From: Sulfitobacter sp. S190
GTDB taxonomy: Bacteria > Pseudomonadota > Alphaproteobacteria > Rhodobacterales > Rhodobacteraceae
Length of the DNA stretch: 64,000 nt
Direction of reading: 5' to 3'
Assembly: GCF_025141935.1 (NCBI RefSeq)
Contig: NZ_CP081121.1
Location: 1 to 64,000, forward strand
Position 1 is the first letter of the stretch; each line of letters starts with the position of its first letter. The notes beneath the pieces were generated by a model that was not told the origin of the DNA, searched no databases, and was given only the letters and a program-made list of their open reading frames with translations. Positions 1 to 64,000 of the stretch are shown piece by piece. Position numbers and translations under genes: made by a program.

Positions 1-34
1 CGCGGGGGCCACGCAGATGCGCGGCCTTTGGTCC

Positions 35-220
35 TCAGAACCGCGTGCTTTCAAGATACGCGCGCGTATGCAGGGTGTCCTGCATCTTGTCCGATGACAG
101 GTCCGGCTCGGCGGCCTCGACTGCCGTGCCTGTGGCCACCGCCGCCGCCGCCAAGGGCGCCGATGTCGCGGCCACTTTCAGAAAGTCGCGTCGGCTGCTG
201 CCGTGCGTCTTGTCCGTCAT
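35..220 (-). CDS. Small Tat-signal protein of the formate dehydrogenase region type
   Basis: A 61-residue protein. Residues 9-15 (SRRDFLK) form a twin-arginine motif, followed by an Ala-rich hydrophobic stretch at about residues 18-38 ending in AEAAEP, a plausible signal peptidase site. Its size and position next to a TorD-like chaperone match the small Tat-targeted proteins annotated beside formate dehydrogenase alpha-subunit genes in Rhodobacteraceae. The ATG at 220 is preceded by a good GAGGA ribosome site. The catalytic subunit gene would lie just off the left edge, which I infer and cannot see. Function beyond association with a molybdo- or tungsto-enzyme export system is unknown. Confidence 0.75.
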   Translation of the reverse strand: MTDKTHGSSRRDFLKVAATSAPLAAAAVATGTAVEAAEPDLSSDKMQDTLHTRAYLESTRF

Positions 221-279
221 GCCAAAGTCCTCCTCTGGCTGTTCCGACGCCGGTGAAAGCGCCGCTCGTTGTGCAGGCC

Positions 280-881
280 TCAGCCCGCGCTCATCCGAAA
301 CGCTTCGACTTCGATATCCATGAACGTCCGGCCGACCGTGCCGACCGACGCATAGAAAACCGAATTCTTGGCTTCGAGATCCGAATAGAAATGCGCCGCC
401 CAAGGGGCGATATGCGCATTGAAAAATGTCTTTGCTGTTCCACGGTCGCGGGCGGCCCAAATCGACCCACAATCATCGCGGCCATCATCTCCATCAGGCT
501 GGCGATATTGTCCTCAGGCTCGAACACGTTGTCGGCGCGGCTCAGGCCGCGGGCCGTCATGTCGTCGCGCAGACGGGCAAGTGGTTTTTCATTCAGGAAA
601 CCGGTCAGGTAATAGCTGGCGTAGGGTAGCAATTCGCCACGGCCCAACCCGATGAACAAAGCTTCATACTCTCTTTTGACGGCTTTTTCCTTCGACAGCC
701 TGGCTACCTTTGCCAGTGTCGCGACCGCCTGCCCCAGCTGGCTGTCATCACCACCCAGACCAGCCGTCTGGCTCAGCAGCATCTCGTCCGCAGGGCGGGC
801 CAGAAGCGCGCCCAGAAAATTGTAGAGATCCGCACGCAGGCGGTCTTCTTCGGCGATCTGTGTTTGCAAGGCGGCGGTCAT
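280..881 (-). pseudogene. TorD-family molecular chaperone, frameshifted near 430
   Basis: TorD/DmsD-family chaperones bind Tat-exported molybdo/tungsto-enzymes before cofactor insertion. Residues 1-150 read as a TorD protein, with the helical core YNFLGALLARP at about 21-31 and an E-P-E-D-N-I segment at about 122-127. The reading frame breaks at about 430, where a CAAAG run seems to lack one A. The next frame continues with a typical C-terminus (NAHIAPWAAHFYSDLEA ...) to a TGA at 280-282. Joined, the product is about 200 residues, the normal family length. The change is either a sequencing error or a recent inactivation. The start overlaps the end of the DUF3306 gene by 4 bp, so the two are probably cotranscribed. 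Confidence 0.8.
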
Positions 882-1477
882 CCCTGTTGGTCCTCGAATT
901 GAAATTGCATACGGTGCAACGGCGCTGCGGCCATGACGGGGCCGTCCTCTTCATCCGCCGCAGGTCGCACATAAACGGCGGTGGCTGCGGGCGTAGTCTC
1001 GGCCACGAGGACATCTTCTTCTATCACGGGCACGTCGTCTTCCAGATCTTCATCCGGCTCGACCGCCTGCGGCTCCTGAGCGTCGGCTTCGGCTTTGCGC
1101 GCGAGCTCCTTGATATGCTCCAGCATGCCCTTGCCCACCTGATAGGTTGTCTGCAGATTTTCGACGACCGTCGCGGCATCCGTGAAATCCTCGCCGTAAT
1201 CCACCAGACCGTCGACATTCGCCAGCACAGGGTTCAATCGCCACAGCTTTCGCAGCGCGCGCGTCTTGATCCGGTTCGGCACAACGTCGGACATGAACAC
1301 ACTGAAATCGTCGCCCGCTTCCAGCGTATCCGGGTCAGGCAGTTTGAGATCTGCCAATATCTCCGCGTCGGTCTGCTCTGCTTCCTGGCGCGCAAGCGTT
1401 TCGGCATGCGCCTCCTGGGCATCGGCCTCGGCCTCCGCGGCGACGGCCGCGCGGCGCTTGTCCCAGAACCCGCTCAT
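878..1477 (-). CDS. DUF3306 domain protein
   Basis: A 199-residue acidic, soluble protein of the DUF3306 family, whose members sit in formate dehydrogenase clusters between DUF3305 and TorD genes. The start (MSGFWDKRRAAV) is typical, followed by a charged Ala/Glu-rich helix, then LPDPDTL and a segment around DFSVFMSDVVPNRIK at about residues 57-71. The C-terminal third is low-complexity and acidic. It overlaps the DUF3305 gene upstream (stop/start at 1474-1477) and the TorD gene downstream by 4 bp each, so translation is likely coupled. Role in enzyme maturation is inferred from context only; the biochemical function is not known to me. Confidence 0.85.
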   Translation of the reverse strand: MSGFWDKRRAAVAAEAEADAQEAHAETLARQEAEQTDAEILADLKLPDPDTLEAGDDFSVFMSDVVPNRIKTRALRKLWRLNPVLANVDGLVDYGEDFTDAATVVENLQTTYQVGKGMLEHIKELARKAEADAQEPQAVEPDEDLEDDVPVIEEDVLVAETTPAATAVYVRPAADEEDGPVMAAAPLHRMQFQFEDQQG

Positions 1478-2028
1478 TGCATCCGCTCCTTGCGGGCCGG
1501 GGCCCGATAGACATCGGCGACCTGACGAATGCGCGCATCGCCAATGCCGTCTTCGCGCAGATCGACGCGCTTTTTATCACGCCGCCGCTTGATGAATACC
1601 TCGTCCTCGTGGAACTCCTCGACAAATCCGCGGACCCACGCCACGAGACCGGGCGGCATCGGCACCTTCTCCACGATCTCTTCGCCGCTGTCTGTATAAT
1701 CTTGCGCCTCATACGGCGACGCGGTCACCAAAAGCACATCGAGCGCGCGTGCGGCAGGGCGCATGATGACATAGATCGAAGGCACCTTTGCGGTGAGCCC
1801 ATGCAGATACGCTTCGGTTTCCGCCCCGTGCAGTTCAAGCGTGCAGGTGGCCGCGTGGTATTCGATCGCTTCGCCCTCGCGGCGCAGCTCGCGCCAATCC
1901 GCGTCCCCCGCTCCGGGCAGAACGGCACTGGCCGTCCAGGCGTGCTGCACCCAACGGGTCACTCCCGGCGTACGCCGCAGCACCACGCCAAGCGGCATCG
2001 CCTGATACATCTTCGGGTTATGGATCAA
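1474..2028 (-). CDS. DUF3305 domain protein
   Basis: A 184-residue protein resembling DUF3305, the usual partner of DUF3306 in formate dehydrogenase loci. The family feature PLGVVLRRTPGVTRWVQ lies near the N-terminus, and SPYEAQDYTDSGEEIVEKVPMP at about residues 103-124 is also recognisable. The start is uncertain. A TTG at 2028 has a GGGAG ribosome site 8 nt upstream, while the ATG at 2010 (MYQAMPLG) lacks a well-spaced one, so I chose TTG. It is the first gene of the minus-strand unit DUF3305-DUF3306-torD-Tat protein and is divergent from the iron-sulfur protein gene. Confidence 0.85.
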   Translation of the reverse strand: MIHNPKMYQAMPLGVVLRRTPGVTRWVQHAWTASAVLPGAGDADWRELRREGEAIEYHAATCTLELHGAETEAYLHGLTAKVPSIYVIMRPAARALDVLLVTASPYEAQDYTDSGEEIVEKVPMPPGLVAWVRGFVEEFHEDEVFIKRRRDKKRVDLREDGIGDARIRQVADVYRAPARKERMQ

Positions 2029-2366
2029 AACTGGAACTCCCTACGTCAACTCTGCGCCAACTCGCGCCATCGACAAAGCGAAATCTTGTAGACCGTGGCA
2101 TACCGTCAGATCAGGGACAAATCGGGACAGCCCGTCACAGCCGGCGCCGCGTCGCGGACAAAATGTCTAATCCGAGCATAACGGTAGGTTTTTAAGCGGC
2201 CACAGGTGTACCGAATCATCGTGGCCAAAAGCGTTCGTCGACAGCGCTGAAGCCCCGCCGCGCCAGCCACGAAACCGCTTGTGAAGCGGTTTCATTCATG
2301 TCTACCTGCGGCGCGACCAGTGGTTTTTTCGTGCGCGGAAACCATCGCCGAGGGAGGGTGGATTAT
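2029..2366. promoter_or_regulatory. Divergent intergenic region with a perfect 10-bp inverted repeat
   Basis: This 338-bp gap separates the DUF3305 gene (-) from the iron-sulfur protein gene (+), so it must hold both promoters. No plausible coding region is seen. A perfect inverted repeat has arms GAAACCGCTT (2271-2280) and AAGCGGTTTC (2284-2293) around a 3-nt loop. It lies about 75 bp before the TTG start at 2367 and could be an operator or an RNA hairpin. It has no following T-run, so it is not a typical terminator. Confidence 0.4.
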
Positions 2367-4311
2367 TTGTCTAAGCGATTGATAACATGTAGCTGTCTCG
2401 ACACTCAGCGCATTGACGCACCGCGGTTGGCTGCCAGCACCGGACTGGAGGTCGCGGCCCCCTGCAACGCCTTGTGCACCACCAGATCGAAAGCGCAGTG
2501 GAGGCTCTTACCGACGGCGACGCAATATTTTGCTGCACCCAGGAAGCGGCCCGATTCGAAGCACTCGCAGCCGAGCTTGATCTGCCGGCACCACCGACGC
2601 TGGACCTGAGAGACCGGGCAGGCTGGACCGATGACACAGGGGATATACTACCCAAAATGTCCGCACTTGCCGCGGAGGCCTTGTTGCCCGCGGCCCCGCC
2701 AAAACCCTCGATGTGATTTCGGAAGGATTGTGTTTGATCGTGGGGCCTGCCGATGTCGCACTTGCCGCGGCAGAAACGCTGCATCCCCACCTTGGCGTGA
2801 CCGTCCTGCTCGATGAATTTCCGGATGGGCATACGGTGCGGAGCTACGACATCGTTGTCGGAAAACTCCGCAAGGCGCAGGGCGCACTCGGACAATTCAA
2901 CGGACCATCGATCGGTTACAGCTGGTCGAACCGGGTGGTCGTGGGGCATTCACGCTCACCGACCCGCGTGATGGGGGTGTGAGCCAGTGCGATATCCTGC
3001 TTGACCTGACCGGAGGAACGCCGCTTTTTCCTGCGCCCGACAAGCGCGAGGGTTATCTGAGGGCCGATCCGTCGTATCAGCCTGCGGTCGCGGCAGCGGT
3101 GATGGCCGCGTCGCATCTGGTCGGCACGTTTGAGCAACCACTCTACATCGCCACCGAGCCATTGTTGTGCGCGCACAGCCGCGCCGAGCAAACGGGTTGT
3201 ACGCGCTGTCTTGATCTGTGCCCGACAGGTGCCATCACGCCCACAGGCGATCACGTGACGATTGATCCGATGGTATGTGCCGGTTGCGGCGCGTGCTGCC
3301 GCCCTGCCCCTCGGGCGCAATCAGCTATGACGCCCCCCCCGTTGATTTGACGTTCCGCAGGGTTCAGACCCTTGCCAAGGCCTTTCTGGATGCGGGTGGC
3401 GTGGCACCCCGGCTGCTGGTGACCGACGATCACGGTTCCGAAATGATCCGTCTTGCCGCGCGGTACGGTCGCGGATTGCCTGTGGATGTGATCCCGCTGG
3501 AGATGGCGGCGCTCAACGCGTTTGGCCATGCAGAGATCGTGGCCGCGCTCGCGGCTGGCTTTGTCGGTGTAAACATCCTTCCCGGCCAGCACACGGACCG
3601 TGATGCGCTCGCGGCCCAAATGGCTTTGGCCGAGGCGATAGCAGGACCGTCCAGAGTGTCGCTAATCGATACGTCCGATCCGGACGCGATGGCCGACGCT
3701 CTTTACGCCGCGGACCCCGTGGAAGGGATAAAAAATCCGGTGCGCCCGATGGGAACACGGCGCCAGATCACCCGGCAGGCTGCCCGCGCGCTGCATCCCG
3801 GGACCGATCACCTGCCTCTGCCCGGTGGCGCGCCCTATGGTGCGGTGGTCGTCGATCAAGACAGCTGTACCCTGTGTCTGTCGTGCGTCTCGCTCTGTCC
3901 CTCCGGCGCGCTTGGGGACAATTCCGACCGGCCGCAATTGCGCTTTCAGGAGGATGCCTGCCTGCAATGCGGCATCTGCGCCACCGTATGCCCGGAAGAT
4001 GCGATTACCTATGAGCCGCGTCTTGATCTGACGGATGCAGCACTGCGCCAGAATGTCGTGCACGAAGAAGAGCCCTTTGCCTGTGTCGAATGCGGATCCC
4101 TGTTCGGCGTCAAATCAACCATCGACCGGATAACCGAAAAATTGACGGGTCACACGATGTTTGCCGACGAGGCCAAGCTGCGGATGATCCAGATGTGTGA
4201 CGATTGCCGCGTGAACGCACAGTTCCATTCAGACGATAATCCGTTCGCGGGCAAGGAACGGCCCGGCCCCGCACGAGCGACGATTACCTTTCAAAGCGGC
4301 GCGATCACTGA
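2367..4311 (+). pseudogene. Multi-[4Fe-4S] cluster protein of the formate dehydrogenase region, with about five frameshifts
   Basis: Joined across frames this gene gives about 648 residues of a 4Fe-4S protein typical of Rhodobacteraceae formate dehydrogenase loci. It starts at TTG 2367 with a strong GGGAGGG ribosome site. Ferredoxin-type Cys clusters appear at CTRCLDLCP (about 3198), CAGCGACC (about 3278), CTLCLSCVSLCP (about 3868) and CLQCGICATVCP (about 3959), and a further Cys pair at about 4081. The frame changes near 2485, 2698, 2905, 3295 and 4262. Each change fits one missing or extra base, and the real end is the TGA at 4309-4311 (reading ...RTSDDYLSKRRDH). No internal stop outside the shifts is seen, which favours sequencing error over long decay. 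Role in electron transfer or enzyme maturation is inferred. Confidence 0.75.
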
Positions 4312-5041
4312 TGTTGCAAAGGCGCACCCAGATCGGCAGGAGCCATCTCCGCGACAAAGGCCATCATCGCCTCCAGATCGTCCAGCGTCATCTCAACGGG
4401 CACGATCGCGGGCGGCAGATCTTCGGCGAACGGGTCGGTTACATCCGCCACTTGCGTGAAGGCTGGATGCGGATTGAGGAAATAAAAACCAGCAAATCGT
4501 TGTTCCCAATCGGAAAACGCGCGCAGGACAAAGAAGCTGGGTGTCGATCCGATGTCATTCTTGCGCCCCGCCTCGTCAACCGCGTGACAGCGCCCGCATT
4601 TGGCCTGCGCGATTGCATAACCCGCGATAGCATCACCGTCGTAGCTGACCTGCGCCGCAGCCTTGGCGATCTTCTGAGGTGCGGTAAAGAGCGGTACACC
4701 CTCGGGCGCGAACGCCAAAATCGTACGCTGACCCACTTCGCCCGTCAGCCAATCGGCAAGCCGGTCTACGTCGGTGTCACCCACCGTCCGGATGTCCATA
4801 TGCCACAGCTGTGCCGGTCCTTGGAACAATGGGGTCCCTTGCGCGCCCAGAAGGATATCGGCATCCGCGGGCGGAACCAGCGCCACGCTGATCTGGGTCT
4901 TGAGGGAAAATCGCGGCAGGGCATATTTCAGAACCCCAGTGTCCTGCAACTCCTGCGGCGCGTGCAAAGCGACGCGTTTGCCCTCGGCCAAAGCCGCTTG
5001 CGGCAAAGCCCGATCATCAGAATAAGAACGAAACGCACCAT
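4305..5041 (-). pseudogene. Exported mono-heme c-type cytochrome, frameshift in the signal peptide
   Basis: The mature part carries one c-type heme motif, CGRCH, at about 4590, with a Met-rich C-terminal region, so it is a periplasmic or membrane-facing single-heme cytochrome of about 245 residues. The frame is open only from a TTG at 5006. Upstream an ATG at 5041, preceded by AAAGG, starts a clear hydrophobic signal sequence (MVRFVLILMIG) in another frame that rejoins LPQAALAEG if one T is restored near 5003. I therefore annotate the gene from 5041. Its 3' end overlaps the convergent iron-sulfur protein gene by 7 bp. A specific redox partner cannot be named. Confidence 0.7.
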
Positions 5042-5097
5042 GCCTTTAGCCTAGTCCGGCACGAAGGCGCACGTCAAACCCCACACAGGAGCCCCTC

Positions 5098-5289
5098 ATG
5101 AGCGACGAATTCAACATGTCCATGCGCAAGTTTCTCAAACAGGTCGGAGTAACCTCGCAACAAGCGATTGAAGACTCGATGCGCGACGCCGACACCGCCG
5201 GGAAAACTTTTACCGCGCGTGCGACGATCACGATTGACGGGCTTGATATGACGCATGAAGTGACCGGCGAAATAAAGGGTCAGGATTAA
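5098..5289 (+). CDS. Small conserved protein, DUF6494-like
   Basis: A 63-residue protein with an AGGAG ribosome site 6 nt before the ATG. It resembles short Rhodobacteraceae proteins annotated DUF6494, with a start MSDEFNMSMRKFLKQVGVTSQQ and a C-terminal beta-like segment (ATITIDGLDMTHEVTGEI). No signal peptide, membrane segment or catalytic motif is visible. It lies 3 nt before the GTG of the Mrp gene and is probably cotranscribed with it. Function is unknown. Confidence 0.7.
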   Translation: MSDEFNMSMRKFLKQVGVTSQQAIEDSMRDADTAGKTFTARATITIDGLDMTHEVTGEIKGQD

Positions 5290-5292
5290 GCG

Positions 5293-6361
5293 GTGGCAAG
5301 CAGGGAAGACATTCAGGCGATCCTGAAATCGATCGCGGATCCGGTCAGCGACAGCGATATCATGGCGGCAGGCGTGGTGCGGGCGTTGAACGTGGACGAT
5401 TCCGGCACGGTGCGCTTGTGATGGAAATCGCGCCGTCGGCGGCAGCCGCCTATGAGGCGGTGAAGACAGAGGCTGAGGCGCGGATCGGTGCGCTTGACGG
5501 CGTGGAAAAGGTCGCAATCGTGCTTACGGGCCATTCCGCCCAACCTGCACCGCCGCAACTGACCCCGCAAAAGAAAGCGGAACCGACCGGACCGCAGAAA
5601 ATTCCGGGCATAGACCACATCATTGCCATCGCATCCGGCAAGGGCGGCGTGGGCAAATCGACCGTGTCGGCCAATCTGGCTTGCGCGCTTGCCGCGCAGG
5701 GCCGCCGGGTGGGGCTGCTGGATGCAGATGTCTACGGCCCGTCGCAGCCCCGCATGCTGGGTGTTTCCGGCCGCCCCTCCAGTCCGGATGGCAAGACAAT
5801 CCTGCCGATGCGAAACCACGGTGTCACAATGATGTCGATTGGCCTGATGACCAATGAGGATCAGGCTGTCGTTGGCGCGGTCCGATGCTGATGGGCGCAT
5901 TGCAGCAGATGATGACACAGGTCCAATGGGGCGCCTTGGATGTCCTGTTGGTCGATCTGCCGCCCGGCACGGGCGATGTTCAGATGACGCTTTCGCAAAA
6001 GGCGCAGGTCGACGGGTGCGATTGTCGTCTCTACGCCGCAGGATGTCGCCCTGCTCGACGCCCGCAAGGGGATCGACATGTTTCAAGCAGTTGCAGGTCC
6101 CAATCCTGGGCATGATCGAGAACATGAGCACCCACATCTGTTCCAGCTGTGGCCACGAGGAACATTGTTTCGGACACGGCGGTTGTCGCCGCAGAGGCCA
6201 AGAAAATAGGTGTGCCGCTGTTGGCCGAAGTGCCGCTGCATCTTGATATCCGGCTGGCCGCTGACGGGGGCGCGCCGATTGTGGTCAGCCAACCCGACAG
6301 CGCGCAGGCACAGGCTTTCCATGAAGTGGCCAAGGCGCTCGTGACGCAGGGTGTGGCATGA
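5293..6361 (+). pseudogene. Mrp/ApbC P-loop ATPase for Fe-S cluster delivery, five frameshifts
   Basis: Mrp/NBP35-family proteins bind and transfer [4Fe-4S] clusters using a P-loop. Joined across frames the product is about 355 residues with a DUF59-like N-terminal domain, the deviant Walker A GKGGVGKST at about 5640, LLDADVYGPSQPRMLG, a Walker B-like [14 protein letters not shown] at about 5950, and a C-terminal [15 protein letters not shown] at about 6138. The frame changes near 5417, 5881, 6014, 6080 and 6172, each explained by one base. The GTG at 5293 is the likely start. Its stop overlaps the next gene by 4 bp. If the lesions are real the gene is dead; if they are sequence errors it is a normal housekeeping Fe-S carrier. 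Confidence 0.85.
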
Positions 6362-7070
6362 CTGGACCGCTGGTCTTTCCGCCCTTGTTTCATGGCGAGC
6401 CGGTCAGCGAAGATGCGATGACGCAGGCCTGCATGAGAGCGACGCAAGGATGCGACGCGGGTCTTGTGGTCTATGCCCTCGGTGCCAATACCCTCGAGGC
6501 CGCCATTGTCTTCGCACCCGAAGTGCCGCTCTCCAAAGCGATTGCGATGCTGCCGATTTGCGGGATCGGCTTTCAAAACGCGCTCGGCGCTCTGGCGCCT
6601 GCCGGGAAGTGGCCGTGCACCTGCAATGGGACGGCACCGATACGGATCAACGGCGCGCGCTGTGGCAGACTGACCGCCGCCGCGGCACAGGCGACGCCCG
6701 ACGCAGTGCCCGACTGGCTGGTGATTGGGCTTTATCTGCCCCTTTGGCCGACTGACAGCCGCGATGCGGCGGCGCCACACCCGATCTGACCACGCTTTAT
6801 GCTGAAGGCTGCGTCGATGTGGCGGCCCCCACCCTGACAGAAGCCTACGTCAGACACACTCTCAACTGGCTGAACCGGTGGGAGGACGAAGGCGCCAAAC
6901 CCGTTCACGATGAATGGCGCGGCTTGGCCCATGGCGTCGGTGAGCAGGCGTCACAAGGCGGCAAGACAGGGACATTCATGGGCATCGACGAAGACTTTGG
7001 CATGCTGTTGCGCACGCAGGAGGGCACGACGCTCGTGCCTTTGACCACACTTCTGGAGGACCCGTCATGA
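6358..7070 (+). pseudogene. Biotin/lipoate ligase-like protein, about three frameshifts
   Basis: The joined product of about 237 residues resembles Rhodobacteraceae proteins annotated as biotin/lipoate A/B ligase family with a C-terminal DUF4444-like part. The N-terminal half has FPPLFHGE and GALAP..EVAVHLQW, then INGARCGRL and DWLVIGLYLPLWP, and the C-terminal part has GTFMGIDEDFGMLLRTQ. The frame shifts near 6604 and 6645 (a compensating pair) and again near 6765, after which the C-terminus runs to 7070. Ligase activity is an inference from family naming, and the substrate is unknown. The ATG overlaps the Mrp stop and the TGA overlaps the next start, so these form one operon. Confidence 0.65.
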
Positions 7071-7561
7071 AACTGGCCCGTGCAATCCATTTTGACGAGA
7101 GCGATCAGCGTATTTTCCATATACCCGCGCGCACCGGTGAATGGTGTGTGTCGGGCGGGTTCGAATTCTCCAACTGGACAGAAGGCGACCTGACCGGCAA
7201 AGCGCGACAGGCCTTTGCCAACGGCTGGTTCGGGCTCGAAACTGGCGGGCGGGTCACTTTTGTGGCCGTGACGCAGATAGAGCCCGGCGAAGTCGAAACA
7301 CTGACATCGATGCTGGCCCAGCACTTTGTGACCTATTACGGCGCACCAACGGTGGAGGCGGCAACGCCCGTCGCGCAGGAAGAAGTTCAGCAGATGCTTG
7401 ATCTGTGCGATGACCATGACGCCAACACGCTGCTGACCGTCGCGCGTGAGCTATCGGATGCTGGCGTGCGCGAAGCCTACCGTACAATCCAGCCGCAAGA
7501 TGCAGGCATCGATCAATTCGCCGTCCACGGCTCCCTCGACGATGAGCCGCACCACCATTGA
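7067..7561 (+). CDS. Conserved protein, DUF6505-like
   Basis: A 164-residue soluble protein, intact, with an ATGA overlap to the upstream ligase-like gene. It resembles proteins annotated DUF6505 that accompany the Mrp/ligase pair in this group. Features are an N-terminal MKLARAIHFDESD, a central YYGAPTVEAATP, and a His-rich C-terminus (PHHH). A few lines upstream, genes are heavily frameshifted, but this one reads cleanly end to end. No catalytic motif is recognised and function is unknown. Confidence 0.75.
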   Translation: MKLARAIHFDESDQRIFHIPARTGEWCVSGGFEFSNWTEGDLTGKARQAFANGWFGLETGGRVTFVAVTQIEPGEVETLTSMLAQHFVTYYGAPTVEAATPVAQEEVQQMLDLCDDHDANTLLTVARELSDAGVREAYRTIQPQDAGIDQFAVHGSLDDEPHHH

Positions 7562-7579
7562 TGTCGCATCGGCCCGCGC

Positions 7580-8389
7580 CTATTCCGGCTGCGCGTTGAA
7601 GGTGAAAAGCTGCTCGCCATCGATGGTGTAGCCGTCGATAAGGGCACCGGCACCGGGTGATGTCAGCCAGTTCTCGACCTGTCGTGCCAGATCGGCCTTT
7701 ACGTGGGGATGACGCTGCGCATCTACGGGCAAATAGGCGTATTGGTTGAAGAGGATCGGATCGCCTTCGAACAGCACCGTCAACCCGCCCTTATTCCCGA
7801 AATTGAGCCAGCTTGCCCGATCGGACATGATATAAGCGTCCAGACCTGCCGCGGTATTCAGTGCAGCCCCCATTCCGGCACCAACCGCTTTGTACCAGCT
7901 TCCGAAGGTGGCAGGATCCTGCGACGCGGCTTGCCACAGGCTAAGCTCCTTTTTGTGCGTGCCACTGTCATCACCCCGGCTGACAAACGGCGCGCCCGCA
8001 GAAGCGACCGCCGTAAGCGCGGCTGCGGCACTATCGGTCTGTGCAATGCCAGCGGGATCGCCCTCAGGGCCGACCAGCACGAAATCATTGTACATGATTT
8101 CCCGGCGGTGGGGGCCATACCCTTCGGCCACGAACGCCTCTTCCGCGCTCCGGCTGTGCACGAGGATCGCATCGACATCGCCCGCACGGCCCAACCTCAG
8201 CGCCTGACCGGTACCAACGACAAGCAGATTAACGTCAATGCCCAGATTCTCGCGGATTTGAGGCACCAGCACATCGGCAAGCCCGGAATTGTGAAACGAT
8301 GTTGTCACGGCCATGCGCATGACGCTTTCTGCCCACGCGCCCGTTGCCGTGATACACGCCAAGAAGAGGGCCATGATCGATTGTCTCAT
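7580..8389 (-). CDS. tupA: Tungstate-type ABC transporter substrate-binding protein
   Basis: A 269-residue periplasmic binding protein with a signal peptide at residues 1-20 ending GAWA|ES. It shows the TupA pattern TTSFHNSGLADVL, where family members use T-T-S..SG, and FVSRGDDSGTHKKE around residue 140 for oxyanion binding. TupA proteins bind tungstate with high affinity; molybdate as substrate cannot be excluded from sequence. It is the last gene of tupB-tupC-tupA, overlapping tupC by 4 bp. Tungsten is used by some formate dehydrogenases, which fits the neighbouring accessory genes. Confidence 0.9.
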   Translation of the reverse strand: MRQSIMALFLACITATGAWAESVMRMAVTTSFHNSGLADVLVPQIRENLGIDVNLLVVGTGQALRLGRAGDVDAILVHSRSAEEAFVAEGYGPHRREIMYNDFVLVGPEGDPAGIAQTDSAAAALTAVASAGAPFVSRGDDSGTHKKELSLWQAASQDPATFGSWYKAVGAGMGAALNTAAGLDAYIMSDRASWLNFGNKGGLTVLFEGDPILFNQYAYLPVDAQRHPHVKADLARQVENWLTSPGAGALIDGYTIDGEQLFTFNAQPE

Positions 8390-9099
8390 TCCAAGATATC
8401 TCCCTTGAGAAACGCTGCGGCCTGCGCAGGTTCAGGCCTTTCGAAAAAGTCGGACGCCGGCGCGAAAGCCTGTACGCGCCCGTGCAGGATAAACACGATT
8501 TCATCGGCCAGTCTGCGCGCCTGACCCATATCGTGCGTGGCAAAGATCAGTTTCATCCCACGTGCCTTTGCGTCCTGAAGCACTCCTTCGATGGCGCGGG
8601 TCGCGCGACCGTCAAGATTTGCACAAGGCTCATCGAGAAACAGGACCTGTGGCTCCGTGATCATTGCGCGGGCCAGCGCGAGCTTTTGCTGCTCGCCGCC
8701 TGAAAGCACCGTGGCAGAGCGCGATAGCATCGGCGTCAGATCCAGCCGGTCTGCCCAGATCTCTGCACGCGCGCGCGCGTCGGATTTCGGTGTCCCGCGA
8801 ATGGTCAACGGATAGACGAGGTTTTCCAGCACGCTGCGGCGCAACATGACGGGGCGTTGAAACACAAAGGCCTGATGGTGCCGCGCCTCCTGCGTCCCGC
8901 AGGCCCAAGTGATCGAGCCGGAAGTAAGCCGCGCAGTTCCGTGCAGGAGCCGCAAAAGGGTCGTCTTGCCGGATCCGTTGGGACCGATCACAACCGTGGC
9001 CCCCGTGCCGTCCAACTGCAAATCAACCGGCCCGACCAGACGTTTGCCACGTCGGCTGGTTTCGGCGGCGGCCACGCGAAGGAGGAACAGCGCACTCAC
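8386..9099 (-). CDS. tupC: Tungstate-type ABC transporter ATPase
   Basis: A 237-residue ABC ATPase. It contains Walker A GPNGSGKTT at about residue 43, Q-loop region HHQAFVFQRPVML, signature LSGGEQQK at about 142, Walker B QVLFLDEP at about 160 and the switch His in FATHDMGQ. I chose the GTG at 9099, since it overlaps the tupB stop by 4 bp (TGGTGAG) and agrees with the family N-terminus (SALFLLRVAAAE). An in-frame longer start inside tupB is less likely. It energises uptake through TupB. Confidence 0.9.
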   Translation of the reverse strand: MSALFLLRVAAAETSRRGKRLVGPVDLQLDGTGATVVIGPNGSGKTTLLRLLHGTARLTSGSITWACGTQEARHHQAFVFQRPVMLRRSVLENLVYPLTIRGTPKSDARARAEIWADRLDLTPMLSRSATVLSGGEQQKLALARAMITEPQVLFLDEPCANLDGRATRAIEGVLQDAKARGMKLIFATHDMGQARRLADEIVFILHGRVQAFAPASDFFERPEPAQAAAFLKGDILE

Positions 9100-9800
9100 C
9101 AGCGGCCCCCCTGCTCTGTTCTGCTCAACCAATGGATCGCGAGGTTCACGGCAATCGCCAATCCGATCAATACAATGCCCAGCCCCAGTGCGAGCGCAAA
9201 GTCACCTTTTCCGGTTTCGAGCGCGATGGCCGTGGTCAGCACGCGGGTGGCGTTGTCGATATTCCCGCCGACAATCATGATGGCGCCGACTTCGCCGATC
9301 GCGCGACCGAAGCCTGCCAGTGATGCGGTTAACAAGGCGCGGCGCGCGTCCCACAGCAGGGTGCGCATTTTTTGCATCTGGGTGACATTCATGGAAATAA
9401 GCAGATCGTGATATTCGCTCCACAGGTCGCGCAGGGACTGGTGCGCGATGCTGGCGATCAGGGGCACGATAATGATCACCTGCGCAATCACCATCGCGGT
9501 CGGCGTAAACAAGAGCCCCAGCACGCCCAGCGGCCCCGAACGTGACAGCAGAATGTAGACGATCAGACCTACGACGACGGGGGGCAAACCCATCAATGCG
9601 TTGAGCACCGCAATCACCCCGCGCCGCCATCGGAACCGCCGCACGGCCAGCAGTGCCGCCAGTGGCAATGCAATGGCTGAACCGATGACAAGCGCACTGA
9701 GGGTCACCTGCAGCGACCGCAACGTGATATCGAGAAGCTGCGGATCAAGTGTCACCACCATCCAGAAGGCGCGGGTCAAACCGGCCCAAAGATCAACCAC
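9096..9800 (-). CDS. tupB: Tungstate-type ABC transporter permease
   Basis: A 234-residue inner-membrane permease with about five hydrophobic segments and an EAA-like loop region around residues 150-185 (AIGEVGAIMIVGGN). This loop contacts the ATPase. It is the first gene of the tupB-C-A operon. The family assignment rests on gene order and the TupB-like motif. The 157-bp gap upstream (9801-9957) is where the promoter should lie; no clear operator is seen there. Confidence 0.88.
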   Translation of the reverse strand: MVDLWAGLTRAFWMVVTLDPQLLDITLRSLQVTLSALVIGSAIALPLAALLAVRRFRWRRGVIAVLNALMGLPPVVVGLIVYILLSRSGPLGVLGLLFTPTAMVIAQVIIIVPLIASIAHQSLRDLWSEYHDLLISMNVTQMQKMRTLLWDARRALLTASLAGFGRAIGEVGAIMIVGGNIDNATRVLTTAIALETGKGDFALALGLGIVLIGLAIAVNLAIHWLSRTEQGGRW

Positions 9801-9957
9801 CTGCCTGCCCCCTCTTGTGACGTATCAGCGCGCCGACGCTAGCGGTTTGTGCATGCCAACAGAAGCGGGAAAGCGACACATTCCATGGTCTTTTCCCAAT
9901 TTGGGGCACAGGCGTCAGTCGTCCCGATGCGCGGTGGCCAGATTGTCCCACCGGGCG

Positions 9958-10950
9958 TCATGCGATGGCATAGTGATCTTTGTACCAGGCGATAAAGGCG
10001 GCCACACCATCCTCAACACTGGTGCGCGGCCGGTACCCTGTCAGGTCATGCAGAAGACCGGTATCCGCCCAGGTTTCGCGAACATCGCCCGCCTGCATCG
10101 GATGAAACGTCTTTTGCGCCTCAATGCCCAATGCGTTCTCCAATGCTGCGACAAATTCCATCAGCGGGACCGGCGCCGCATTGCCGATGTTGACCAACCG
10201 GTAAGGCGCCACGGGTGATGCCCCTTCGGTCTGCGGTTCGGGCGGCTTGTCCTGCAAAAGACGGATCGCTTCAACCAGATCGTCAATATAGGTGAAGTCC
10301 CGCGCCATCTGTCCGTTGTTATAGATGTCGATCGGCCGCCCTTCGAGCATCGCACGTGTGAACTTGAACAGCGCCATATCCGGCCTGCCCCAGGGGCCGT
10401 AAACCGTGAAGAACCGGAAAACCGTCGTCGGAATATTGTAGAGATGGGCATAGGAGTGGGCCATCGCCTCTCCGGCCTTTTTCGTGGCGGCATAGAACGA
10501 CATCTGCATGTCAGCCTTCGCCGTCTCGACATAGGGCATTTGGGTGTTTGCGCCAAAGACGGAACTGCTTGAGGCGAGCATCAGGTGCGCGCACGGGTTG
10601 GCCCTCACCGCTTCGAGCAGATTGAACGTACCGATCAGGTTCGAATCCACGTATGACCGCGGGTGGTCGATCGAATACCGTACGCCCGCTTGCGCCGCCA
10701 GATGCACCACCACGTCTGCCTGTGCCTCGCGCAGGGCGGTATCGAGCGCACCTTCCTCTTCGAGCCGCGCGTTCACGGCCTTGAAGGCAGGCGACTTCTG
10801 CAGAATTGATTGCCGCGCCTGTTTGAGCGACACATCATAATAATCGGTCAAACCGTCAAAACCGACAACGTCGTATCCATCCGCCAACAGGCGTCTGGAA
10901 AGATGATAGCCGACAAATCCTGCCGATCCCGTGACCAAGGCCGTGGGCAT
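9958..10950 (-). CDS. NAD-dependent sugar-nucleotide epimerase, UDP-glucuronate 4-epimerase type
   Basis: A 330-residue extended short-chain dehydrogenase. It has the Rossmann motif TGSAGFVGYHL at residues 7-17, HLAAQAGVRYSI at about 84 (characteristic of UDP-glucuronate epimerases), and the catalytic S-S-S and YAATKKAGE (YxxxK) at about 153. It would interconvert UDP-glucuronate and UDP-galacturonate for surface polysaccharide. It stands alone between tupB and the kynurenine genes, and no glycosyltransferases are nearby. The precise substrate is inferred. Confidence 0.85.
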   Translation of the reverse strand: MPTALVTGSAGFVGYHLSRRLLADGYDVVGFDGLTDYYDVSLKQARQSILQKSPAFKAVNARLEEEGALDTALREAQADVVVHLAAQAGVRYSIDHPRSYVDSNLIGTFNLLEAVRANPCAHLMLASSSSVFGANTQMPYVETAKADMQMSFYAATKKAGEAMAHSYAHLYNIPTTVFRFFTVYGPWGRPDMALFKFTRAMLEGRPIDIYNNGQMARDFTYIDDLVEAIRLLQDKPPEPQTEGASPVAPYRLVNIGNAAPVPLMEFVAALENALGIEAQKTFHPMQAGDVRETWADTGLLHDLTGYRPRTSVEDGVAAFIAWYKDHYAIA

Positions 10951-11116
10951 AGGTGTCTCCTTCGGTGACTGCCGCGTTATGTGTGGAAGATTGCCGACCG
11001 ATGCAAGCGCTCAGGCGCGATACACGAGAAAATGAGGCAGGTGTCAGTCGATACAAGCGGTCGGCCAGATGACCGCGCAGCATAGATGAGTGACACCGGG
11101 TCTCCGCACGTACCCG

Positions 11117-11950
11117 TCAAAGCCCGCTGCGCAAGTGCCAGAGTTCGGGAAACAGCTCGACCTCCAGCATGCGGCGCAGGTATTTCACCCCTGACGTCCC
11201 ACCCGTGCCCCGCTTAAACCCGATGATACGTTCCACTGTCGTCACATGATTAAAGCGCCAGCGGCGGAAGTAATCTTCGAGATCAACAAGTTTTTCTGCC
11301 AGTTCGTACAACTGCCAATGAGTTTCAGGCGATTTATAGACCCTCGTCCAGGCCTCGATGATTGCGTCCGAAGCGATATGCGGGCCATCCTGCACGAATG
11401 CCTGCGCCGGAAGCGTGATAGAAAGCGCGTCCTCCAAAGCGCGCAACGCCACATGATAGAGCGACGGACGATCAAGTTCCTGCACCAGCTTGGCGTGCAG
11501 TTCCGGTCGATGCTCATGCACCTTCAACATTGCCGTATTACGGTTGCCGACCAGAAATTCGATCAACCGGTACTGATGTGACTGGAACCCCGATGAAGCG
11601 CCCAGATCCTCGCGGAAGGTCGTGTAATCACTGGGCGTCATCGTGCGCAAGACATCCCAGGCATTGTTCAACTGTTCGAATATCCGCGCAACGCGCGTTA
11701 TCATCTTGAAGGCTTCACCAAAGCGCGCGGCGGCGATGTGACCGCGCGCGGCATCCAGTTCGTGCAACGCCAGCCGCATCCAGAGCTCTGACGTCTGATG
11801 CTGGATAATGAACAGCATCTCATCATGCGCGTCAGAAAGCGGGCCCTGAGCACCCAAAAGATCATTCAGACCGAGGTAGTCCCCATAGCTCATCGCGTCG
11901 CGGTACGACATTTTTGCGCCCTCGCCCGCCGGATCATAGCCTTTGCTCAT
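11117..11950 (-). CDS. kynA: Tryptophan 2,3-dioxygenase
   Basis: A 277-residue heme dioxygenase that opens the tryptophan indole ring to N-formylkynurenine. Visible family features are DEMLFIIQHQTSELWMRL at about residues 43-60, the AHELD-type helix after it, FREDLGASSGFQSHQYR at about 112 and the heme-ligand region RFNHVTTVERIIG at about 236. A C-terminal GTSGVKYLRR is also typical. Its ATG overlaps the stop of the upstream alpha/beta hydrolase by 4 bp, making a two-gene kynurenine unit. No kynureninase gene is in the window. Confidence 0.95.
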   Translation of the reverse strand: MSKGYDPAGEGAKMSYRDAMSYGDYLGLNDLLGAQGPLSDAHDEMLFIIQHQTSELWMRLALHELDAARGHIAAARFGEAFKMITRVARIFEQLNNAWDVLRTMTPSDYTTFREDLGASSGFQSHQYRLIEFLVGNRNTAMLKVHEHRPELHAKLVQELDRPSLYHVALRALEDALSITLPAQAFVQDGPHIASDAIIEAWTRVYKSPETHWQLYELAEKLVDLEDYFRRWRFNHVTTVERIIGFKRGTGGTSGVKYLRRMLEVELFPELWHLRSGL

Positions 11951-12756
11951 CTCAGTATTTCCTTCATCAAGGCGCTTTGCGGATCGGCGAGTGCATCTAT
12001 GACCGAAAAATGGTTTTCACCGGTATCGTAGGTTTCGCTCACATCGACACGCTGTGCCGCCGCATATTCCGCACCCATGCGGTTCTGGCGCAGGAATTCT
12101 GGACGTTCTCCCGCACCGACCCAGAAACTGATCGGGATGTCGGAATTGAACTCTTGAAAAACGGTACTTTCGGCGCGGGCCTCTGCCTGATCGAGCATGA
12201 GCGTTTCGTTCATACGGGTGTGCAGCAGCGGCTCCAGATGGTGGACACCGCTGATCGAGGTGATGCGATGGATACGGGCCTGCACATCGGGCGTCAACAC
12301 CGCCGGGTCTGCCATCCGTGCCACCAGATGCCCGCCCGCGGAATGACCGGCAAGCGCGATCGGCCCCGACTGCTTTGACGCAACCCGGGTGACTGCCTGT
12401 GCAATCGCGCCCGTGATCTCGTGAACACGGGCGTCAGGTGCGAGCGGGTAGCTGGGGATGGCGACGCTCCACCCATGGGCCAGCGCGCCCTGCGACATAT
12501 TGCTCCACCACGACTTGTCGAAGAGGTGCCAGTACCCCCCGTGCACAAAGATCAGGCATCCTCGCGGGGGACCCTCGGGCCTGAAAAAATCGAAAACCTG
12601 CCGCGCCCCTTCGCCGTAAGCAAGGTCGCGTTCCGCACGACCCTCATCGTCCATGCGGTGGCGAAAATCCGCTGCCTGCTTGGCCCAAACGTCCGCAAGA
12701 CGCCCTGCCCCCTCCACGTATCCGGAGTTGTCGAACGCGTCATTCCAATCAATCAT
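11947..12756 (-). CDS. Alpha/beta hydrolase, probable kynurenine formamidase
   Basis: A 269-residue alpha/beta hydrolase. It has the oxyanion motif HGGYW at about residue 71, the nucleophile elbow GHSAGGH at about 137 and a C-terminal His in ENHFSV at about 249. Members with this architecture act as kynurenine formamidases, cleaving the product of tryptophan dioxygenase. The direct translational coupling to kynA supports that role. A generic esterase is the alternative. Confidence 0.8.
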   Translation of the reverse strand: MIDWNDAFDNSGYVEGAGRLADVWAKQAADFRHRMDDEGRAERDLAYGEGARQVFDFFRPEGPPRGCLIFVHGGYWHLFDKSWWSNMSQGALAHGWSVAIPSYPLAPDARVHEITGAIAQAVTRVASKQSGPIALAGHSAGGHLVARMADPAVLTPDVQARIHRITSISGVHHLEPLLHTRMNETLMLDQAEARAESTVFQEFNSDIPISFWVGAGERPEFLRQNRMGAEYAAAQRVDVSETYDTGENHFSVIDALADPQSALMKEILR

Positions 12757-12945
12757 GCGTAGCTCCCGGACACGCGATCACCATATGTGGTTTCCGTTGC
12801 TTTGGGCTTAAAATTTCAGCCCTAAAACATTAGTTTGCCCACCCTTTCGGGGCAACGGGAAACTGTCCGATTTGCTTGAAAAAATACAACCTTTGGCTAT
12901 GCTCCTTTCAATGCCGTATTAGCCATGCGGCGTTTAGGGGGACTC

Positions 12946-13776
12946 ATGACAGATCGTGAAGACGATCCGTCTTTGTTTCATCATGGCCTCTACGAGAGAG
13001 CCAGGGACGAGATAGGGACGCTTCGAGCGAAACTTCCCGAGGACGCGTTCGCGTCACTCGCGAGAGAAGTGATCCGACGTGTGTCGGACAACCCGGTTGC
13101 TGCGCGCCCACAGTTTGATGCGCCGCAGCGGGCCAGAATTGATGCGCTGGCGCGTGCCCTTCTCGACAAGGGTCCGCAAGCCGGAATTGAATTCATCCAA
13201 TCTGTCCGGGCGCAGGGCGCATCGGTGGAAACAGTCTATCTGGGGTATCTTGCCGAAGCGGCCCGCGCGCTGGGAAACTGGTGGGAACAGGACAGGATAA
13301 GTTTTGTCGATGTGACAATCGCCACCGGTAATATCTACGCGGTCATGCGCGGGCTGAAACCGCTCTTCCGAACCGTATCCGCAACGCCTGCGACCAGGTC
13401 CGCGCTGTTTGCCAGTGTTCCGGGCGAAACACACACGCTCGGCATTGAGATGGCGGCCGACTTGTTCACTAAAAAAGGGTGGGACATCACGCTCAAGCGT
13501 CAGATGGACCACGATGAATTTATCGAGCAGGCAAGCCTTATTGGCCCGCCCCTCATCGGCTTGTCCGCTGCAGGCGAACACGCGATCGTACCCTTGGCGC
13601 GGATGATCGTGGCCCTGCGCATCAGCAATCCGAAAGCCGCGATCATGGTGGGCGGAAACGTCGTAAACGTCGCGTCCGACCTAATCGAGACAATGGGTGT
13701 GGAGGCAATGGCAGACGATTTCGATGCCGCCTATGCCGCCGCAAACCGGCTCTGGGAACAGCAACAGGCCGAATAG
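12946..13776 (+). CDS. Cobalamin-binding regulator-like protein, AerR/PpaA family paralog
   Basis: A 276-residue protein with an N-terminal helical segment and a C-terminal B12-binding fold. The motif GETHTLG places His at about residue 163, equivalent to the HTLG His in the AerR-like protein at 62021. Later segments GLSAAGEHAI and AAIMVGGNVVN also fit a B12-binding Rossmann domain. I chose the ATG at 12946 because it has a GGGGG stretch 4 nt upstream. It is convergent with cycA. AerR/PpaA proteins bind cobalamin and modulate CrtJ/PpsR; whether this second copy does so is inference. No DNA-binding domain is evident. Confidence 0.75.
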   Translation: MTDREDDPSLFHHGLYERARDEIGTLRAKLPEDAFASLAREVIRRVSDNPVAARPQFDAPQRARIDALARALLDKGPQAGIEFIQSVRAQGASVETVYLGYLAEAARALGNWWEQDRISFVDVTIATGNIYAVMRGLKPLFRTVSATPATRSALFASVPGETHTLGIEMAADLFTKKGWDITLKRQMDHDEFIEQASLIGPPLIGLSAAGEHAIVPLARMIVALRISNPKAAIMVGGNVVNVASDLIETMGVEAMADDFDAAYAAANRLWEQQQAE

Positions 13777-13782
13777 AGAAAA

Positions 13783-13809
13783 GGGCGGCCCGATGGACCG
13801 CCCGTTTTT
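13783..13809. terminator. Bidirectional Rho-independent terminator
   Basis: Arms GGGCGG (13783-13788) and CCGCCC (13798-13803) form a hairpin with a 9-nt loop, followed on the plus strand by GTTTTT and on the minus strand by CTTTTC. It lies between the convergent AerR-like gene and cycA. Confidence 0.8.
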
Positions 13810-13828
13810 GGTTCATTTGATGCCGTGA

Positions 13829-14287
13829 TCAGCTGCCGCTGTCAGCTTCGGCTTCGACTTCGGGGCCGACAGACACAAGATACGCCCATACGTCGGCTGC
13901 ATCTTCGTCACCGCGCAGCTTGAACGACATTTTCGAGCGCGCTTTTTTGTCGTCGAGGTATTCAGCGAGGTATTTCTTGGGGTCCGCGACATAGGCGACG
14001 AACTCTTCCTCGTTCCATTCCAGACCCGCTTCGCCGGCTTCAACCAGAGAATCGCCGTAGCGGAAATCTTCGGTACCCGCGACGCGTGTGTAGAGACCGT
14101 ACAGGTTAGGGCCGTTGCGCCCACCTTTGACGATGGCTTCGCCGTCTGCGTCTACGATCGAGTGGCAGGCCTTGCACTTGTTAAAGACCTTTTCGCCTGC
14201 TTCGGCGTCACCGGTCGCATGGCCGTCCGCAAAAGCCGGTGCGCCGAGAAGCGCGAGACCCAGAGCGGTCGCTGCAAAATGTTTCAT
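13829..14287 (-). CDS. cycA: Soluble cytochrome c2-type electron carrier
   Basis: A 152-residue precursor with a signal peptide (residues 1-20, ending APAFA). The mature protein has one heme motif CKACH at about residue 39, GPNLYG and a methionine ligand region around ARSKMSFKL. Cytochrome c2/c551 carries electrons between the bc1 complex and the reaction centre. The start at 14287 has a GGAGGACT ribosome site; a longer in-frame start is rejected because it would precede the signal peptide. The C-terminus is acidic. It is divergent from bchG, so the two PpsR-like sites there could affect both. Confidence 0.92.
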   Translation of the reverse strand: MKHFAATALGLALLGAPAFADGHATGDAEAGEKVFNKCKACHSIVDADGEAIVKGGRNGPNLYGLYTRVAGTEDFRYGDSLVEAGEAGLEWNEEEFVAYVADPKKYLAEYLDDKKARSKMSFKLRGDEDAADVWAYLVSVGPEVEAEADSGS

Positions 14288-14411
14288 GATAGTCCTCCAT
14301 TCGTTTGCCGAAGATAAACTAGAGGGCAGTCGCACAAGGTCCAGTCCTTAGTTGGGACATAACGTCTTCGTGCGACAACGGGTCCGCACGCGGGCGCCTC
14401 ATGTCTTCATA

Positions 14412-14429
14412 TGTAAACTATACATTACA
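14412..14429. promoter_or_regulatory. PpsR/CrtJ-type operator upstream of bchG
   Basis: An exact TGT-N12-ACA palindrome, the known PpsR/CrtJ consensus. The inner 12 bases are AAACTATACATT. It lies 38 bp before the bchG ATG and pairs with a second site 17 bp further on, an arrangement typical of cooperative PpsR binding. Confidence 0.7.
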
Positions 14430-14445
14430 CTTGCCCAATGACTAG

Positions 14446-14463
14446 TGTCATCTTATCGTGACA
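14446..14463. promoter_or_regulatory. Second PpsR/CrtJ-type operator at bchG
   Basis: A second exact TGT-N12-ACA match ending 3 bp before the bchG ATG at 14467. Its position would let PpsR block transcription from a promoter in this interval. Confidence 0.65.
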
Positions 14464-14466
14464 CTT

Positions 14467-15369
14467 ATGAGCATAGCCACCTCAGCCCCGATCCGCCGCC
14501 TGCCTGATCCAGCCGCGGCGTTGCAACTGGTCAAACCGATTACATGGTTTCCACCGATGTGGGCCTACCTGTGCGGCGTCGTGTCCTCCGGTACCGCACC
14601 TGCGGGCAACTGGCACCTTGTCGTGCTCGGCGTCGTGCTGGCCGGTCCCATCGTGTGCGGCATGAGCCAGGCCGCCAATGACTGGTGCGACCGCCATGTC
14701 GATGCCATCAATGAACCAAACCGCCCGATCCCGTCAGGCCGCATTCCCGGCCGTTGGGGTCTGTGGATCGCGCTGTCTATGTCCGCCGTCTCGCTCGTGG
14801 TGGGCTGGCAACTCGGCCCTTGGGGGTTCGGCGCGACTGTGCTTGGCGTCGCCGCCGCATGGGCATATTCCGCCGAACCTGTCCGGCTCAAACGCTCTGG
14901 CTGGTGGGGCCCCGGACTGGTCGGGCTTTGCTACGAAGGGCTGCCCTGGTTCACGGGTGCTGCCGTTCTGAGTGCTGGCGCACCGGCGTGGCCCGTCATC
15001 ATCATTGCCGCACTTTACGCGCTTGGCGCACACGGCATCATGACGCTCAATGACTTCAAGGCGCTCGAAGGCGATCGCCAGACGGGAGTGAACTCTCTGC
15101 CCGTGACGCTAGGGCCCGAAAAGGCGGCGCTGCTGGCCTGTGCCATCATGGCGGTACCACAGGCCGTTGTCGTCGCGCTTTTGATGTTCTGGAATGCACC
15201 GTGGCACGCGGTCGCGATTCTGGGCCTGCTTGCCCTGCAATTCGCCGCGATGCGGGTCCTGCTGCGCGATCCGAAGGGCCGCGCGCCGTGGTACAACGCA
15301 ACCGGTGTCACATTGTACGTCGCAGGCATGATGGTCGCGGCATTTGCACTGCGAGGTGTGACCGGATGA
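14467..15369 (+). CDS. bchG: Bacteriochlorophyll synthase (prenyltransferase)
   Basis: A 300-residue membrane UbiA-family prenyltransferase that esterifies bacteriochlorophyllide a with geranylgeranyl diphosphate. The first Asp-rich motif is in NDWCDRHVDAINEP at about residue 72, and the second in LNDFKALEGDRQ at about 192. About eight hydrophobic segments follow. I use the ATG at 14467, whose product (MSIATSAPIRRL) aligns with known BchG starts; a GTG at 14458 lies inside a PpsR site. It is the first gene of bchG-pucC-bchP-idi and overlaps pucC by 4 bp. Confidence 0.96.
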   Translation: MSIATSAPIRRLPDPAAALQLVKPITWFPPMWAYLCGVVSSGTAPAGNWHLVVLGVVLAGPIVCGMSQAANDWCDRHVDAINEPNRPIPSGRIPGRWGLWIALSMSAVSLVVGWQLGPWGFGATVLGVAAAWAYSAEPVRLKRSGWWGPGLVGLCYEGLPWFTGAAVLSAGAPAWPVIIIAALYALGAHGIMTLNDFKALEGDRQTGVNSLPVTLGPEKAALLACAIMAVPQAVVVALLMFWNAPWHAVAILGLLALQFAAMRVLLRDPKGRAPWYNATGVTLYVAGMMVAAFALRGVTG

Positions 15370-16652
15370 CACTTGGCTGGACACAAATCATGCGTTTGGG
15401 TCTGGTGCAGATGGCACTTGGCGCGATTGTTGTGCTGACAACATCAACGATGAACCGCTTGATGGTGGTCGAATTCGCTCTCCCCGCTGTCTTGCCCGGT
15501 CTGTTGGTCGCGCTGCACTACGGCATTCAGCTCAGCCGCCCGCGGTGGGGTTTCACATCGGACACCGGCGGCAACCGAACGGTCTGGATTATCGGGGGGA
15601 TGGCGGCGCTCGCGCTGGGGGGATTCGGCGCCGCAGTCGGTGTGACGTTGTTTGAACAAAGCTACGGCCTGGCCCTCGCCGTTTCGGTCATCGCCTACGC
15701 ATTGATCGGTCTTGGCGTGGGGGCATCGGGGACGTCACTCTTGGCGTTGCTGGCCACGACGACGGCTCCCCACCGGCGCGCCGCGGCTGCCACAATCACA
15801 TGGTTGATGATGATTTTCGGCATCGCCCTGACCGCCGGGCTCGCAGGGCACTTTCTGGACCCCTACTCCCCAACCCGCCTGCTTGCAGTTGTCGCGGTGG
15901 TCGTCGGTGCTGCCTTTGTGCTGACCTGTCTGGCGACCGGGCGGATCGAACGCGGCCTGCAGGTCACCCGCCAGCCCGATCCGGCCCCTTTTCTGGACGG
16001 TCTGCGCGAAATCTGGGCCGAACGCCGTGCCCGTAATTTCACGCTTTTCGTCTTTCTGTCGATGAACGCCTATTTCATGCAAGAGCTGATCCTCGAGCCG
16101 TTTGCGGGTCTGGTGTTCGGCTTCACTCCGGGCCAGTCGACGAGCCTGTCGGGCGCGCAGAATGGCGGCGTCTTTATCGGCATGCTGCTCGTGGGCATCG
16201 CAGGCACCGGACTGAAGGTCGGCAGCCTCCGGTCATGGGTGGTCGCCGGTTGTATTGGTTCGGCAGGAATGCTTGGCCTCATCGCGCTTGCGGGCACGGG
16301 CGGGCTGACAGCGCCTTTGACCCCATTGGTTGCCGGGCTTGGCTTTTTCAACGGCATGTTCGCGGTCGCCGCCATCGGATCGATGATGGCTCTGGCCTCT
16401 GAAGGGCGATCGTCACGCGAAGGAACGCGCATGGGCCTTTGGGGCGCGGCACAGGCAATTGCCGCAGGCTTCGGAGGCCTGTGCGGAGCTGCCGCTGTAG
16501 ACGTTATGCGCGGGTTTTCCGCAGACGGCCCGGCGTTTGCAGCCGTATTTTCAGTTGAAGCGATACTCTTTGTGGCGGCCGCGCTGATGGCGCGCCACAT
16601 CCTTGATCCGGTACCCGCCTCGGCGACCGGTACGCTCGTTGCAGGAGAATGA
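15366..16652 (+). CDS. PucC-family major facilitator protein between bchG and bchP
   Basis: A 428-residue inner-membrane protein with about 12 hydrophobic segments. It belongs to the PucC/LhaA/Orf428 family of MFS-like proteins, which help deliver bacteriochlorophyll to light-harvesting polypeptides. Family segments include RPRWGFTSDTGGNRT at about residue 57 and LQELILEPFAG-like sequence near 238. Its length and position correspond to the orf428 of Rhodobacter between bchG and bchP. It is one of two family members in the window; the other is LhaA. ATGA overlap with bchG. Confidence 0.93.
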   Translation: MTLGWTQIMRLGLVQMALGAIVVLTTSTMNRLMVVEFALPAVLPGLLVALHYGIQLSRPRWGFTSDTGGNRTVWIIGGMAALALGGFGAAVGVTLFEQSYGLALAVSVIAYALIGLGVGASGTSLLALLATTTAPHRRAAAATITWLMMIFGIALTAGLAGHFLDPYSPTRLLAVVAVVVGAAFVLTCLATGRIERGLQVTRQPDPAPFLDGLREIWAERRARNFTLFVFLSMNAYFMQELILEPFAGLVFGFTPGQSTSLSGAQNGGVFIGMLLVGIAGTGLKVGSLRSWVVAGCIGSAGMLGLIALAGTGGLTAPLTPLVAGLGFFNGMFAVAAIGSMMALASEGRSSREGTRMGLWGAAQAIAAGFGGLCGAAAVDVMRGFSADGPAFAAVFSVEAILFVAAALMARHILDPVPASATGTLVAGE

Positions 16653-16653
16653 C

Positions 16654-17847
16654 ATGACAGATCAAATCTATGACGTTGTGGTGGTCGGGGGCGGCCCGTC
16701 GGGTGCCACAGCCGCGGCTGATCTGGCCCTCTCCGGCCACCGTGTTGCGCTGCTGGACCGTGATGGCAGGATCAAACCCTGCGGTGGCGCGATCCCGCCA
16801 CGCCTGATCCACGATTTCCATATACCCGACGAACAGATTGTCGCGCGCATTCAGACGGCCCGAATGATTTCCCCCACACAGCGTCAGGTCGATATCCCGA
16901 TCGAGAACGGATATGTGGGCATGGTCGACCGGGAAAGCTTCGACGAATTCCTGCGTGTCCGCGCACAGGCGGCGGGTGCCGAACGGATCACGGGCACCTT
17001 CACCCGGATTACCCGGGACGCGGACGGCACAATTGTCACCTTCCGCCACAAAGGAACGGGCGAGACGCGCGAACTCAGGACAAAGCTGGTGATCGGCGCT
17101 GACGGCGCACGCTCCAACGTCGCAAAAGCCGAAGTACCCGGCGGCGATAAAATCCCATACGTCATCGCGTATCACGAAATCATCGAAGCGCCGGACACGG
17201 CAACGGAAGGGTACGATCCGAAACGCTGCGATGTGGTCTATGACGGTGCAATCAGCCCTGACTTCTATGGCTGGGTGTTCCCGCACGGGCGGCAGGCCAG
17301 TGTCGGCATGGGCACCGGCATCGACGGAGTTGACCTTAAAAAGGCAACCGCAGATTTACGGGCGGCATCCGGATTGGGAGAGTGCAAAACCATCCGCCGT
17401 GAAGGTGCCCCTATCCCGCTAAAACCGATGGACCGGTGGGACAACGGGCGCGATGTCGTTTTGGCGGGCGACGCTGCAGGTGTTGTCGCACCATCCTCGG
17501 GTGAGGGCATCTACTACGCCATGATGGGCGGGCGGGTCGCCGCAACCGCCGCATCGGCATGTCTTGTCACAGGGCGCAGCCGGGATCTGCAACTGGCACG
17601 CAAACTGTTCATGCGCGAACACAAACAGGTCTTCCGCGTGCTCGGCGCGATGCAGAATGCGTATTATCGCTCTGATGCGCGACGGGAGCGCTTCGTGTCT
17701 CTCTGCCACGACATCGACGTGCAGCGGCTGACCTTCGAGGCATACATGAACAAGAAACTGGTCAAGGCACGCCCCTTGGCGCACCTCAAGATCGGCGTTA
17801 AGAACCTCGCACATCTGACGGGTCTGATTTCCGAAACCCGCGTCTGA
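16654..17847 (+). CDS. bchP: Geranylgeranyl reductase
   Basis: A 397-residue flavoprotein that reduces the geranylgeranyl tail of bacteriochlorophyll to phytyl. An N-terminal FAD motif GGGPSGATAAADLAL spans residues 10-24, followed by CGGAIPPRL around 45, typical of the family, and the FAD-binding DAAGVVAPSSGEGI at about 273. ATG at 16654 follows a GGAGAA ribosome site. It is followed by idi after about 20 nt. Confidence 0.96.
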   Translation: MTDQIYDVVVVGGGPSGATAAADLALSGHRVALLDRDGRIKPCGGAIPPRLIHDFHIPDEQIVARIQTARMISPTQRQVDIPIENGYVGMVDRESFDEFLRVRAQAAGAERITGTFTRITRDADGTIVTFRHKGTGETRELRTKLVIGADGARSNVAKAEVPGGDKIPYVIAYHEIIEAPDTATEGYDPKRCDVVYDGAISPDFYGWVFPHGRQASVGMGTGIDGVDLKKATADLRAASGLGECKTIRREGAPIPLKPMDRWDNGRDVVLAGDAAGVVAPSSGEGIYYAMMGGRVAATAASACLVTGRSRDLQLARKLFMREHKQVFRVLGAMQNAYYRSDARRERFVSLCHDIDVQRLTFEAYMNKKLVKARPLAHLKIGVKNLAHLTGLISETRV

Positions 17848-17869
17848 CCCCATGCACGACGGAGCCCGC

Positions 17870-18400
17870 ATGACCACCGACATCATGATCCCTGCCTGGA
17901 TCGACGGTCAACTTCAGCCGGTCGAAAAGCTCGACGCGCATCTGCGCGGCTTGCGCCACAAGGCGGTGTCGGTTTTTTTGATGGCAGGGGAGCAAACGCT
18001 CATCCAGCGGCGGGCGATGGGAAAGTATCACACGCCCGGCCTATGGGCGAATACCTGCTGCACGCATCCTGAGTGGGACGAAAGCGATCTGGACTGTGCC
18101 AACCGCCGACTGGCGGAGGAATTGGGCATTCGCGGCGTTGCACCGCACCACCGCGGACAGGTCGAGTATCGGGCCGACGTCGGGAGCGGGCTGATCGAAC
18201 ACGAGCTGGTCGAGGTATTTGTGGTGCACGCCGATGTTCATCTGCCCATGCAGTTGAACCCAGACGAGGTCATGGACGCGGCATGGATCTCGATGCCTGC
18301 CCTCATGGACGAACTCGTCGCCACGCCCGAGAAATTCACACCCTGGCTGCGGATCTACATGACGCAGCATGCGGGCCTTATCTTTGGCGACGCGGCCTAG
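17870..18400 (+). CDS. idi: Isopentenyl-diphosphate delta-isomerase, type I
   Basis: A 176-residue Nudix-fold enzyme that interconverts isopentenyl and dimethylallyl diphosphate for carotenoid and bacteriochlorophyll tails. Features are LRHKAVSVFL, the catalytic Cys in WANTCCTHP at about 61, and the Nudix-like ANRRLAEELGI at about 78. The second ATG at 17870 is preferred because GGAG lies 5 nt upstream. It is the last gene of the bchG operon and meets dxs tail to tail with 3 bp between the stops. Confidence 0.95.
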   Translation: MTTDIMIPAWIDGQLQPVEKLDAHLRGLRHKAVSVFLMAGEQTLIQRRAMGKYHTPGLWANTCCTHPEWDESDLDCANRRLAEELGIRGVAPHHRGQVEYRADVGSGLIEHELVEVFVVHADVHLPMQLNPDEVMDAAWISMPALMDELVATPEKFTPWLRIYMTQHAGLIFGDAA

Positions 18401-18403
18401 GTC

Positions 18404-20308
18404 CTACGGCGCGTCAACCTTTGTGACTTGCGCCGCCTGAAGCGCGACTGCCGCGATATCGGTCGCGGTCATGCCTGCATCGGCGTACATCGCATCGGGG
18501 GCTGCCTGATCAATGAAACGGTCGGGCAGGGTAACGGTTCGGACGGCCAAAGACCCGTCAAGCCACCCTTCGTTCGCGAGAAAATGCAGAACCATCGCTC
18601 CGAACCCGCCACGGGCGCCCTGTTCGACTGTCACCAGAACCTTGTGCCGGCGGGCCAGTTTTTCGATCAACGCTTGGTCAAGCGGTTTGGCAAACCGCGC
18701 GTCGGCAACGGTGACCGTCATGCCCTGCGCTTCGATCAGATCGGCAGCCTTGCTGCTTTCACCCAAATGAGCCCCGAACGACAGGATCGCGACGTCAAAT
18801 CCTTGCCGGATAATCCGGCCCTTACCGATCGCAAGCGGTGTCCCGTGTTCGGTAAGGCTCACACCCTCTCCCTCTCCGCGGGGGTATCTGAACGCAATCG
18901 GGCCCGTATCATGAGCAGCGGCGGTGGCAACCATATGGACCAACTCTGCCTCATCGGCGGCTGCCATCACGGTCATATTGGGCAGCGCAGCGAGATATCC
19001 GATATCGAACGCGCCTGCATGGGTTGCCCCGTCCGCCCCCACCAGCCCGGCACGGTCGATTGCGAAACGAACCGGCAAATTCTGGAGCGCAACATCGTGC
19101 ACGATCTGGTCGTATCCGCGCTGCAGGAATGTCGAATAGATCGCACAAAACGGCTTGAGCCCTCCTGCCGCCATGCCCGCGGCAAAGGTCACACCGTGCT
19201 GTTCGGCGATGCCGACATCGAAGGTGCGCTTGGGGTAATGCTTGCCGAAAATATCGAGCCCGGTACCCGACGGCATTGCTGCAGTGACCGCAACGATCTT
19301 CGGATCGCGGCTTGCTTCATCGCTCAGCGCCTCGCCGAACACCACGGTGTAGCTGGGGGCATTCGGCCTTTTCTTGGCCTGAGTTCCTGTGGAGGGGTCA
19401 AATTTTCCAACACCGTGATAACAGTCGGCGGCTTCCTCGGCCGGTGCGTATCCTTTGCCCTTTGTCGTGCAGCAATGGATCAGAACCGGGCCGGTGGCGC
19501 GTGTCCGGGCCGCCCGCAGCACCGACAAAAGCTGGGGCAGATCATGGCCGTCAATGGGGCCAACATACTGAAACCCCAATTGCTCGAACAAGGTTGCGTC
19601 ATTGCCCATCGCACCGGTCACCATCTGCCGTGCGCGCCGCGCGTGATCACGCATCGGTCCTGGCAGCGCAGCCTCGAACCCTTCGGCCATCTCGCGCAGC
19701 CCGCCAAGAGGTGAGGCATACAGACCGCTGAGGTATTTGCTCATCGCGCCAACGGGCGGCGCGATCGACATTTCGTTGTCATTGAGAATGACGAACATCC
19801 GGCGTCCTTCCGCGCCCGCATTGTTGAGCGCTTCGTACGCCATGCCCGCGCTGATCGATCCGTCACCGATCACCGCAACCGCATCGCCGGTGGGCTCGCC
19901 CATGTCGCGCGCGATGGTAAACCCGAGCGCCGCCGAAATCGACGTCGACGAATGCGCGGCACCGAAGGGGTCAAACCGGCTTTCGCTGCGCTTGGTAAAT
20001 CCTGATAGGCCACCTTCCTGACGCAACGTGTGCATTCTGTCGCGTCGGCCTGTCAGTACTTTGTGCGGATAGCATTGATGCCCGACATCCCAGATCAACT
20101 TGTCGCGTGGCGTGTCGAAAACCGCATGCAGGGCAACCGTCAGCTCCACCACACCAAGCGATGATCCTAGGTGTCCGCCCGTGCTCGCCACGCTTTCGAT
20201 CACTTCCCCGCGCAGCTCGCCGGCCAGCTGCGCCAGTTCGGTATCGGTGAGCGCCTTGAGGTCGGAGGGCGCGGAAATACGGTCAAGCTGTGGCGTAGGG
20301 CGGGGCAT
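18404..20308 (-). CDS. dxs: 1-deoxy-D-xylulose-5-phosphate synthase
   Basis: A 634-residue thiamine diphosphate enzyme that makes the first intermediate of the MEP isoprenoid pathway from pyruvate and glyceraldehyde 3-phosphate. Features are [16 protein letters not shown] at about 32, the ThDP motif [18 protein letters not shown] at about 149, [15 protein letters not shown] at about 366 and [15 protein letters not shown] at about 400. The ATG at 20308 has GAGGAAGG upstream; a longer reading into the hairpin region is rejected. It is separated from pufX by a hairpin-rich gap. Confidence 0.96.
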
Positions 20309-20370
20309 GGCGGGGCCTTCCTCAAAATGCGCTCGACCGGAGGGGAGTTGGATATCCTGTTGGCCCGGTA

Positions 20371-20408
20371 ACAGAGGGTGACACACGCGTATGCGTGGCA
20401 CCCTCTGT
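20371..20408. terminator. Long stem-loop between pufX and dxs
   Basis: Perfect 10-bp arms ACAGAGGGTG (20371-20380) and CACCCTCTGT (20399-20408), with a nested 5-bp stem CACGC/GCGTG inside. No T-run follows on the minus strand, so it may act as an mRNA 3' stabiliser or processed terminator for puf rather than an intrinsic terminator. Confidence 0.6.
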
Positions 20409-20429
20409 CTCCCGTAGCCAACAGGAGGC

Positions 20430-20485
20430 GTCGGGGGGTCGAGGCCCCCGACAGTACCAGACAGCCCTAGGGACAGAACTGTCTG
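20430..20485. repeat. Two further stem-loops downstream of pufX
   Basis: GTCGGGGG (20430-20437) pairs with CCCCCGAC (20445-20452), and CAGACAG (20458-20464) pairs with CTGTCTG (20479-20485). Both lie in the puf 3' untranslated region on the minus strand. Together with the hairpin at 20371 they fill the 126-bp region between pufX and dxs. Confidence 0.5.
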
Positions 20486-20527
20486 ATCTCGGTAGAGGCG
20501 GGCGACTGACTGCCGCCCTGCCCCGAA

Positions 20528-20767
20528 TTAACCCAGTCGTGACGACTGGTGCGTCACGACCGACGAAAACGGTGTCGGATCAGGTGCTTCCTTGGATTCG
20601 GGCGGCAGAAACCCACCGACCCAGATCGTGATGGCTATGAAGAACCCCACCACCAGGCAAAAGATCGCGGCATAACCTGCGCCCTTAAGCATCAGCGCCA
20701 GAACATCGGCCCGCAGACGGAACGTCTGGTTGTCGGCGGTTTTGAGATAGTCGTGATTGTCACTCAT
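20528..20767 (-). CDS. pufX: PufX-like RC-LH1 core subunit
   Basis: A 79-residue protein with one transmembrane helix (about residues 30-52) and a cytoplasmic N-terminus. It occupies the position after pufM. The resemblance to PufX rests on LMLKGAGYA before the helix, like the MMKGAG of Rhodobacter sphaeroides PufX, and FLPPESKEAPDP after it, like the LP..(E/R)..QAP.P of known PufX. PufX opens the LH1 ring for quinone exchange and can promote core dimers. No heme motif is present, so it is not a PufC. The ribosome site AGGAG is good. PufX is fast evolving, so identification is by position and motif, not by high identity. Confidence 0.82.
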   Translation of the reverse strand: MSDNHDYLKTADNQTFRLRADVLALMLKGAGYAAIFCLVVGFFIAITIWVGGFLPPESKEAPDPTPFSSVVTHQSSRLG

Positions 20768-20779
20768 CTTGGATGCTCC

Positions 20780-21706
20780 TTAATCCAGCGGCGCGTAGCC
20801 GTGTTCCTGTGCCCAGACAAACCAGTTGTCGACGACTGTGCCGGTCAGCAGGATACCGATGCCCCCTGTCAGGGTCGTCAGCACCGCAAACCACCAGGCC
20901 CAGCGGTGAATCCCTTCCATCGTGGCGTTGAACCCCATGGTCCAGCGCCAGAAAAGGGCGGCGCGTTCGGATGCGGTACCGCGGTCCACGATCTGTTCGA
21001 TCTCGCGCTCGCCACCGTAGCGGCTGACGGCAAGGATCGTTGCGCCGTGCATCGCGAACAACAGAGCGGACCCGTAAAGGAAGACGATGCTGAGGGCGTG
21101 GAAAGGATTATAGAACAGGTTGCCATAGGTCAGCGAAAACAGGTTCGTCCAGTCAAGGTGCGGGAAGATGCCGTAGGGTACAGCCTCGGACCACGACCCC
21201 ATCAGGATGGGTCGAAACAGACCCAGAACGAGAAACAGCCAGATCGCGGAGGCAAAAGCCCAGCTGACGTGCTTGCCCATGCCAAGTTCTTCGGCCCGCA
21301 GATAGGTGCGGATCCACCAGCTGATGACACTCACCAGCAAGAAAAAGCTTGAGATGATCCACCAACCACCCTCGTTCAAGGGTGCAAAGCCCAGACCGTA
21401 CTCTTCGGCCGGCGGCTCCAGCGCAAGCCAGAAAAGATCGCGGAAGAACAGGCCCGGCGAGTAGTCTACCTGCGCCCAGAACGACATCCCGACGATAAAG
21501 AACCACGCAAAACCGGTGGCGAGGGAGACCAGCCCGAAGGGGCCAAGGTATATCGGCCCGAGCTGTGCGTTGCCGATCAAGCCTGCCAACGTGTTGAAGC
21601 TGGCTCCCTTTGTGCGTTCCCGGCCGAGTTTGTCGTTCGGGTCGACGCCCATTTCAGGCGGTCCTTGGACCTGAACCTGGGTGAAGATATTTTGATATTC
21701 AACCAT
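20780..21706 (-). CDS. pufM: Photosynthetic reaction centre M subunit
   Basis: A 308-residue, five-helix subunit that binds the special pair, pheophytin, quinone A and the non-heme iron. The bacteriochlorophyll ligand His is in YNPFHALS, the Tyr in FLYGSALL corresponds to M210, and the iron ligands appear in [15 protein letters not shown] and [20 protein letters not shown] is the QA-site region. The start at 21706 (MVEYQNIF) matches the family; an upstream in-frame start inside pufL is rejected. It is followed by pufX after 12 nt. Confidence 0.98.
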
Positions 21707-21720
21707 GTCTGAGATCCTCC

Positions 21721-22551
21721 TTACAGGTCCGCCCACCAGGGCAATTCAGCGTACCAGTCCCACCATGCCGACCACTGGTCGAACCAGATGGTTCCCGAAA
21801 TGACGATACAGATCGCACTCCACAAACCGGCGTTCAGCGCCAGCAGCAGGCCGAGGCGGTGAATGCCCAAGGGCCCGATGGAGTATCCGATCAAATCACG
21901 GAAATACGTGTCCTCGTGATCCGGCGTGCCGATCGTCTTGCCCTTGCCGGGATTGACCGCCGACAACACCAGCGAACCGTGCAGCGCGAGCGCCAGACAG
22001 GTGGTGAAGAAGAAGGTAATCGCCACCATATGCGCGGGATTGTAGTGGAAGTTCCCGTAGGCATAGCCGACGTTGTTCACCCAATCGAGATGGCTGAAGA
22101 TACCGTAGGGAAAGCCGTGGCCCCATGCGCCCATCAGCAATGGCCGGATGATGACCAGAGTGACGTAGGCGAGGATCGCCATGCCGAAGGCCCACGGCAC
22201 ATGGTACCCCATGCCCAGCTTGCGGCAGATCTCAACCTCGCGCAGCGCCCAGCTGATAAAGGCAAATGTCGCGCAGATCGTGACCACCTGCCAGATCCCG
22301 CCCTCGGCCAGTGGTGCGACACCAAGGCCCACATCGAGCTGCGGCGGATCGATCGAGATCAGCCAGGGGTTCCAGGTGTCGCCAAGCGCGGCACCGTAAA
22401 AAATCATGATCGTTCCGAGTGCGGCGAAGAAAAATGTCGTGACGCCGAAAAAGCCAACGTAGAAGGGGCCCACCCAGAAGTCGAACAGGTCTCCGCCTAC
22501 CAATGTCCCGCCACGGACCCGGTATTTTCTTTCGAAGCTGAGCTGTGCCAT
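21721..22551 (-). CDS. pufL: Photosynthetic reaction centre L subunit
   Basis: A 276-residue, five-helix subunit, about the usual length. It begins [15 protein letters not shown] like other L subunits. The special-pair His is in YNPAHMVAI, iron ligands His in LALHGS and GIHRLGL, and the QB region in [18 protein letters not shown] sequence reads as [13 protein letters not shown]. It lies after an intercistronic hairpin that separates it from pufA and 14 nt before pufM. Confidence 0.98.
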
Positions 22552-22627
22552 CTTCTGTCTCCTTATGCGCCCCCTACCCTCGGCAAACGGGGCAGACCTG
22601 CGCGCTATTCATGTGACCAGGGTTGCC

Positions 22628-22658
22628 GTGGGCGGCGGCATCTTGTGACGCCGCCCAC
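22628..22658. repeat. Intercistronic hairpin between pufA and pufL
   Basis: Perfect 10-bp arms GTGGGCGGCG (22628-22637) and CGCCGCCCAC (22649-22658). In Rhodobacter an intercistronic hairpin between pufA and pufL stabilises the pufBA mRNA and sets the excess of LH1 over reaction centre; the position here is the same, so I infer the same role. Confidence 0.75.
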
Positions 22659-22680
22659 AGCGCTGTCGTTGCAACTGAGC

Positions 22681-22848
22681 TTATTCGCTGGCTTCCGCGC
22701 CACCGAAGGCGCGATCAAACCAGTTGGTCTCCGGGTTGCTCAGCAGGACGAGGTGAATCATCGCTGCCAGCAAAAAGAGGAACACGCCCTGCGCCACGAA
22801 AACGCGACGGGGGTCAAAGATCAGCCAGATTTTGTAAAACTGTGCCAT
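22681..22848 (-). CDS. pufA: LH1 antenna alpha polypeptide
   Basis: A 55-residue antenna polypeptide, read as [20 protein letters not shown] followed by a single helix. The bacteriochlorophyll-ligating His is in [10 protein letters not shown] at about residue 32, in the A/S-x-x-x-H pattern, and NWFDRA follows. The ORF is short, but length, motif and place after pufB and before pufL leave little doubt. The stop is TAA at 22681-22683. Confidence 0.97.
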
Positions 22849-22866
22849 TTGATGTGATCCTCTCGT

Positions 22867-23022
22867 TTACCAGGCGAACCAAGGCAGTTTGAAATACGTC
22901 AGCAAATGGGCGACGCATGCCACGATCGTGAAGATCATGAAGCCGCTCATATAGACCGAGTGCAGTTCCTGCGCTTGCTCGTCTGTCAAACCTGTGAAGG
23001 ACAGGTCATTGTTATCAGCCAT
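22867..23022 (-). CDS. pufB: LH1 antenna beta polypeptide
   Basis: A 51-residue antenna polypeptide starting [20 protein letters not shown]. The acidic N-terminal part is in the cytoplasm, with a single helix near residues 24-46. The bacteriochlorophyll ligand His is in [11 protein letters not shown] at about 39, and YFKLPWFAW closes the chain. The start at 23022 is preferred over a longer one because it gives the family length and follows GAGAAAA. pufA starts 18 nt later. Confidence 0.97.
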
Positions 23023-23081
23023 ATTTTTTCTCCTTGCGAAAAAAGTGCCGACGCCGCGCACCCCCCGCGGCCGGGTCATGT

Positions 23082-23098
23082 CAGGGGCTCATCCCCTG
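23082..23098. repeat. Small hairpin between pufQ and pufB
   Basis: CAGGGG (23082-23087) and CCCCTG (23093-23098) around a 5-nt loop in the 145-bp pufQ-pufB spacer. It could mark the 5' end of the processed pufBALM transcript. Confidence 0.4.
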
Positions 23099-23167
23099 GC
23101 TTTGGTCCACCATCCCGAAAGGGGAATGGCGAATGACGTATGCCCTGGTCCCTCAAGGCGAAGTTTC

Positions 23168-23395
23168 TCAGGCGGAGAAAATCCGCGGTGTGATGATCTG
23201 CGCCTGGCTCCACGCAGATTTCACGGGGCCTTGCGATGGCAAGGCCAGTTGTCGCGCCGCCGTCAGGGTCCAGGTCAGGACCGCCAAAGGCAGCGTGGCA
23301 ATGAAGATGACAGCGAAATAGACGTAATATTCCCGCATCGGCGCGTGGCTTGCGCGCTTGCGGGGGATCGCCGTGTCATTGGTAAAGTCAGTCAT
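23168..23395 (-). CDS. pufQ: PufQ, bacteriochlorophyll carrier/biosynthesis accessory
   Basis: A 75-residue protein with one hydrophobic segment around residues 27-48 ([16 protein letters not shown]), typical of PufQ. In Rhodobacter PufQ stimulates bacteriochlorophyll synthesis, perhaps as a carrier. Its ATG overlaps the stop of bchZ by 3 bp, linking puf to the bchCXYZ operon in one superoperon. Confidence 0.92.
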
Positions 23396-24855
23396 AAAGC
23401 ACCTCCCGGGCTCGGTTGCAGACTAAGAACGGTCTCCAGAACGACACGGTCGCTTCCTTGATCCAGCGCGCGCTTTTCAGCTTCGTCGCGCAGGGTCTTG
23501 GCGGCGGAAATCCGTGTCAGGATCGGATGGGTTGCCACGATCTGGTCAAGGTGACGCTGTGCGTCCTCGTCCCAGGGAAAATCGCGGCGCAAAGGCGTGG
23601 GGGTCGCAGGTGTGGCGTCCATCTCGCTGCCCAGGGGCAGGATGTGGAAAAGCGCATCGAACAACCCGTTACACACTTCTTGCAATAGATAGGTCGCGCC
23701 GGCGTACCCCATGAAGGGTGTGCCCGTGGCGCGCCGGATCGCGGCGCCCGGAAAGCTTGCCGGAATGAATGTCGGCGCCGGGCCAAAGCCCGTTTTCATC
23801 TCCGCCATGTACATCTTTTCGTTGATGGACCCCATGACGATAAGCGGCCGCTTGGTGTGGATATGGCTGCGCACTTCATCGTTGTTGGTCTTCTTGCCCG
23901 CCACGCGCGCGACGGCAAAAGCACAGGGCAACCCCAGGTCGCTCTCCAGATAATGCCGGATGCCCCGGGCGTAGGTCTCGTTCGCGACGATGCCGAATGA
24001 CGCCGTGGCAAAGAAATCCTGCGTCACCGACCGCCACAGATCCCAGACCGGCTTGAGCGTGGAATGCTTTTCGCGCGCGATAAACGGTTCGGGGTCGAGA
24101 TCCAGCAATTCGCCAAGCGTGCGCAGGAATTTCGTCGTGCTGTCGACACCAATCGGAGCCTGAAGATACGGTTTGCCCAAAACCTCGCAAAGACCGCGAC
24201 CGAATTCACGGTACATCGTGACATTCACATCGGCATTTACCAGGCCGCGCATCTCGCTCACATGCGCGCCCAATGGCATCACCATATTGATTTCGGCACC
24301 GATCCCCTCGATCAGGCGGCGTATCTCGGCCAGGTCGGATGGCATGTTGAAGGTCCCGTACATCGGGCCAAGGATATTGACGCGCGGTTTCGCACCCTCG
24401 GGGCGCTTCGCCTCTTTGGGCATGCGGCCCTTGGTCATTCCGAATTCGGTAAAGATCCACGTCATGGCGCGGTCTGCGGCTTCCCACTGGTCCTCGTCGA
24501 TTGTGCGGGGCAGGAACCTTTGGATGTTGGTGCCCATCGGGGTCACACCCCCACCAATCATTTCTGCAATTGATCCGGTGACAACAACGGCAGGCAATGC
24601 GGGGTCCAGCGTGCCCCAGGCCCGTTTCATTGCGCCCTCGGTTCCGTCACGGCCCAGCTCTTCTTCGCCCAGACCGGTCACCACGATCGGCAATTCATGC
24701 GGCGGCAACGCATCGGTATAGTGCAGCACCGAAGTCACCGGCAGGTTTTCGCACCCGACTGGCCCGTCGATGACGCATTGCAGGCCCTTCACCGCGCAGA
24801 ACGCGTAAACTGCCCCCCAATATCCGCCGGCGCGATCATGATCCTGGACTAACAC
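23392..24855 (-). CDS. bchZ: Chlorophyllide a reductase subunit Z
   Basis: A 487-residue nitrogenase-like subunit that with BchY forms the catalytic component reducing the B-ring of chlorophyllide a. The N-terminal [16 protein letters not shown] contains a conserved cluster-binding Cys, and [19 protein letters not shown] is a family signature. The start is uncertain. The frame is open from a GTG at 24855 whose ribosome site is weak, but the product begins as in other BchZ. It sits behind a 112-bp gap with palindromes, and overlaps pufQ at its 3' end. Confidence 0.96.
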
Positions 24856-24885
24856 GTCACCGCACCCCGCCGCTTCATCTTGCGT

Positions 24886-24936
24886 GAAAAACTCCGGGGG
24901 AATCCTGTGACCTCACAGGATGGGGGCTGGCCCCCA
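24886..24936. repeat. Dispersed palindromic intergenic element, copy A (bchY-bchZ gap)
   Basis: ACTCCGGGGG (24891-24900), then hairpin TCCTGTGA/TCACAGGA (24903-24920), then palindrome TGGGGGC-TG-GCCCCCA (24921-24936). The first and last parts recur, in the same relative order on the reverse complement, at 59989-60021 and partly at 46333-46365. It may be a REP-like element or an mRNA processing site. Confidence 0.5.
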
Positions 24937-24967
24937 ATCGGTGCATATGTCGGCGTGGCGCGGCGCA

Positions 24968-26691
24968 TCATATCATCTCCTGCGCCTTCGCAGCTTTCGC
25001 CGCGCGTTCCAGTTTCTTCGCATTCAAGGCACGGAACTGGGGCTGCAGATTGGGCGCGCCCTCCCAGACACCTGCGGTCTCTTCCGATCCGACACCCTCG
25101 AAGAACGCCTTCATGTCGGACATGCGGTCCTTGTTCGCCATGGCGGCATTGATCACTTCCGCCAGTGACCCTGCACCCGCGACGCCCATCAGGGGACGCG
25201 CCGAAATCAGGTTGGTGAAGTAGAGCGATGGAATACCAAGCTCCTTGCCCTTCTGGACCACGGGCGTTGTACCAATTGCCAGATCCGGACGTACGGCTTC
25301 CATCGCCGCGCAATCATCTTCAAGTGAGGCGCGGAATTTGACGGTCACACCCTTTTGCGCGAGCCAGTCCGCATCAGCTGCGGACCAGGCCGATTTCGCA
25401 CAGGCCGTGCCGACATAGGGCACCCGCGCACCGCTTTCGATCAGCAATCGCGCAACGAGCAATTCGGACCCTTCATAGCCCGACAGGGTTATGGTCCCGT
25501 CGATCGGAGCGGCGGCCAGCGCGCCCTTGATCGCCGGAAGAAACTGGTTCTGCGCGGCTGCAACTTTTTCGCCCGACAGGCCGAATGCGTCGCCGATCCC
25601 GGCAAGCCACGCGGCGGTGCCATCGTGGCCGACCGGCGCCGACCCGACGATGGGCCGTCCGGCTGCTTCGAATTCGCGCACAGCGGCCGTATAGAAAGGG
25701 TGGATCGCCGCCACGGCCCCGCAGTCAAGTGCTGCATAAAGCTCGCGCCATTCACGGCACGGCACGACGGGTCCAGCCGCCAACCCCAACGGCGCAAGCA
25801 TCTGTCCGATCATCATCGGATCGGCAGGAAACATTTCCCCCAACAAGCTGACGGTCGGGCGGTCGGAGGTGCCGGACGCGGGCATCGGCACCGGTCCGGC
25901 CTCGATCTCCTGACGGGCGTAGTTCAGCATCGCGCCGGCCAGAACATCCTTGGCTTCCGCATGTGTGGGGATACCGAAGCCCGGCACGTCAATTCCGACG
26001 ATACGCACGCCGTTAATTTCGGAGGGCAGCAGCCGCAGCGGCACGCCCGACGCCGTTGGCACACAAAGGTTGGTCACGACAATCGCATCATACCGATCGG
26101 GATCCGCCATATCGTGCACCGCCTCGCGGATGTCCTCGAACAGCTTGCCGGTGACAAGCGTTTCGGAATTGAACGGGACATAACCGACCGACCGCCGCGC
26201 CCCGTAGAAGTGGGAAACAAACGTCAGCCCGTACACGCAGCAGGCCGACCCCGACAGAACAGTCGCCGTTCGTTTCATGCGCAGACCGACCCGCAAACTG
26301 CCAAAAGCAGGGCACATCGACTGCGGCTTGTCATGCGGGCCTTGCGGGTAATCCTTCGCAAACTGCGCCATAATTTCGGCATTCCCGTCCATGGCGGCAG
26401 CCTTTGCCATTTCTTCGCCGGAATGACAGCCAAGAGCCTCGACACCGTTACCGGTCTCGACTTCGGCGCCATCGGCCCCGTCGTATTTCAGCGTATCGCT
26501 CAACGGACAGACCAGTTTGTCACGGTCGTTTCGCAACTTTCACGCGTTGACGCACTTTGCGCCCGCAAGGTGACGCTTTGCTGACAGGCCCGGAAGGCCC
26601 GCTCGAGCAGTTGGGCCGAGGTCATCGATGCTTCCGCGTTCGAGCCCGTGTTCATATCTTCCACGATGCTGAGATGATCAGACTGTGTCAT
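24968..26691 (-). CDS. bchY: Chlorophyllide a reductase subunit Y, possible frameshift near the 5' end
   Basis: The body is a clear BchY, the alpha-type subunit of the nitrogenase-like chlorophyllide reductase, with CPAFGSLRVGLRM, GSACCVYGLTFVSHFYGARR and TNLCVPTASGVPL holding cluster Cys residues. The clean frame opens only at a TTG at 26536. An ATG at 26691, overlapping bchX by 14 bp, opens another frame that reads protein-like ([12 protein letters not shown] ... SAQLLERAFRACQQSV) and fails at about 26510. One base near 26515 would join the two into CETTV-DKLVCPLSDT. I annotate from 26691 but note the alternative start at 26536 (522 residues). Confidence 0.88.
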
Positions 26692-27697
26692 AGACCACCT
26701 CCAGGCTTTCGCGCGGTTCCGCATTCTTGCCACGCATATCTTCGTCGGTTGCGGGCTCGAGCACGACACCCTCTCCGGTCTCGGAGCCGTCAAAAAGCTC
26801 AAGCAACCCATCCTGGCTCAGCGCTTCGGGGCGCACAGGCGGCGCGACTGCGACGTTCTCTCCGAGGGCGGCAAAAAGAGCACCCCACTGGCTTTGTGCT
26901 GTGCCAACGATCTGGTAATTTGCCGACTTCTTGCGCAGGTCGTCATCCTGCGGAATGCTCGCCAGAACGGGGATATCGACCGCTTTTGCAAAGGCCTCTG
27001 CCTCGCCCGATCCGTCATCCTTGTTGATGACTAGACCCGCAACACCCACGTTACCGCCCAGTTTGCGGAAATATTCCACCGCAGAGCAGACATTGTTGGC
27101 AACATACAGCGATTGCAGATCGTTGGACCCGACCAGAATTACCTTTTGCGCCATGTCCCGCGCGATGGGCAGGCCAAAACCGCCGCAGACCACATCACCG
27201 AGGAAGTCGAGCAGGACATAGTCGAAGTCCCAGTCGTGGAAGCCGAGTTTTTCGAGAAGCTCGAACCCGTGGATAATCCCGCGTCCGCCGCATCCGCGAC
27301 CGACCTCCGGACCACCCAGTTCCATCGCAAAGACACCACCGCGCTTGAAACAGACGTCGCCAATGGCAACCTCTTCGCCCGCGAGCTTTTTGCGGGTCGA
27401 GGTTTCGATGATCGTCGGGCAGGCCTTGCCGCCGAACAGCAGGCTGGTCGTGTCCGATTTCGGATCGCACCCGATGAGCAGAACACGCTTTCCCTGTTCG
27501 GCCATCATATGGCTGAGATTGGCCAGCGTGAACGACTTGCCGATGCCACCCTTCCCGTAGATCGCAATGATTTGCGTCTTGCTTGTGGGCTCTTCGGCAA
27601 TGATATCTGCCAGGTCTTCGTGCGCCTCTTCGCGCAGGCGCTGGTCAAAGTCCGATATCGTGCCGCCGTCCTTGAGGTTGGGAATATCCAAAGTCAT
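26678..27697 (-). CDS. bchX: Chlorophyllide a reductase subunit X
   Basis: A 339-residue NifH-like ATPase that donates electrons to BchYZ. It has the P-loop [18 protein letters not shown] at about 47, GCDPKSDTT at about 75 and the [4Fe-4S]-binding region [13 protein letters not shown] at about 133 plus GDVVCGGFG at about 167. Overlaps bchC by 4 bp upstream and bchY by 14 bp downstream. Confidence 0.97.
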
Positions 27698-28635
27698 GCG
27701 TGACCTTTCCAGTCGAGGATCATTTTGAGGCAGGAAGCATCTGAAAACGCGGTAGCGTAGGCATCTGTCGCCTGCGCTGCGGCGGCCGTGTGTGTGATCA
27801 GCCCGGACATGTCCAACGCCCCCGCTTCGATCAGACCGCGCGTTGCCATCAGATCGTCACGTGTCCATTCGGCGGCGACGCGAATGCGCGCCTCTTTCAT
27901 GAATGCGGGCGGGAAGGCAAAGCTGATTGCGGCGGGATAAAATCCGGCGAGAACGATTTCTCCACCTTTGGTGATCCGGCCCATCAACTGACCCACAATT
28001 CCGTCGCTGCCCGAAGCGTCATAGACAGACGCATAATCGGTGCGGGTATCGTCGTCGGGGTGCAGCACGCTATACCCCTGCGCACCCCCGTGGCGAGTGA
28101 TATCGGTTTCCCATACGACGGGGGCCGGTGCACCTGCCGCGATGGTCAGTCGGGCCAGCAGCCGGCCCAAAACACCGTGACCGACAATCAGGTCAGGCAC
28201 AGACTTGTGAGGGCCTGCCATCGCATGCCGCGCGGTCGCGGCAAGTGCCAAAAGCGCCCCTTCCGCGCCAAGGGCCCGATCAATGCGGACCGCGCGGTCC
28301 GCGTCACTCACCAGCAGTTTGGCTGCACCACCGAACAAGCCGAACGCGCCGTCGTAGCAGTTTGCGCCCGGAACAAAGACACGATCACCCGGCTTGAACC
28401 CGGTCGACGGGGCCGCTTCGACAACTTCGCCTGCGGCCTCATAGCCGGGCACAAGGGGATACCCCATGCCGGGAAAGGGAGGCATATCACCGGACCAGAA
28501 CAGCTTTTCAGTGCCGGTGGAAATGCCTGAATGGCTGACGTCGACGACAATGTCATTTCGTGCAGGCGGCGTAACCCCCAACACATCCAGGCCCAAATCC
28601 TTGGGTCCCTTCAAAATGACTGCAGTTGTTTGCAC
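27694..28635 (-). CDS. bchC: Bacteriochlorophyllide a dehydrogenase
   Basis: A 313-residue zinc-free alcohol dehydrogenase-like enzyme that oxidises the 3-hydroxyethyl group to acetyl. It begins with [15 protein letters not shown], contains [15 protein letters not shown] at about 36 and a Rossmann segment [13 protein letters not shown] at about 150. The GTG at 28635 follows GGAAAGGA and gives the normal length. First gene of bchCXYZ-pufQBALMX, with two PpsR sites upstream. Confidence 0.96.
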
Positions 28636-28710
28636 GTCGCGTGTCCTTTCCGGCGCCGATTCTCGTTGCTGCGATCTGCTGCAGATTCGGACTGGCGCAT
28701 CTCTCCCTTC

Positions 28711-28728
28711 TGTAATTCTAAAGAGACA
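28711..28728. promoter_or_regulatory. PpsR/CrtJ-type operator upstream of bchC, proximal
   Basis: Exact TGT-N12-ACA (inner AATTCTAAAGAG), 76 bp before the bchC GTG. With the second site 8 bp further upstream it forms a tandem pair like those described at Rhodobacter bchC. Confidence 0.75.
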
Positions 28729-28736
28729 CGGTAATC

Positions 28737-28754
28737 TGTCAACCCAGCTAGACA
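28737..28754. promoter_or_regulatory. PpsR/CrtJ-type operator upstream of bchC, distal
   Basis: Exact TGT-N12-ACA (inner CAACCCAGCTAG), ending 12 bp from the crtF stop. Tandem partner of 28711-28728. Confidence 0.75.
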
Positions 28755-28765
28755 CATTGAGCTGA

Positions 28766-29890
28766 CTAGATCTTGCGCGCCACCACGCAGGACGTCACGA
28801 AAGGGCGTGTGCCCTTGATCGCGCGCACATCGGAAAAACCCGCCGCATGGCACAGTGTCGAGATTTCGTAGGCCGATCGTGTGCGTCCCGTCCGCATCGC
28901 CATCGTATAAAGCGCGAAATACGCGTCACCGGGTCGGTTCGGCGTATCGCCCCCCGTCATCGGCTCCGAGATGACAAGGCGTCCCCCGTCGGGCAGCGCG
29001 GCATAGCACTGCGCCAAAAGATCACCGACCGTTTCATCGGCATGATCGTAGAGGACGCGAATTAGGCTGATGGCATCCGCCCCCTTCGGCAGTTCATCAT
29101 CCCTGAAAGAGCCACTGACGATATTGCTGCGCTGTGCGAGACCGGCGGCGTTGAACCTCTGCTGCGCGAGCGGCGCGACCTGTGGAAGATCGAACAGCGT
29201 CAGCTCGATCCCCGGATACCGCTCTCCGACGGCGGCCAGAAACGCGCCGGATCCGCCACCCACGTCCATCATATGGCGCACACCGCGCAGATCGACCGCG
29301 GCGAGCGTGTCTTCGGCCACCAGCAGTTGGCTTTGCATCATAAGGTCGGAATAGGTCGCGGCCTGCTCGGGGTCCATGTTGCCCCCGAAAACATACGGCC
29401 AGAAATTTGCGAGCTCGGTCTGCACCTCACCCCGGAAAAACGCGACCGGATCGCTCAGATCGCGGTACAGCACTTCATGGTGGGCGATCATCTGGCTGAG
29501 CCCGGGAACCCCGACAAGTGCCGCACCGGTTCGGCTCAACCCATAGCGCCCGCCGCGTCTACGCCGCAGCAGCCCCAGCGCGACTCCGGCACGCAGCAGG
29601 ATGTGCATGCGGTCCGTTGGCACGTCCAGTTTCTCGCCAAGGTCTTCGGCGCGGCGTGGCCCGTCCATCAGAACCTGGGGTACCTTTAGTTGCACCAAAG
29701 CGGACAAGACCTGCGAATGACAAAACCCCGCAAGCAGGTCGAACATCGCTTCGCCTTCCCGGCGCACGATACCGCGGGTCAGCGGAAAACGCGCAGCCCA
29801 CTTCTGAAACCCGCGCGACGCCAACAGACGCGGCAGCCGCGCCCGTTTTTGCGACGATCTGTGGTCTGCCTCGAAAGTCGAAAAGGTCAT
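28766..29890 (-). CDS. crtF: Demethylspheroidene O-methyltransferase
   Basis: A 374-residue SAM-dependent O-methyltransferase that makes the methoxy group of spheroidene. An N-terminal helical dimerisation domain is followed by the SAM motif [14 protein letters not shown] at about 206-219, [11 protein letters not shown] at about 232, and the catalytic-His-type segment [10 protein letters not shown] at about 274. Its ATG abuts the crtE stop (TAAATG), so the two are coupled. Confidence 0.94.
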
Positions 29891-30778
29891 TTAAGCACCG
29901 GCCGCACCGGACGCTTGGGCGGCACGCCATTTGATCGGGGTCAGCACTTCGGCCTGCGCGTTCACAAGCTTTGCCAGCATTGCCTCGCCCTCGCACTTCG
30001 GGATCGACGCGATCGCGCCACCCAGAATGTCGCGCATACGGCCAATCGCTCCATCGACGCCCAGTTCCGCAACCGCGTTGGGTCGGCCGTGCAAATCATC
30101 CTGACCCACCGGTTTGCCCAGCGTGTCTTCGTCGTAAAGCGCGTCGCGCAGATCATCGGCCACCTGAAACGCCTCACCGATACGGGCGCCCAGCTCGATC
30201 CAGGGCGGTCCTTCCTGACCGCTGGCAATCGCCCCCATCTGCGTGGCCGCCATGAACAGCGCGCCTGTCTTGGCCGCATGATAGGCCGACAGATCAATGT
30301 CGGTTTCGCTTTCCCACCCCTGCCCCGCACAGATGCCGCCGGGCATGCCGGTGTGTTTCGCCAGTACCTGCATCAGGGCAACCGCGCGGTGCGGATCACT
30401 TTGCGCGGCCTGCGCCAGCACGTCGAATGCCATGATGATCAGACTGTCGCCCACAAGAACCGCTAGCTCTTCACCGAATGCGCGGTGCACCGAAGGTTTG
30501 CCCCGTCTCGTATCCGCATCGTCAAAACACGGCAGATCGTCATGCACCAAAGACGCGCAGTGCAGCAGTTCCAGCGCCACCGCCGCAGCATCGGCAAGTT
30601 TGGGATTCGTGTCACCGCATGCTGTTGCCACGCTCATCAGGATCGTGGGCCGGATACGCGCGCCCCCCGGAGTGACAGCATAGTGTAGCGCGGAGGCGAG
30701 CTTTGCCGGGCTCGGTTGAACCTGTGCGGCGCGAACCGCGGTTTGAATGGCGTCATCAATACGTTTTGAAAATGACAT
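29891..30778 (-). CDS. crtE: Geranylgeranyl diphosphate synthase
   Basis: A 295-residue trans-prenyltransferase of the FPP/GGPP synthase fold. The first Asp-rich motif is HDDLPCFDDADTRRG at about 83, the second is FQVADDLRDALYD near 213, and GGARIRP precedes the first. It supplies the C20 precursor to CrtB and BchG. First gene of crtE-crtF, divergent from crtD across a region with PpsR sites. Confidence 0.95.
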   Translation of the reverse strand: MSFSKRIDDAIQTAVRAAQVQPSPAKLASALHYAVTPGGARIRPTILMSVATACGDTNPKLADAAAVALELLHCASLVHDDLPCFDDADTRRGKPSVHRAFGEELAVLVGDSLIIMAFDVLAQAAQSDPHRAVALMQVLAKHTGMPGGICAGQGWESETDIDLSAYHAAKTGALFMAATQMGAIASGQEGPPWIELGARIGEAFQVADDLRDALYDEDTLGKPVGQDDLHGRPNAVAELGVDGAIGRMRDILGGAIASIPKCEGEAMLAKLVNAQAEVLTPIKWRAAQASGAAGA

Positions 30779-30812
30779 GGACTCTCCTTAGGCGTGCGCT
30801 ACTTCGGTGATC

Positions 30813-30830
30813 CGTCAACTATTGCTGACA
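30813..30830. promoter_or_regulatory. Degenerate PpsR-like site in the crtE-crtD gap
   Basis: CGT-N12-ACA, one base from consensus, 7 bp from the exact site at 30838. Tandem spacing supports it as a weaker half of a cooperative pair. Confidence 0.45.
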
Positions 30831-30837
30831 TTCAATC

Positions 30838-30855
30838 TGTAAACTAGACTGGACA
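30838..30855. promoter_or_regulatory. PpsR/CrtJ-type operator between crtE and crtD
   Basis: Exact TGT-N12-ACA (inner AAACTAGACTGG) between the divergent crtE and crtD, where it could control both. Confidence 0.72.
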
Positions 30856-30884
30856 CTAATCCTCTTCTTGTCAACAAACCCGCG

Positions 30885-32441
30885 GTGCGCCCTATCTCTC
30901 AGCAGTCAAAACATATCGCGATCATCGGTGCGGGAATCGGCGGGCTGTCCGCGGCTCTTCGGTTGGCGCACACGGGGGCGCGGGTTTCTGTCTTCGAAAG
31001 ACATGCGGCACCGGGCGGGAAGATGCGCACTCTCCCTTCGGTTGCGGGGCCAGTAGATGCGGGGCCAACCGTTCTGACCATGAAGCCGGTGTTTGATGCA
31101 CTATTTTCCGATGTCGGTGCGCGGCTTGAAGATCATGTGACGTTGGAACGGGAGCCTTTGCTCGCCCGTCATTTCTGGCGCGATGGCACGATGCTCGATC
31201 TGATGGCGGATCACGACGCGAGTGCCCGCAATGTCGAAGCCGCGTTCGACACAAATGCCGCCCGCGCCTATGACAGGTTTTGTGACAGAACGGCCCGTCT
31301 TTTTGATGCATTCGACGCACCGATGATGAAGACGGCGGCGCCAACGCTGGGCGCGCTAACGGCAGAAGTCGCGCGCCGTCCCGCTCTGATCCGGGATATG
31401 GCACCCCATCAAAGCCTTGCGACCATGTTGCGCCAACATTTCGCAGAACCCAAGCTCGCGCAGCTTTTTGCGCGCTACGCGACGTATGTCGGTGGCCTGC
31501 CGTCACAGGTGCCCGCACTGCTTTGTCTGGTTTGGGAGGCCGAGCGCAGAGGTGTCTGGCACGTCAAAGGCGGCATGCACCAGCTCGCCCGCGCGATCGC
31601 GCGGCTTGCCACATCGCGCGGTGCGCAGTTTCATTTCGACACACATATTTCCCGCATCGAAGTGCAGGACGGTGCGCCTTGTGCGGTGGTGACATCTGCG
31701 GGACGAATCCCCGTTGATGCCGTGCTGTTCAATGGCGATCCCAAGGCGCTGGTCGACGGCCACCTCGGAACCGCCTGTCGTCATGCCGTGGCCCCCAAGG
31801 GCACCACAGCCCGCAGCCTCTCCGCCAACGTGCTCAGCTTTGCCGCGAGACCAACGCCCGATATCCCGCTTGCCGCCCACAATGTATTTTTCGCCGCGGA
31901 CCCTGATCGCGAATACCTGCCTCTCATAAAGGGGCAGCCGCAAACCGACCCTACGCTCTATGTCTGCGCCCAGGACCGGTTCGGCGGGCAGACACCTCTG
32001 AAAGAGGAGCGGTTCGAGATAATTCTGAATGCGCCCCCTGTCCCGCCGGGCAACGCGCCACCCCTTTCGCCTCCAGCCAAGGAGATACCTCAATGTCAGA
32101 CTTTGGTGCTCAACACCCTGCGGGATTTCGGTCTGCGCTTCAGCCCCGCGCCGGATCCCAAAACCCTCACGACCCCGGCCATGTTCAACGAGATGTTTCC
32201 GGGCTCGACCGGGTCCCTCTACGGCCGATCCCCGCAGGGCATGATGGCGGCATTCCAGCGGCCGACGGTGACGACAGCGATCCCCGGCCTTTACCTGGTG
32301 GGGGGCGGGGTGCATCCGGGAGCGGGGGTGCCGATGGCGACACTTTGCGCCGCGCACGCGGCCGCGGCGATTCAGAAGGACCTATGTTTAACCTCGACGT
32401 CCCACCGGGCGGTTATGCTTGGTGGTATGTCGACGGCGTAA
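30885..32441 (+). CDS. crtD: Methoxyneurosporene (hydroxyneurosporene) dehydrogenase
   Basis: A 518-residue CrtI-family flavoprotein desaturase. The FAD Rossmann motif IIGAGIGGLSAALRLA spans about 13-28, and the C-terminal FAD motif LYLVGGGVHPGAGVPMA lies near 466. It introduces the C3,4 double bond in spheroidene synthesis. The start is a GTG at 30885 and no better ATG is near. It overlaps crtC by 58 bp. The alternative is another CrtI-type desaturase, but the crtC neighbour fixes it as CrtD. Confidence 0.93.
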   Translation: MRPISQQSKHIAIIGAGIGGLSAALRLAHTGARVSVFERHAAPGGKMRTLPSVAGPVDAGPTVLTMKPVFDALFSDVGARLEDHVTLEREPLLARHFWRDGTMLDLMADHDASARNVEAAFDTNAARAYDRFCDRTARLFDAFDAPMMKTAAPTLGALTAEVARRPALIRDMAPHQSLATMLRQHFAEPKLAQLFARYATYVGGLPSQVPALLCLVWEAERRGVWHVKGGMHQLARAIARLATSRGAQFHFDTHISRIEVQDGAPCAVVTSAGRIPVDAVLFNGDPKALVDGHLGTACRHAVAPKGTTARSLSANVLSFAARPTPDIPLAAHNVFFAADPDREYLPLIKGQPQTDPTLYVCAQDRFGGQTPLKEERFEIILNAPPVPPGNAPPLSPPAKEIPQCQTLVLNTLRDFGLRFSPAPDPKTLTTPAMFNEMFPGSTGSLYGRSPQGMMAAFQRPTVTTAIPGLYLVGGGVHPGAGVPMATLCAAHAAAAIQKDLCLTSTSHRAVMLGGMSTA

Positions 32442-33307
32442 GCGATTGCGGCACACGCGCGATCTCTGTCATCGGCTTTATCGGATCGGTGTTTTCGCCT
32501 TGGTACCACTGGTCAGGGCGCGGCAATCCGGCAAACAACTGCTGTATCAATGTGGCAACCTACGGACGCGGCGGCCGCTTTACGATGACCGACAGGGGGC
32601 AAGCGGCGCTGGTCCAGCGCAGCGACAGCCTGCAGGTCGGGCCCTCCATCATGCACTGGAACGGCAAGGAGCTGATTATCGAGGTCGAAGAAATCTCGTC
32701 TTTGCCGCTTGTCAGTCGGATACAAGGCCAGATCATCGTTACGCCATCGGCCATAACCGAAGTGGAGCTTCCGCTCACACAGGACGGCGCGCATGTCTGG
32801 CGGCCCTTCGCGCCTACCGCACGGATCAAGGTCAATCTCAATTCACACGGATGGCAGTTCGAAGGTCACGGCTATTTCGATGCCAACTTCGGCACACGCC
32901 CCTTGGAGGAAGACTTCAGCTATTGGACATGGGGGAGATATCCGACCGCCAAAGGCGCGTCGTGTTTTTACGACGCACAGCGGCGGGACGGAACCGTTCT
33001 GGACACAGCCATTGCGTTCGACCCCCAAGGCATCGCGACCCATCTGGACGCGCCGGGGCGGCAACCGCTGCGGCGGACGCTTTGGGCGTTGCGGCGCGAA
33101 ACCCGCGCTGACCCGGGCACAAAACCGCGGCAAATCAAATCGATGCTCGACGCGCCGTTCTATTCCCGTTCGGTGGTAGAAACGACCGTTAACGGCGAAA
33201 CCGTCCGCGGTGTGCACGAGGCGCTTGATCTGGATCGCTGGGCCAATCCGCTCCTGAAACCAATGGTTGCTGTGAGAGTACCGCGCCGGCGGAACTGGAT
33301 TTTCTAG
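32384..33307 (+). CDS. crtC: Hydroxyneurosporene synthase (carotenoid 1,2-hydratase)
   Basis: A 307-residue hydratase adding water across the terminal double bond of neurosporene. Typical CrtC segments are GYAWWYVDGVSDCG at residues 10-23, GSVFSPWYHWSGRG at about 34 and FGTRPLEEDFSYWTWGR near 170. The ATG at 32384 follows AGAAGGA, so I accept a 58-bp overlap with crtD. Convergent with tspO. Confidence 0.94.
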   Translation: MFNLDVPPGGYAWWYVDGVSDCGTRAISVIGFIGSVFSPWYHWSGRGNPANNCCINVATYGRGGRFTMTDRGQAALVQRSDSLQVGPSIMHWNGKELIIEVEEISSLPLVSRIQGQIIVTPSAITEVELPLTQDGAHVWRPFAPTARIKVNLNSHGWQFEGHGYFDANFGTRPLEEDFSYWTWGRYPTAKGASCFYDAQRRDGTVLDTAIAFDPQGIATHLDAPGRQPLRRTLWALRRETRADPGTKPRQIKSMLDAPFYSRSVVETTVNGETVRGVHEALDLDRWANPLLKPMVAVRVPRRRNWIF

Positions 33308-33330
33308 CAGGCCGTGACCGGCGCCGCGCA

Positions 33331-33810
33331 TTACAATGTGTCGGGCTTGATCGGCTCCACATCAGGGTTCAGCCGCCACATCTGGACGTTGAGCGCTGCC
33401 GCGACCGTGACCCAAAGCAGATACGGCACAAAAGCGAGCCCTGCCCAGAAATCAAGCTGCATGTGCGTGACCAACGCCCCCAGCACACAAAGCCAGAGCG
33501 GCGCCATCACGGCAAGCGAGCCCCTTAGACGCCGAAGGCCGAAAAATACCGGCGTCCACAGGGTCGCAAACCCGGCCTGCGCGGCCCAGAAAGCCATTGC
33601 AAAGCCATTCCCCTCCAGAACAGCCACCCGCGCACCGGCGAATGAGATGAGCAGATAGATCGACGTCCACGCCACGGGAAAGGCCCAGTCCGGTGGGGTA
33701 AACCACGGTTTTTCCAGTTTCTTGTACCACGCACCCGGCGGAAACAGTGCGCCCGTGGCACCGGCAGCACCGCAGGCAAGCAAAAAGATCGCAAAAAGGT
33801 ATATATCCAT
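33331..33810 (-). CDS. tspO: TspO/MBR family tryptophan-rich sensory protein
   Basis: A 159-residue, five-helix outer-membrane protein. It shows the TspO signature: PPGAWYKKLEKPWFTPPDWAFPVAWT near residues 24-49, and WAGLAFVPYLLWVTVAAALN near 121-140. In Rhodobacter TspO binds tetrapyrroles and tunes photosynthesis gene expression to oxygen. It is the last gene of crtI-crtB-tspO. Confidence 0.95.
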   Translation of the reverse strand: MDIYLFAIFLLACGAAGATGALFPPGAWYKKLEKPWFTPPDWAFPVAWTSIYLLISFAGARVAVLEGNGFAMAFWAAQAGFATLWTPVFFGLRRLRGSLAVMAPLWLCVLGALVTHMQLDFWAGLAFVPYLLWVTVAAALNVQMWRLNPDVEPIKPDTL

Positions 33811-33831
33811 ATCCGGCGATATAGCAGGCCG

Positions 33832-34857
33832 TTACTCGGCTGCCACTCCCTGCCCTCGTGTTTCGCGCGCTCTGAGGTCGGCCATGACCCGGATAAGCCC
33901 CTCCATCCGGCCTGTGGTGCGGCTCCCCTGCCCCTGCGCGGCCGCTCCGACCAGAAACGCAACCTCCGGCAGGGGTTTGGCATAGATGACCGGCGACGCA
34001 GGCAGAACGGTGGTTCCGGCAGCGCGCAGACCCGCCTTGCCCAACAAAGCGATTTTCTGCGCCTTTGATGTTCTTGCGCGCCGCGTGATACTGTCGTGTC
34101 TGTTGCGGCGCACCGATTGTCCGATACCGGCATAGATATAGCGTGCGGCGAAAATTCCGGCGCGCGCCGACATGGGCAACGCGCCTATGCCGGCCTCCGA
34201 GCGGATATAGAGCCTGCGCGCCTCGGCGAGCAACCGGCGCACCATCCGGCGTACTTCCGGCGTTGCATCGGGGTCCTGCAGAAACGCATCCACCGACATA
34301 TCCGCTTCTTCCAGCCAATCAATGGGCAGATATATCCGGCCCGCGCGCGCGTCTTCGCCGACATCGCGGGCAATATTGGTCAGCTGCATCGCCACGCCAA
34401 GATCGCACGCACGCGCCAGCGCATTTTCATCCCGAACGCGCATCAACACGCACATCATCGCGCCCACAGCCGAGGCAACCCGCGCCGAGTAGCTCCGCAC
34501 ATCGGACAGCGTTTCATATCGCCGCTCGACCGCGTCCCATGCAAGCCCCTCGAGAAGGGCCTCCGGCAACGCGCGCGGCATATCGAAATCCGCGACTATG
34601 GCGGCAAAGGCACGGTCTTCGGGGGCATTGCGCGGGCGGCCCGCGTACGCCAGATCAAGCCGGTCCTGCAGATCGATCACCGCCCTGCCCTTGGCATGAC
34701 CCTCGTCAACCTCATCGTCGGCGAGCCTGCAAAAAGCGTAAAGCGCCAGCGCGGGATCACGAACCGACGGGGGCAAGAGTTTGGACGCGGCGTGAAAAGA
34801 CAGCGATCCGGTGCGGATCACGGCCTTGCAATGGTCGAGGTCGCAAGGGTCAATCAT
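33832..34857 (-). CDS. crtB: Phytoene synthase
   Basis: A 341-residue squalene/phytoene synthase condensing two geranylgeranyl diphosphates. The first Asp-rich motif is in CRLADDEVDEG at about 43, and the second in NIARDVGEDARAGRIYLP at about 166. Other family segments are YSARVASAVGAMM near 122. The ATG at 34857 overlaps the crtI stop by 4 bp. Confidence 0.96.
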   Translation of the reverse strand: MIDPCDLDHCKAVIRTGSLSFHAASKLLPPSVRDPALALYAFCRLADDEVDEGHAKGRAVIDLQDRLDLAYAGRPRNAPEDRAFAAIVADFDMPRALPEALLEGLAWDAVERRYETLSDVRSYSARVASAVGAMMCVLMRVRDENALARACDLGVAMQLTNIARDVGEDARAGRIYLPIDWLEEADMSVDAFLQDPDATPEVRRMVRRLLAEARRLYIRSEAGIGALPMSARAGIFAARYIYAGIGQSVRRNRHDSITRRARTSKAQKIALLGKAGLRAAGTTVLPASPVIYAKPLPEVAFLVGAAAQGQGSRTTGRMEGLIRVMADLRARETRGQGVAAE

Positions 34858-36404
34858 TCGGCTGCCAATCTTTGTTCGTCATATTGCCCGCGCACGTCCG
34901 GCACCAGCTTCGCCAGCACCTCAGCGGAGGATACCACGCCCGGCAATCCCGCCCCCGGATGCGTTCCGGCGCCCACCAGATACAGACCCCGTGCTTCTTC
35001 GCTTACGTTGTGGGGACGGAACCATGCGCTTTGCAGTATCCGCGGCTCAAGCGAGAAACCGGCACCATGAGGAGACAGATACCTGTCGCGAAAGGTTTCA
35101 GGGGTGAAAACCAGCTCGGTGCTGATCCGATCCCGGAAGCCCGGCATTACATCTTCGAGCACCGCTGCCACTTTTTCGCGGTACCGCGGCTCCTCGGCCT
35201 TCCAATCAACCGCGTCATCCCAACCGATATGCGGCACGGGCGAAAGCACATAGAACGTGTCATCCCCCTCCGGTGCCGCAGAGGGATCGGTAACCGAGGG
35301 GCGATGGATATAGAGGCTCATGTCGTCGGAAAGTTTCCCGCGCATGAAAATATCGTTCAGCAGACCGGTAAACCGCGGCCCGTTCAATATCGTATGGTGA
35401 CCCAGATCGGGCCAATGGTCCTTGGTGCCTTTGGTGCCGAAATACCAGACGTAAAGCCCCATCGACCAACGTTTGCGGCGCAGCTTGGGCACCGTCCAGC
35501 GGCGCTTTGCATGGTTGCGCAACAGCCGGTCATAGGTATGGCCCGCATCCGCATTGCTTACGATCAGGGGCGCTTCGAGCGTTTCTCCGGTGGTCAGTGT
35601 GACCGCGCGCGCGGCACCGTCCCTGATGACGATTTCATCCGCTTCCGCGCCGTGGCGGATCACCCCGCTCTGGCTGCGCACGACGTCTACCATGGCGTCC
35701 GCGATTGCCTGCACCCCGCCCATGGCATAGTGGACGCCGAATTCCTTTTCCAGATGCGCAACCAGCGCATACATCGATGTCACATGGGTCGGGTCGCCAC
35801 CGATGAACAACGGGTGGAACGACAACGCCATGCGGAGTTTTTCATCGCGCACCCGCGCCGCGGCATGGCCATAGATCGAACGGTCCGCCCGCAGCCACGC
35901 AAATGTCGGCAGCACCTTGATCGTTTCCCACAAGCGGTGCATCGGCTTTGCGACCATTCCTTCGAAGCCCACCACATACCGCGCTTCGCTGTCCCGCAAA
36001 AACCGGCGGTAGCCTTTCAGGTCATCGGGATTGATACGGGCGACTTCGGCTTCCATACGGGCATCATCACTGCACGCGTTGAAGCGGGTGCCGTCCGGCC
36101 ATCGGATTTCGTAAAACGGATCAAGCGGGCGCAGATCGACATCCGCCCTGAAATCACGGCCACACGCCTCCCACAGACTTTCGAAAACCTGTGGTACGGT
36201 CACAATGGTCGGACCCAGATCAAACCGGTGGCCGTCTTGATCGATGGAAGACCCGCGGCCCCCCGCCCGGTCCAGCCGATCCAGAACCGTCACGGCATAG
36301 CCTTTGGCCCCCAGACGCATCGCTGCGGCCAATCCACCCAAACCGGCACCAATCACGATGGCGCGGGTGTCGGACGGCTCGAAGCTTGTGGATTCATCTT
36401 TCAT
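34854..36404 (-). CDS. crtI: Phytoene desaturase
   Basis: A 516-residue FAD desaturase converting phytoene to neurosporene. The FAD motif VIGAGLGGLAAAMRL lies at residues 16-30, and the C-terminal bacterial-type signature LYLVGAGTHPGAGLPGV near 476. The clean start at 36404 is 18 bp downstream of an exact PpsR site. First gene of crtI-crtB-tspO and divergent from crtA. Confidence 0.96.
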   Translation of the reverse strand: MKDESTSFEPSDTRAIVIGAGLGGLAAAMRLGAKGYAVTVLDRLDRAGGRGSSIDQDGHRFDLGPTIVTVPQVFESLWEACGRDFRADVDLRPLDPFYEIRWPDGTRFNACSDDARMEAEVARINPDDLKGYRRFLRDSEARYVVGFEGMVAKPMHRLWETIKVLPTFAWLRADRSIYGHAAARVRDEKLRMALSFHPLFIGGDPTHVTSMYALVAHLEKEFGVHYAMGGVQAIADAMVDVVRSQSGVIRHGAEADEIVIRDGAARAVTLTTGETLEAPLIVSNADAGHTYDRLLRNHAKRRWTVPKLRRKRWSMGLYVWYFGTKGTKDHWPDLGHHTILNGPRFTGLLNDIFMRGKLSDDMSLYIHRPSVTDPSAAPEGDDTFYVLSPVPHIGWDDAVDWKAEEPRYREKVAAVLEDVMPGFRDRISTELVFTPETFRDRYLSPHGAGFSLEPRILQSAWFRPHNVSEEARGLYLVGAGTHPGAGLPGVVSSAEVLAKLVPDVRGQYDEQRLAAE

Positions 36405-36421
36405 ATCGATGACGCTACAAC

Positions 36422-36439
36422 TGTCTAGTTAGATTTACA
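36422..36439. promoter_or_regulatory. PpsR/CrtJ-type operator, crtI side
   Basis: Exact TGT-N12-ACA (inner CTAGTTAGATTT) in the 106-bp divergent crtI-crtA region, 18 bp from the crtI start. Confidence 0.75.
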
Positions 36440-36476
36440 ATATTACTGTCGTAGCCTTCCCTGCTTAGCGAATATG

Positions 36477-36494
36477 TGTAAACCTAAAAGTACA
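36477..36494. promoter_or_regulatory. PpsR/CrtJ-type operator, crtA side
   Basis: Exact TGT-N12-ACA (inner AAACCTAAAAGT), 17 bp before the crtA start, paired with 36422-36439. Confidence 0.75.
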
Positions 36495-36510
36495 CTTAGG
36501 GAATCTTACC

Positions 36511-37218
36511 GTGTCGCAGGTTGTTAGCCTCAGCTTTTTCCGGTTCGGAACATCCCGCGCGCGCCTGTGGGCGTTCGCGATGATGGGGCTGGCGCGCCCC
36601 GCGATGAAGCGTACCCCCGGTATCGGGTTCTGGAAACTCTGCGGTTCGGGCACAGGCGAAGGGTTTACCCCCCGACCCGACCTGTCTGTCTATGCGATTC
36701 TGGCCACATGGCCCGATGAGGCCACCGCACGACACCAGATGGCCCGCGGCATATTTGCCCGCTACCGCAACAAGTCCATCGAGGACTGGACCGTCTACCT
36801 CTCCACGACTTCGGTGCGCGGTGCTTGGGCAGGTGATACGCCCTTTGTCGCCCAACCCGCAGCGCCCGACGCCGATGGTCCGATCGCCGCGCTGACCCGC
36901 GCGTCGGTTCGGCTCGGTGTTCTGGGGCGTTTCTGGCGCCGCGTTCCCAACATTTCGGACAAGATCGGCCGCGACCCTTCAGTATTGTTCAAGCAGGGTA
37001 TCGGCGAACGGCCATGGGTGCATCAGGTCACGTTCTCGATCTGGCCGGATCAGGCGGCGATGAATGCATTTGCCCGAACCGGCCCGCACGCCGAAGCGAT
37101 TCGCGCCGTACGCGATCACGGCTGGTTTGCCGAAGAACTTTATGCACGGTTTTCACTGGTTGCCGAAGAAGGCAGCTGGGACGGCCGCGCACCTCTTTTG
37201 ACGAAGGACACCGCATGA
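36511..37218 (+). CDS. crtA: Spheroidene monooxygenase
   Basis: A 235-residue oxygenase that converts spheroidene to spheroidenone in the presence of oxygen. Family features are the N-terminal VVSLSFFRFGTSRARLWAF and FARTGPHAEAIRAVRDHGWF near 187. The start codon is GTG at 36511. It is the first gene of crtA-bchI-bchD-bchO, and overlaps bchI by 4 bp. It predicts spheroidenone as the main aerobic carotenoid. Confidence 0.94.
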   Translation: MSQVVSLSFFRFGTSRARLWAFAMMGLARPAMKRTPGIGFWKLCGSGTGEGFTPRPDLSVYAILATWPDEATARHQMARGIFARYRNKSIEDWTVYLSTTSVRGAWAGDTPFVAQPAAPDADGPIAALTRASVRLGVLGRFWRRVPNISDKIGRDPSVLFKQGIGERPWVHQVTFSIWPDQAAMNAFARTGPHAEAIRAVRDHGWFAEELYARFSLVAEEGSWDGRAPLLTKDTA

Positions 37219-38225
37219 AACAGCCCTTCCCGTTTTCCGCCATCGTTGGCCAATCGGATATGAAAAACGCGATGGTCCTGACCGCGATTGACCCGTCCAT
37301 CGGCGGTGTGCTGGTTTTCGGGGATCGGGGAACGGGCAAATCGACCGCGGTGCGTGCGCTCGCGGCGCTGCTTCCCCCGATCAAGGCGCTGAAGGGATGC
37401 CCCGTAAACGCGGCCAGTGCCGAGGACAGCCCGGAGTGGGCCGGGATCAAAACCAAAGCCCAGCACAAGATCCCCACGCCTGTCATCGACTTGCCGCTTG
37501 GCGCATCAGAAGACCGAGTCACCGGCGCGCTTGATATCGAAAAGGCTCTGACCAACGGGGAAAAGGCATTTCAGCCCGGATTGCTCGCCCGCGCCAACCG
37601 CGGCTATCTGTACATCGACGAAGTCAATCTTCTCGAGGACCACATCGTCGACCTGCTGCTGGACGTGGCACAATCGGGCGAAAACGTGGTCGAACGCGAG
37701 GGGCTTTCGATCCGCCACCCTGCCCGCTTCGTGCTTGTCGGATCAGGCAATCCCGAAGAAGGCGAACTGCGACCACAGCTGCTTGACCGGTTCGGTCTGT
37801 CGGTGGACGTGGCCAGCCCCACAAACATCGACGAACGCGTTGAAGTCATCAAAAGGCGCGATGCGTATGAGACCGACCATGCGGCCTTCATGCTGCGCTG
37901 GCAGGCAGAAGACGCCGCCTTGAGAGACAGGATACTGAAGGCGCGCAAAGCGCTCAAAAGGCTCAAGACGCCCGAACAGAGCCTGCGCGACGTTGCAGAA
38001 CTATGCATGAATCTCGGATCGGATGGCCTGCGCGGTGAGCTGACCTTGCTGAAGGCCGCGCGCGCGTATGCCGCCTTCCGGGACGATACCGCTCTGGGGC
38101 GGAGCCACATCCGCGACGTTGCCGGTTTGGCGCTGCGACACCGGATGCGGCGCGACCCACTGGATGATGCAGGCAGCGGCACCCGTGTTGCACGTATTGT
38201 CGAAGAGACATTGGGCGCAGGATGA
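37215..38225 (+). CDS. bchI: Magnesium chelatase AAA+ subunit I
   Basis: A 336-residue AAA+ ATPase of magnesium chelatase. Walker A is GDRGTGKST at about 36, Walker B is YLYIDEVNLLEDHIVDLLLD at about 132 and the arginine-finger region is NPEEGELRPQLLDRFGL near 176. With BchD it drives magnesium insertion by BchH. The ATG overlaps the crtA stop; a longer in-frame start inside crtA is rejected. Confidence 0.97.
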   Translation: MKQPFPFSAIVGQSDMKNAMVLTAIDPSIGGVLVFGDRGTGKSTAVRALAALLPPIKALKGCPVNAASAEDSPEWAGIKTKAQHKIPTPVIDLPLGASEDRVTGALDIEKALTNGEKAFQPGLLARANRGYLYIDEVNLLEDHIVDLLLDVAQSGENVVEREGLSIRHPARFVLVGSGNPEEGELRPQLLDRFGLSVDVASPTNIDERVEVIKRRDAYETDHAAFMLRWQAEDAALRDRILKARKALKRLKTPEQSLRDVAELCMNLGSDGLRGELTLLKAARAYAAFRDDTALGRSHIRDVAGLALRHRMRRDPLDDAGSGTRVARIVEETLGAG

Positions 38226-39841
38226 CCCCCTGGGCGCAAGCGACAACGGCGTTGGCCTTGCTTGCCATTGATCCGGGGCTGGGGGGTATGGTGCTGCGCT
38301 GTCGGGCATCGCCCGTCCGCGACGCGCTGGAAAAAGCGCTGCCCCGTCTCCCCTTGTCGATCGCAAAGCTGCATCCCGCGATGTCACCGGATGTGCTCGA
38401 TGACGGCATAGATATTGCCGCGACACTTGCCGCCGGAACGCTGGAAAAACGGCGCGGCCTTCTCGAAAAACCGGCGACATTCGTGCTGTCGATGGCCGAA
38501 CGGTCATCGGGCTACCTATCGGCGCGCCTGGCCAATACGCTTGACCAACGCGCCGGACATATCGTCATCGCGCTCGATGAAGGGACCGCCGATGAAGCGA
38601 CACCTGCATCGCTTGCGGATAGGTTGGCATTTCACGTTGACCTGAACGATAGTCCTATCTCGAGCATCGGTCCCATTCCCGAATTTCGCCAATTTAGAGA
38701 CGATATTGGCGCGACAGAAGATGTTATTGAGGCATTGGTCAACCTCTCGGTCCGACTAGGCATAGACAGCCTTCGCGCACCCGCACTGGCGCTGCGCGCG
38801 GCCAAGGCCCACGCCCTTTTGCACAACCGCGATACCGTCACTGACCCCGATATCAGCGCCGCTGTCGCTTTGGTGTTTGCCCACCGCGCGACACGCCTGC
38901 CGCATCCGGATGAGACGCAAACGTCCGATCCGCCCAGCGACGCCCCCCAGCAGCTGACACCGCAAGACGGTATGATACCGGAAGACATGTTGCTTGACGC
39001 GGTCAAGGCCGCGCTGCCCCCTGTCCTGCTGGATACCCTTTCGTCGGGCAAAGCCGCACCAAAGGCACAAGCGGGCGGCGCGGGCCGAAAAATTCGAGGC
39101 CGGCGCCGTGGGAGACCCCTACCCGCGCGACAGGGCGGAGACAGTTCCGGGAGACCTGATCTGATCGCCACGTTACGCGCTGCGGTCCCTTGGCAGACGC
39201 TGCGCCAAAATCCATCGAACCCCCGGCACGGGCCTGTCATTCGCAAGTCGGATTTGCGCTACGCCCGTTTCCAGCACCACTCTGACAGGCTGCTTATCTT
39301 TACGGTCGACGCGTCCGGATCCGCCGCGATGGCCCGTCTGGGCGAAGCGAAGGGTGCGATAGAACTTCTGCTCGCCCAGGCCTACGCCAGCCGGGACCAG
39401 GTTGCCCTCGTTTCATTCCGCAAAGATGCGGCGGAAGTGCTGCTTGAACCCACACGGTCTCTGGTACAGACAAAACGGAAGCTTGCGGATCTTCCCGGTG
39501 GCGGCGGCACACCCTTGGCCGCCGGACTGATCGCTGCGCAGCATCTCGCCCTTCAGTCACGAAACAAGGGGTTAGACCCCCACATCGTCCTGCTGACGGA
39601 TGGTCGCAGCAACATCGCGCTGGACGGCGCGCCAGATAGAAAGCGGGCCGCGCAAGACGCGGGTCGTGCCGCCGATGCGCTTGCCACAGCCGGTCTTTCA
39701 GGGTTGGTGATCGATACCGGGCGCAGACCGGAGGCCGGACTGGCAGCGCTCGCACGGCGCTGGCGCGCTGGCTATCTGCCCCTTCCCCGCGCCGATGCTC
39801 AGCAAGTGTCGGCTGCAGTGTCTGCGTCGTTTGGCCCCTGA
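38222..39841 (+). CDS. bchD: Magnesium chelatase subunit D
   Basis: A 539-residue subunit. The N-terminal AAA+ domain (about 1-230) lacks a Walker A, as in other BchD. A Pro/acid-rich and Arg/Gly-rich linker follows (about 235-310). The C-terminal von Willebrand A domain (about 350-539) has the MIDAS motif DASGSAAM, plus LLTDGRSN near 460. It forms the double ring with BchI. Overlaps bchI by 4 bp and bchO by 1 bp. Confidence 0.96.
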   Translation: MTPWAQATTALALLAIDPGLGGMVLRCRASPVRDALEKALPRLPLSIAKLHPAMSPDVLDDGIDIAATLAAGTLEKRRGLLEKPATFVLSMAERSSGYLSARLANTLDQRAGHIVIALDEGTADEATPASLADRLAFHVDLNDSPISSIGPIPEFRQFRDDIGATEDVIEALVNLSVRLGIDSLRAPALALRAAKAHALLHNRDTVTDPDISAAVALVFAHRATRLPHPDETQTSDPPSDAPQQLTPQDGMIPEDMLLDAVKAALPPVLLDTLSSGKAAPKAQAGGAGRKIRGRRRGRPLPARQGGDSSGRPDLIATLRAAVPWQTLRQNPSNPRHGPVIRKSDLRYARFQHHSDRLLIFTVDASGSAAMARLGEAKGAIELLLAQAYASRDQVALVSFRKDAAEVLLEPTRSLVQTKRKLADLPGGGGTPLAAGLIAAQHLALQSRNKGLDPHIVLLTDGRSNIALDGAPDRKRAAQDAGRAADALATAGLSGLVIDTGRRPEAGLAALARRWRAGYLPLPRADAQQVSAAVSASFGP

Positions 39842-40698
39842 TGAAGTGGGAGACGGAAAAATACGACTGGCCGATGTCAGCTTGTTCGAGATTTGTCCGA
39901 AGCGGCCCACATCACTGGCACGTTCAGGTATCTGGCACAGGTGAGACACTGCTTTTGCTTCACGGCGCAGGTGGCGCAACACAAAGCTGGCGCCACCTTT
40001 TCCCGATGCTTGCGAAAGATTACAAGGTCGTCGCAATCGACCTACCGGGCCAGGGCTTCACCCGCCTGGGTGCACGCCACCGCTGCGGGCTCGAGGAGAT
40101 GGCGGAGGACATAGCGGGCCTTTGCCGGGATGAAAACATCCAACCCCGCGCAATAGTTGGACATTCGGCGGGTGCGGCGATCGGCTTTGACCTCGCGCCG
40201 CGGTTGCCGAAGACGCCTCATGTCATAGGCATCAACGCAGCACTTGCCCATTTCAAGGGGGTCGCAGGGCTTCTGTTTCCGCTTATGGCAAAAACGCTCG
40301 CGATGATGCCAGGCGTCGCGGGCCTTTTTACGGCACAGAACGGAAACGCAAAGTCGGTCAGGCGGCTCATCGAAGGGACAGGCTCAACACTGCCCCTTGA
40401 TGATTTGGGGTATTACAGACGGCTTGTCGGGGACCGAGACCACGTCAATGCGACGCTGCAGATGATGGCACAATGGGATCTTGGCCCCTTGCTATCCCGC
40501 CTACCGCGCCTTGACGTTCAAGGCCTTTTGATCGCCGGAAGTCGTGATAAAGCAGTGCCGTCCCAAACATCTGCGCAGATCTCCAGCCAGATGAAACACG
40601 TCGGATTCAAACTGGTTGATGGCTTGGGACACCTTGCTCACGAGGAAGACCCTGCAAGCATGCGCAAAATGATCGCTGCTTATATAAGTGACTACTGA
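39841..40698 (+). CDS. bchO: BchO, alpha/beta hydrolase linked to magnesium chelatase
   Basis: A 285-residue alpha/beta hydrolase fold protein. It has LLLLHGAGGATQSWRHL at about 36, the nucleophile elbow VGHSAGAAIGFDL at about 103 and GLGHLAHEEDP near the end with the catalytic His. BchO is encoded after bchID in many phototrophs; its exact activity is unsettled. The start overlaps the bchD stop (TGATG). The gene is the last PGC gene before the replication module. Confidence 0.93.
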   Translation: MKWETEKYDWPMSACSRFVRSGPHHWHVQVSGTGETLLLLHGAGGATQSWRHLFPMLAKDYKVVAIDLPGQGFTRLGARHRCGLEEMAEDIAGLCRDENIQPRAIVGHSAGAAIGFDLAPRLPKTPHVIGINAALAHFKGVAGLLFPLMAKTLAMMPGVAGLFTAQNGNAKSVRRLIEGTGSTLPLDDLGYYRRLVGDRDHVNATLQMMAQWDLGPLLSRLPRLDVQGLLIAGSRDKAVPSQTSAQISSQMKHVGFKLVDGLGHLAHEEDPASMRKMIAAYISDY

Positions 40699-40735
40699 AT
40701 CTGGTTATAAACCTTTATTTTCAGCAGCTTAACGT

Positions 40736-40764
40736 CAGGGTTACCCGCGGGTAACCCTGCTTTT
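40736..40764. terminator. Perfect palindromic terminator between bchO and parB
   Basis: A 24-bp perfect palindrome with arms CAGGGTTACCCG and CGGGTAACCCTG (40736-40759), followed on the plus strand by CTTTTCCC. It would end the crtA-bchO transcript and, read the other way, the parA-parB transcript. Confidence 0.8.
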
Positions 40765-40770
40765 CCCAGA

Positions 40771-41832
40771 TTACTCGCCTTTCAGCACGGCCTCGAAAGC
40801 CTCTATCGCCTTGGCGAGCTGATCTTTGGGAACATTCGCGTAGTCACGCTTGCCCACAATCCGGCACTCGCCTTTTCTGGCCGTGACTTTGGTCTCGCCG
40901 ATGCGGAACTCGAACTTCTCTGAGGCCTTTGCCTTCGGTGACTTCGTTGCGGCGGCAGGCTTGGGTGGCGCAGATGCGAACGACTTGAGAATGCGAAGTT
41001 GATCCGCCTCATCCGTCGCCTGCCGAAGCTCCGCACGCAGCGCGTCAGCCCCCTGCCCTGCCCTCAAAAGCCGCGACACCTCTACGCCCAGATTGCGCGC
41101 AACTGCTTTGGGCCAGCGCAAATCCTCGCCGAGAGACTGCATCAGAAAAACGAAGGCCCGAACATAGGACCGCTTGGTCTTATGTAGCGACGCATAAAGC
41201 CGAAGCACCATCGCCTCTGCGTCGCCGCCTTCGACGCTATCGTCCTGTGCCGCGGTGATCGCAACCTGTGCCATTTCCGCAAAGGTCAGGTTTTCACGAA
41301 CGACGTTCTCTTCGACCATATCGACATAACGTTCGATCCGGTCCGCGCCATCCGTTTCGATCCGCGCGGTCACACTTGCGAACTGCGGATCACCGGTTTC
41401 GGCAAAAAGCTGGCTCAGTGCAGTGAAGCGGCGCCACCCTTTCTTGAGCTGCAAGGCGCCAGCTTCGTCGCGATATACTTCGATCGGTTCTTTCTGTCCC
41501 CGTTCGCGAATGGAGGACTTCAACTCTTCCATTTCGTCACTCGCCGCGACATCGTCCAGCGCAAGCCGGTCGCGGGGCAGATCGCTCGTCGATATCTCAC
41601 CCAGCGGCACAGCGACCAGAACGCGGCCTTCATCCTGCGCTGCACGGAACGCTTTCGCGTCATCGGCATTCTTGCGGCGCTGCTCTACTTTCGCTTCCGT
41701 AGCCTCCGTCAGGCTTTGCGCAGTTTCCCGCACCGCGGCACCCATGGGGCCTACCGTGCGGATCCGGGGTTCGGATTTCTGCTTCGGCGCATCGTCGATG
41801 GGCCCGAAGCCGAATTTATTCTTGCCGCTCAT
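40771..41832 (-). CDS. parB: Plasmid-type partitioning protein ParB
   Basis: A 353-residue ParB family protein. A charged N-terminal region is followed by the ParB nuclease-like domain at about 75-185 (IRERGQKEPIEVYRDE, LKKGWRRFTALSQLF, MVEENVVRENLTFAEMAQ) and a helix-turn-helix region at about 200-260 (TKRSYVRAFVFLMQSL). It would bind centromere-like sites and act with ParA in segregation. Its ATG overlaps the parA stop by 4 bp. Chromosomal ParB is less likely because the neighbour is a DnaA-like plasmid initiator. Confidence 0.88.
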   Translation of the reverse strand: MSGKNKFGFGPIDDAPKQKSEPRIRTVGPMGAAVRETAQSLTEATEAKVEQRRKNADDAKAFRAAQDEGRVLVAVPLGEISTSDLPRDRLALDDVAASDEMEELKSSIRERGQKEPIEVYRDEAGALQLKKGWRRFTALSQLFAETGDPQFASVTARIETDGADRIERYVDMVEENVVRENLTFAEMAQVAITAAQDDSVEGGDAEAMVLRLYASLHKTKRSYVRAFVFLMQSLGEDLRWPKAVARNLGVEVSRLLRAGQGADALRAELRQATDEADQLRILKSFASAPPKPAAATKSPKAKASEKFEFRIGETKVTARKGECRIVGKRDYANVPKDQLAKAIEAFEAVLKGE

Positions 41833-43139
41833 GTGTCACCCTTTCCTGTTTGCGCGTTGTCGCGCCACGCCGCCAACACAGTGTCCTTGAACTCTCCGTA
41901 GGCACGGTCGAAGCTCTGCCGCGCCCGTTTCCAGGTTTCCCGTGTCATCTGCCGATAGTCCTGTTCGTATACGCTCATCTGGAAACGTCCCGATTGCTCC
42001 ACCGCGCGAGTCATCTCGATCGGATTGCTGCACACATCCGCGCCAAAGACGTTTCGGAAGGCATCCATCATCGCGGAGTGTAAAGGATTGGTCGCCTCGA
42101 ACCGGGTCATGAGCAAACGGATGTCCTTGAAGGTTTTGGGCAGCGTCAGCCCAGCGTCTTCCGCCATGCCGGAAAACCCGTCGGAGATATCGGCCATCGC
42201 GTCTCCCAATTGCCCCAGGTAAGAGGTCGTGCTGTCGTATTCCCAGTAACCGGGGCCCGACGGGATGTAGAGGATATCGCTCGCAAAAGCTGCGTTTAGA
42301 GACTGGTACCCGATGGCAGGCGGGCAATCAAAGATGATCACGTCGTATTGGTCGTCGGGCAATTCATCGAGATAGCGGGCGACGCACCCGAAGAATGACC
42401 ATGCTTTGTGCAGACTGCGGTACTGCGCCGATGCGAACTCTACAAATGCCGCATTGGCACAGCTTGGTATGATGTCGATCGTGGGCCAGCACGTTGGTTG
42501 AATGAAGTCCTGAAACCTCTGGGTTCCGATGCTTTGCACATCTTCCGGCAGCTCGTCCGAGGAAGGGTAGGGGCAATCGTCAGGGTCGTCGTAGCTTTCT
42601 GCGATGCGGTCTGCCTCTCTGCACAGATCCCTGCACATGATCCCCCAAACCGTATTCCACTCCTTTACCTCGACGATCCCCATTGAATGGGTCAGTGTCG
42701 CTTGCGGGTCGAAGTCGATACACAAGACCCGGTAGCCGTCCAGCGCGGCGGCATTGGCGAGATGCTGCGCCACCACTGTCTTACCCACGCCGCCTTTGAA
42801 GTTGCTTACCGCAATCCGCATGGCACGCCCCTTGAGCCGTTCGGGCTGCAGGTTCTTTCCTCGAAATCTGAGCCTGCGGCGCAGTTCGTTGATCTCCTCC
42901 AGTGAAAACCAGCGTTGCCGTCCGTCTTCCTGTGTTTCGCCCTGGGGCAGGGACGGATCGTCGGCCAGTTTCTTGCGAAGCGTATCGGCCGGAACGTCGA
43001 ACATGAATTGGCTAATTTCCCAGATGGAAAACGGACGAAGTGCCTTGATCTCCCCAGGGCTGAAAGTTGCACGCCGAACCGCCGCCTGCTGTGCGAGGCT
43101 CCGGTCGTTCATGTTCTGAAGGTCTGTATGGTCTCTCAT
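41829..43139 (-). CDS. parA: Plasmid-type partitioning ATPase ParA
   Basis: A 436-residue type Ia-like ParA. An N-terminal extension of about 100 residues with a winged-helix/MerR-like segment (FSIWEISQFMFDVPADTLRK) probably binds DNA. The deviant Walker A is NFKGGVGKTVVAQHLAN at about 113, followed by CIDFDPQATLTHSMG at about 141 and the Walker B-like VIIFDCPPAIGYQSLNAA near 247. I chose the ATG at 43139; a longer reading would run through the repeats of the intergenic region. First gene of parA-parB. Confidence 0.88.
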   Translation of the reverse strand: MRDHTDLQNMNDRSLAQQAAVRRATFSPGEIKALRPFSIWEISQFMFDVPADTLRKKLADDPSLPQGETQEDGRQRWFSLEEINELRRRLRFRGKNLQPERLKGRAMRIAVSNFKGGVGKTVVAQHLANAAALDGYRVLCIDFDPQATLTHSMGIVEVKEWNTVWGIMCRDLCREADRIAESYDDPDDCPYPSSDELPEDVQSIGTQRFQDFIQPTCWPTIDIIPSCANAAFVEFASAQYRSLHKAWSFFGCVARYLDELPDDQYDVIIFDCPPAIGYQSLNAAFASDILYIPSGPGYWEYDSTTSYLGQLGDAMADISDGFSGMAEDAGLTLPKTFKDIRLLMTRFEATNPLHSAMMDAFRNVFGADVCSNPIEMTRAVEQSGRFQMSVYEQDYRQMTRETWKRARQSFDRAYGEFKDTVLAAWRDNAQTGKGDT

Positions 43140-43174
43140 TTTTGTCTGCTCTTGTTTTTGGACGCTATTTGCAG

Positions 43175-43253
43175 AATAACGGGATTTGGGAAAGACGCAA
43201 AAGAAGAAATCGGGAATTTGCGCTTTTTCGACTGCCTGCGCGAAATAACGGGA
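43175..43253 (+). repeat. Direct repeat pair AATAACGGGA
   Basis: Two identical 10-mers at 43175-43184 and 43244-43253, 69 bp apart start to start, upstream of parA. The core ACGGGA is shared with the inverted repeat near the initiator gene. Confidence 0.55.
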
Positions 43254-43405
43254 CAAAGCGCACCCGGATCAAATTTGATTTGGTGACACTTATGGCCTGT
43301 TCCAGACATATAGGGTGACATCAGAGAGGCAATTGGGTGACGCCTTGCATGACACCCTTCACCTAAACTAACCTGATTTCTAAATGAGATTTGGTATGAC
43401 CCCTC

Positions 43406-43444
43406 AATCCCGTACTTTCAAATCCATTGACAGAAAACGGGATT
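43406..43444. repeat. Inverted repeat AATCCCGT / ACGGGATT
   Basis: Perfect 8-bp arms at 43406-43413 and 43437-43444 with a 23-bp spacer, about 84 bp before the initiator start. A likely binding site for the initiator or ParB. Confidence 0.55.
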
Positions 43445-43527
43445 TCGTGCCTTCATGGACCTAATCAGAATCGGCCCCGCCAGACGGGTCGGCTGAATAA
43501 AAACAGAGGCGATGCAGTGAGATCCCA

Positions 43528-44220
43528 ATGGAACCTAAAAGGTTAACCGGCGCCCATGCCGCGGCGCTGAAGTATGATGTTTTGACAGCGATCAGTCTCA
43601 AAGGACTGCATGGCGAAGCGCATGACGCCTTGTCAATGATGCGGCTCCTTGCAGTGGTGACCGCGCGATACAACTGGGCCCGTGACGAGTTGTCGATCGG
43701 ACAGAAAGATATGGCCCGGATGTGGGGGGTCACCGAACGCACGGCGAAACGCGAAGTAAAGCGCTGGTTGGCGACAGGTGTCGTGACGTGTTCGCGGCCG
43801 GGCGTGCGGGGCAGGGTGGCGGCCTACCGTATCAACCTGCGCACCCTGTATAATGCCACAGCAGATTACTGGCATACGGTCGGGCCCGATTTTGTGGCGA
43901 GGATGGGTGCGGGACAACTCGATGCCGCGGCCAAGGTCGTTCGAGTAGACTTCAAAGCGCAGCAACCGTCATCTCCGCCACGGCCCACGGCGCCGGAATG
44001 GGCCGCGGCAAGCGCCTATATTCAGAGCGCCCAGCCACAAGTCCACGCGAGTTGGATCGCACCGCTTGAATTCGTGGGCGATGATGGCGTGACCGTACGT
44101 CTGCGCGGGCCGTCGCCCTTTACTGCCCGCTATGTCGAGACACACCACGCAAAGCTGATTGTGGATGCGGTTGAGACCTGTATTGGCCCCTTGCGCCGCG
44201 TGATTATTGAAGCGCCTTAG
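43528..44220 (+). CDS. repA: DnaA-like plasmid replication initiator
   Basis: A 230-residue initiator. The first 110 residues resemble a winged-helix region ([26 protein letters not shown] near 60-85), and the C-terminal part from about 150 resembles the DnaA N-terminal domain ([29 protein letters not shown], then [17 protein letters not shown]). This combination, without the AAA+ domain of chromosomal DnaA, is the DnaA-like replicon type of Rhodobacteraceae plasmids. It is convergent with hemE and the stops overlap by 4 bp. The N-terminal assignment is less sure than the C-terminal one. Confidence 0.85.
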
Positions 44221-45251
44221 GCGTTGCGCACCGTGTCTATCATCAACTGTACGTTTTCCGGATCCGCGTCCGGCGTGATACCGTGGCCGAGGTTGAAGAT
44301 ATGCGGCCCGCCGCGCAGCGCCTCAACAATCCGCCGCGTTTCGGACACAAGCGCCTCACCGCCGGTCACCATATGCGAAGATTTCAGGTTGCCCTGTACA
44401 CACCCGTCAGGCTGCACATGCTGCGCGACCCAACTCGCATCAACGCCGTCGTCGATGGCGATACAATCCGCACCGATCGCCGCATGCGCGCCTTGATACC
44501 GTTCGCCTGCACCCCGGGGGAATGCGATGATCGGGACATGTGGATGCTTTTCCTTGAGCGCGGAGGTGATCCGCTGCATTGGCTTGATCGAATACTGAGC
44601 AAAGTCAGCACCTTGGAGAGAGCCAGCCCAGCTGTCGAAAATCTTCATGACCTCGGCGCCCGCCTCAATTTGGGCGGACATATAGTGAATCGTGGCTTCA
44701 GTGATCCGATCCATCAACGCATCGAAAACCACGCGATCTGCGTCTTTCAAAGCGTGCGCTGGACCCTGGTCCGGCGTGCCACGACCGGCGATCATATAGG
44801 TGGCCACCGTCCAGGGTGCGCCGGCGAAACCGATGAGAGTGGTCTCGGAAGGCAACTCACGCGATAGAATCTTTACCGTCTCATAGATTGGCGACAAATG
44901 GTCGTGGATCGCATCGGCAGGAACCAATTTGTCCAGTTCCGCCTGCGACGTAATCGTCGAGAGCCGGGGGCCTTCTCCCGTGACGAACCAAAGATCTGCG
45001 CCCAACGCCTGCGGAACCAGCAAAATGTCGGCAAAAAGGATTGCGGCATTAAACCCGTAGCGGCGGATGGGTTGCAATGTAACTTCGGCTGCAAGTTCGG
45101 GATTGTAGCACAGCGACAGGAAATCGCCCGCTTGTGCACGCGTTGCGCGGTACTCGGGCAGATAGCGGCCAGCCTGGCGCATCATCCATATCGGTGGCGT
45201 GGGCAACACTTCACCGGCGAGTGCGCGGAGCACGGTTTTCTTGGCTGTCAT
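44217..45251 (-). CDS. hemE: Uroporphyrinogen decarboxylase
   Basis: A 344-residue cytosolic enzyme that makes coproporphyrinogen III. Features are [16 protein letters not shown] near residues 19-34, [16 protein letters not shown] near 143 and FDSWAGSL near 209. It is divergent from hemC across a 100-bp gap with one PpsR-like operator. Its 3' end overlaps the DnaA-like initiator gene by 4 bp. Confidence 0.97.
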
Positions 45252-45317
45252 GGAAGGTCTCTTTGTTGGTATGGCTTGCGGGCATCATGCACCGCGCCGA
45301 TGGTAAGACACAAGAGT

Positions 45318-45335
45318 TGTCAGCTTTGGTTTACA
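45318..45335. promoter_or_regulatory. PpsR/CrtJ-type operator between hemE and hemC
   Basis: Exact TGT-N12-ACA (inner CAGCTTTGGTTT), 16 bp before the hemC start. It suggests that the two heme genes are coregulated with the photosynthesis genes. Confidence 0.7.
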
Positions 45336-45351
45336 CCGCTAGGAATGGCCT

Positions 45352-46299
45352 ATGACGTTGAAATTACCGACCCCCGCCCAACCCCTCAAAATCGGCACCA
45401 GAGGCTCGCCACTGGCGCTCGCGCAGGCGCATGAAACCCGCGAAAGGCTCGCGCATGCGTTTGAATTGCCGTTCGAGGCGTTCACGATTGTGGTGATCAA
45501 GACCACGGGTGACAAGATTATCGACAGGCCGCTGAAAGAAATCGGGGGCAAGGGGCTTTTCACCCGCGAGATCGAAGCCGATATGCTGGCGCATAAGATC
45601 GACATTGCGGTCCACTCGATGAAGGATATGCCGACGGTTCAGCCCGATGGCCTGCTGCTCGACACTTATCTGCCCCGCGAGGACGTGCGCGATGCGTTCA
45701 TATCGCCGGGCGACACAGCACTCGAAAATCTGCCTTCGGGAACAAAGGTGGGCACATCAAGCCTGCGCCGTCGTGCTCAATTGATGGCCAAGCGTCCCGA
45801 TCTGGAAGTCGTTGAATTCAGAGGCAATTTACAGACCCGCCTCATGAAACTCGATCAGGGCGTGGCTGCCGCTACTTTTCTGGCCATGGCTGGCCTGAAC
45901 CGCCTGGCGATGGACGATGTCCCCAAAACACCCATCGAGACAGATGTCATGCTGCCCGCCGTGGCACAGGGCGCGATCGGTATAGAACGGCGCACCGATG
46001 ACACCCGTGTGGCCGCGATGCTTGAAGCGATACATGACATTCCAACCGGCCAACGTCTCGCGGCGGAGCGGGCGTTTCTGCTGGAACTCGATGGATCCTG
46101 TGAGACGCCAATTGCAGGTCTTGCGGAACTTGACGGCACCACATTGCATCTGCGTGGCGAAGTGCTCAGGCCCGACGGGTCCGAAGCGCTCGACGATGCG
46201 ATGTCCTGTCCGATAGAGGACGGCGCCGAAGCGGGCCGGCTAATGGCCCAAAAGCTTCTCGCGCAGGCGGGGCCCGGTTTCTTCGACTGGCGCGATTGA
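45352..46299 (+). CDS. hemC: Hydroxymethylbilane synthase (porphobilinogen deaminase)
   Basis: A 315-residue enzyme that polymerises four porphobilinogens. Features are IGTRGSPLALAQAHE near 11, KDMPT in HSMKDMPT near 91, SLRRRAQL near 130 and the dipyrromethane-binding Cys in LDGSCETPIAG near 244. Monocistronic; convergent with hemA across an 88-bp gap holding a partial copy of a dispersed palindromic element. Confidence 0.97.
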   Translation: MTLKLPTPAQPLKIGTRGSPLALAQAHETRERLAHAFELPFEAFTIVVIKTTGDKIIDRPLKEIGGKGLFTREIEADMLAHKIDIAVHSMKDMPTVQPDGLLLDTYLPREDVRDAFISPGDTALENLPSGTKVGTSSLRRRAQLMAKRPDLEVVEFRGNLQTRLMKLDQGVAAATFLAMAGLNRLAMDDVPKTPIETDVMLPAVAQGAIGIERRTDDTRVAAMLEAIHDIPTGQRLAAERAFLLELDGSCETPIAGLAELDGTTLHLRGEVLRPDGSEALDDAMSCPIEDGAEAGRLMAQKLLAQAGPGFFDWRD

Positions 46300-46332
46300 A
46301 CGCCAAAGGGTGCGAAGGCCACTCCCGCCAAT

Positions 46333-46365
46333 CTCATTTGGCCGAAAATACTCAATCCCGGACCA
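46333..46365. repeat. Dispersed palindromic intergenic element, partial copy C
   Basis: ATTTGGCCGAAAATACTC followed by CCCGGACC matches the reverse complement of the 60011-60030 portion of copy B with few changes. The GC palindrome itself is not preserved here. Confidence 0.4.
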
Positions 46366-46387
46366 TCAACCAGCGGGGCAGGGGTGT

Positions 46388-47602
46388 TCAGGCGACCGCG
46401 TGACTGATCGCGCACTGCTTCCACAGATGGCTGAGCGCATTGACGAGATGCTCGATGTCGGCATCTGTATGAAGCGGTGACGGCGTAAAGCGCAACCGCT
46501 CGGTTCCCTTGGGCACCGTCGGGTAGTTGATGGGTTGAACGTATATGCCCCATTCGTCCATGAGGTAATCCGCAAGCATCCGCGTCTTAACGGGATCCTT
46601 GATCATCACGGGCACGATATGGGAATCGTTTGCCATGTGTGGGATACCAGCCTGATCCAGACGGGCGCGCAGCTTTGCAACCTGCTTGCGCTGGCGCAGA
46701 CGTTCATCGTTCGATGTCTTGAGGTGCATGATTGACGCGCGCGCGGCCGCGGCGACCGCCGGGGGCAGGGCGGTGGTAAAGATAAAGCCGGACGCAAAGC
46801 TGCGGATAAAGTCGCAAAGTGCGGCCGAGCCCGTGATATAGCCTCCGACCACGCCGTAGGCCTTTCCAAGCGTCCCTTCAATAAGCGTGATCCGGTCAGC
46901 CAGACCCTCGCGCTCGGATACGCCGCCGCCGCGTGGCCCGTACAGGCCCACGGCATGCACTTCGTCGAGATAGGTCATGGCGCCGTATTTTTCCGCCACC
47001 TCAACGATCTCGCGCATGGGGCAAATATCCCCGTCCATCGAGTACACGCTTTCGAACGCGACAATCTTCGGCACGTTTGCGGGCAGGGCGGCCAGTTTTG
47101 CTTCCAGATCGGCAACATCGTTATGTTTCCAGATCACCTTGTCGGCTTTGGAATGGCGAATGCCTTCGATCATCGACGCGTGATTGCCTGCGTCCGACAG
47201 GATGACACAGTTTTCCAGACGCGACCCGAGACAGGACAGCGCCGCCCAATTTGACACATATCCCGACGTGAACAGCAGCGCCGCCTGTTTTCCGTGCAGG
47301 TCCGCCAGTTCAGCCTCCAGCAAGAGGTGGTCGTGATTGGTCCCCGAGATGTTGCGCGTGCCGCCCGCTCCGGTGCCGGTACGCTGGACTGCTTCGCACA
47401 TGGCGGCAATCGTCAGCGGGTTTTGCCCCATGCCGAGATAGTCATTCGAACACCAGACGGTGACATCGCGTTTCTCGCCCTCGACGTGATTGGCCGCACG
47501 GGGGAACTTCCCGCATTTACGCTCGAGTTCGGCAAAATACCGGTAGTTGCCTTCGGATTTCAGCTGATCGAGTTGTGAGGTGAAAAGCGCGTCAAAGTTC
47601 AT
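46388..47602 (-). CDS. hemA: 5-aminolevulinate synthase
   Basis: A 404-residue PLP enzyme condensing glycine and succinyl-CoA. Features are [10 protein letters not shown] near 54, [15 protein letters not shown] near 80, [17 protein letters not shown] near 217 and the PLP-Lys in [16 protein letters not shown] near 250. The end of puhE overlaps its start by 11 bp, so it is the last gene of the bchF-puhE operon. It feeds the pathway at the first step. Confidence 0.97.
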
Positions 47603-48392
47603 GGGGATTGTCCTGTCTTGTCGTCGGAGTTGGCAGCATCCAGCGCCAAAGTTTTGCGTCTGGCAGCGGCACCACCATCAGCCAGTGTTCAAGAGCCGCG
47701 AGCGCGGCGAGGGCGGTCAGCAAGGCGAATCCGACGGTTGCGGCCGAATCTCCCTGCGCGGAAATCAGTCGTTCGGCAAAGCAGGCCGCCGTGATCGACA
47801 AAAAGGTAACGCCAATGGGAAAGGCGAGCGTAATCGGCCCCTGGCGGAAATAGGAGGTCAGATGGGCCAGCGGGCGGGGCACGAATTCCGTATTGATCCG
47901 CGGCACACCGAAGAACAGGTTCAGCTTCGCCGAGATGCGGGCTGTAAACAGGATAATGTAGCTCCAGAGCCCGACCGTGTTGGGTGCATCCACGGTGATA
48001 ATGACGACCGCGAGCAAGGCGGCAGCCAAGAGCAGCTCATGGCGTGATACGGTATCCCACGCCCGCGCAAACCGGGGATATCCGGTCAGCCCGCTTGGAC
48101 ATGAGCGGCGTTCCGGCCCGGTGATCACACCGGACAGGAATGCAAGTTCGATCCAGCCCCAAATCAACAGGACGCTTACAAACGCGACATAGGCGTTCGC
48201 CACGGTTTGCGCTTGTGCACTGATGACCAGACCGGCAAAGCCCAAGGCACACAGCGGCACCGACAGGAATACATTTCGCCCGTGCGCCACCGCCTGCCCA
48301 CCATCCGCCCGTCGCACGACGAGCAGAATGGCGCCGGTGAAAAACCACCAGGCAAAAAGGGCAAAGAGGGCTGCGAACCAGGCGGTGTGCAT
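47592..48392 (-). CDS. puhE: Photosynthetic complex assembly protein PuhE
   Basis: A 266-residue integral membrane protein with about seven hydrophobic segments, of the PuhE (DUF3623) family. Rhodobacter PuhE modulates bacteriochlorophyll production and RC assembly. A central segment [15 protein letters not shown] near 152 is family typical. ATG overlaps the acsF stop by 1 bp; its end overlaps hemA by 11 bp. Confidence 0.92.
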
Positions 48393-49522
48393 CAGTAGGC
48401 GGGCTCCATGACCGGGCTTTCGGGCACATCATGCCGGATTGCCGGGATCGTGTAGATGGCGATGAACGCCCTGGCCGCTTTCGCCATGCCTCCCAGTCGT
48501 TTGATCGTGCCGGCAACGCCGCCCTGTGCCTTGCCTTGCGCGACCTGCCGGCTTGCCGTTTCCATGCGGTCGAGATTGGGCCGCCAGCGCGGATGGTCGA
48601 TATCGAGCGTGATCGGAAAGACCTGCTTGGAGATCTCGGACGTTTTGCGGAACACTTCCTGCCCGTACCACGTCACATCCACGCCCAAAGCGTCGTGGAA
48701 CAGCGGACGCTGGTGGTCCCGAACCCACATGGTCGAATACACGGCTGTCAGGAAGAACTTGATCCAAAGCTTATTGGTGATTGTATTCGTCAATTTAGGG
48801 TCTGTTTTCATGAGCAGGGCAAAGGCCTCGCCATGCGAGAACTCATCGTTGCACCATTCACGGAACCAGCTGAAAATCGGATGAAACTGCTTGTCCGGGT
48901 TCTGCTCGAGGTGACGGTAGATCGTGATATAGCGGGCATAGCCGATCTTTTCCGACAGATAGGTGGCGTAGTAGATGAATTTGGGCCGGAAGTAGGTGTA
49001 TTTCTTCTGCTGGGTCAGAAAGCCGAGGTTCACGCGAATGCCAGCCTCGCGCAGCGCATCGTTAATGAACCCGGCGTGCCGTGCTTCGTCGCGGGCCATC
49101 AGCTGAAACAGCGTGGTAATGTCCGAATTGCTGCCGCGCCGCTTCATTTCCTTATAAAGCACGCATCCCGAAAACTCCGCCGTGCAGGATGATATGAGAA
49201 AGTCGATGAATTCTGCACGCAACGCGGGGTCCATGCCCTCCCAATCGACCGTGCCCCACGCTTCGTTTTTCTTGAAATGACCCTTGTTAGGGTCTGATTT
49301 CATCTGCGCGATCAACCGGTCCCAGTCCTGACGGACCGGTGTGACATCGATCGCGTCCATTTCGGCGAAATCCGTGGTGTAGAATCGCGGCGTCAGCAGC
49401 GTGTTCTGCATCGCGACTTCGGTGGCTTTTTCCGACGTCATCTCGGGCGTGTCGAGCGCGTCTTGCGCGGCGATCGCCTCTTCGGCGGTATCGGCAAAGG
49501 CGGAATGTGTTGGCTTGTTCAT
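48392..49522 (-). CDS. acsF: Aerobic magnesium-protoporphyrin IX monomethyl ester cyclase
   Basis: A 376-residue diiron oxygenase that forms ring E with oxygen. Diiron motifs are LMARDEARHAGFIND near 149-163 and REWCNDEFSHGEAFALL near 237. This oxygen-dependent enzyme is consistent with aerobic pigment synthesis; no anaerobic bchE is in the window. The ATG at 49522 has GGAGGTG upstream, and a longer reading is rejected. It follows the 98-residue protein with an ATGA overlap. Confidence 0.97.
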   Translation of the reverse strand: MNKPTHSAFADTAEEAIAAQDALDTPEMTSEKATEVAMQNTLLTPRFYTTDFAEMDAIDVTPVRQDWDRLIAQMKSDPNKGHFKKNEAWGTVDWEGMDPALRAEFIDFLISSCTAEFSGCVLYKEMKRRGSNSDITTLFQLMARDEARHAGFINDALREAGIRVNLGFLTQQKKYTYFRPKFIYYATYLSEKIGYARYITIYRHLEQNPDKQFHPIFSWFREWCNDEFSHGEAFALLMKTDPKLTNTITNKLWIKFFLTAVYSTMWVRDHQRPLFHDALGVDVTWYGQEVFRKTSEISKQVFPITLDIDHPRWRPNLDRMETASRQVAQGKAQGGVAGTIKRLGGMAKAARAFIAIYTIPAIRHDVPESPVMEPAY

Positions 49523-49815
49523 GACAGCACCTCCTCGGAGAAGGAGAATTCGCACAGTTCCATGAATTCGAAATCCCCTGTCGCGCGGGTCCATAGCCGT
49601 TCGACCGCGCTGGCGCGGATGATTGTGGCCGTGCGTTCCTCGCGGATGACCTCACCGTAGGGGGCCATGATTTCCGCGCCGTGCACCTGCACGCTGTCTC
49701 CGGGGTTCACGACCGCCCCGTTGAGGAATTTCACATGTGCAGAAAGCTCTTCGAAGCGGTGCGAGATCGTGACCTCGCAGGGTGCCTGTTCTCGTGTTCT
49801 GGTCAAAAGTCCCAT
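49519..49815 (-). CDS. Conserved 98-residue protein between puhC and acsF, unknown
   Basis: A small soluble protein with no membrane segment or known catalytic motif. It has HVKFLNGAVVNPGDSVQVHG (a small beta-rich part) near 27 and a C-terminal GDFEFMELCEFSFSEE. A short gene of this kind is conserved at this place in Rhodobacteraceae PGCs. It is coupled to acsF by ATGA overlap and lies 1 nt from puhC. I leave it unnamed; a role with AcsF or in complex assembly is inference from position only. Confidence 0.8.
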   Translation of the reverse strand: MGLLTRTREQAPCEVTISHRFEELSAHVKFLNGAVVNPGDSVQVHGAEIMAPYGEVIREERTATIIRASAVERLWTRATGDFEFMELCEFSFSEEVLS

Positions 49816-49816
49816 G

Positions 49817-50302
49817 TCAATTTGTCCCTTGGTTTGTGTCGATCAGCGTGGCGAAGGCTGCGACATTGTCCTGGCCGTATCCAATGAGCGCGAGGCTCCA
49901 GCCGGTTTGGTCGTCGAGGATATCAGTGCGCCCGCCGGAGCGGCGGACGAGGCGGATGGGTGCCGTTGGATCGGCGCCCTGTACCTTGCGTTCGCGCATC
50001 ACAGCGACCCAGACCACATCGATAAAGCCCGACTTAGGGTCGGTTGATGCTGCGATCTGCTGGCCGTCGGTGTCGAGGATGCGAATGCCCGTGGTGCGGT
50101 CACCGTCGAAATATACCGTACGCTCGGCTTCGATGCGGGGCAGGGCGGCGACGCCCGTCAGGGGGCGATTGGTGATGCGTGCATAGCTGACGAGGATCAG
50201 CGCGGATGCCATCAGGGCGAACATCGCAATGACCAATGCGCGCGGCACCATTTCGCGGTCACGGGCTTTCATCTGATTGGCGAGTGAGGATGTGTTGGCC
50301 AT
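49817..50302 (-). CDS. puhC: Photosynthetic complex assembly protein PuhC
   Basis: A 161-residue protein with an N-terminal membrane anchor at about 22-45 (VIAMFALMASALILVSYA) and a periplasmic domain. It has VYFDGDRTTGIRILDTDGQQI and a C-terminal GYGQDNVAAFATLID. PuhC is needed for efficient RC-LH1 assembly in Rhodobacter. It starts 5 nt after puhB. Confidence 0.92.
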   Translation of the reverse strand: MANTSSLANQMKARDREMVPRALVIAMFALMASALILVSYARITNRPLTGVAALPRIEAERTVYFDGDRTTGIRILDTDGQQIAASTDPKSGFIDVVWVAVMRERKVQGADPTAPIRLVRRSGGRTDILDDQTGWSLALIGYGQDNVAAFATLIDTNQGTN

Positions 50303-50307
50303 GATGA

Positions 50308-50952
50308 TTACTCTGCCGCCATCGGACCAGACACACCTTGTGCTGGATCAACTTTTACAATTTGGGGCTGGCTGACCCGTGTTTCGGCCGCATCGGCAAA
50401 GATGCGTGCCACGCGCGCCGCATCCGGAATGGCACGAAAGGCCGGTTGCGTGCGGGTGATGGTCCATGGCCGCACGTGGGGCCATGTCATGATGTGCGAA
50501 AAGCGGGTGTCACCTGTCAGCTCGAAACTGATGGTACCAAAGCCGGTTCGGCGGATTTGTGCTTCGGCATTGCGGATGCATACATATGGCAGGTTCAGCG
50601 TCATGGTCAGAGCAGCACCGATGCGCATGGCGACACGCTTGTTGGTCAACGTATAGACCGTGGCGCGGGCCTGTACCCAGGCCATTACGAACACCACCGC
50701 GCAGGCAACGGCCCCTGCCAACAGCAACGGAATGCCGTGGCCCATCGCAGTGGGCAGCGGCACGGTGGCCGACGACACCCCGACCCGCCAGATGGCCAGC
50801 AAAACGAAATACCCCATGATCCAGTTCATTTTCCATGCGTCTTTGGCCAGACGCAGTGGATTTGGTGCCCCTTGCCAGATGATGTGTTCATCCTCGGGCA
50901 ATTCCTCTGGCAGTCCGCGAACGGGTTCGAATTTGAAGTCGTCGTGATGCAT
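50308..50952 (-). CDS. puhB: Photosynthetic complex assembly protein PuhB
   Basis: A 214-residue PH-domain-type membrane protein with two hydrophobic segments (about 46-62 and 75-95) and a C-terminal domain starting TVYTLTNKRVAMRIG. The N-terminal LPEDEHIIWQGAPNPLRLA is typical. PuhB assists reaction-centre assembly in Rhodobacter. It lies 64 nt from puhA behind an intercistronic hairpin. Confidence 0.93.
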   Translation of the reverse strand: MHHDDFKFEPVRGLPEELPEDEHIIWQGAPNPLRLAKDAWKMNWIMGYFVLLAIWRVGVSSATVPLPTAMGHGIPLLLAGAVACAVVFVMAWVQARATVYTLTNKRVAMRIGAALTMTLNLPYVCIRNAEAQIRRTGFGTISFELTGDTRFSHIMTWPHVRPWTITRTQPAFRAIPDAARVARIFADAAETRVSQPQIVKVDPAQGVSGPMAAE

Positions 50953-50973
50953 GGTCTTTGTCCCTTTTGGTTG

Positions 50974-51001
50974 GCCGGGGCGGTTGGCTGATCGCCCCGG
51001 C
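50974..51001. repeat. Intercistronic hairpin between puhA and puhB
   Basis: Arms GCCGGGGCG (50974-50982) and CGCCCCGGC (50993-51001) with a 10-nt loop, placed just after the puhA stop. It could raise puhA mRNA stability over the downstream assembly genes. Confidence 0.6.
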
Positions 51002-51016
51002 GTCCGTGATCGTGGA

Positions 51017-51790
51017 TCAGAACTTCGGCTCTACCCGTTTCGGATCGGCGTACAGCGTGCCGCCGCCGAAGTAGGCCATGATCTTTTCTTCCTCGAGCAA
51101 GGTGATCGAGCTGTCGGATTTGGTGGTCGGAATGCCGTCGAAATTCGCGGCATAAAGGGACCGCACGGCAATCCGGTCGCTTTTGATGCGGGCGAAATTC
51201 GCGGGGATCAGGCGCGTTTTGCCGGAGCCTTCGGGGTTCACATCGACCGTGAGGTAGCGGACGTACTGCTCGGGGATATCGACCCACATATCGGTTACAC
51301 GGCCGATGACCTCACCGTCGCCTGCAATCACGGGTTTGCCGCGCGGATCGGTGCCCGCGGCCACGGCGAAATCGTCCAGCTTGCTCAGCGGTTGGATCTT
51401 GTCATGCCCGTGTGCGTCAAGCTCGGGCCAGTCATTCCGCGGCGCCCAGGATGCCGGCCCGACACCGTCAGCCATGGGATCGCCTGTCGGCACATAGGGC
51501 GATCCGGCCGAAACGCCGGTGCGCTCGAGCGCGATATTGTCGCGGTCGCCACGCTGACCGGAGGGAACCACAACATCGCCGCGTCCGTGCGGCAGGTGGA
51601 ACGTCTTGTCCTTGGGCACCGGAAACGGCCCCTGGTTCGGCGCGGTGTCGCCGTCGTCGGTCTCGAGCGGGTAACCTTCGCGCATGTTTTCCGTCTGAAG
51701 ATAAAAAACCAGCCCTGCGAAGAAGAGCCAGAACAGCCAGATCGCGGCGCTTGCCAGATCGAAGTTTCCAAAAAATTCAGTGCCAACCAT
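51017..51790 (-). CDS. puhA: Photosynthetic reaction centre H subunit
   Basis: A 257-residue subunit with one N-terminal transmembrane helix (about 12-32, LASAAIWLFWLFFAGLVFY) followed by YLQTENMREGYPLE and a large cytoplasmic domain with VIAGDGEVIGRVTDMWVDIPE near 162. It caps the L/M core on the cytoplasmic side and stabilises the quinone B site. The start at 51790 is preferred to the longer reading, which lacks family similarity. Confidence 0.97.
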   Translation of the reverse strand: MVGTEFFGNFDLASAAIWLFWLFFAGLVFYLQTENMREGYPLETDDGDTAPNQGPFPVPKDKTFHLPHGRGDVVVPSGQRGDRDNIALERTGVSAGSPYVPTGDPMADGVGPASWAPRNDWPELDAHGHDKIQPLSKLDDFAVAAGTDPRGKPVIAGDGEVIGRVTDMWVDIPEQYVRYLTVDVNPEGSGKTRLIPANFARIKSDRIAVRSLYAANFDGIPTTKSDSSITLLEEEKIMAYFGGGTLYADPKRVEPKF

Positions 51791-51815
51791 TAGGGGGTCC
51801 TCCGGGGTGTTGTCG

Positions 51816-53239
51816 TCATGTCGGGAAGTCGGCAAGACCGATAGGCCCCGCCGGTTTCGGGTTTACCGCACGGGCGCGGACCAACGGGCCAAGCGCGATA
51901 AGGGTGATGAAAAGCAGACCAATTTCGAGATGGTACACAGCCGAGTAGCCGGTTGCGTTTGATTGCAGGGCCGGTCCGAGTGTCCCTTCGAGCGCTGCGT
52001 GATTGATGATGTCGCGCAATGCACCGCCCGCAAAGATCGAAACCCCTGCCGCGGTGGCCTGTGCGGCCCCCCATGCGCCAAGTGCGAGACCCTTGCCCGC
52101 AGTGCCGGTCGTCTTGATGGTCATCGCAGAGGTGAGCGTTGCCACCGAGAACAACCCACCGCCCAGGCCGATGCAGAATGCGCCCGCGAAGAATAGCGTG
52201 CCGCTGGAGAGCGGCGCTGCGAAGATGACGGCGCAAAAGGCCATAAGGCCGATCAGGATGCCGCGTGCGGCCATTCGGTGCGGGCTGAGGCCGGTTTTGA
52301 GCCACCGGGCCGCGGCCGCAAAGCCGATTAGCGCACCGCCAGCCCACATCGCGGTGAGCAGGGTGGTCGCGGAGACCGATAGGCCAAGCACTTCGCCGCC
52401 GTAGGGTTCGAGCAGCACATCCTGCATGTTGAAGGCCAGCGTGCCGAGGAAAACGACGACCAACAGGCGTGCGGCGTCGTTGCCTTGGGTCAGATCGCGC
52501 CACGCGTCAGAAAAAGCCGGACGTGGCGCTGCGCGTTCCGCTCGGGACATCGGATTGACCTTTTCCTGTTTCCATAGGGCAATGATATTCAGCACGATGG
52601 TCACGACAGCGGCGCCCTGAACCACCTGCACCAGACGCAGCGCCGAAAAATCACGCAACAGGGTACCGATCAGAACCGCAGAGACACCCATTCCGATCAG
52701 GAACATGACGTAAAGGAGGGCAACGACCTGCGGTCGTGTTTCATCGCTCGCTCGGTCCGCGGCAAGCGCGAGACCGGCTGTCTGGGTCATGTGCATGCCC
52801 AAACCGGTAAGCAAAAAGGCAAGTGCGGCGCCGACTTCTCCGGCCCAACCGGGGCCCGCGACCTGATCACCGGACAGTACCAGCAGCCCCATAGGCATGA
52901 TGGCGAGCCCGCCGAATTGCCACAAGCTGCCGAACCACAGATAGGGGATACGCTTCCAGCCGATCGCGCTGCGATATGTGTCGGAGCGAAACCCAAGGAG
53001 CGCGCGGAAGGGGGCCACCAGAACGGGGATCGCGATCATGACGGCGACGATGGTCGCGGCGACGCCCAACTCCACGATCATGACCCGGTTCAACGTGCCA
53101 AGCAGCATCACCGACGCCATGCCGACCGATATCTGGAAAAGAGACAGCCGCAACAATTGGCCAAGCGGCAGTTGTTCGCTGATCGCGTCGGCAAACGGAA
53201 GCGTGCGCAGGGTGGCGTTCTTGAGTGCGGTGTGCAGGC

Positions 53240-53243
<4 letters not shown>
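51816..53243 (-). CDS. lhaA: LH1 assembly protein LhaA (PucC family)
   Basis: A 475-residue membrane protein with about 12 hydrophobic segments. It begins LPLGQLLRLSLFQISVGMAS near 25 and has RALLGFRSDTYRSAIGWKRIPYLWFG near 79, typical of LhaA. It is required for normal LH1 assembly, probably by delivering bacteriochlorophyll to the antenna polypeptides. It overlaps bchM by 4 bp and precedes puhA. Confidence 0.94.
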
Positions 53244-58393
<5,150 letters not shown>

Positions 58394-58397
58394 CACG

Positions 58398-59966
58398 TCA
58401 TCGCGCAAAATGGGCCTTCGCTTCATAAAGGGTGTCGACTGAAATTTCGGAAAGACCTCGCTCGGAGGCGAAGCTCTCGGTGTTGCGGCGGGCCTTTCCG
58501 CGCACAAAAAAGGGTATTTTCTTCAGTTCACGTTCCGCAGTTTCAAGCCAGATGACGTCAGCACCAGAAGGGACATTATCGTGGAGCGCGGGGTCTTGCT
58601 TCATCTTGCCTTCTAAACTCATAGGCGCTTGCGCCTTCCGGGGGGATGCTGCGGGCGTGTGCCCTGCGTGATGGGACGGCCCGGCAGCGTCATTGAATTC
58701 GAAATCCTCCCGGAACATGTGGAGCAGGTGCTCCTCCAGCCCCATGACAAGCGGATGGATCCACGTGTCGAACATTACGTTCGCCCCTTCAAACCCCATC
58801 TGCGGAGAGTAGCGGGCCGGGAAATCCTGTACATGGACAGGCGCCGATATCACGGCACATGGAATGCCCAGACGCTTGCCGATATGGCGCTCCATCTGCG
58901 TGCCGAGAATCATTTCTGGCTGTAGCGCTTCGATTGCCCGTTCGACTTCGAGATAGTCGTCGGTAATCAGCGCCTCCAATCCGAAGTCTTTTGCGAGGGC
59001 GCGTACGGGTCGGGCAAATTCCCGATTGTAACACCCCAACCCGCAAACTTCGAAGCCCATCTCGTCGCGCGCCACACGTGCGGCCGCAGCAACATGTGTG
59101 CCGTCGCCGAAGATGAAGACACGTTTGCCCGTCAGATAGGTGCTGTCGACGGACCCGCTCCACCACGTCTGGCGCAAGCCTTGCGTGTCGATGGCAGCGG
59201 TACTGCCGGAAAGCGTACGCACTTCCTCAATGAAATCGCGGGTGGCACCGGTACCGATAGGAACTGTTTTTGTGAAGGGCTGGCCAAAAGTCCTTTCGCA
59301 AAGACGCGCAGTCTGCTCGCCAGTTTCTGGGTAGAGCAATACGTTGAAATGCGCGGCGCCCATGCGGGCGATGTCTGCTGGCGTCGCGCCCATTGGTGCA
59401 GTTACATTGACTTCGATACCCATTTCGAACAACAGATTGGTGATCTCAGCGACATCATCACGATGGCGAAATCCCAAAGCCGTCGGGCCGAGGACATTGC
59501 ACGAGACCCGCGGCGTCTTTGCCATCGGTTTCGCGAGGTGACGCACGATTTGGAAGAAAGTCTCGTCCGCTCCGAAGTTTTCCTTGCGTTGGTAGCTGGG
59601 CAATTCAAGGGGTATGACCGGGATCGGAAGCCCCATTGTTTCAGCGAGACCTCCGGGGTCGTCCTGGATCAGCTCGGCGGTGCATGACGCACCGACGATC
59701 ATTGCTTCGGGCTTGAACCGGTCGTAGGCATCTTGGCAGGCTTTTTTGAAAAGCCCTGCAGTGTCGCTGCCGAGGTCACGTGCCTGGAAGGTTGTATAGC
59801 TCACCGGCGGGCGGTGATCGCGCCGTTCGATCATCGTGAAGAGCAGATCGGCATAGGTATCGCCCTGAGGGGCATGCAAGACGTAGTGCAGCCCCTTCAT
59901 ACCGGTAGCGACGCGCATCGCTCCGACGTGGGGCGGGCCCTCATATGTCCAGACGGTCAGCTTCAT
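58398..59966 (-). CDS. bchB: Dark-operative protochlorophyllide reductase subunit B
   Basis: A 522-residue nitrogenase-like subunit forming the catalytic component with BchN. It starts [20 protein letters not shown], as is usual, with [16 protein letters not shown] near 94, and [14 protein letters not shown] near 290. The C-terminal domain [21 protein letters not shown] near 477 is the BchB-specific substrate-binding part. It follows bchN after an 82-bp gap carrying a palindromic element. Confidence 0.97.
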
Positions 59967-59988
59967 TTGCGCCCTCGCGTGCCCCATA

Positions 59989-60030
59989 CGGGGGCCAGCC
60001 CCCGGACCCCCGGAGTATTTTCAGCCAAGA
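59989..60030. repeat. Dispersed palindromic intergenic element, copy B (bchN-bchB gap)
   Basis: Palindrome CGGGGGC-CA-GCCCCCG (59989-60004) next to CCCCGGAGTATTTTCAGCCAA (60007-60027). The reverse complement repeats the order seen at 24886-24936. Similar sequences are frequent between Rhodobacteraceae genes as I recall, so it may be a REP-like element. Confidence 0.5.
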
Positions 60031-60048
60031 AAGATGGGCGCCGGCACA

Positions 60049-61851
<1,803 letters not shown>

Positions 61852-61868
61852 TCATTCTCGCCTCAATC

Positions 61869-61886
61869 TGTCAACTTAGATTTACA
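61869..61886. promoter_or_regulatory. PpsR/CrtJ-type operator, bchF side
   Basis: Exact TGT-N12-ACA (inner CAACTTAGATTT), 43 bp before bchF, in the 194-bp divergent region between bchF and aerR. Confidence 0.75.
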
Positions 61887-61965
61887 CTTTGGAGGGCCGG
61901 ATCAGTCATAGTTCCGCCGATAAAAATTTGATTTCCGCAATGAAACGCAAGAACACCGGCCTATA

Positions 61966-61983
61966 TGTCAATATGATTTGACA
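61966..61983. promoter_or_regulatory. PpsR/CrtJ-type operator, aerR side
   Basis: Exact TGT-N12-ACA (inner CAATATGATTTG), 38 bp before the proposed aerR start. It suggests autoregulation of the aerR-ppsR unit. Confidence 0.7.
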
Positions 61984-62020
61984 ATACTGCACGGGCTGTA
62001 GAGCATGGTTGACATATAAA

Positions 62021-62830
62021 ATGGAAAAGCTGGGCAATTTAGGGACCTCGTCGTCCGGCTATGGAGAGTGGATGCGACCGATTGCCAAATCTCGCGCCGT
62101 TCCCGAAGACGGGGACCTGGATGGTGTGGCGCGACAGGCGCTGAATATCCTCGCGCGGGGCAGGCCGCGCGCGTCCGGTCCGATAGACCGCAGGCTTTTT
62201 GACCAGTTGATGGATGTCGTAATTGACCCAAATGACGTGCGCATGGAAGCCGTGCGGGCCATCATGCGCGCGCGCGGGGTGAACGATGCGGCAATTGCGG
62301 ATCATTATATCCCCGCGCTGGCGCGTGAGCTGGGGGCGCTTTGGTCGGCGGATCAACTCTCGTTCCAGAATGTATCGCTCGGAAGTATCCATTTGACGGC
62401 ACTTTTGCGCCAGCTTGACCCTAGTTGGTGCAGCCCCCAGCGCAAAACACCGCAGTTGGGCGGAACCATCTGCATCATCGTACCGCAGGGCGTGCAGCAT
62501 ACTTTGGGCGCAAGTATTCTGGCGGGACAGCTGCGGCGTGCGGGAGAGGTCGTGCGGTTGGGGTTTGATCTTCCGTTGCAGGATATTCCCGCTTTTGTTG
62601 GCCCACCGGATACATCTGCGGCCCTGATATCCGCTTCGTCTTTCGAAGGTCTTGATTTCCTCGGGACGGTTGTGAGAAGGATCAAGCAAGGCAATGCATG
62701 GCTGCCGATACTGATTGGCGGAAACGCACTAGACCGAGATGAAGACCTATGCGAACTGACCGGAGCGGACTTCGCCACGACCGACTGGAAGACGGCGCTA
62801 AGCCTCTGCAGTCAGAGGTTGGTGCGATGA
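62021..62830 (+). CDS. aerR: Cobalamin-binding antirepressor-type regulator, AerR/PpaA
   Basis: A protein of about 269 residues with an N-terminal helical region and a C-terminal B12-binding domain. The motif GVQHTLGASILAG has His at about 160, the likely cobalt ligand equivalent to AerR His145, followed by VVRLGFDLP. AerR/PpaA antagonises CrtJ/PpsR in response to light through cobalamin. The start is uncertain: ATG 62021 lacks a ribosome site, while ATG 62072 (MRPIAKSR) has GGAG upstream. It overlaps ppsR by 4 bp. Confidence 0.88.
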   Translation: MEKLGNLGTSSSGYGEWMRPIAKSRAVPEDGDLDGVARQALNILARGRPRASGPIDRRLFDQLMDVVIDPNDVRMEAVRAIMRARGVNDAAIADHYIPALARELGALWSADQLSFQNVSLGSIHLTALLRQLDPSWCSPQRKTPQLGGTICIIVPQGVQHTLGASILAGQLRRAGEVVRLGFDLPLQDIPAFVGPPDTSAALISASSFEGLDFLGTVVRRIKQGNAWLPILIGGNALDRDEDLCELTGADFATTDWKTALSLCSQRLVR

Positions 62831-64000
62831 AGGGCGAGGGGACACGAGGGTGGACCAGCGCGCTGGCCTCGCTGATCGGTTCTGATCAGGCCGCCGATAT
62901 TGTGGCACGTGTCACGGACCTCGCGCTTTTGGTCGACAGTAACGGCATCATCAGCAATGTCATGACGCATCCGGGGTTCAAACCCGCAGAGCGCGTTGCC
63001 GCGTTTGACGGCGAAGCGATGCGTGATCTGTTGACCGTAGACAGTGCGACACGGTTTGATGTGCGCCTTTCGGAGTTTCTTCAGGATCCCGAGACGCCCC
63101 GGACGATCGAGGCAAACCACAAGCCCGCCGGGAATTACGGTGAACTGCCCGTCAAATACAGCTTCCACCGCATCGGAACCGGTGGCACCGTGCTATTGCT
63201 CGGGCGCGACATGCGGGCCGTTGCGGATATGCAGCAACAGCTCGTGGCCGCGCAGATCGCCTTGGAGAAAGACTACGAGGCGCAGCGCGAGAACGACACG
63301 CGTTTCCGGGTTCTCATGGCCTCCATTGACGAGGCGACGCTGTTTGTCAGCCTGCCGGACGGTGTGGTGCGCGAAAGCAATCCGGCCGCACAGGCCTTGT
63401 TTGGCAAATCCGGGAGCGATCTTTCGGGTGGGCCGCTGGACCATCATTTCGACGGTGCGGAAAGATCGGGATTGATAGATCGGCTGGTAAAGGCCGCGTC
63501 CGATGACGGGCAGGGCGTGGTGACGCTCAAAGCGCGTGCCGCAGGGCGGGCATTGGCAATCAGGCCGCGGATATTCAGGGTCGGTGCGGAGCGTTTGATG
63601 TTGTGCCGTCTGTCGACCACGACCGGTAATGCGCTGCCATCCGGCACGGTTCAGGCCAATCTGATCGGTCTTTACGATCATGGCGCCGACGCGATTGTTT
63701 TTGTCGCCCCCGGTGGCGATCTTCTGAGCGGCAACGAGGCGTTCCTGTCGCTCAGCGGCGTAACGGATGCGAAACAGCTGCGTGGCCGTTCGCTGGCTGA
63801 TTTCCTCAGCCGGGGAAGTGTGGACATGAACGTGATCCTCGAGAACGCCGCGCGCAGCGGGTACCTGCGTCTTTATGCGACCAAGCTGGTGGACGAATAC
63901 GGGTCTGAACGTGCCGTCGAAATTTCCACGACCCATCTTGCTGCCGGTGACATGCCGGTATTCGCGTTGGTGATCCGCGATATCACCCGTTCGGATGCGG
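62827..64000 (+). CDS. ppsR: Photosynthesis gene repressor PpsR/CrtJ, truncated by the window edge
   Basis: The first 391 residues of PpsR/CrtJ are present, starting MKGEGTRGWTSALASLIG. Three PAS-like regions are visible: about 18-140, about 160-270 and about 285-391. A glutamine-rich linker helix (DMQQQLVAAQIALEKDYEAQ) lies near 136. A Cys in RLMLCRLS at about 260 may correspond to the redox Cys of R. sphaeroides PpsR (Cys251). The C-terminal helix-turn-helix lies outside the window. It represses bch, crt and puc genes under oxygen by binding TGT-N12-ACA. Confidence 0.95.
   Translation, partial: MKGEGTRGWTSALASLIGSDQAADIVARVTDLALLVDSNGIISNVMTHPGFKPAERVAAFDGEAMRDLLTVDSATRFDVRLSEFLQDPETPRTIEANHKPAGNYGELPVKYSFHRIGTGGTVLLLGRDMRAVADMQQQLVAAQIALEKDYEAQRENDTRFRVLMASIDEATLFVSLPDGVVRESNPAAQALFGKSGSDLSGGPLDHHFDGAERSGLIDRLVKAASDDGQGVVTLKARAAGRALAIRPRIFRVGAERLMLCRLSTTTGNALPSGTVQANLIGLYDHGADAIVFVAPGGDLLSGNEAFLSLSGVTDAKQLRGRSLADFLSRGSVDMNVILENAARSGYLRLYATKLVDEYGSERAVEISTTHLAAGDMPVFALVIRDITRSDA

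Follow-up and report, generated by a model that had tools for sequence, protein, structure and literature searches.

A DnaA-like replication and partition module of a group apart from DnaA-like I at the bchO/hemE junction of a circular photosynthesis plasmid

Background

Photosynthesis gene clusters (PGCs) with a DnaA-like I module at the position described here, plus one replacement of that module by a RepB-III module, have already been published, and the DnaA-like type is stated to be confined to Rhodobacteraceae (PMC6052148, in the part of that paper used here). The same part bears out the statement of an initial annotation of the present DNA that PGCs outside the chromosome, with a DnaA-like module at their center, had been reported. 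That annotation assigned the module between bchO and hemE to the DnaA-like plasmid type; the layout of initiator and parAB fits, but the modules in that part of PMC6052148 are DnaA-like I or RepB-III, and the present one lies outside both. What is new relative to that part of the source is a module that is neither DnaA-like I nor RepB-III, the comparison covering these two groups.

Results and Discussion

The analyzed DNA, called the window below, is 64,000 nucleotides long and comprises bases 1 to 64000 of a 145,674-bp contig (C2). C2 is circular, with genes of the fdh operon collinear across the contig ends. Among the contigs of the genome, matches to the Bac_DnaA profile occur on a separate 3.5-Mb contig (C1) alone, which carries dnaA, and DnaA_N matches are confined to C1 (dnaA) and the initiator in the window. 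No tRNA genes were found on C2 and none of its sequence matched Rfam at the gathering threshold. Profile searches of the genome placed Rep3, RPA and RP-C replicase matches on C5, C3 and C6, respectively, and none on C2, which also had no RepB match; Rep3_N was limited to C5. A chromosomal location of the window was rejected on its separate contig, circular continuity and lack of tRNA genes and Rfam hits. The suggestion in the initial annotation that the window is part of a plasmid thus holds, and the rRNA operons or chromosomal origin that it had named as contrary evidence did not appear on the contig. The PGC lies on a non-chromosomal circular replicon, with the module between bchO and the hem/puh side, as follows.

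12946..64000, no strand: photosynthesis gene cluster, both sides of the module (last gene ppsR continues to contig position 64236)

That this would make phototrophy mobile in one step found no support here: a limited scan of 20 C2 cargo proteins turned up no transfer gene, and PLSDB typed as non-mobilizable all nine plasmid records that matched bchO at E 1e-15. Counts taken from a further list of bchO matches are lower bounds.

Genes of the module

39841..40698, plus strand: bchO, bordering the slot on the left (TIGR03056, 327 bits; model cut-off 172.6)
40771..41832, minus strand: parB, partition protein, 353 aa (NCBIfam ParB-type matches below cut-offs; 61% identical to S. alexandrii ParB)
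41829..43139, minus strand: parA, partition ATPase, 436 aa (AAA_31, 89 bits)
43528..44220, plus strand: DnaA-like replication initiator, 230 aa (winged-helix-like and DnaA_N-like matches, both weak)
44217..45251, minus strand: hemE, bordering the slot on the right (TIGR01464, 401 bits; model cut-off 303)

The arrangement first annotated, parB and parA divergent from a DnaA-N-type initiator between bchO and hemE, was confirmed from open reading frames and matches of the flanking genes. All three module genes are open, and the initiator stop codon interlocks with that of hemE (TTAA). ParB had no Pfam match at E 0.001. The start of parA is most likely the ATG at 43139, not the TTG at 43256, because an MRDHxDL start is common to all five ParA sequences (window counted) of the w group, by which we mean the cassette clade that holds the window's initiator, apart from DnaA-like I. 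Judging by a pN/pS of about 0.15 against each of four relatives tested (two of them near-copies of each other), ParA is under purifying selection. The DnaA_N match of the initiator is weak (20.5 bits, under the 24.6 cut-off), and the R. litoralis DnaA-like I initiator scores similarly (23 bits); no NCBIfam model matched the window's initiator, it had no AAA+ domain hit, and there was no Bac_DnaA hit on C2. The DnaA-like plasmid replication type of Rhodobacterales is defined by a short initiator that resembles the DnaA N-domain, lacks an AAA+ domain and is divergent from a parA-parB operon; the module fits this definition, with the N-domain match below the cut-off. Homologues over at least 80% of the initiator's length, all below 60% identical, were found in 288 plasmid records. 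The ten largest organism groups listed among these records are ones that we take to be Rhodobacteraceae, with 29 further names outside this tally. These homologues and the pN/pS of ParA confirm, at the level of sequence, that the module is real and not a product of chance.

Candidate parS and origin

40736..40759, no strand: candidate parS centromere just past parB, a perfect 24-bp palindrome with 12-bp arms
43140..43527, no strand: candidate origin, with iterons, in the parA-initiator intergenic region
43179..43187, plus strand: ACGGGATTT element near parA
43281..43288, plus strand: iteron 1, TGGTGACA
43313..43320, plus strand: iteron 2, GGGTGACA, 32 bp after iteron 1
43335..43342, plus strand: iteron 3, GGGTGACG, 22 bp after iteron 2
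43427..43445, plus strand: TTGACA...ACGGGATTT element upstream of the initiator, a possible autoregulatory site

The module reaches left beyond parB as far as the palindrome, which is the longest of five on the 145.7-kb contig (arms of at least 9, loop of at most 2) and whose 16-bp core has a single exact occurrence in the genome. Variants of it (GGTTACCCNNGGGTAACC / GGTAACCCATGGGTTACC) lie beyond parB in all four other w-group plasmids inspected, and in each of three cassette kinds a palindrome specific to that kind adjoins parB as candidate parS. The repeats noted initially between parA and the initiator are real: there are three direct iterons, and none of 2,000 shuffles had as many. The 32/22-bp spacing is identical in S. 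alexandrii and S. indolifex. Three strict iterons occur in three of five w-group origins (those two and the window), with two in Sulfitobacter sp. W074 and one in P. pseudonitzschiae; in the latter pair, variant copies were read by eye at the remaining places. TTGACA followed by CGGGATTT was likewise read by eye in 5/5 w-group origins, and a sigma-70 scan listed no promoter at 43427..43445.

The module might instead be an inactive leftover, with C2 kept by another, unrecognized system. The C2 protein scan covered 20 cargo proteins, so an unknown replicase is possible, and the sub-threshold DnaA_N match would suit this reading; set against the open genes, the selection on ParA, the conservation of iterons and palindrome, and the location of the searched replicase families elsewhere than on C2, this explanation appears very unlikely.

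Cassette kind

In a tree of initiators (56 of 64 rows kept, duplicate loci removed), the window falls in the w clade of 20 rows, opposite a DnaA-like I clade of 36 rows (support 100/99). Assignment to DnaA-like I, the type most often published for photosynthesis plasmids, was rejected, the window's initiator being outside the 36-row clade that holds R. litoralis pRLO149_94; RepB-III membership was rejected on the missing RepB match on C2 and the restriction of Rep3_N to C5 in this genome. Mean identities of the window's ParA are 88% to w, 59% to DnaA-like I and 28% to RepB-III, against 85% within DnaA-like I. The initiator has a mean identity of 43% to other w initiators, although ParA has 88%, and forms a long branch (1.32, flagged by treekit); because of both, it may have a history of its own.

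The bchO/hemE slot

Across the 18 genomes of the genus with bchO, the slot holds a DnaA-like I cassette in five, RepB-III in five, an inverted Rep3 cassette in one and the window's cassette in one; the remainder are S. alexandrii, with about 114 kb that include a w-group cassette, and five with no cassette or unresolved. At one locus (L166), genes that read as hemF-like and membrane-acyltransferase-like lie between bchO and hemE. Other genes follow bchO in genomes G042 (contig ending about 2.6 kb on), G043 and G027, and in G031 the contig ends at the slot. A misassembly joining the module to the PGC could be entertained given that the basis is a single assembly, but with modules at the same junction in 12/18 of these genomes and in complete plasmid records, and with a contig that closes on itself, it is scarcely credible.

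On the right side, DNA homology ends at 44211-44229, around the hemE stop at 44217, in all 11 hemE-bearing loci compared, a set that leaves out two hemE-bearing genomes of the genus (G015, and G054, which has a contig end there and is represented by pSD118). On the left it fades inside bchO (about 40480-40560) with no sharp boundary. Inside the slot, parA of all four DnaA-like I loci still aligns to that of the window at 65-66% DNA identity; the exchange between these two kinds, as read from the alignments, is therefore one between distant relatives, not unrelated cassettes. The order bchO-module-hemE-hemC-hemA is common to the window and the other module-bearing PGCs of the genus (10/11 seen whole; the G054 contig ends in hemE, the remaining order being shown by pSD118 of the same species). 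In a wider survey, 14 of the best 80 of 539 loci had module genes in the slot (DnaA-like I in 13, of which two are cut by a contig end, and RepB-III in one), and none of these 80 had a w-group cassette there. Contigs end within 4 kb of bchO in 14 of the 80, the two cut ones included, and some of the 80 come from the same genomes as the 18-genome set.

In a PGC tree (20 rows selected from 44, AcsF usable in 21/44 as the extracted proteins were truncated at an upstream stop in the rest, the broken S. alexandrii BchO omitted), the window stands beside RepB-III PGCs (99/100), inside which the inverted Rep3 PGC is nested (100/100). AU tests, with groups named only after an earlier tree had been seen, reject a grouping of the window with S. 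alexandrii (p 8.6e-5) and RepB-III as a single clade (p 0.004). A second plasmid backbone shows the same exchange: 14,402 bp at 87% end at an RND stop codon in both plasmids, past which one carries a w cassette and the other a RepB-III-like one. From these data we infer in-place replacement of cassettes; in the window's subclade, w may have preceded RepB-III. Shared cargo was dropped as a main argument for a single plasmid lineage of C2 and pSD118: C2 shares 18/55 cargo genes with pSD118, but one gene per shared block was checked and found in 41/62 and 57/62 genomes of the genus, and for one shared gene the pSD118 copy (79%) is beaten by that of G040 (85%). Since genes of both blocks are widespread in the genus, the cargo is weak evidence of common descent.

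Independent outsourcing would explain the locus differently: a w-type plasmid captured a chromosomal PGC directly and hit the same junction as a harmless convergent spot. Empty bchO-cytochrome-hemA junctions are indeed frequent among the best 80 of the 539 survey loci, and within the genus S. aestuariivivens has a PGC with an empty junction, where about 20 bp separate bchO from hemA (contig of 1.65 Mb). However, that junction is without hemE and hemC, whereas the window keeps the gene order of the other module-bearing PGCs, and the inverted Rep3 cassette nested in RepB-III suggests at least one replacement; outsourcing is thus considered unlikely.

Proposed mechanism

The best overall explanation, and in our view a probable one, is a working module on a 145.7-kb circular photosynthesis plasmid of a marine Sulfitobacter-group bacterium, whose cassette replaced another at bchO/hemE. 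Gene content, circular continuity, origin layout, group-specific palindromes, conflicting trees and the ends of homology are observed; autonomous replication, DNA binding and the route and direction of exchange by fusion and deletion are what this explanation would add. The module would replicate and partition the plasmid. The three iterons at 43281-43342 are the most likely binding sites of the initiator, which would then open the origin and, via its DnaA domain I-like part, load the host helicase. ParB most likely binds the palindrome at 40736-40759, and ParA would move apart the plasmid copies bound by ParB. The cassette, with its own candidate parS and origin, would have displaced another replication cassette where bchO and hemE converge on an older photosynthesis plasmid. 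The probable route begins with fusion of that plasmid to a second one at this junction, after which the resident cassette and surplus DNA would have been lost; S. alexandrii is an apparent fused stage.

A broader reading, on which our judgement is evenly divided, is that replication-partition cassettes of the Sulfitobacter group are exchangeable plug-ins, each kind bringing a particular initiator and ParAB, as well as a parS-like palindrome specific to it in the kinds inspected. Four kinds would have replaced one another repeatedly at one junction, in both orientations and with a boundary at the neighbor's stop codon, DnaA-like and RepB-III would alternate in the second backbone, and whole-plasmid fusion would be the route. 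If so, compatibility would be a swappable coat under which unchanged cargo coexists with new residents. Replicase-based plasmid typing treats the replicase as a record of plasmid history. With a replicase that changes under a constant photosynthesis cargo, as would be the case here, such typing used alone would divide a single photosynthesis-plasmid lineage and unite unrelated ones. Cassette change could avoid incompatibility, which offers a testable explanation for the persistence of photosynthesis genes on plasmids where the host carries several resident plasmids, and the stop-codon boundaries and the S. alexandrii and THAF37 plasmids open the mechanism to experiment.

Comparison with known systems

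The w-group plasmids S. indolifex pDSM14862_d, that of Sulfitobacter sp. W074 and P. pseudonitzschiae p5 resemble the window in cassette order, kind of palindrome and a similar origin layout (initiator identity 44% for S. indolifex, 46% for P. pseudonitzschiae), but their cassette is not between bchO and hemE and they are not among the nine bchO plasmid records. The 185-kb plasmid of S. alexandrii AM1-D1 (NZ_CP018077) shares with the window a PGC, a w-group cassette (ParA 87%, ParB 61%, initiator 45%) and the iteron spacing; unlike in the window, bchO and hemE are separated by about 114 kb in which other DNA surrounds the cassette, and bchO is frameshifted. Little is common to C2 and this plasmid beyond PGC and module, and it was rejected as direct ancestor of the window's arrangement, its PGC grouping with DnaA-like I PGCs and its initiator falling elsewhere in w. 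Because the DNA in its slot also matches three THAF37 plasmids, that DNA may be mosaic and not a single inserted plasmid.

The DnaA-like I photosynthesis plasmids (R. litoralis pRLO149_94 and others, in the part of PMC6052148 used here) have, like the window, a DnaA_N-type initiator, divergent parAB and a module between bchO and the hem/puh side of a PGC on a circular plasmid. Against R. litoralis, the window's initiator is 37.6% and its ParA 58% identical; its initiator is in a separate clade and its parB-side palindrome differs from those of four DnaA-like I loci inspected. hemE-hemC lies beside the window's module and, among the DnaA-like I loci examined, was seen only in those of the genus. 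S. guttiformis pSD118 (RepB-III) differs from the window in its Rep3-type initiator and its ParA (26% identical), and its ParB and initiator have no match on C2; yet all 45 of its PGC genes searched are present on C2 (one further gene, a PucC-family protein at 11579-13009, was left out of that search and found on C2 at 78% in a separate comparison), in the same flanking order, with the module in the same slot and parB-parA and initiator in the same orientation.

The replication module and its replicon

Inspection of open reading frames confirmed three genes between bchO and hemE, with the orientation and neighbours that the initial annotation had proposed:

40771..41832, minus strand, parB
41829..43139, minus strand, parA
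43281, 43313 and 43335, three direct iterons between parA and the initiator gene (spacing 32 and 22 bp)
43528..44220, plus strand, replication initiator gene

The flanking bchO and hemE were identified by NCBIfam equivalog models at scores well above cut-off. Weak matches to DnaA_N (initiator residues 169-215) and to a winged helix (HTH_Crp_2, residues 45-90) were both under the curated cut-offs; the initiator of the R. litoralis photosynthesis plasmid likewise falls below the DnaA_N cut-off (23 bits). The motif MRDHxDL is common to all five ParA sequences (window counted) of group w, the initiator clade holding the window, and the parA start is therefore likely to be 43139. The initiator gene and hemE are convergent, their stop codons interlocking in TTAA at 44217-44220. 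Taken as a whole, the cassette is very likely a plasmid replication and partition module.

The contig carrying it (C2, NZ_CP081121.1), of which the window makes up positions 1-64000, is 145,674 bp long, in a genome that also has C1 (3,516,039 bp) and four smaller contigs. When the ends of C2 are joined, a minus-strand run of genes for DUF3305, DUF3306, TorD, a Tat-signal protein, fdhA and an iron-sulphur subunit (named by reading of the sequences) continues across the junction, which falls between the Tat-signal protein gene and fdhA; this is good evidence that C2 is circular. The dnaA gene lies at the start of C1, and on C2 the Bac_DnaA model found no match, a tRNA search found none and an Rfam search gave no match at the gathering threshold. 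GC content was 59.8% for C2 and averaged 59.7% over nine samples of the chromosome. Known replicase families outside C2 were Rep3 on C5, RPA on C3 and RP-C on C6. A search with 45 genes from the photosynthesis gene cluster (PGC) of pSD118, the RepB-III photosynthesis plasmid of S. guttiformis, located every one on C2; 41 reached at least 60% identity with at least 70% coverage. The proposal that the window belongs to a plasmid carrying phototrophy is thus supported by the separate circular contig, dnaA on C1 and the lack of tRNA or Rfam matches on C2, but its corollary, mobility of the trait in one step, was not demonstrated. Elsewhere in the window, an Mrp/NBP35-like ATPase gene (5418-6789, plus strand; identified by reading, ParA references matching weakly) is split over overlapping frames, and is therefore a pseudogene or a sequencing frameshift.

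Occupants of the bchO-hemE slot

Among 62 genomes of the genus, bchO is present in 18. The slot between bchO and hemE held a module of the lit clade (that of R. litoralis pRLO149_94) in five of these (G049, G032, G052, G025, G015), a RepB-III module in five (G054, G016, G055, G056, G001), an inverted Rep3 module in one (G058), the window cassette in one and about 114 kb including a w module in one (S. alexandrii, G057); it was empty in one (S. aestuariivivens, G010), held other genes with no module seen in three (G042, G043, G027) and met a contig end in one (G031). The window slot spans 3,518 bp; those with RepB-III modules span 3,931-4,021 bp, those with lit modules 3,618-3,659 bp and the inverted case 4,239 bp. 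In the family sample, initiator homologues occurred in 98 of 394 genomes (E 1e-20) and bchO in 165 (E 1e-25), the two lying within about 4 kb in at least 12 genomes (by coordinates; window counted, two across contig ends). Module genes occupied the slot in 14 of the best 80 of 539 loci in the named collection, none of these 80 having a w-group module there. Five complete plasmid records carry a module at the slot (pSD118, pRLO149_94, R. ponti p1, T. omphalii and Thalassococcus sp. S3).

Several other arrangements were observed. In the empty slot of S. aestuariivivens (L123 2269-4346), bchO lies about 20 bp from hemA; the PGC is on a 1.65-Mb contig, with no module, hemE or hemC at the slot, and is possibly a re-integrated plasmid PGC. 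A Litoreibacter MAG (L166 10921-14340) has hemF-like and membrane-acyltransferase-like genes (by reading) and no module in the slot. Two S. mediterraneus plasmids absent from the bchO-matching plasmid records (NZ_CP081111 53748-55816; NZ_CP069002 9357-11425) carry hemE-hemC-MaoC at ∼74% DNA identity to the window, perhaps a PGC remnant. On C5, a 78-kb plasmid of the same host, stretches of Rep3 and ParA (L246, 21750-22175) share 83 and 93% identity with their counterparts in the inverted module of the G058 slot, which places a relative of one slot cassette outside the slot.

Phylogeny of clusters and cassettes

In a 20-row PGC tree the window was sister to five RepB-III PGCs plus the inverted-Rep3 PGC (99/100; inner branch 94/97), the latter pairing with one RepB-III PGC (100/100), and the S. 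alexandrii PGC grouped with lit PGCs of the genus (100/100). AU tests, for which groups were named after a 44-row PGC tree had been seen, rejected a window plus S. alexandrii clade (p = 8.6e-5), a RepB-III clade (p = 0.0043) and a lit clade (p = 2e-85). The slot states require at least 6 changes on the 20-row tree and at least 11 on the 44-row tree (gains and losses pooled). Cassette replacement in place is likely, and the plainest case of a swap would be the inverted Rep3 cassette, which probably replaced RepB-III.

A tree of 56 initiators separated 20 (w, including the window) from 36 (lit, including R. litoralis) with branch support of 100/99. Since PMC6052148 assigns R. litoralis to DnaA-like I, lit corresponds to that group. 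Of the remaining 19 w initiators, just one, from S. alexandrii, was on a contig with bchO (among the matches listed, several genomes being drafts). The window ParA averaged 88% identity with ParA of the w group, 59% with that of lit and 28% with that of RepB-III. The window initiator averaged 43% identity to other w initiators (w inter se, 55%; lit inter se, 65%), and its branch, flagged by treekit, is long; it may belong to a compatibility group of its own or have had an independent history.

Limits of homology and a second backbone

On the right side, DNA similarity to the window stops at 44211-44229, around the hemE stop (44217), in all 11 hemE-bearing loci compared (pSD118, L117, L118, L119, L121, L120, L122, L124, L125, L128 and S. 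alexandrii). Within the slot it resumes in parA of lit loci alone (4/4, 65-66%). On the left it fades inside bchO, at ∼40480-40560, where no sharp boundary was located.

In the S. alexandrii plasmid (NZ_CP018077), the ∼114 kb between bchO and hemE includes a w cassette at 80321-83768. Parts of this stretch have matches on three different THAF37 plasmids, which suggests a possible mosaic. Over 14,402 bp the S. alexandrii plasmid is collinear with pTHAF37_d (87%), both ending at the stop codon of an RND permease gene, past which lies the w cassette in S. alexandrii and, in THAF37, a Rep/ParA/ParB set in the same orientation (73/79/56% identical to the pSD118 RepB-III set) with a palindrome directly beyond parB. 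The w and RepB-III kinds therefore alternate in a second backbone, one not among the bchO-matching plasmid records. S. alexandrii is plausibly a fused stage, with fusion and then deletion as the route. Its bchO, beside the ∼114-kb site, is frameshifted (1-549 and 184863-185176; L239, L243). In S. indolifex pDSM14862_d, a short gene annotated as repC (L252 157-468), separated by a transposase from the nearby w cassette, is a possible trace of another replicon.

Origin repeats and palindromes

S. alexandrii and S. indolifex share the 32/22 iteron spacing; the strict pattern has two copies in Sulfitobacter sp. W074 and one in P. pseudonitzschiae p5, with variant copies at the remaining places (by eye). 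In 2000 shuffles, the observed copy number was reached 0 times for the window, S. indolifex and S. alexandrii, once for W074 and 56 times for P. pseudonitzschiae. Five palindromes were found on C2, and the longest, a perfect one of 24 bp with a 16-bp core that has one exact occurrence in the genome, stands beyond the window parB. One to three similar palindromes occupy this place in all four other w-group plasmids inspected, and different ones in RepB-III (5/5 loci) and DnaA-like I (4/4 loci) (by eye). We infer that these are parS sites.

Comparison with reported photosynthesis plasmids

Of six photosynthesis plasmids described in PMC6052148, five are DnaA-like I and one is RepB-III; their modules occupy an identical position, and RepB-III was proposed there to have replaced DnaA-like I in S. 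guttiformis. Beyond the statements of that paper used here, our analysis adds a slot occupant that is DnaA-like but of another kind, a Rep3 cassette in inverted orientation nested within the RepB-III ones, palindromes specific to each group, the point at which homology stops, the layout found in S. alexandrii and a second backbone in which cassettes alternate likewise.
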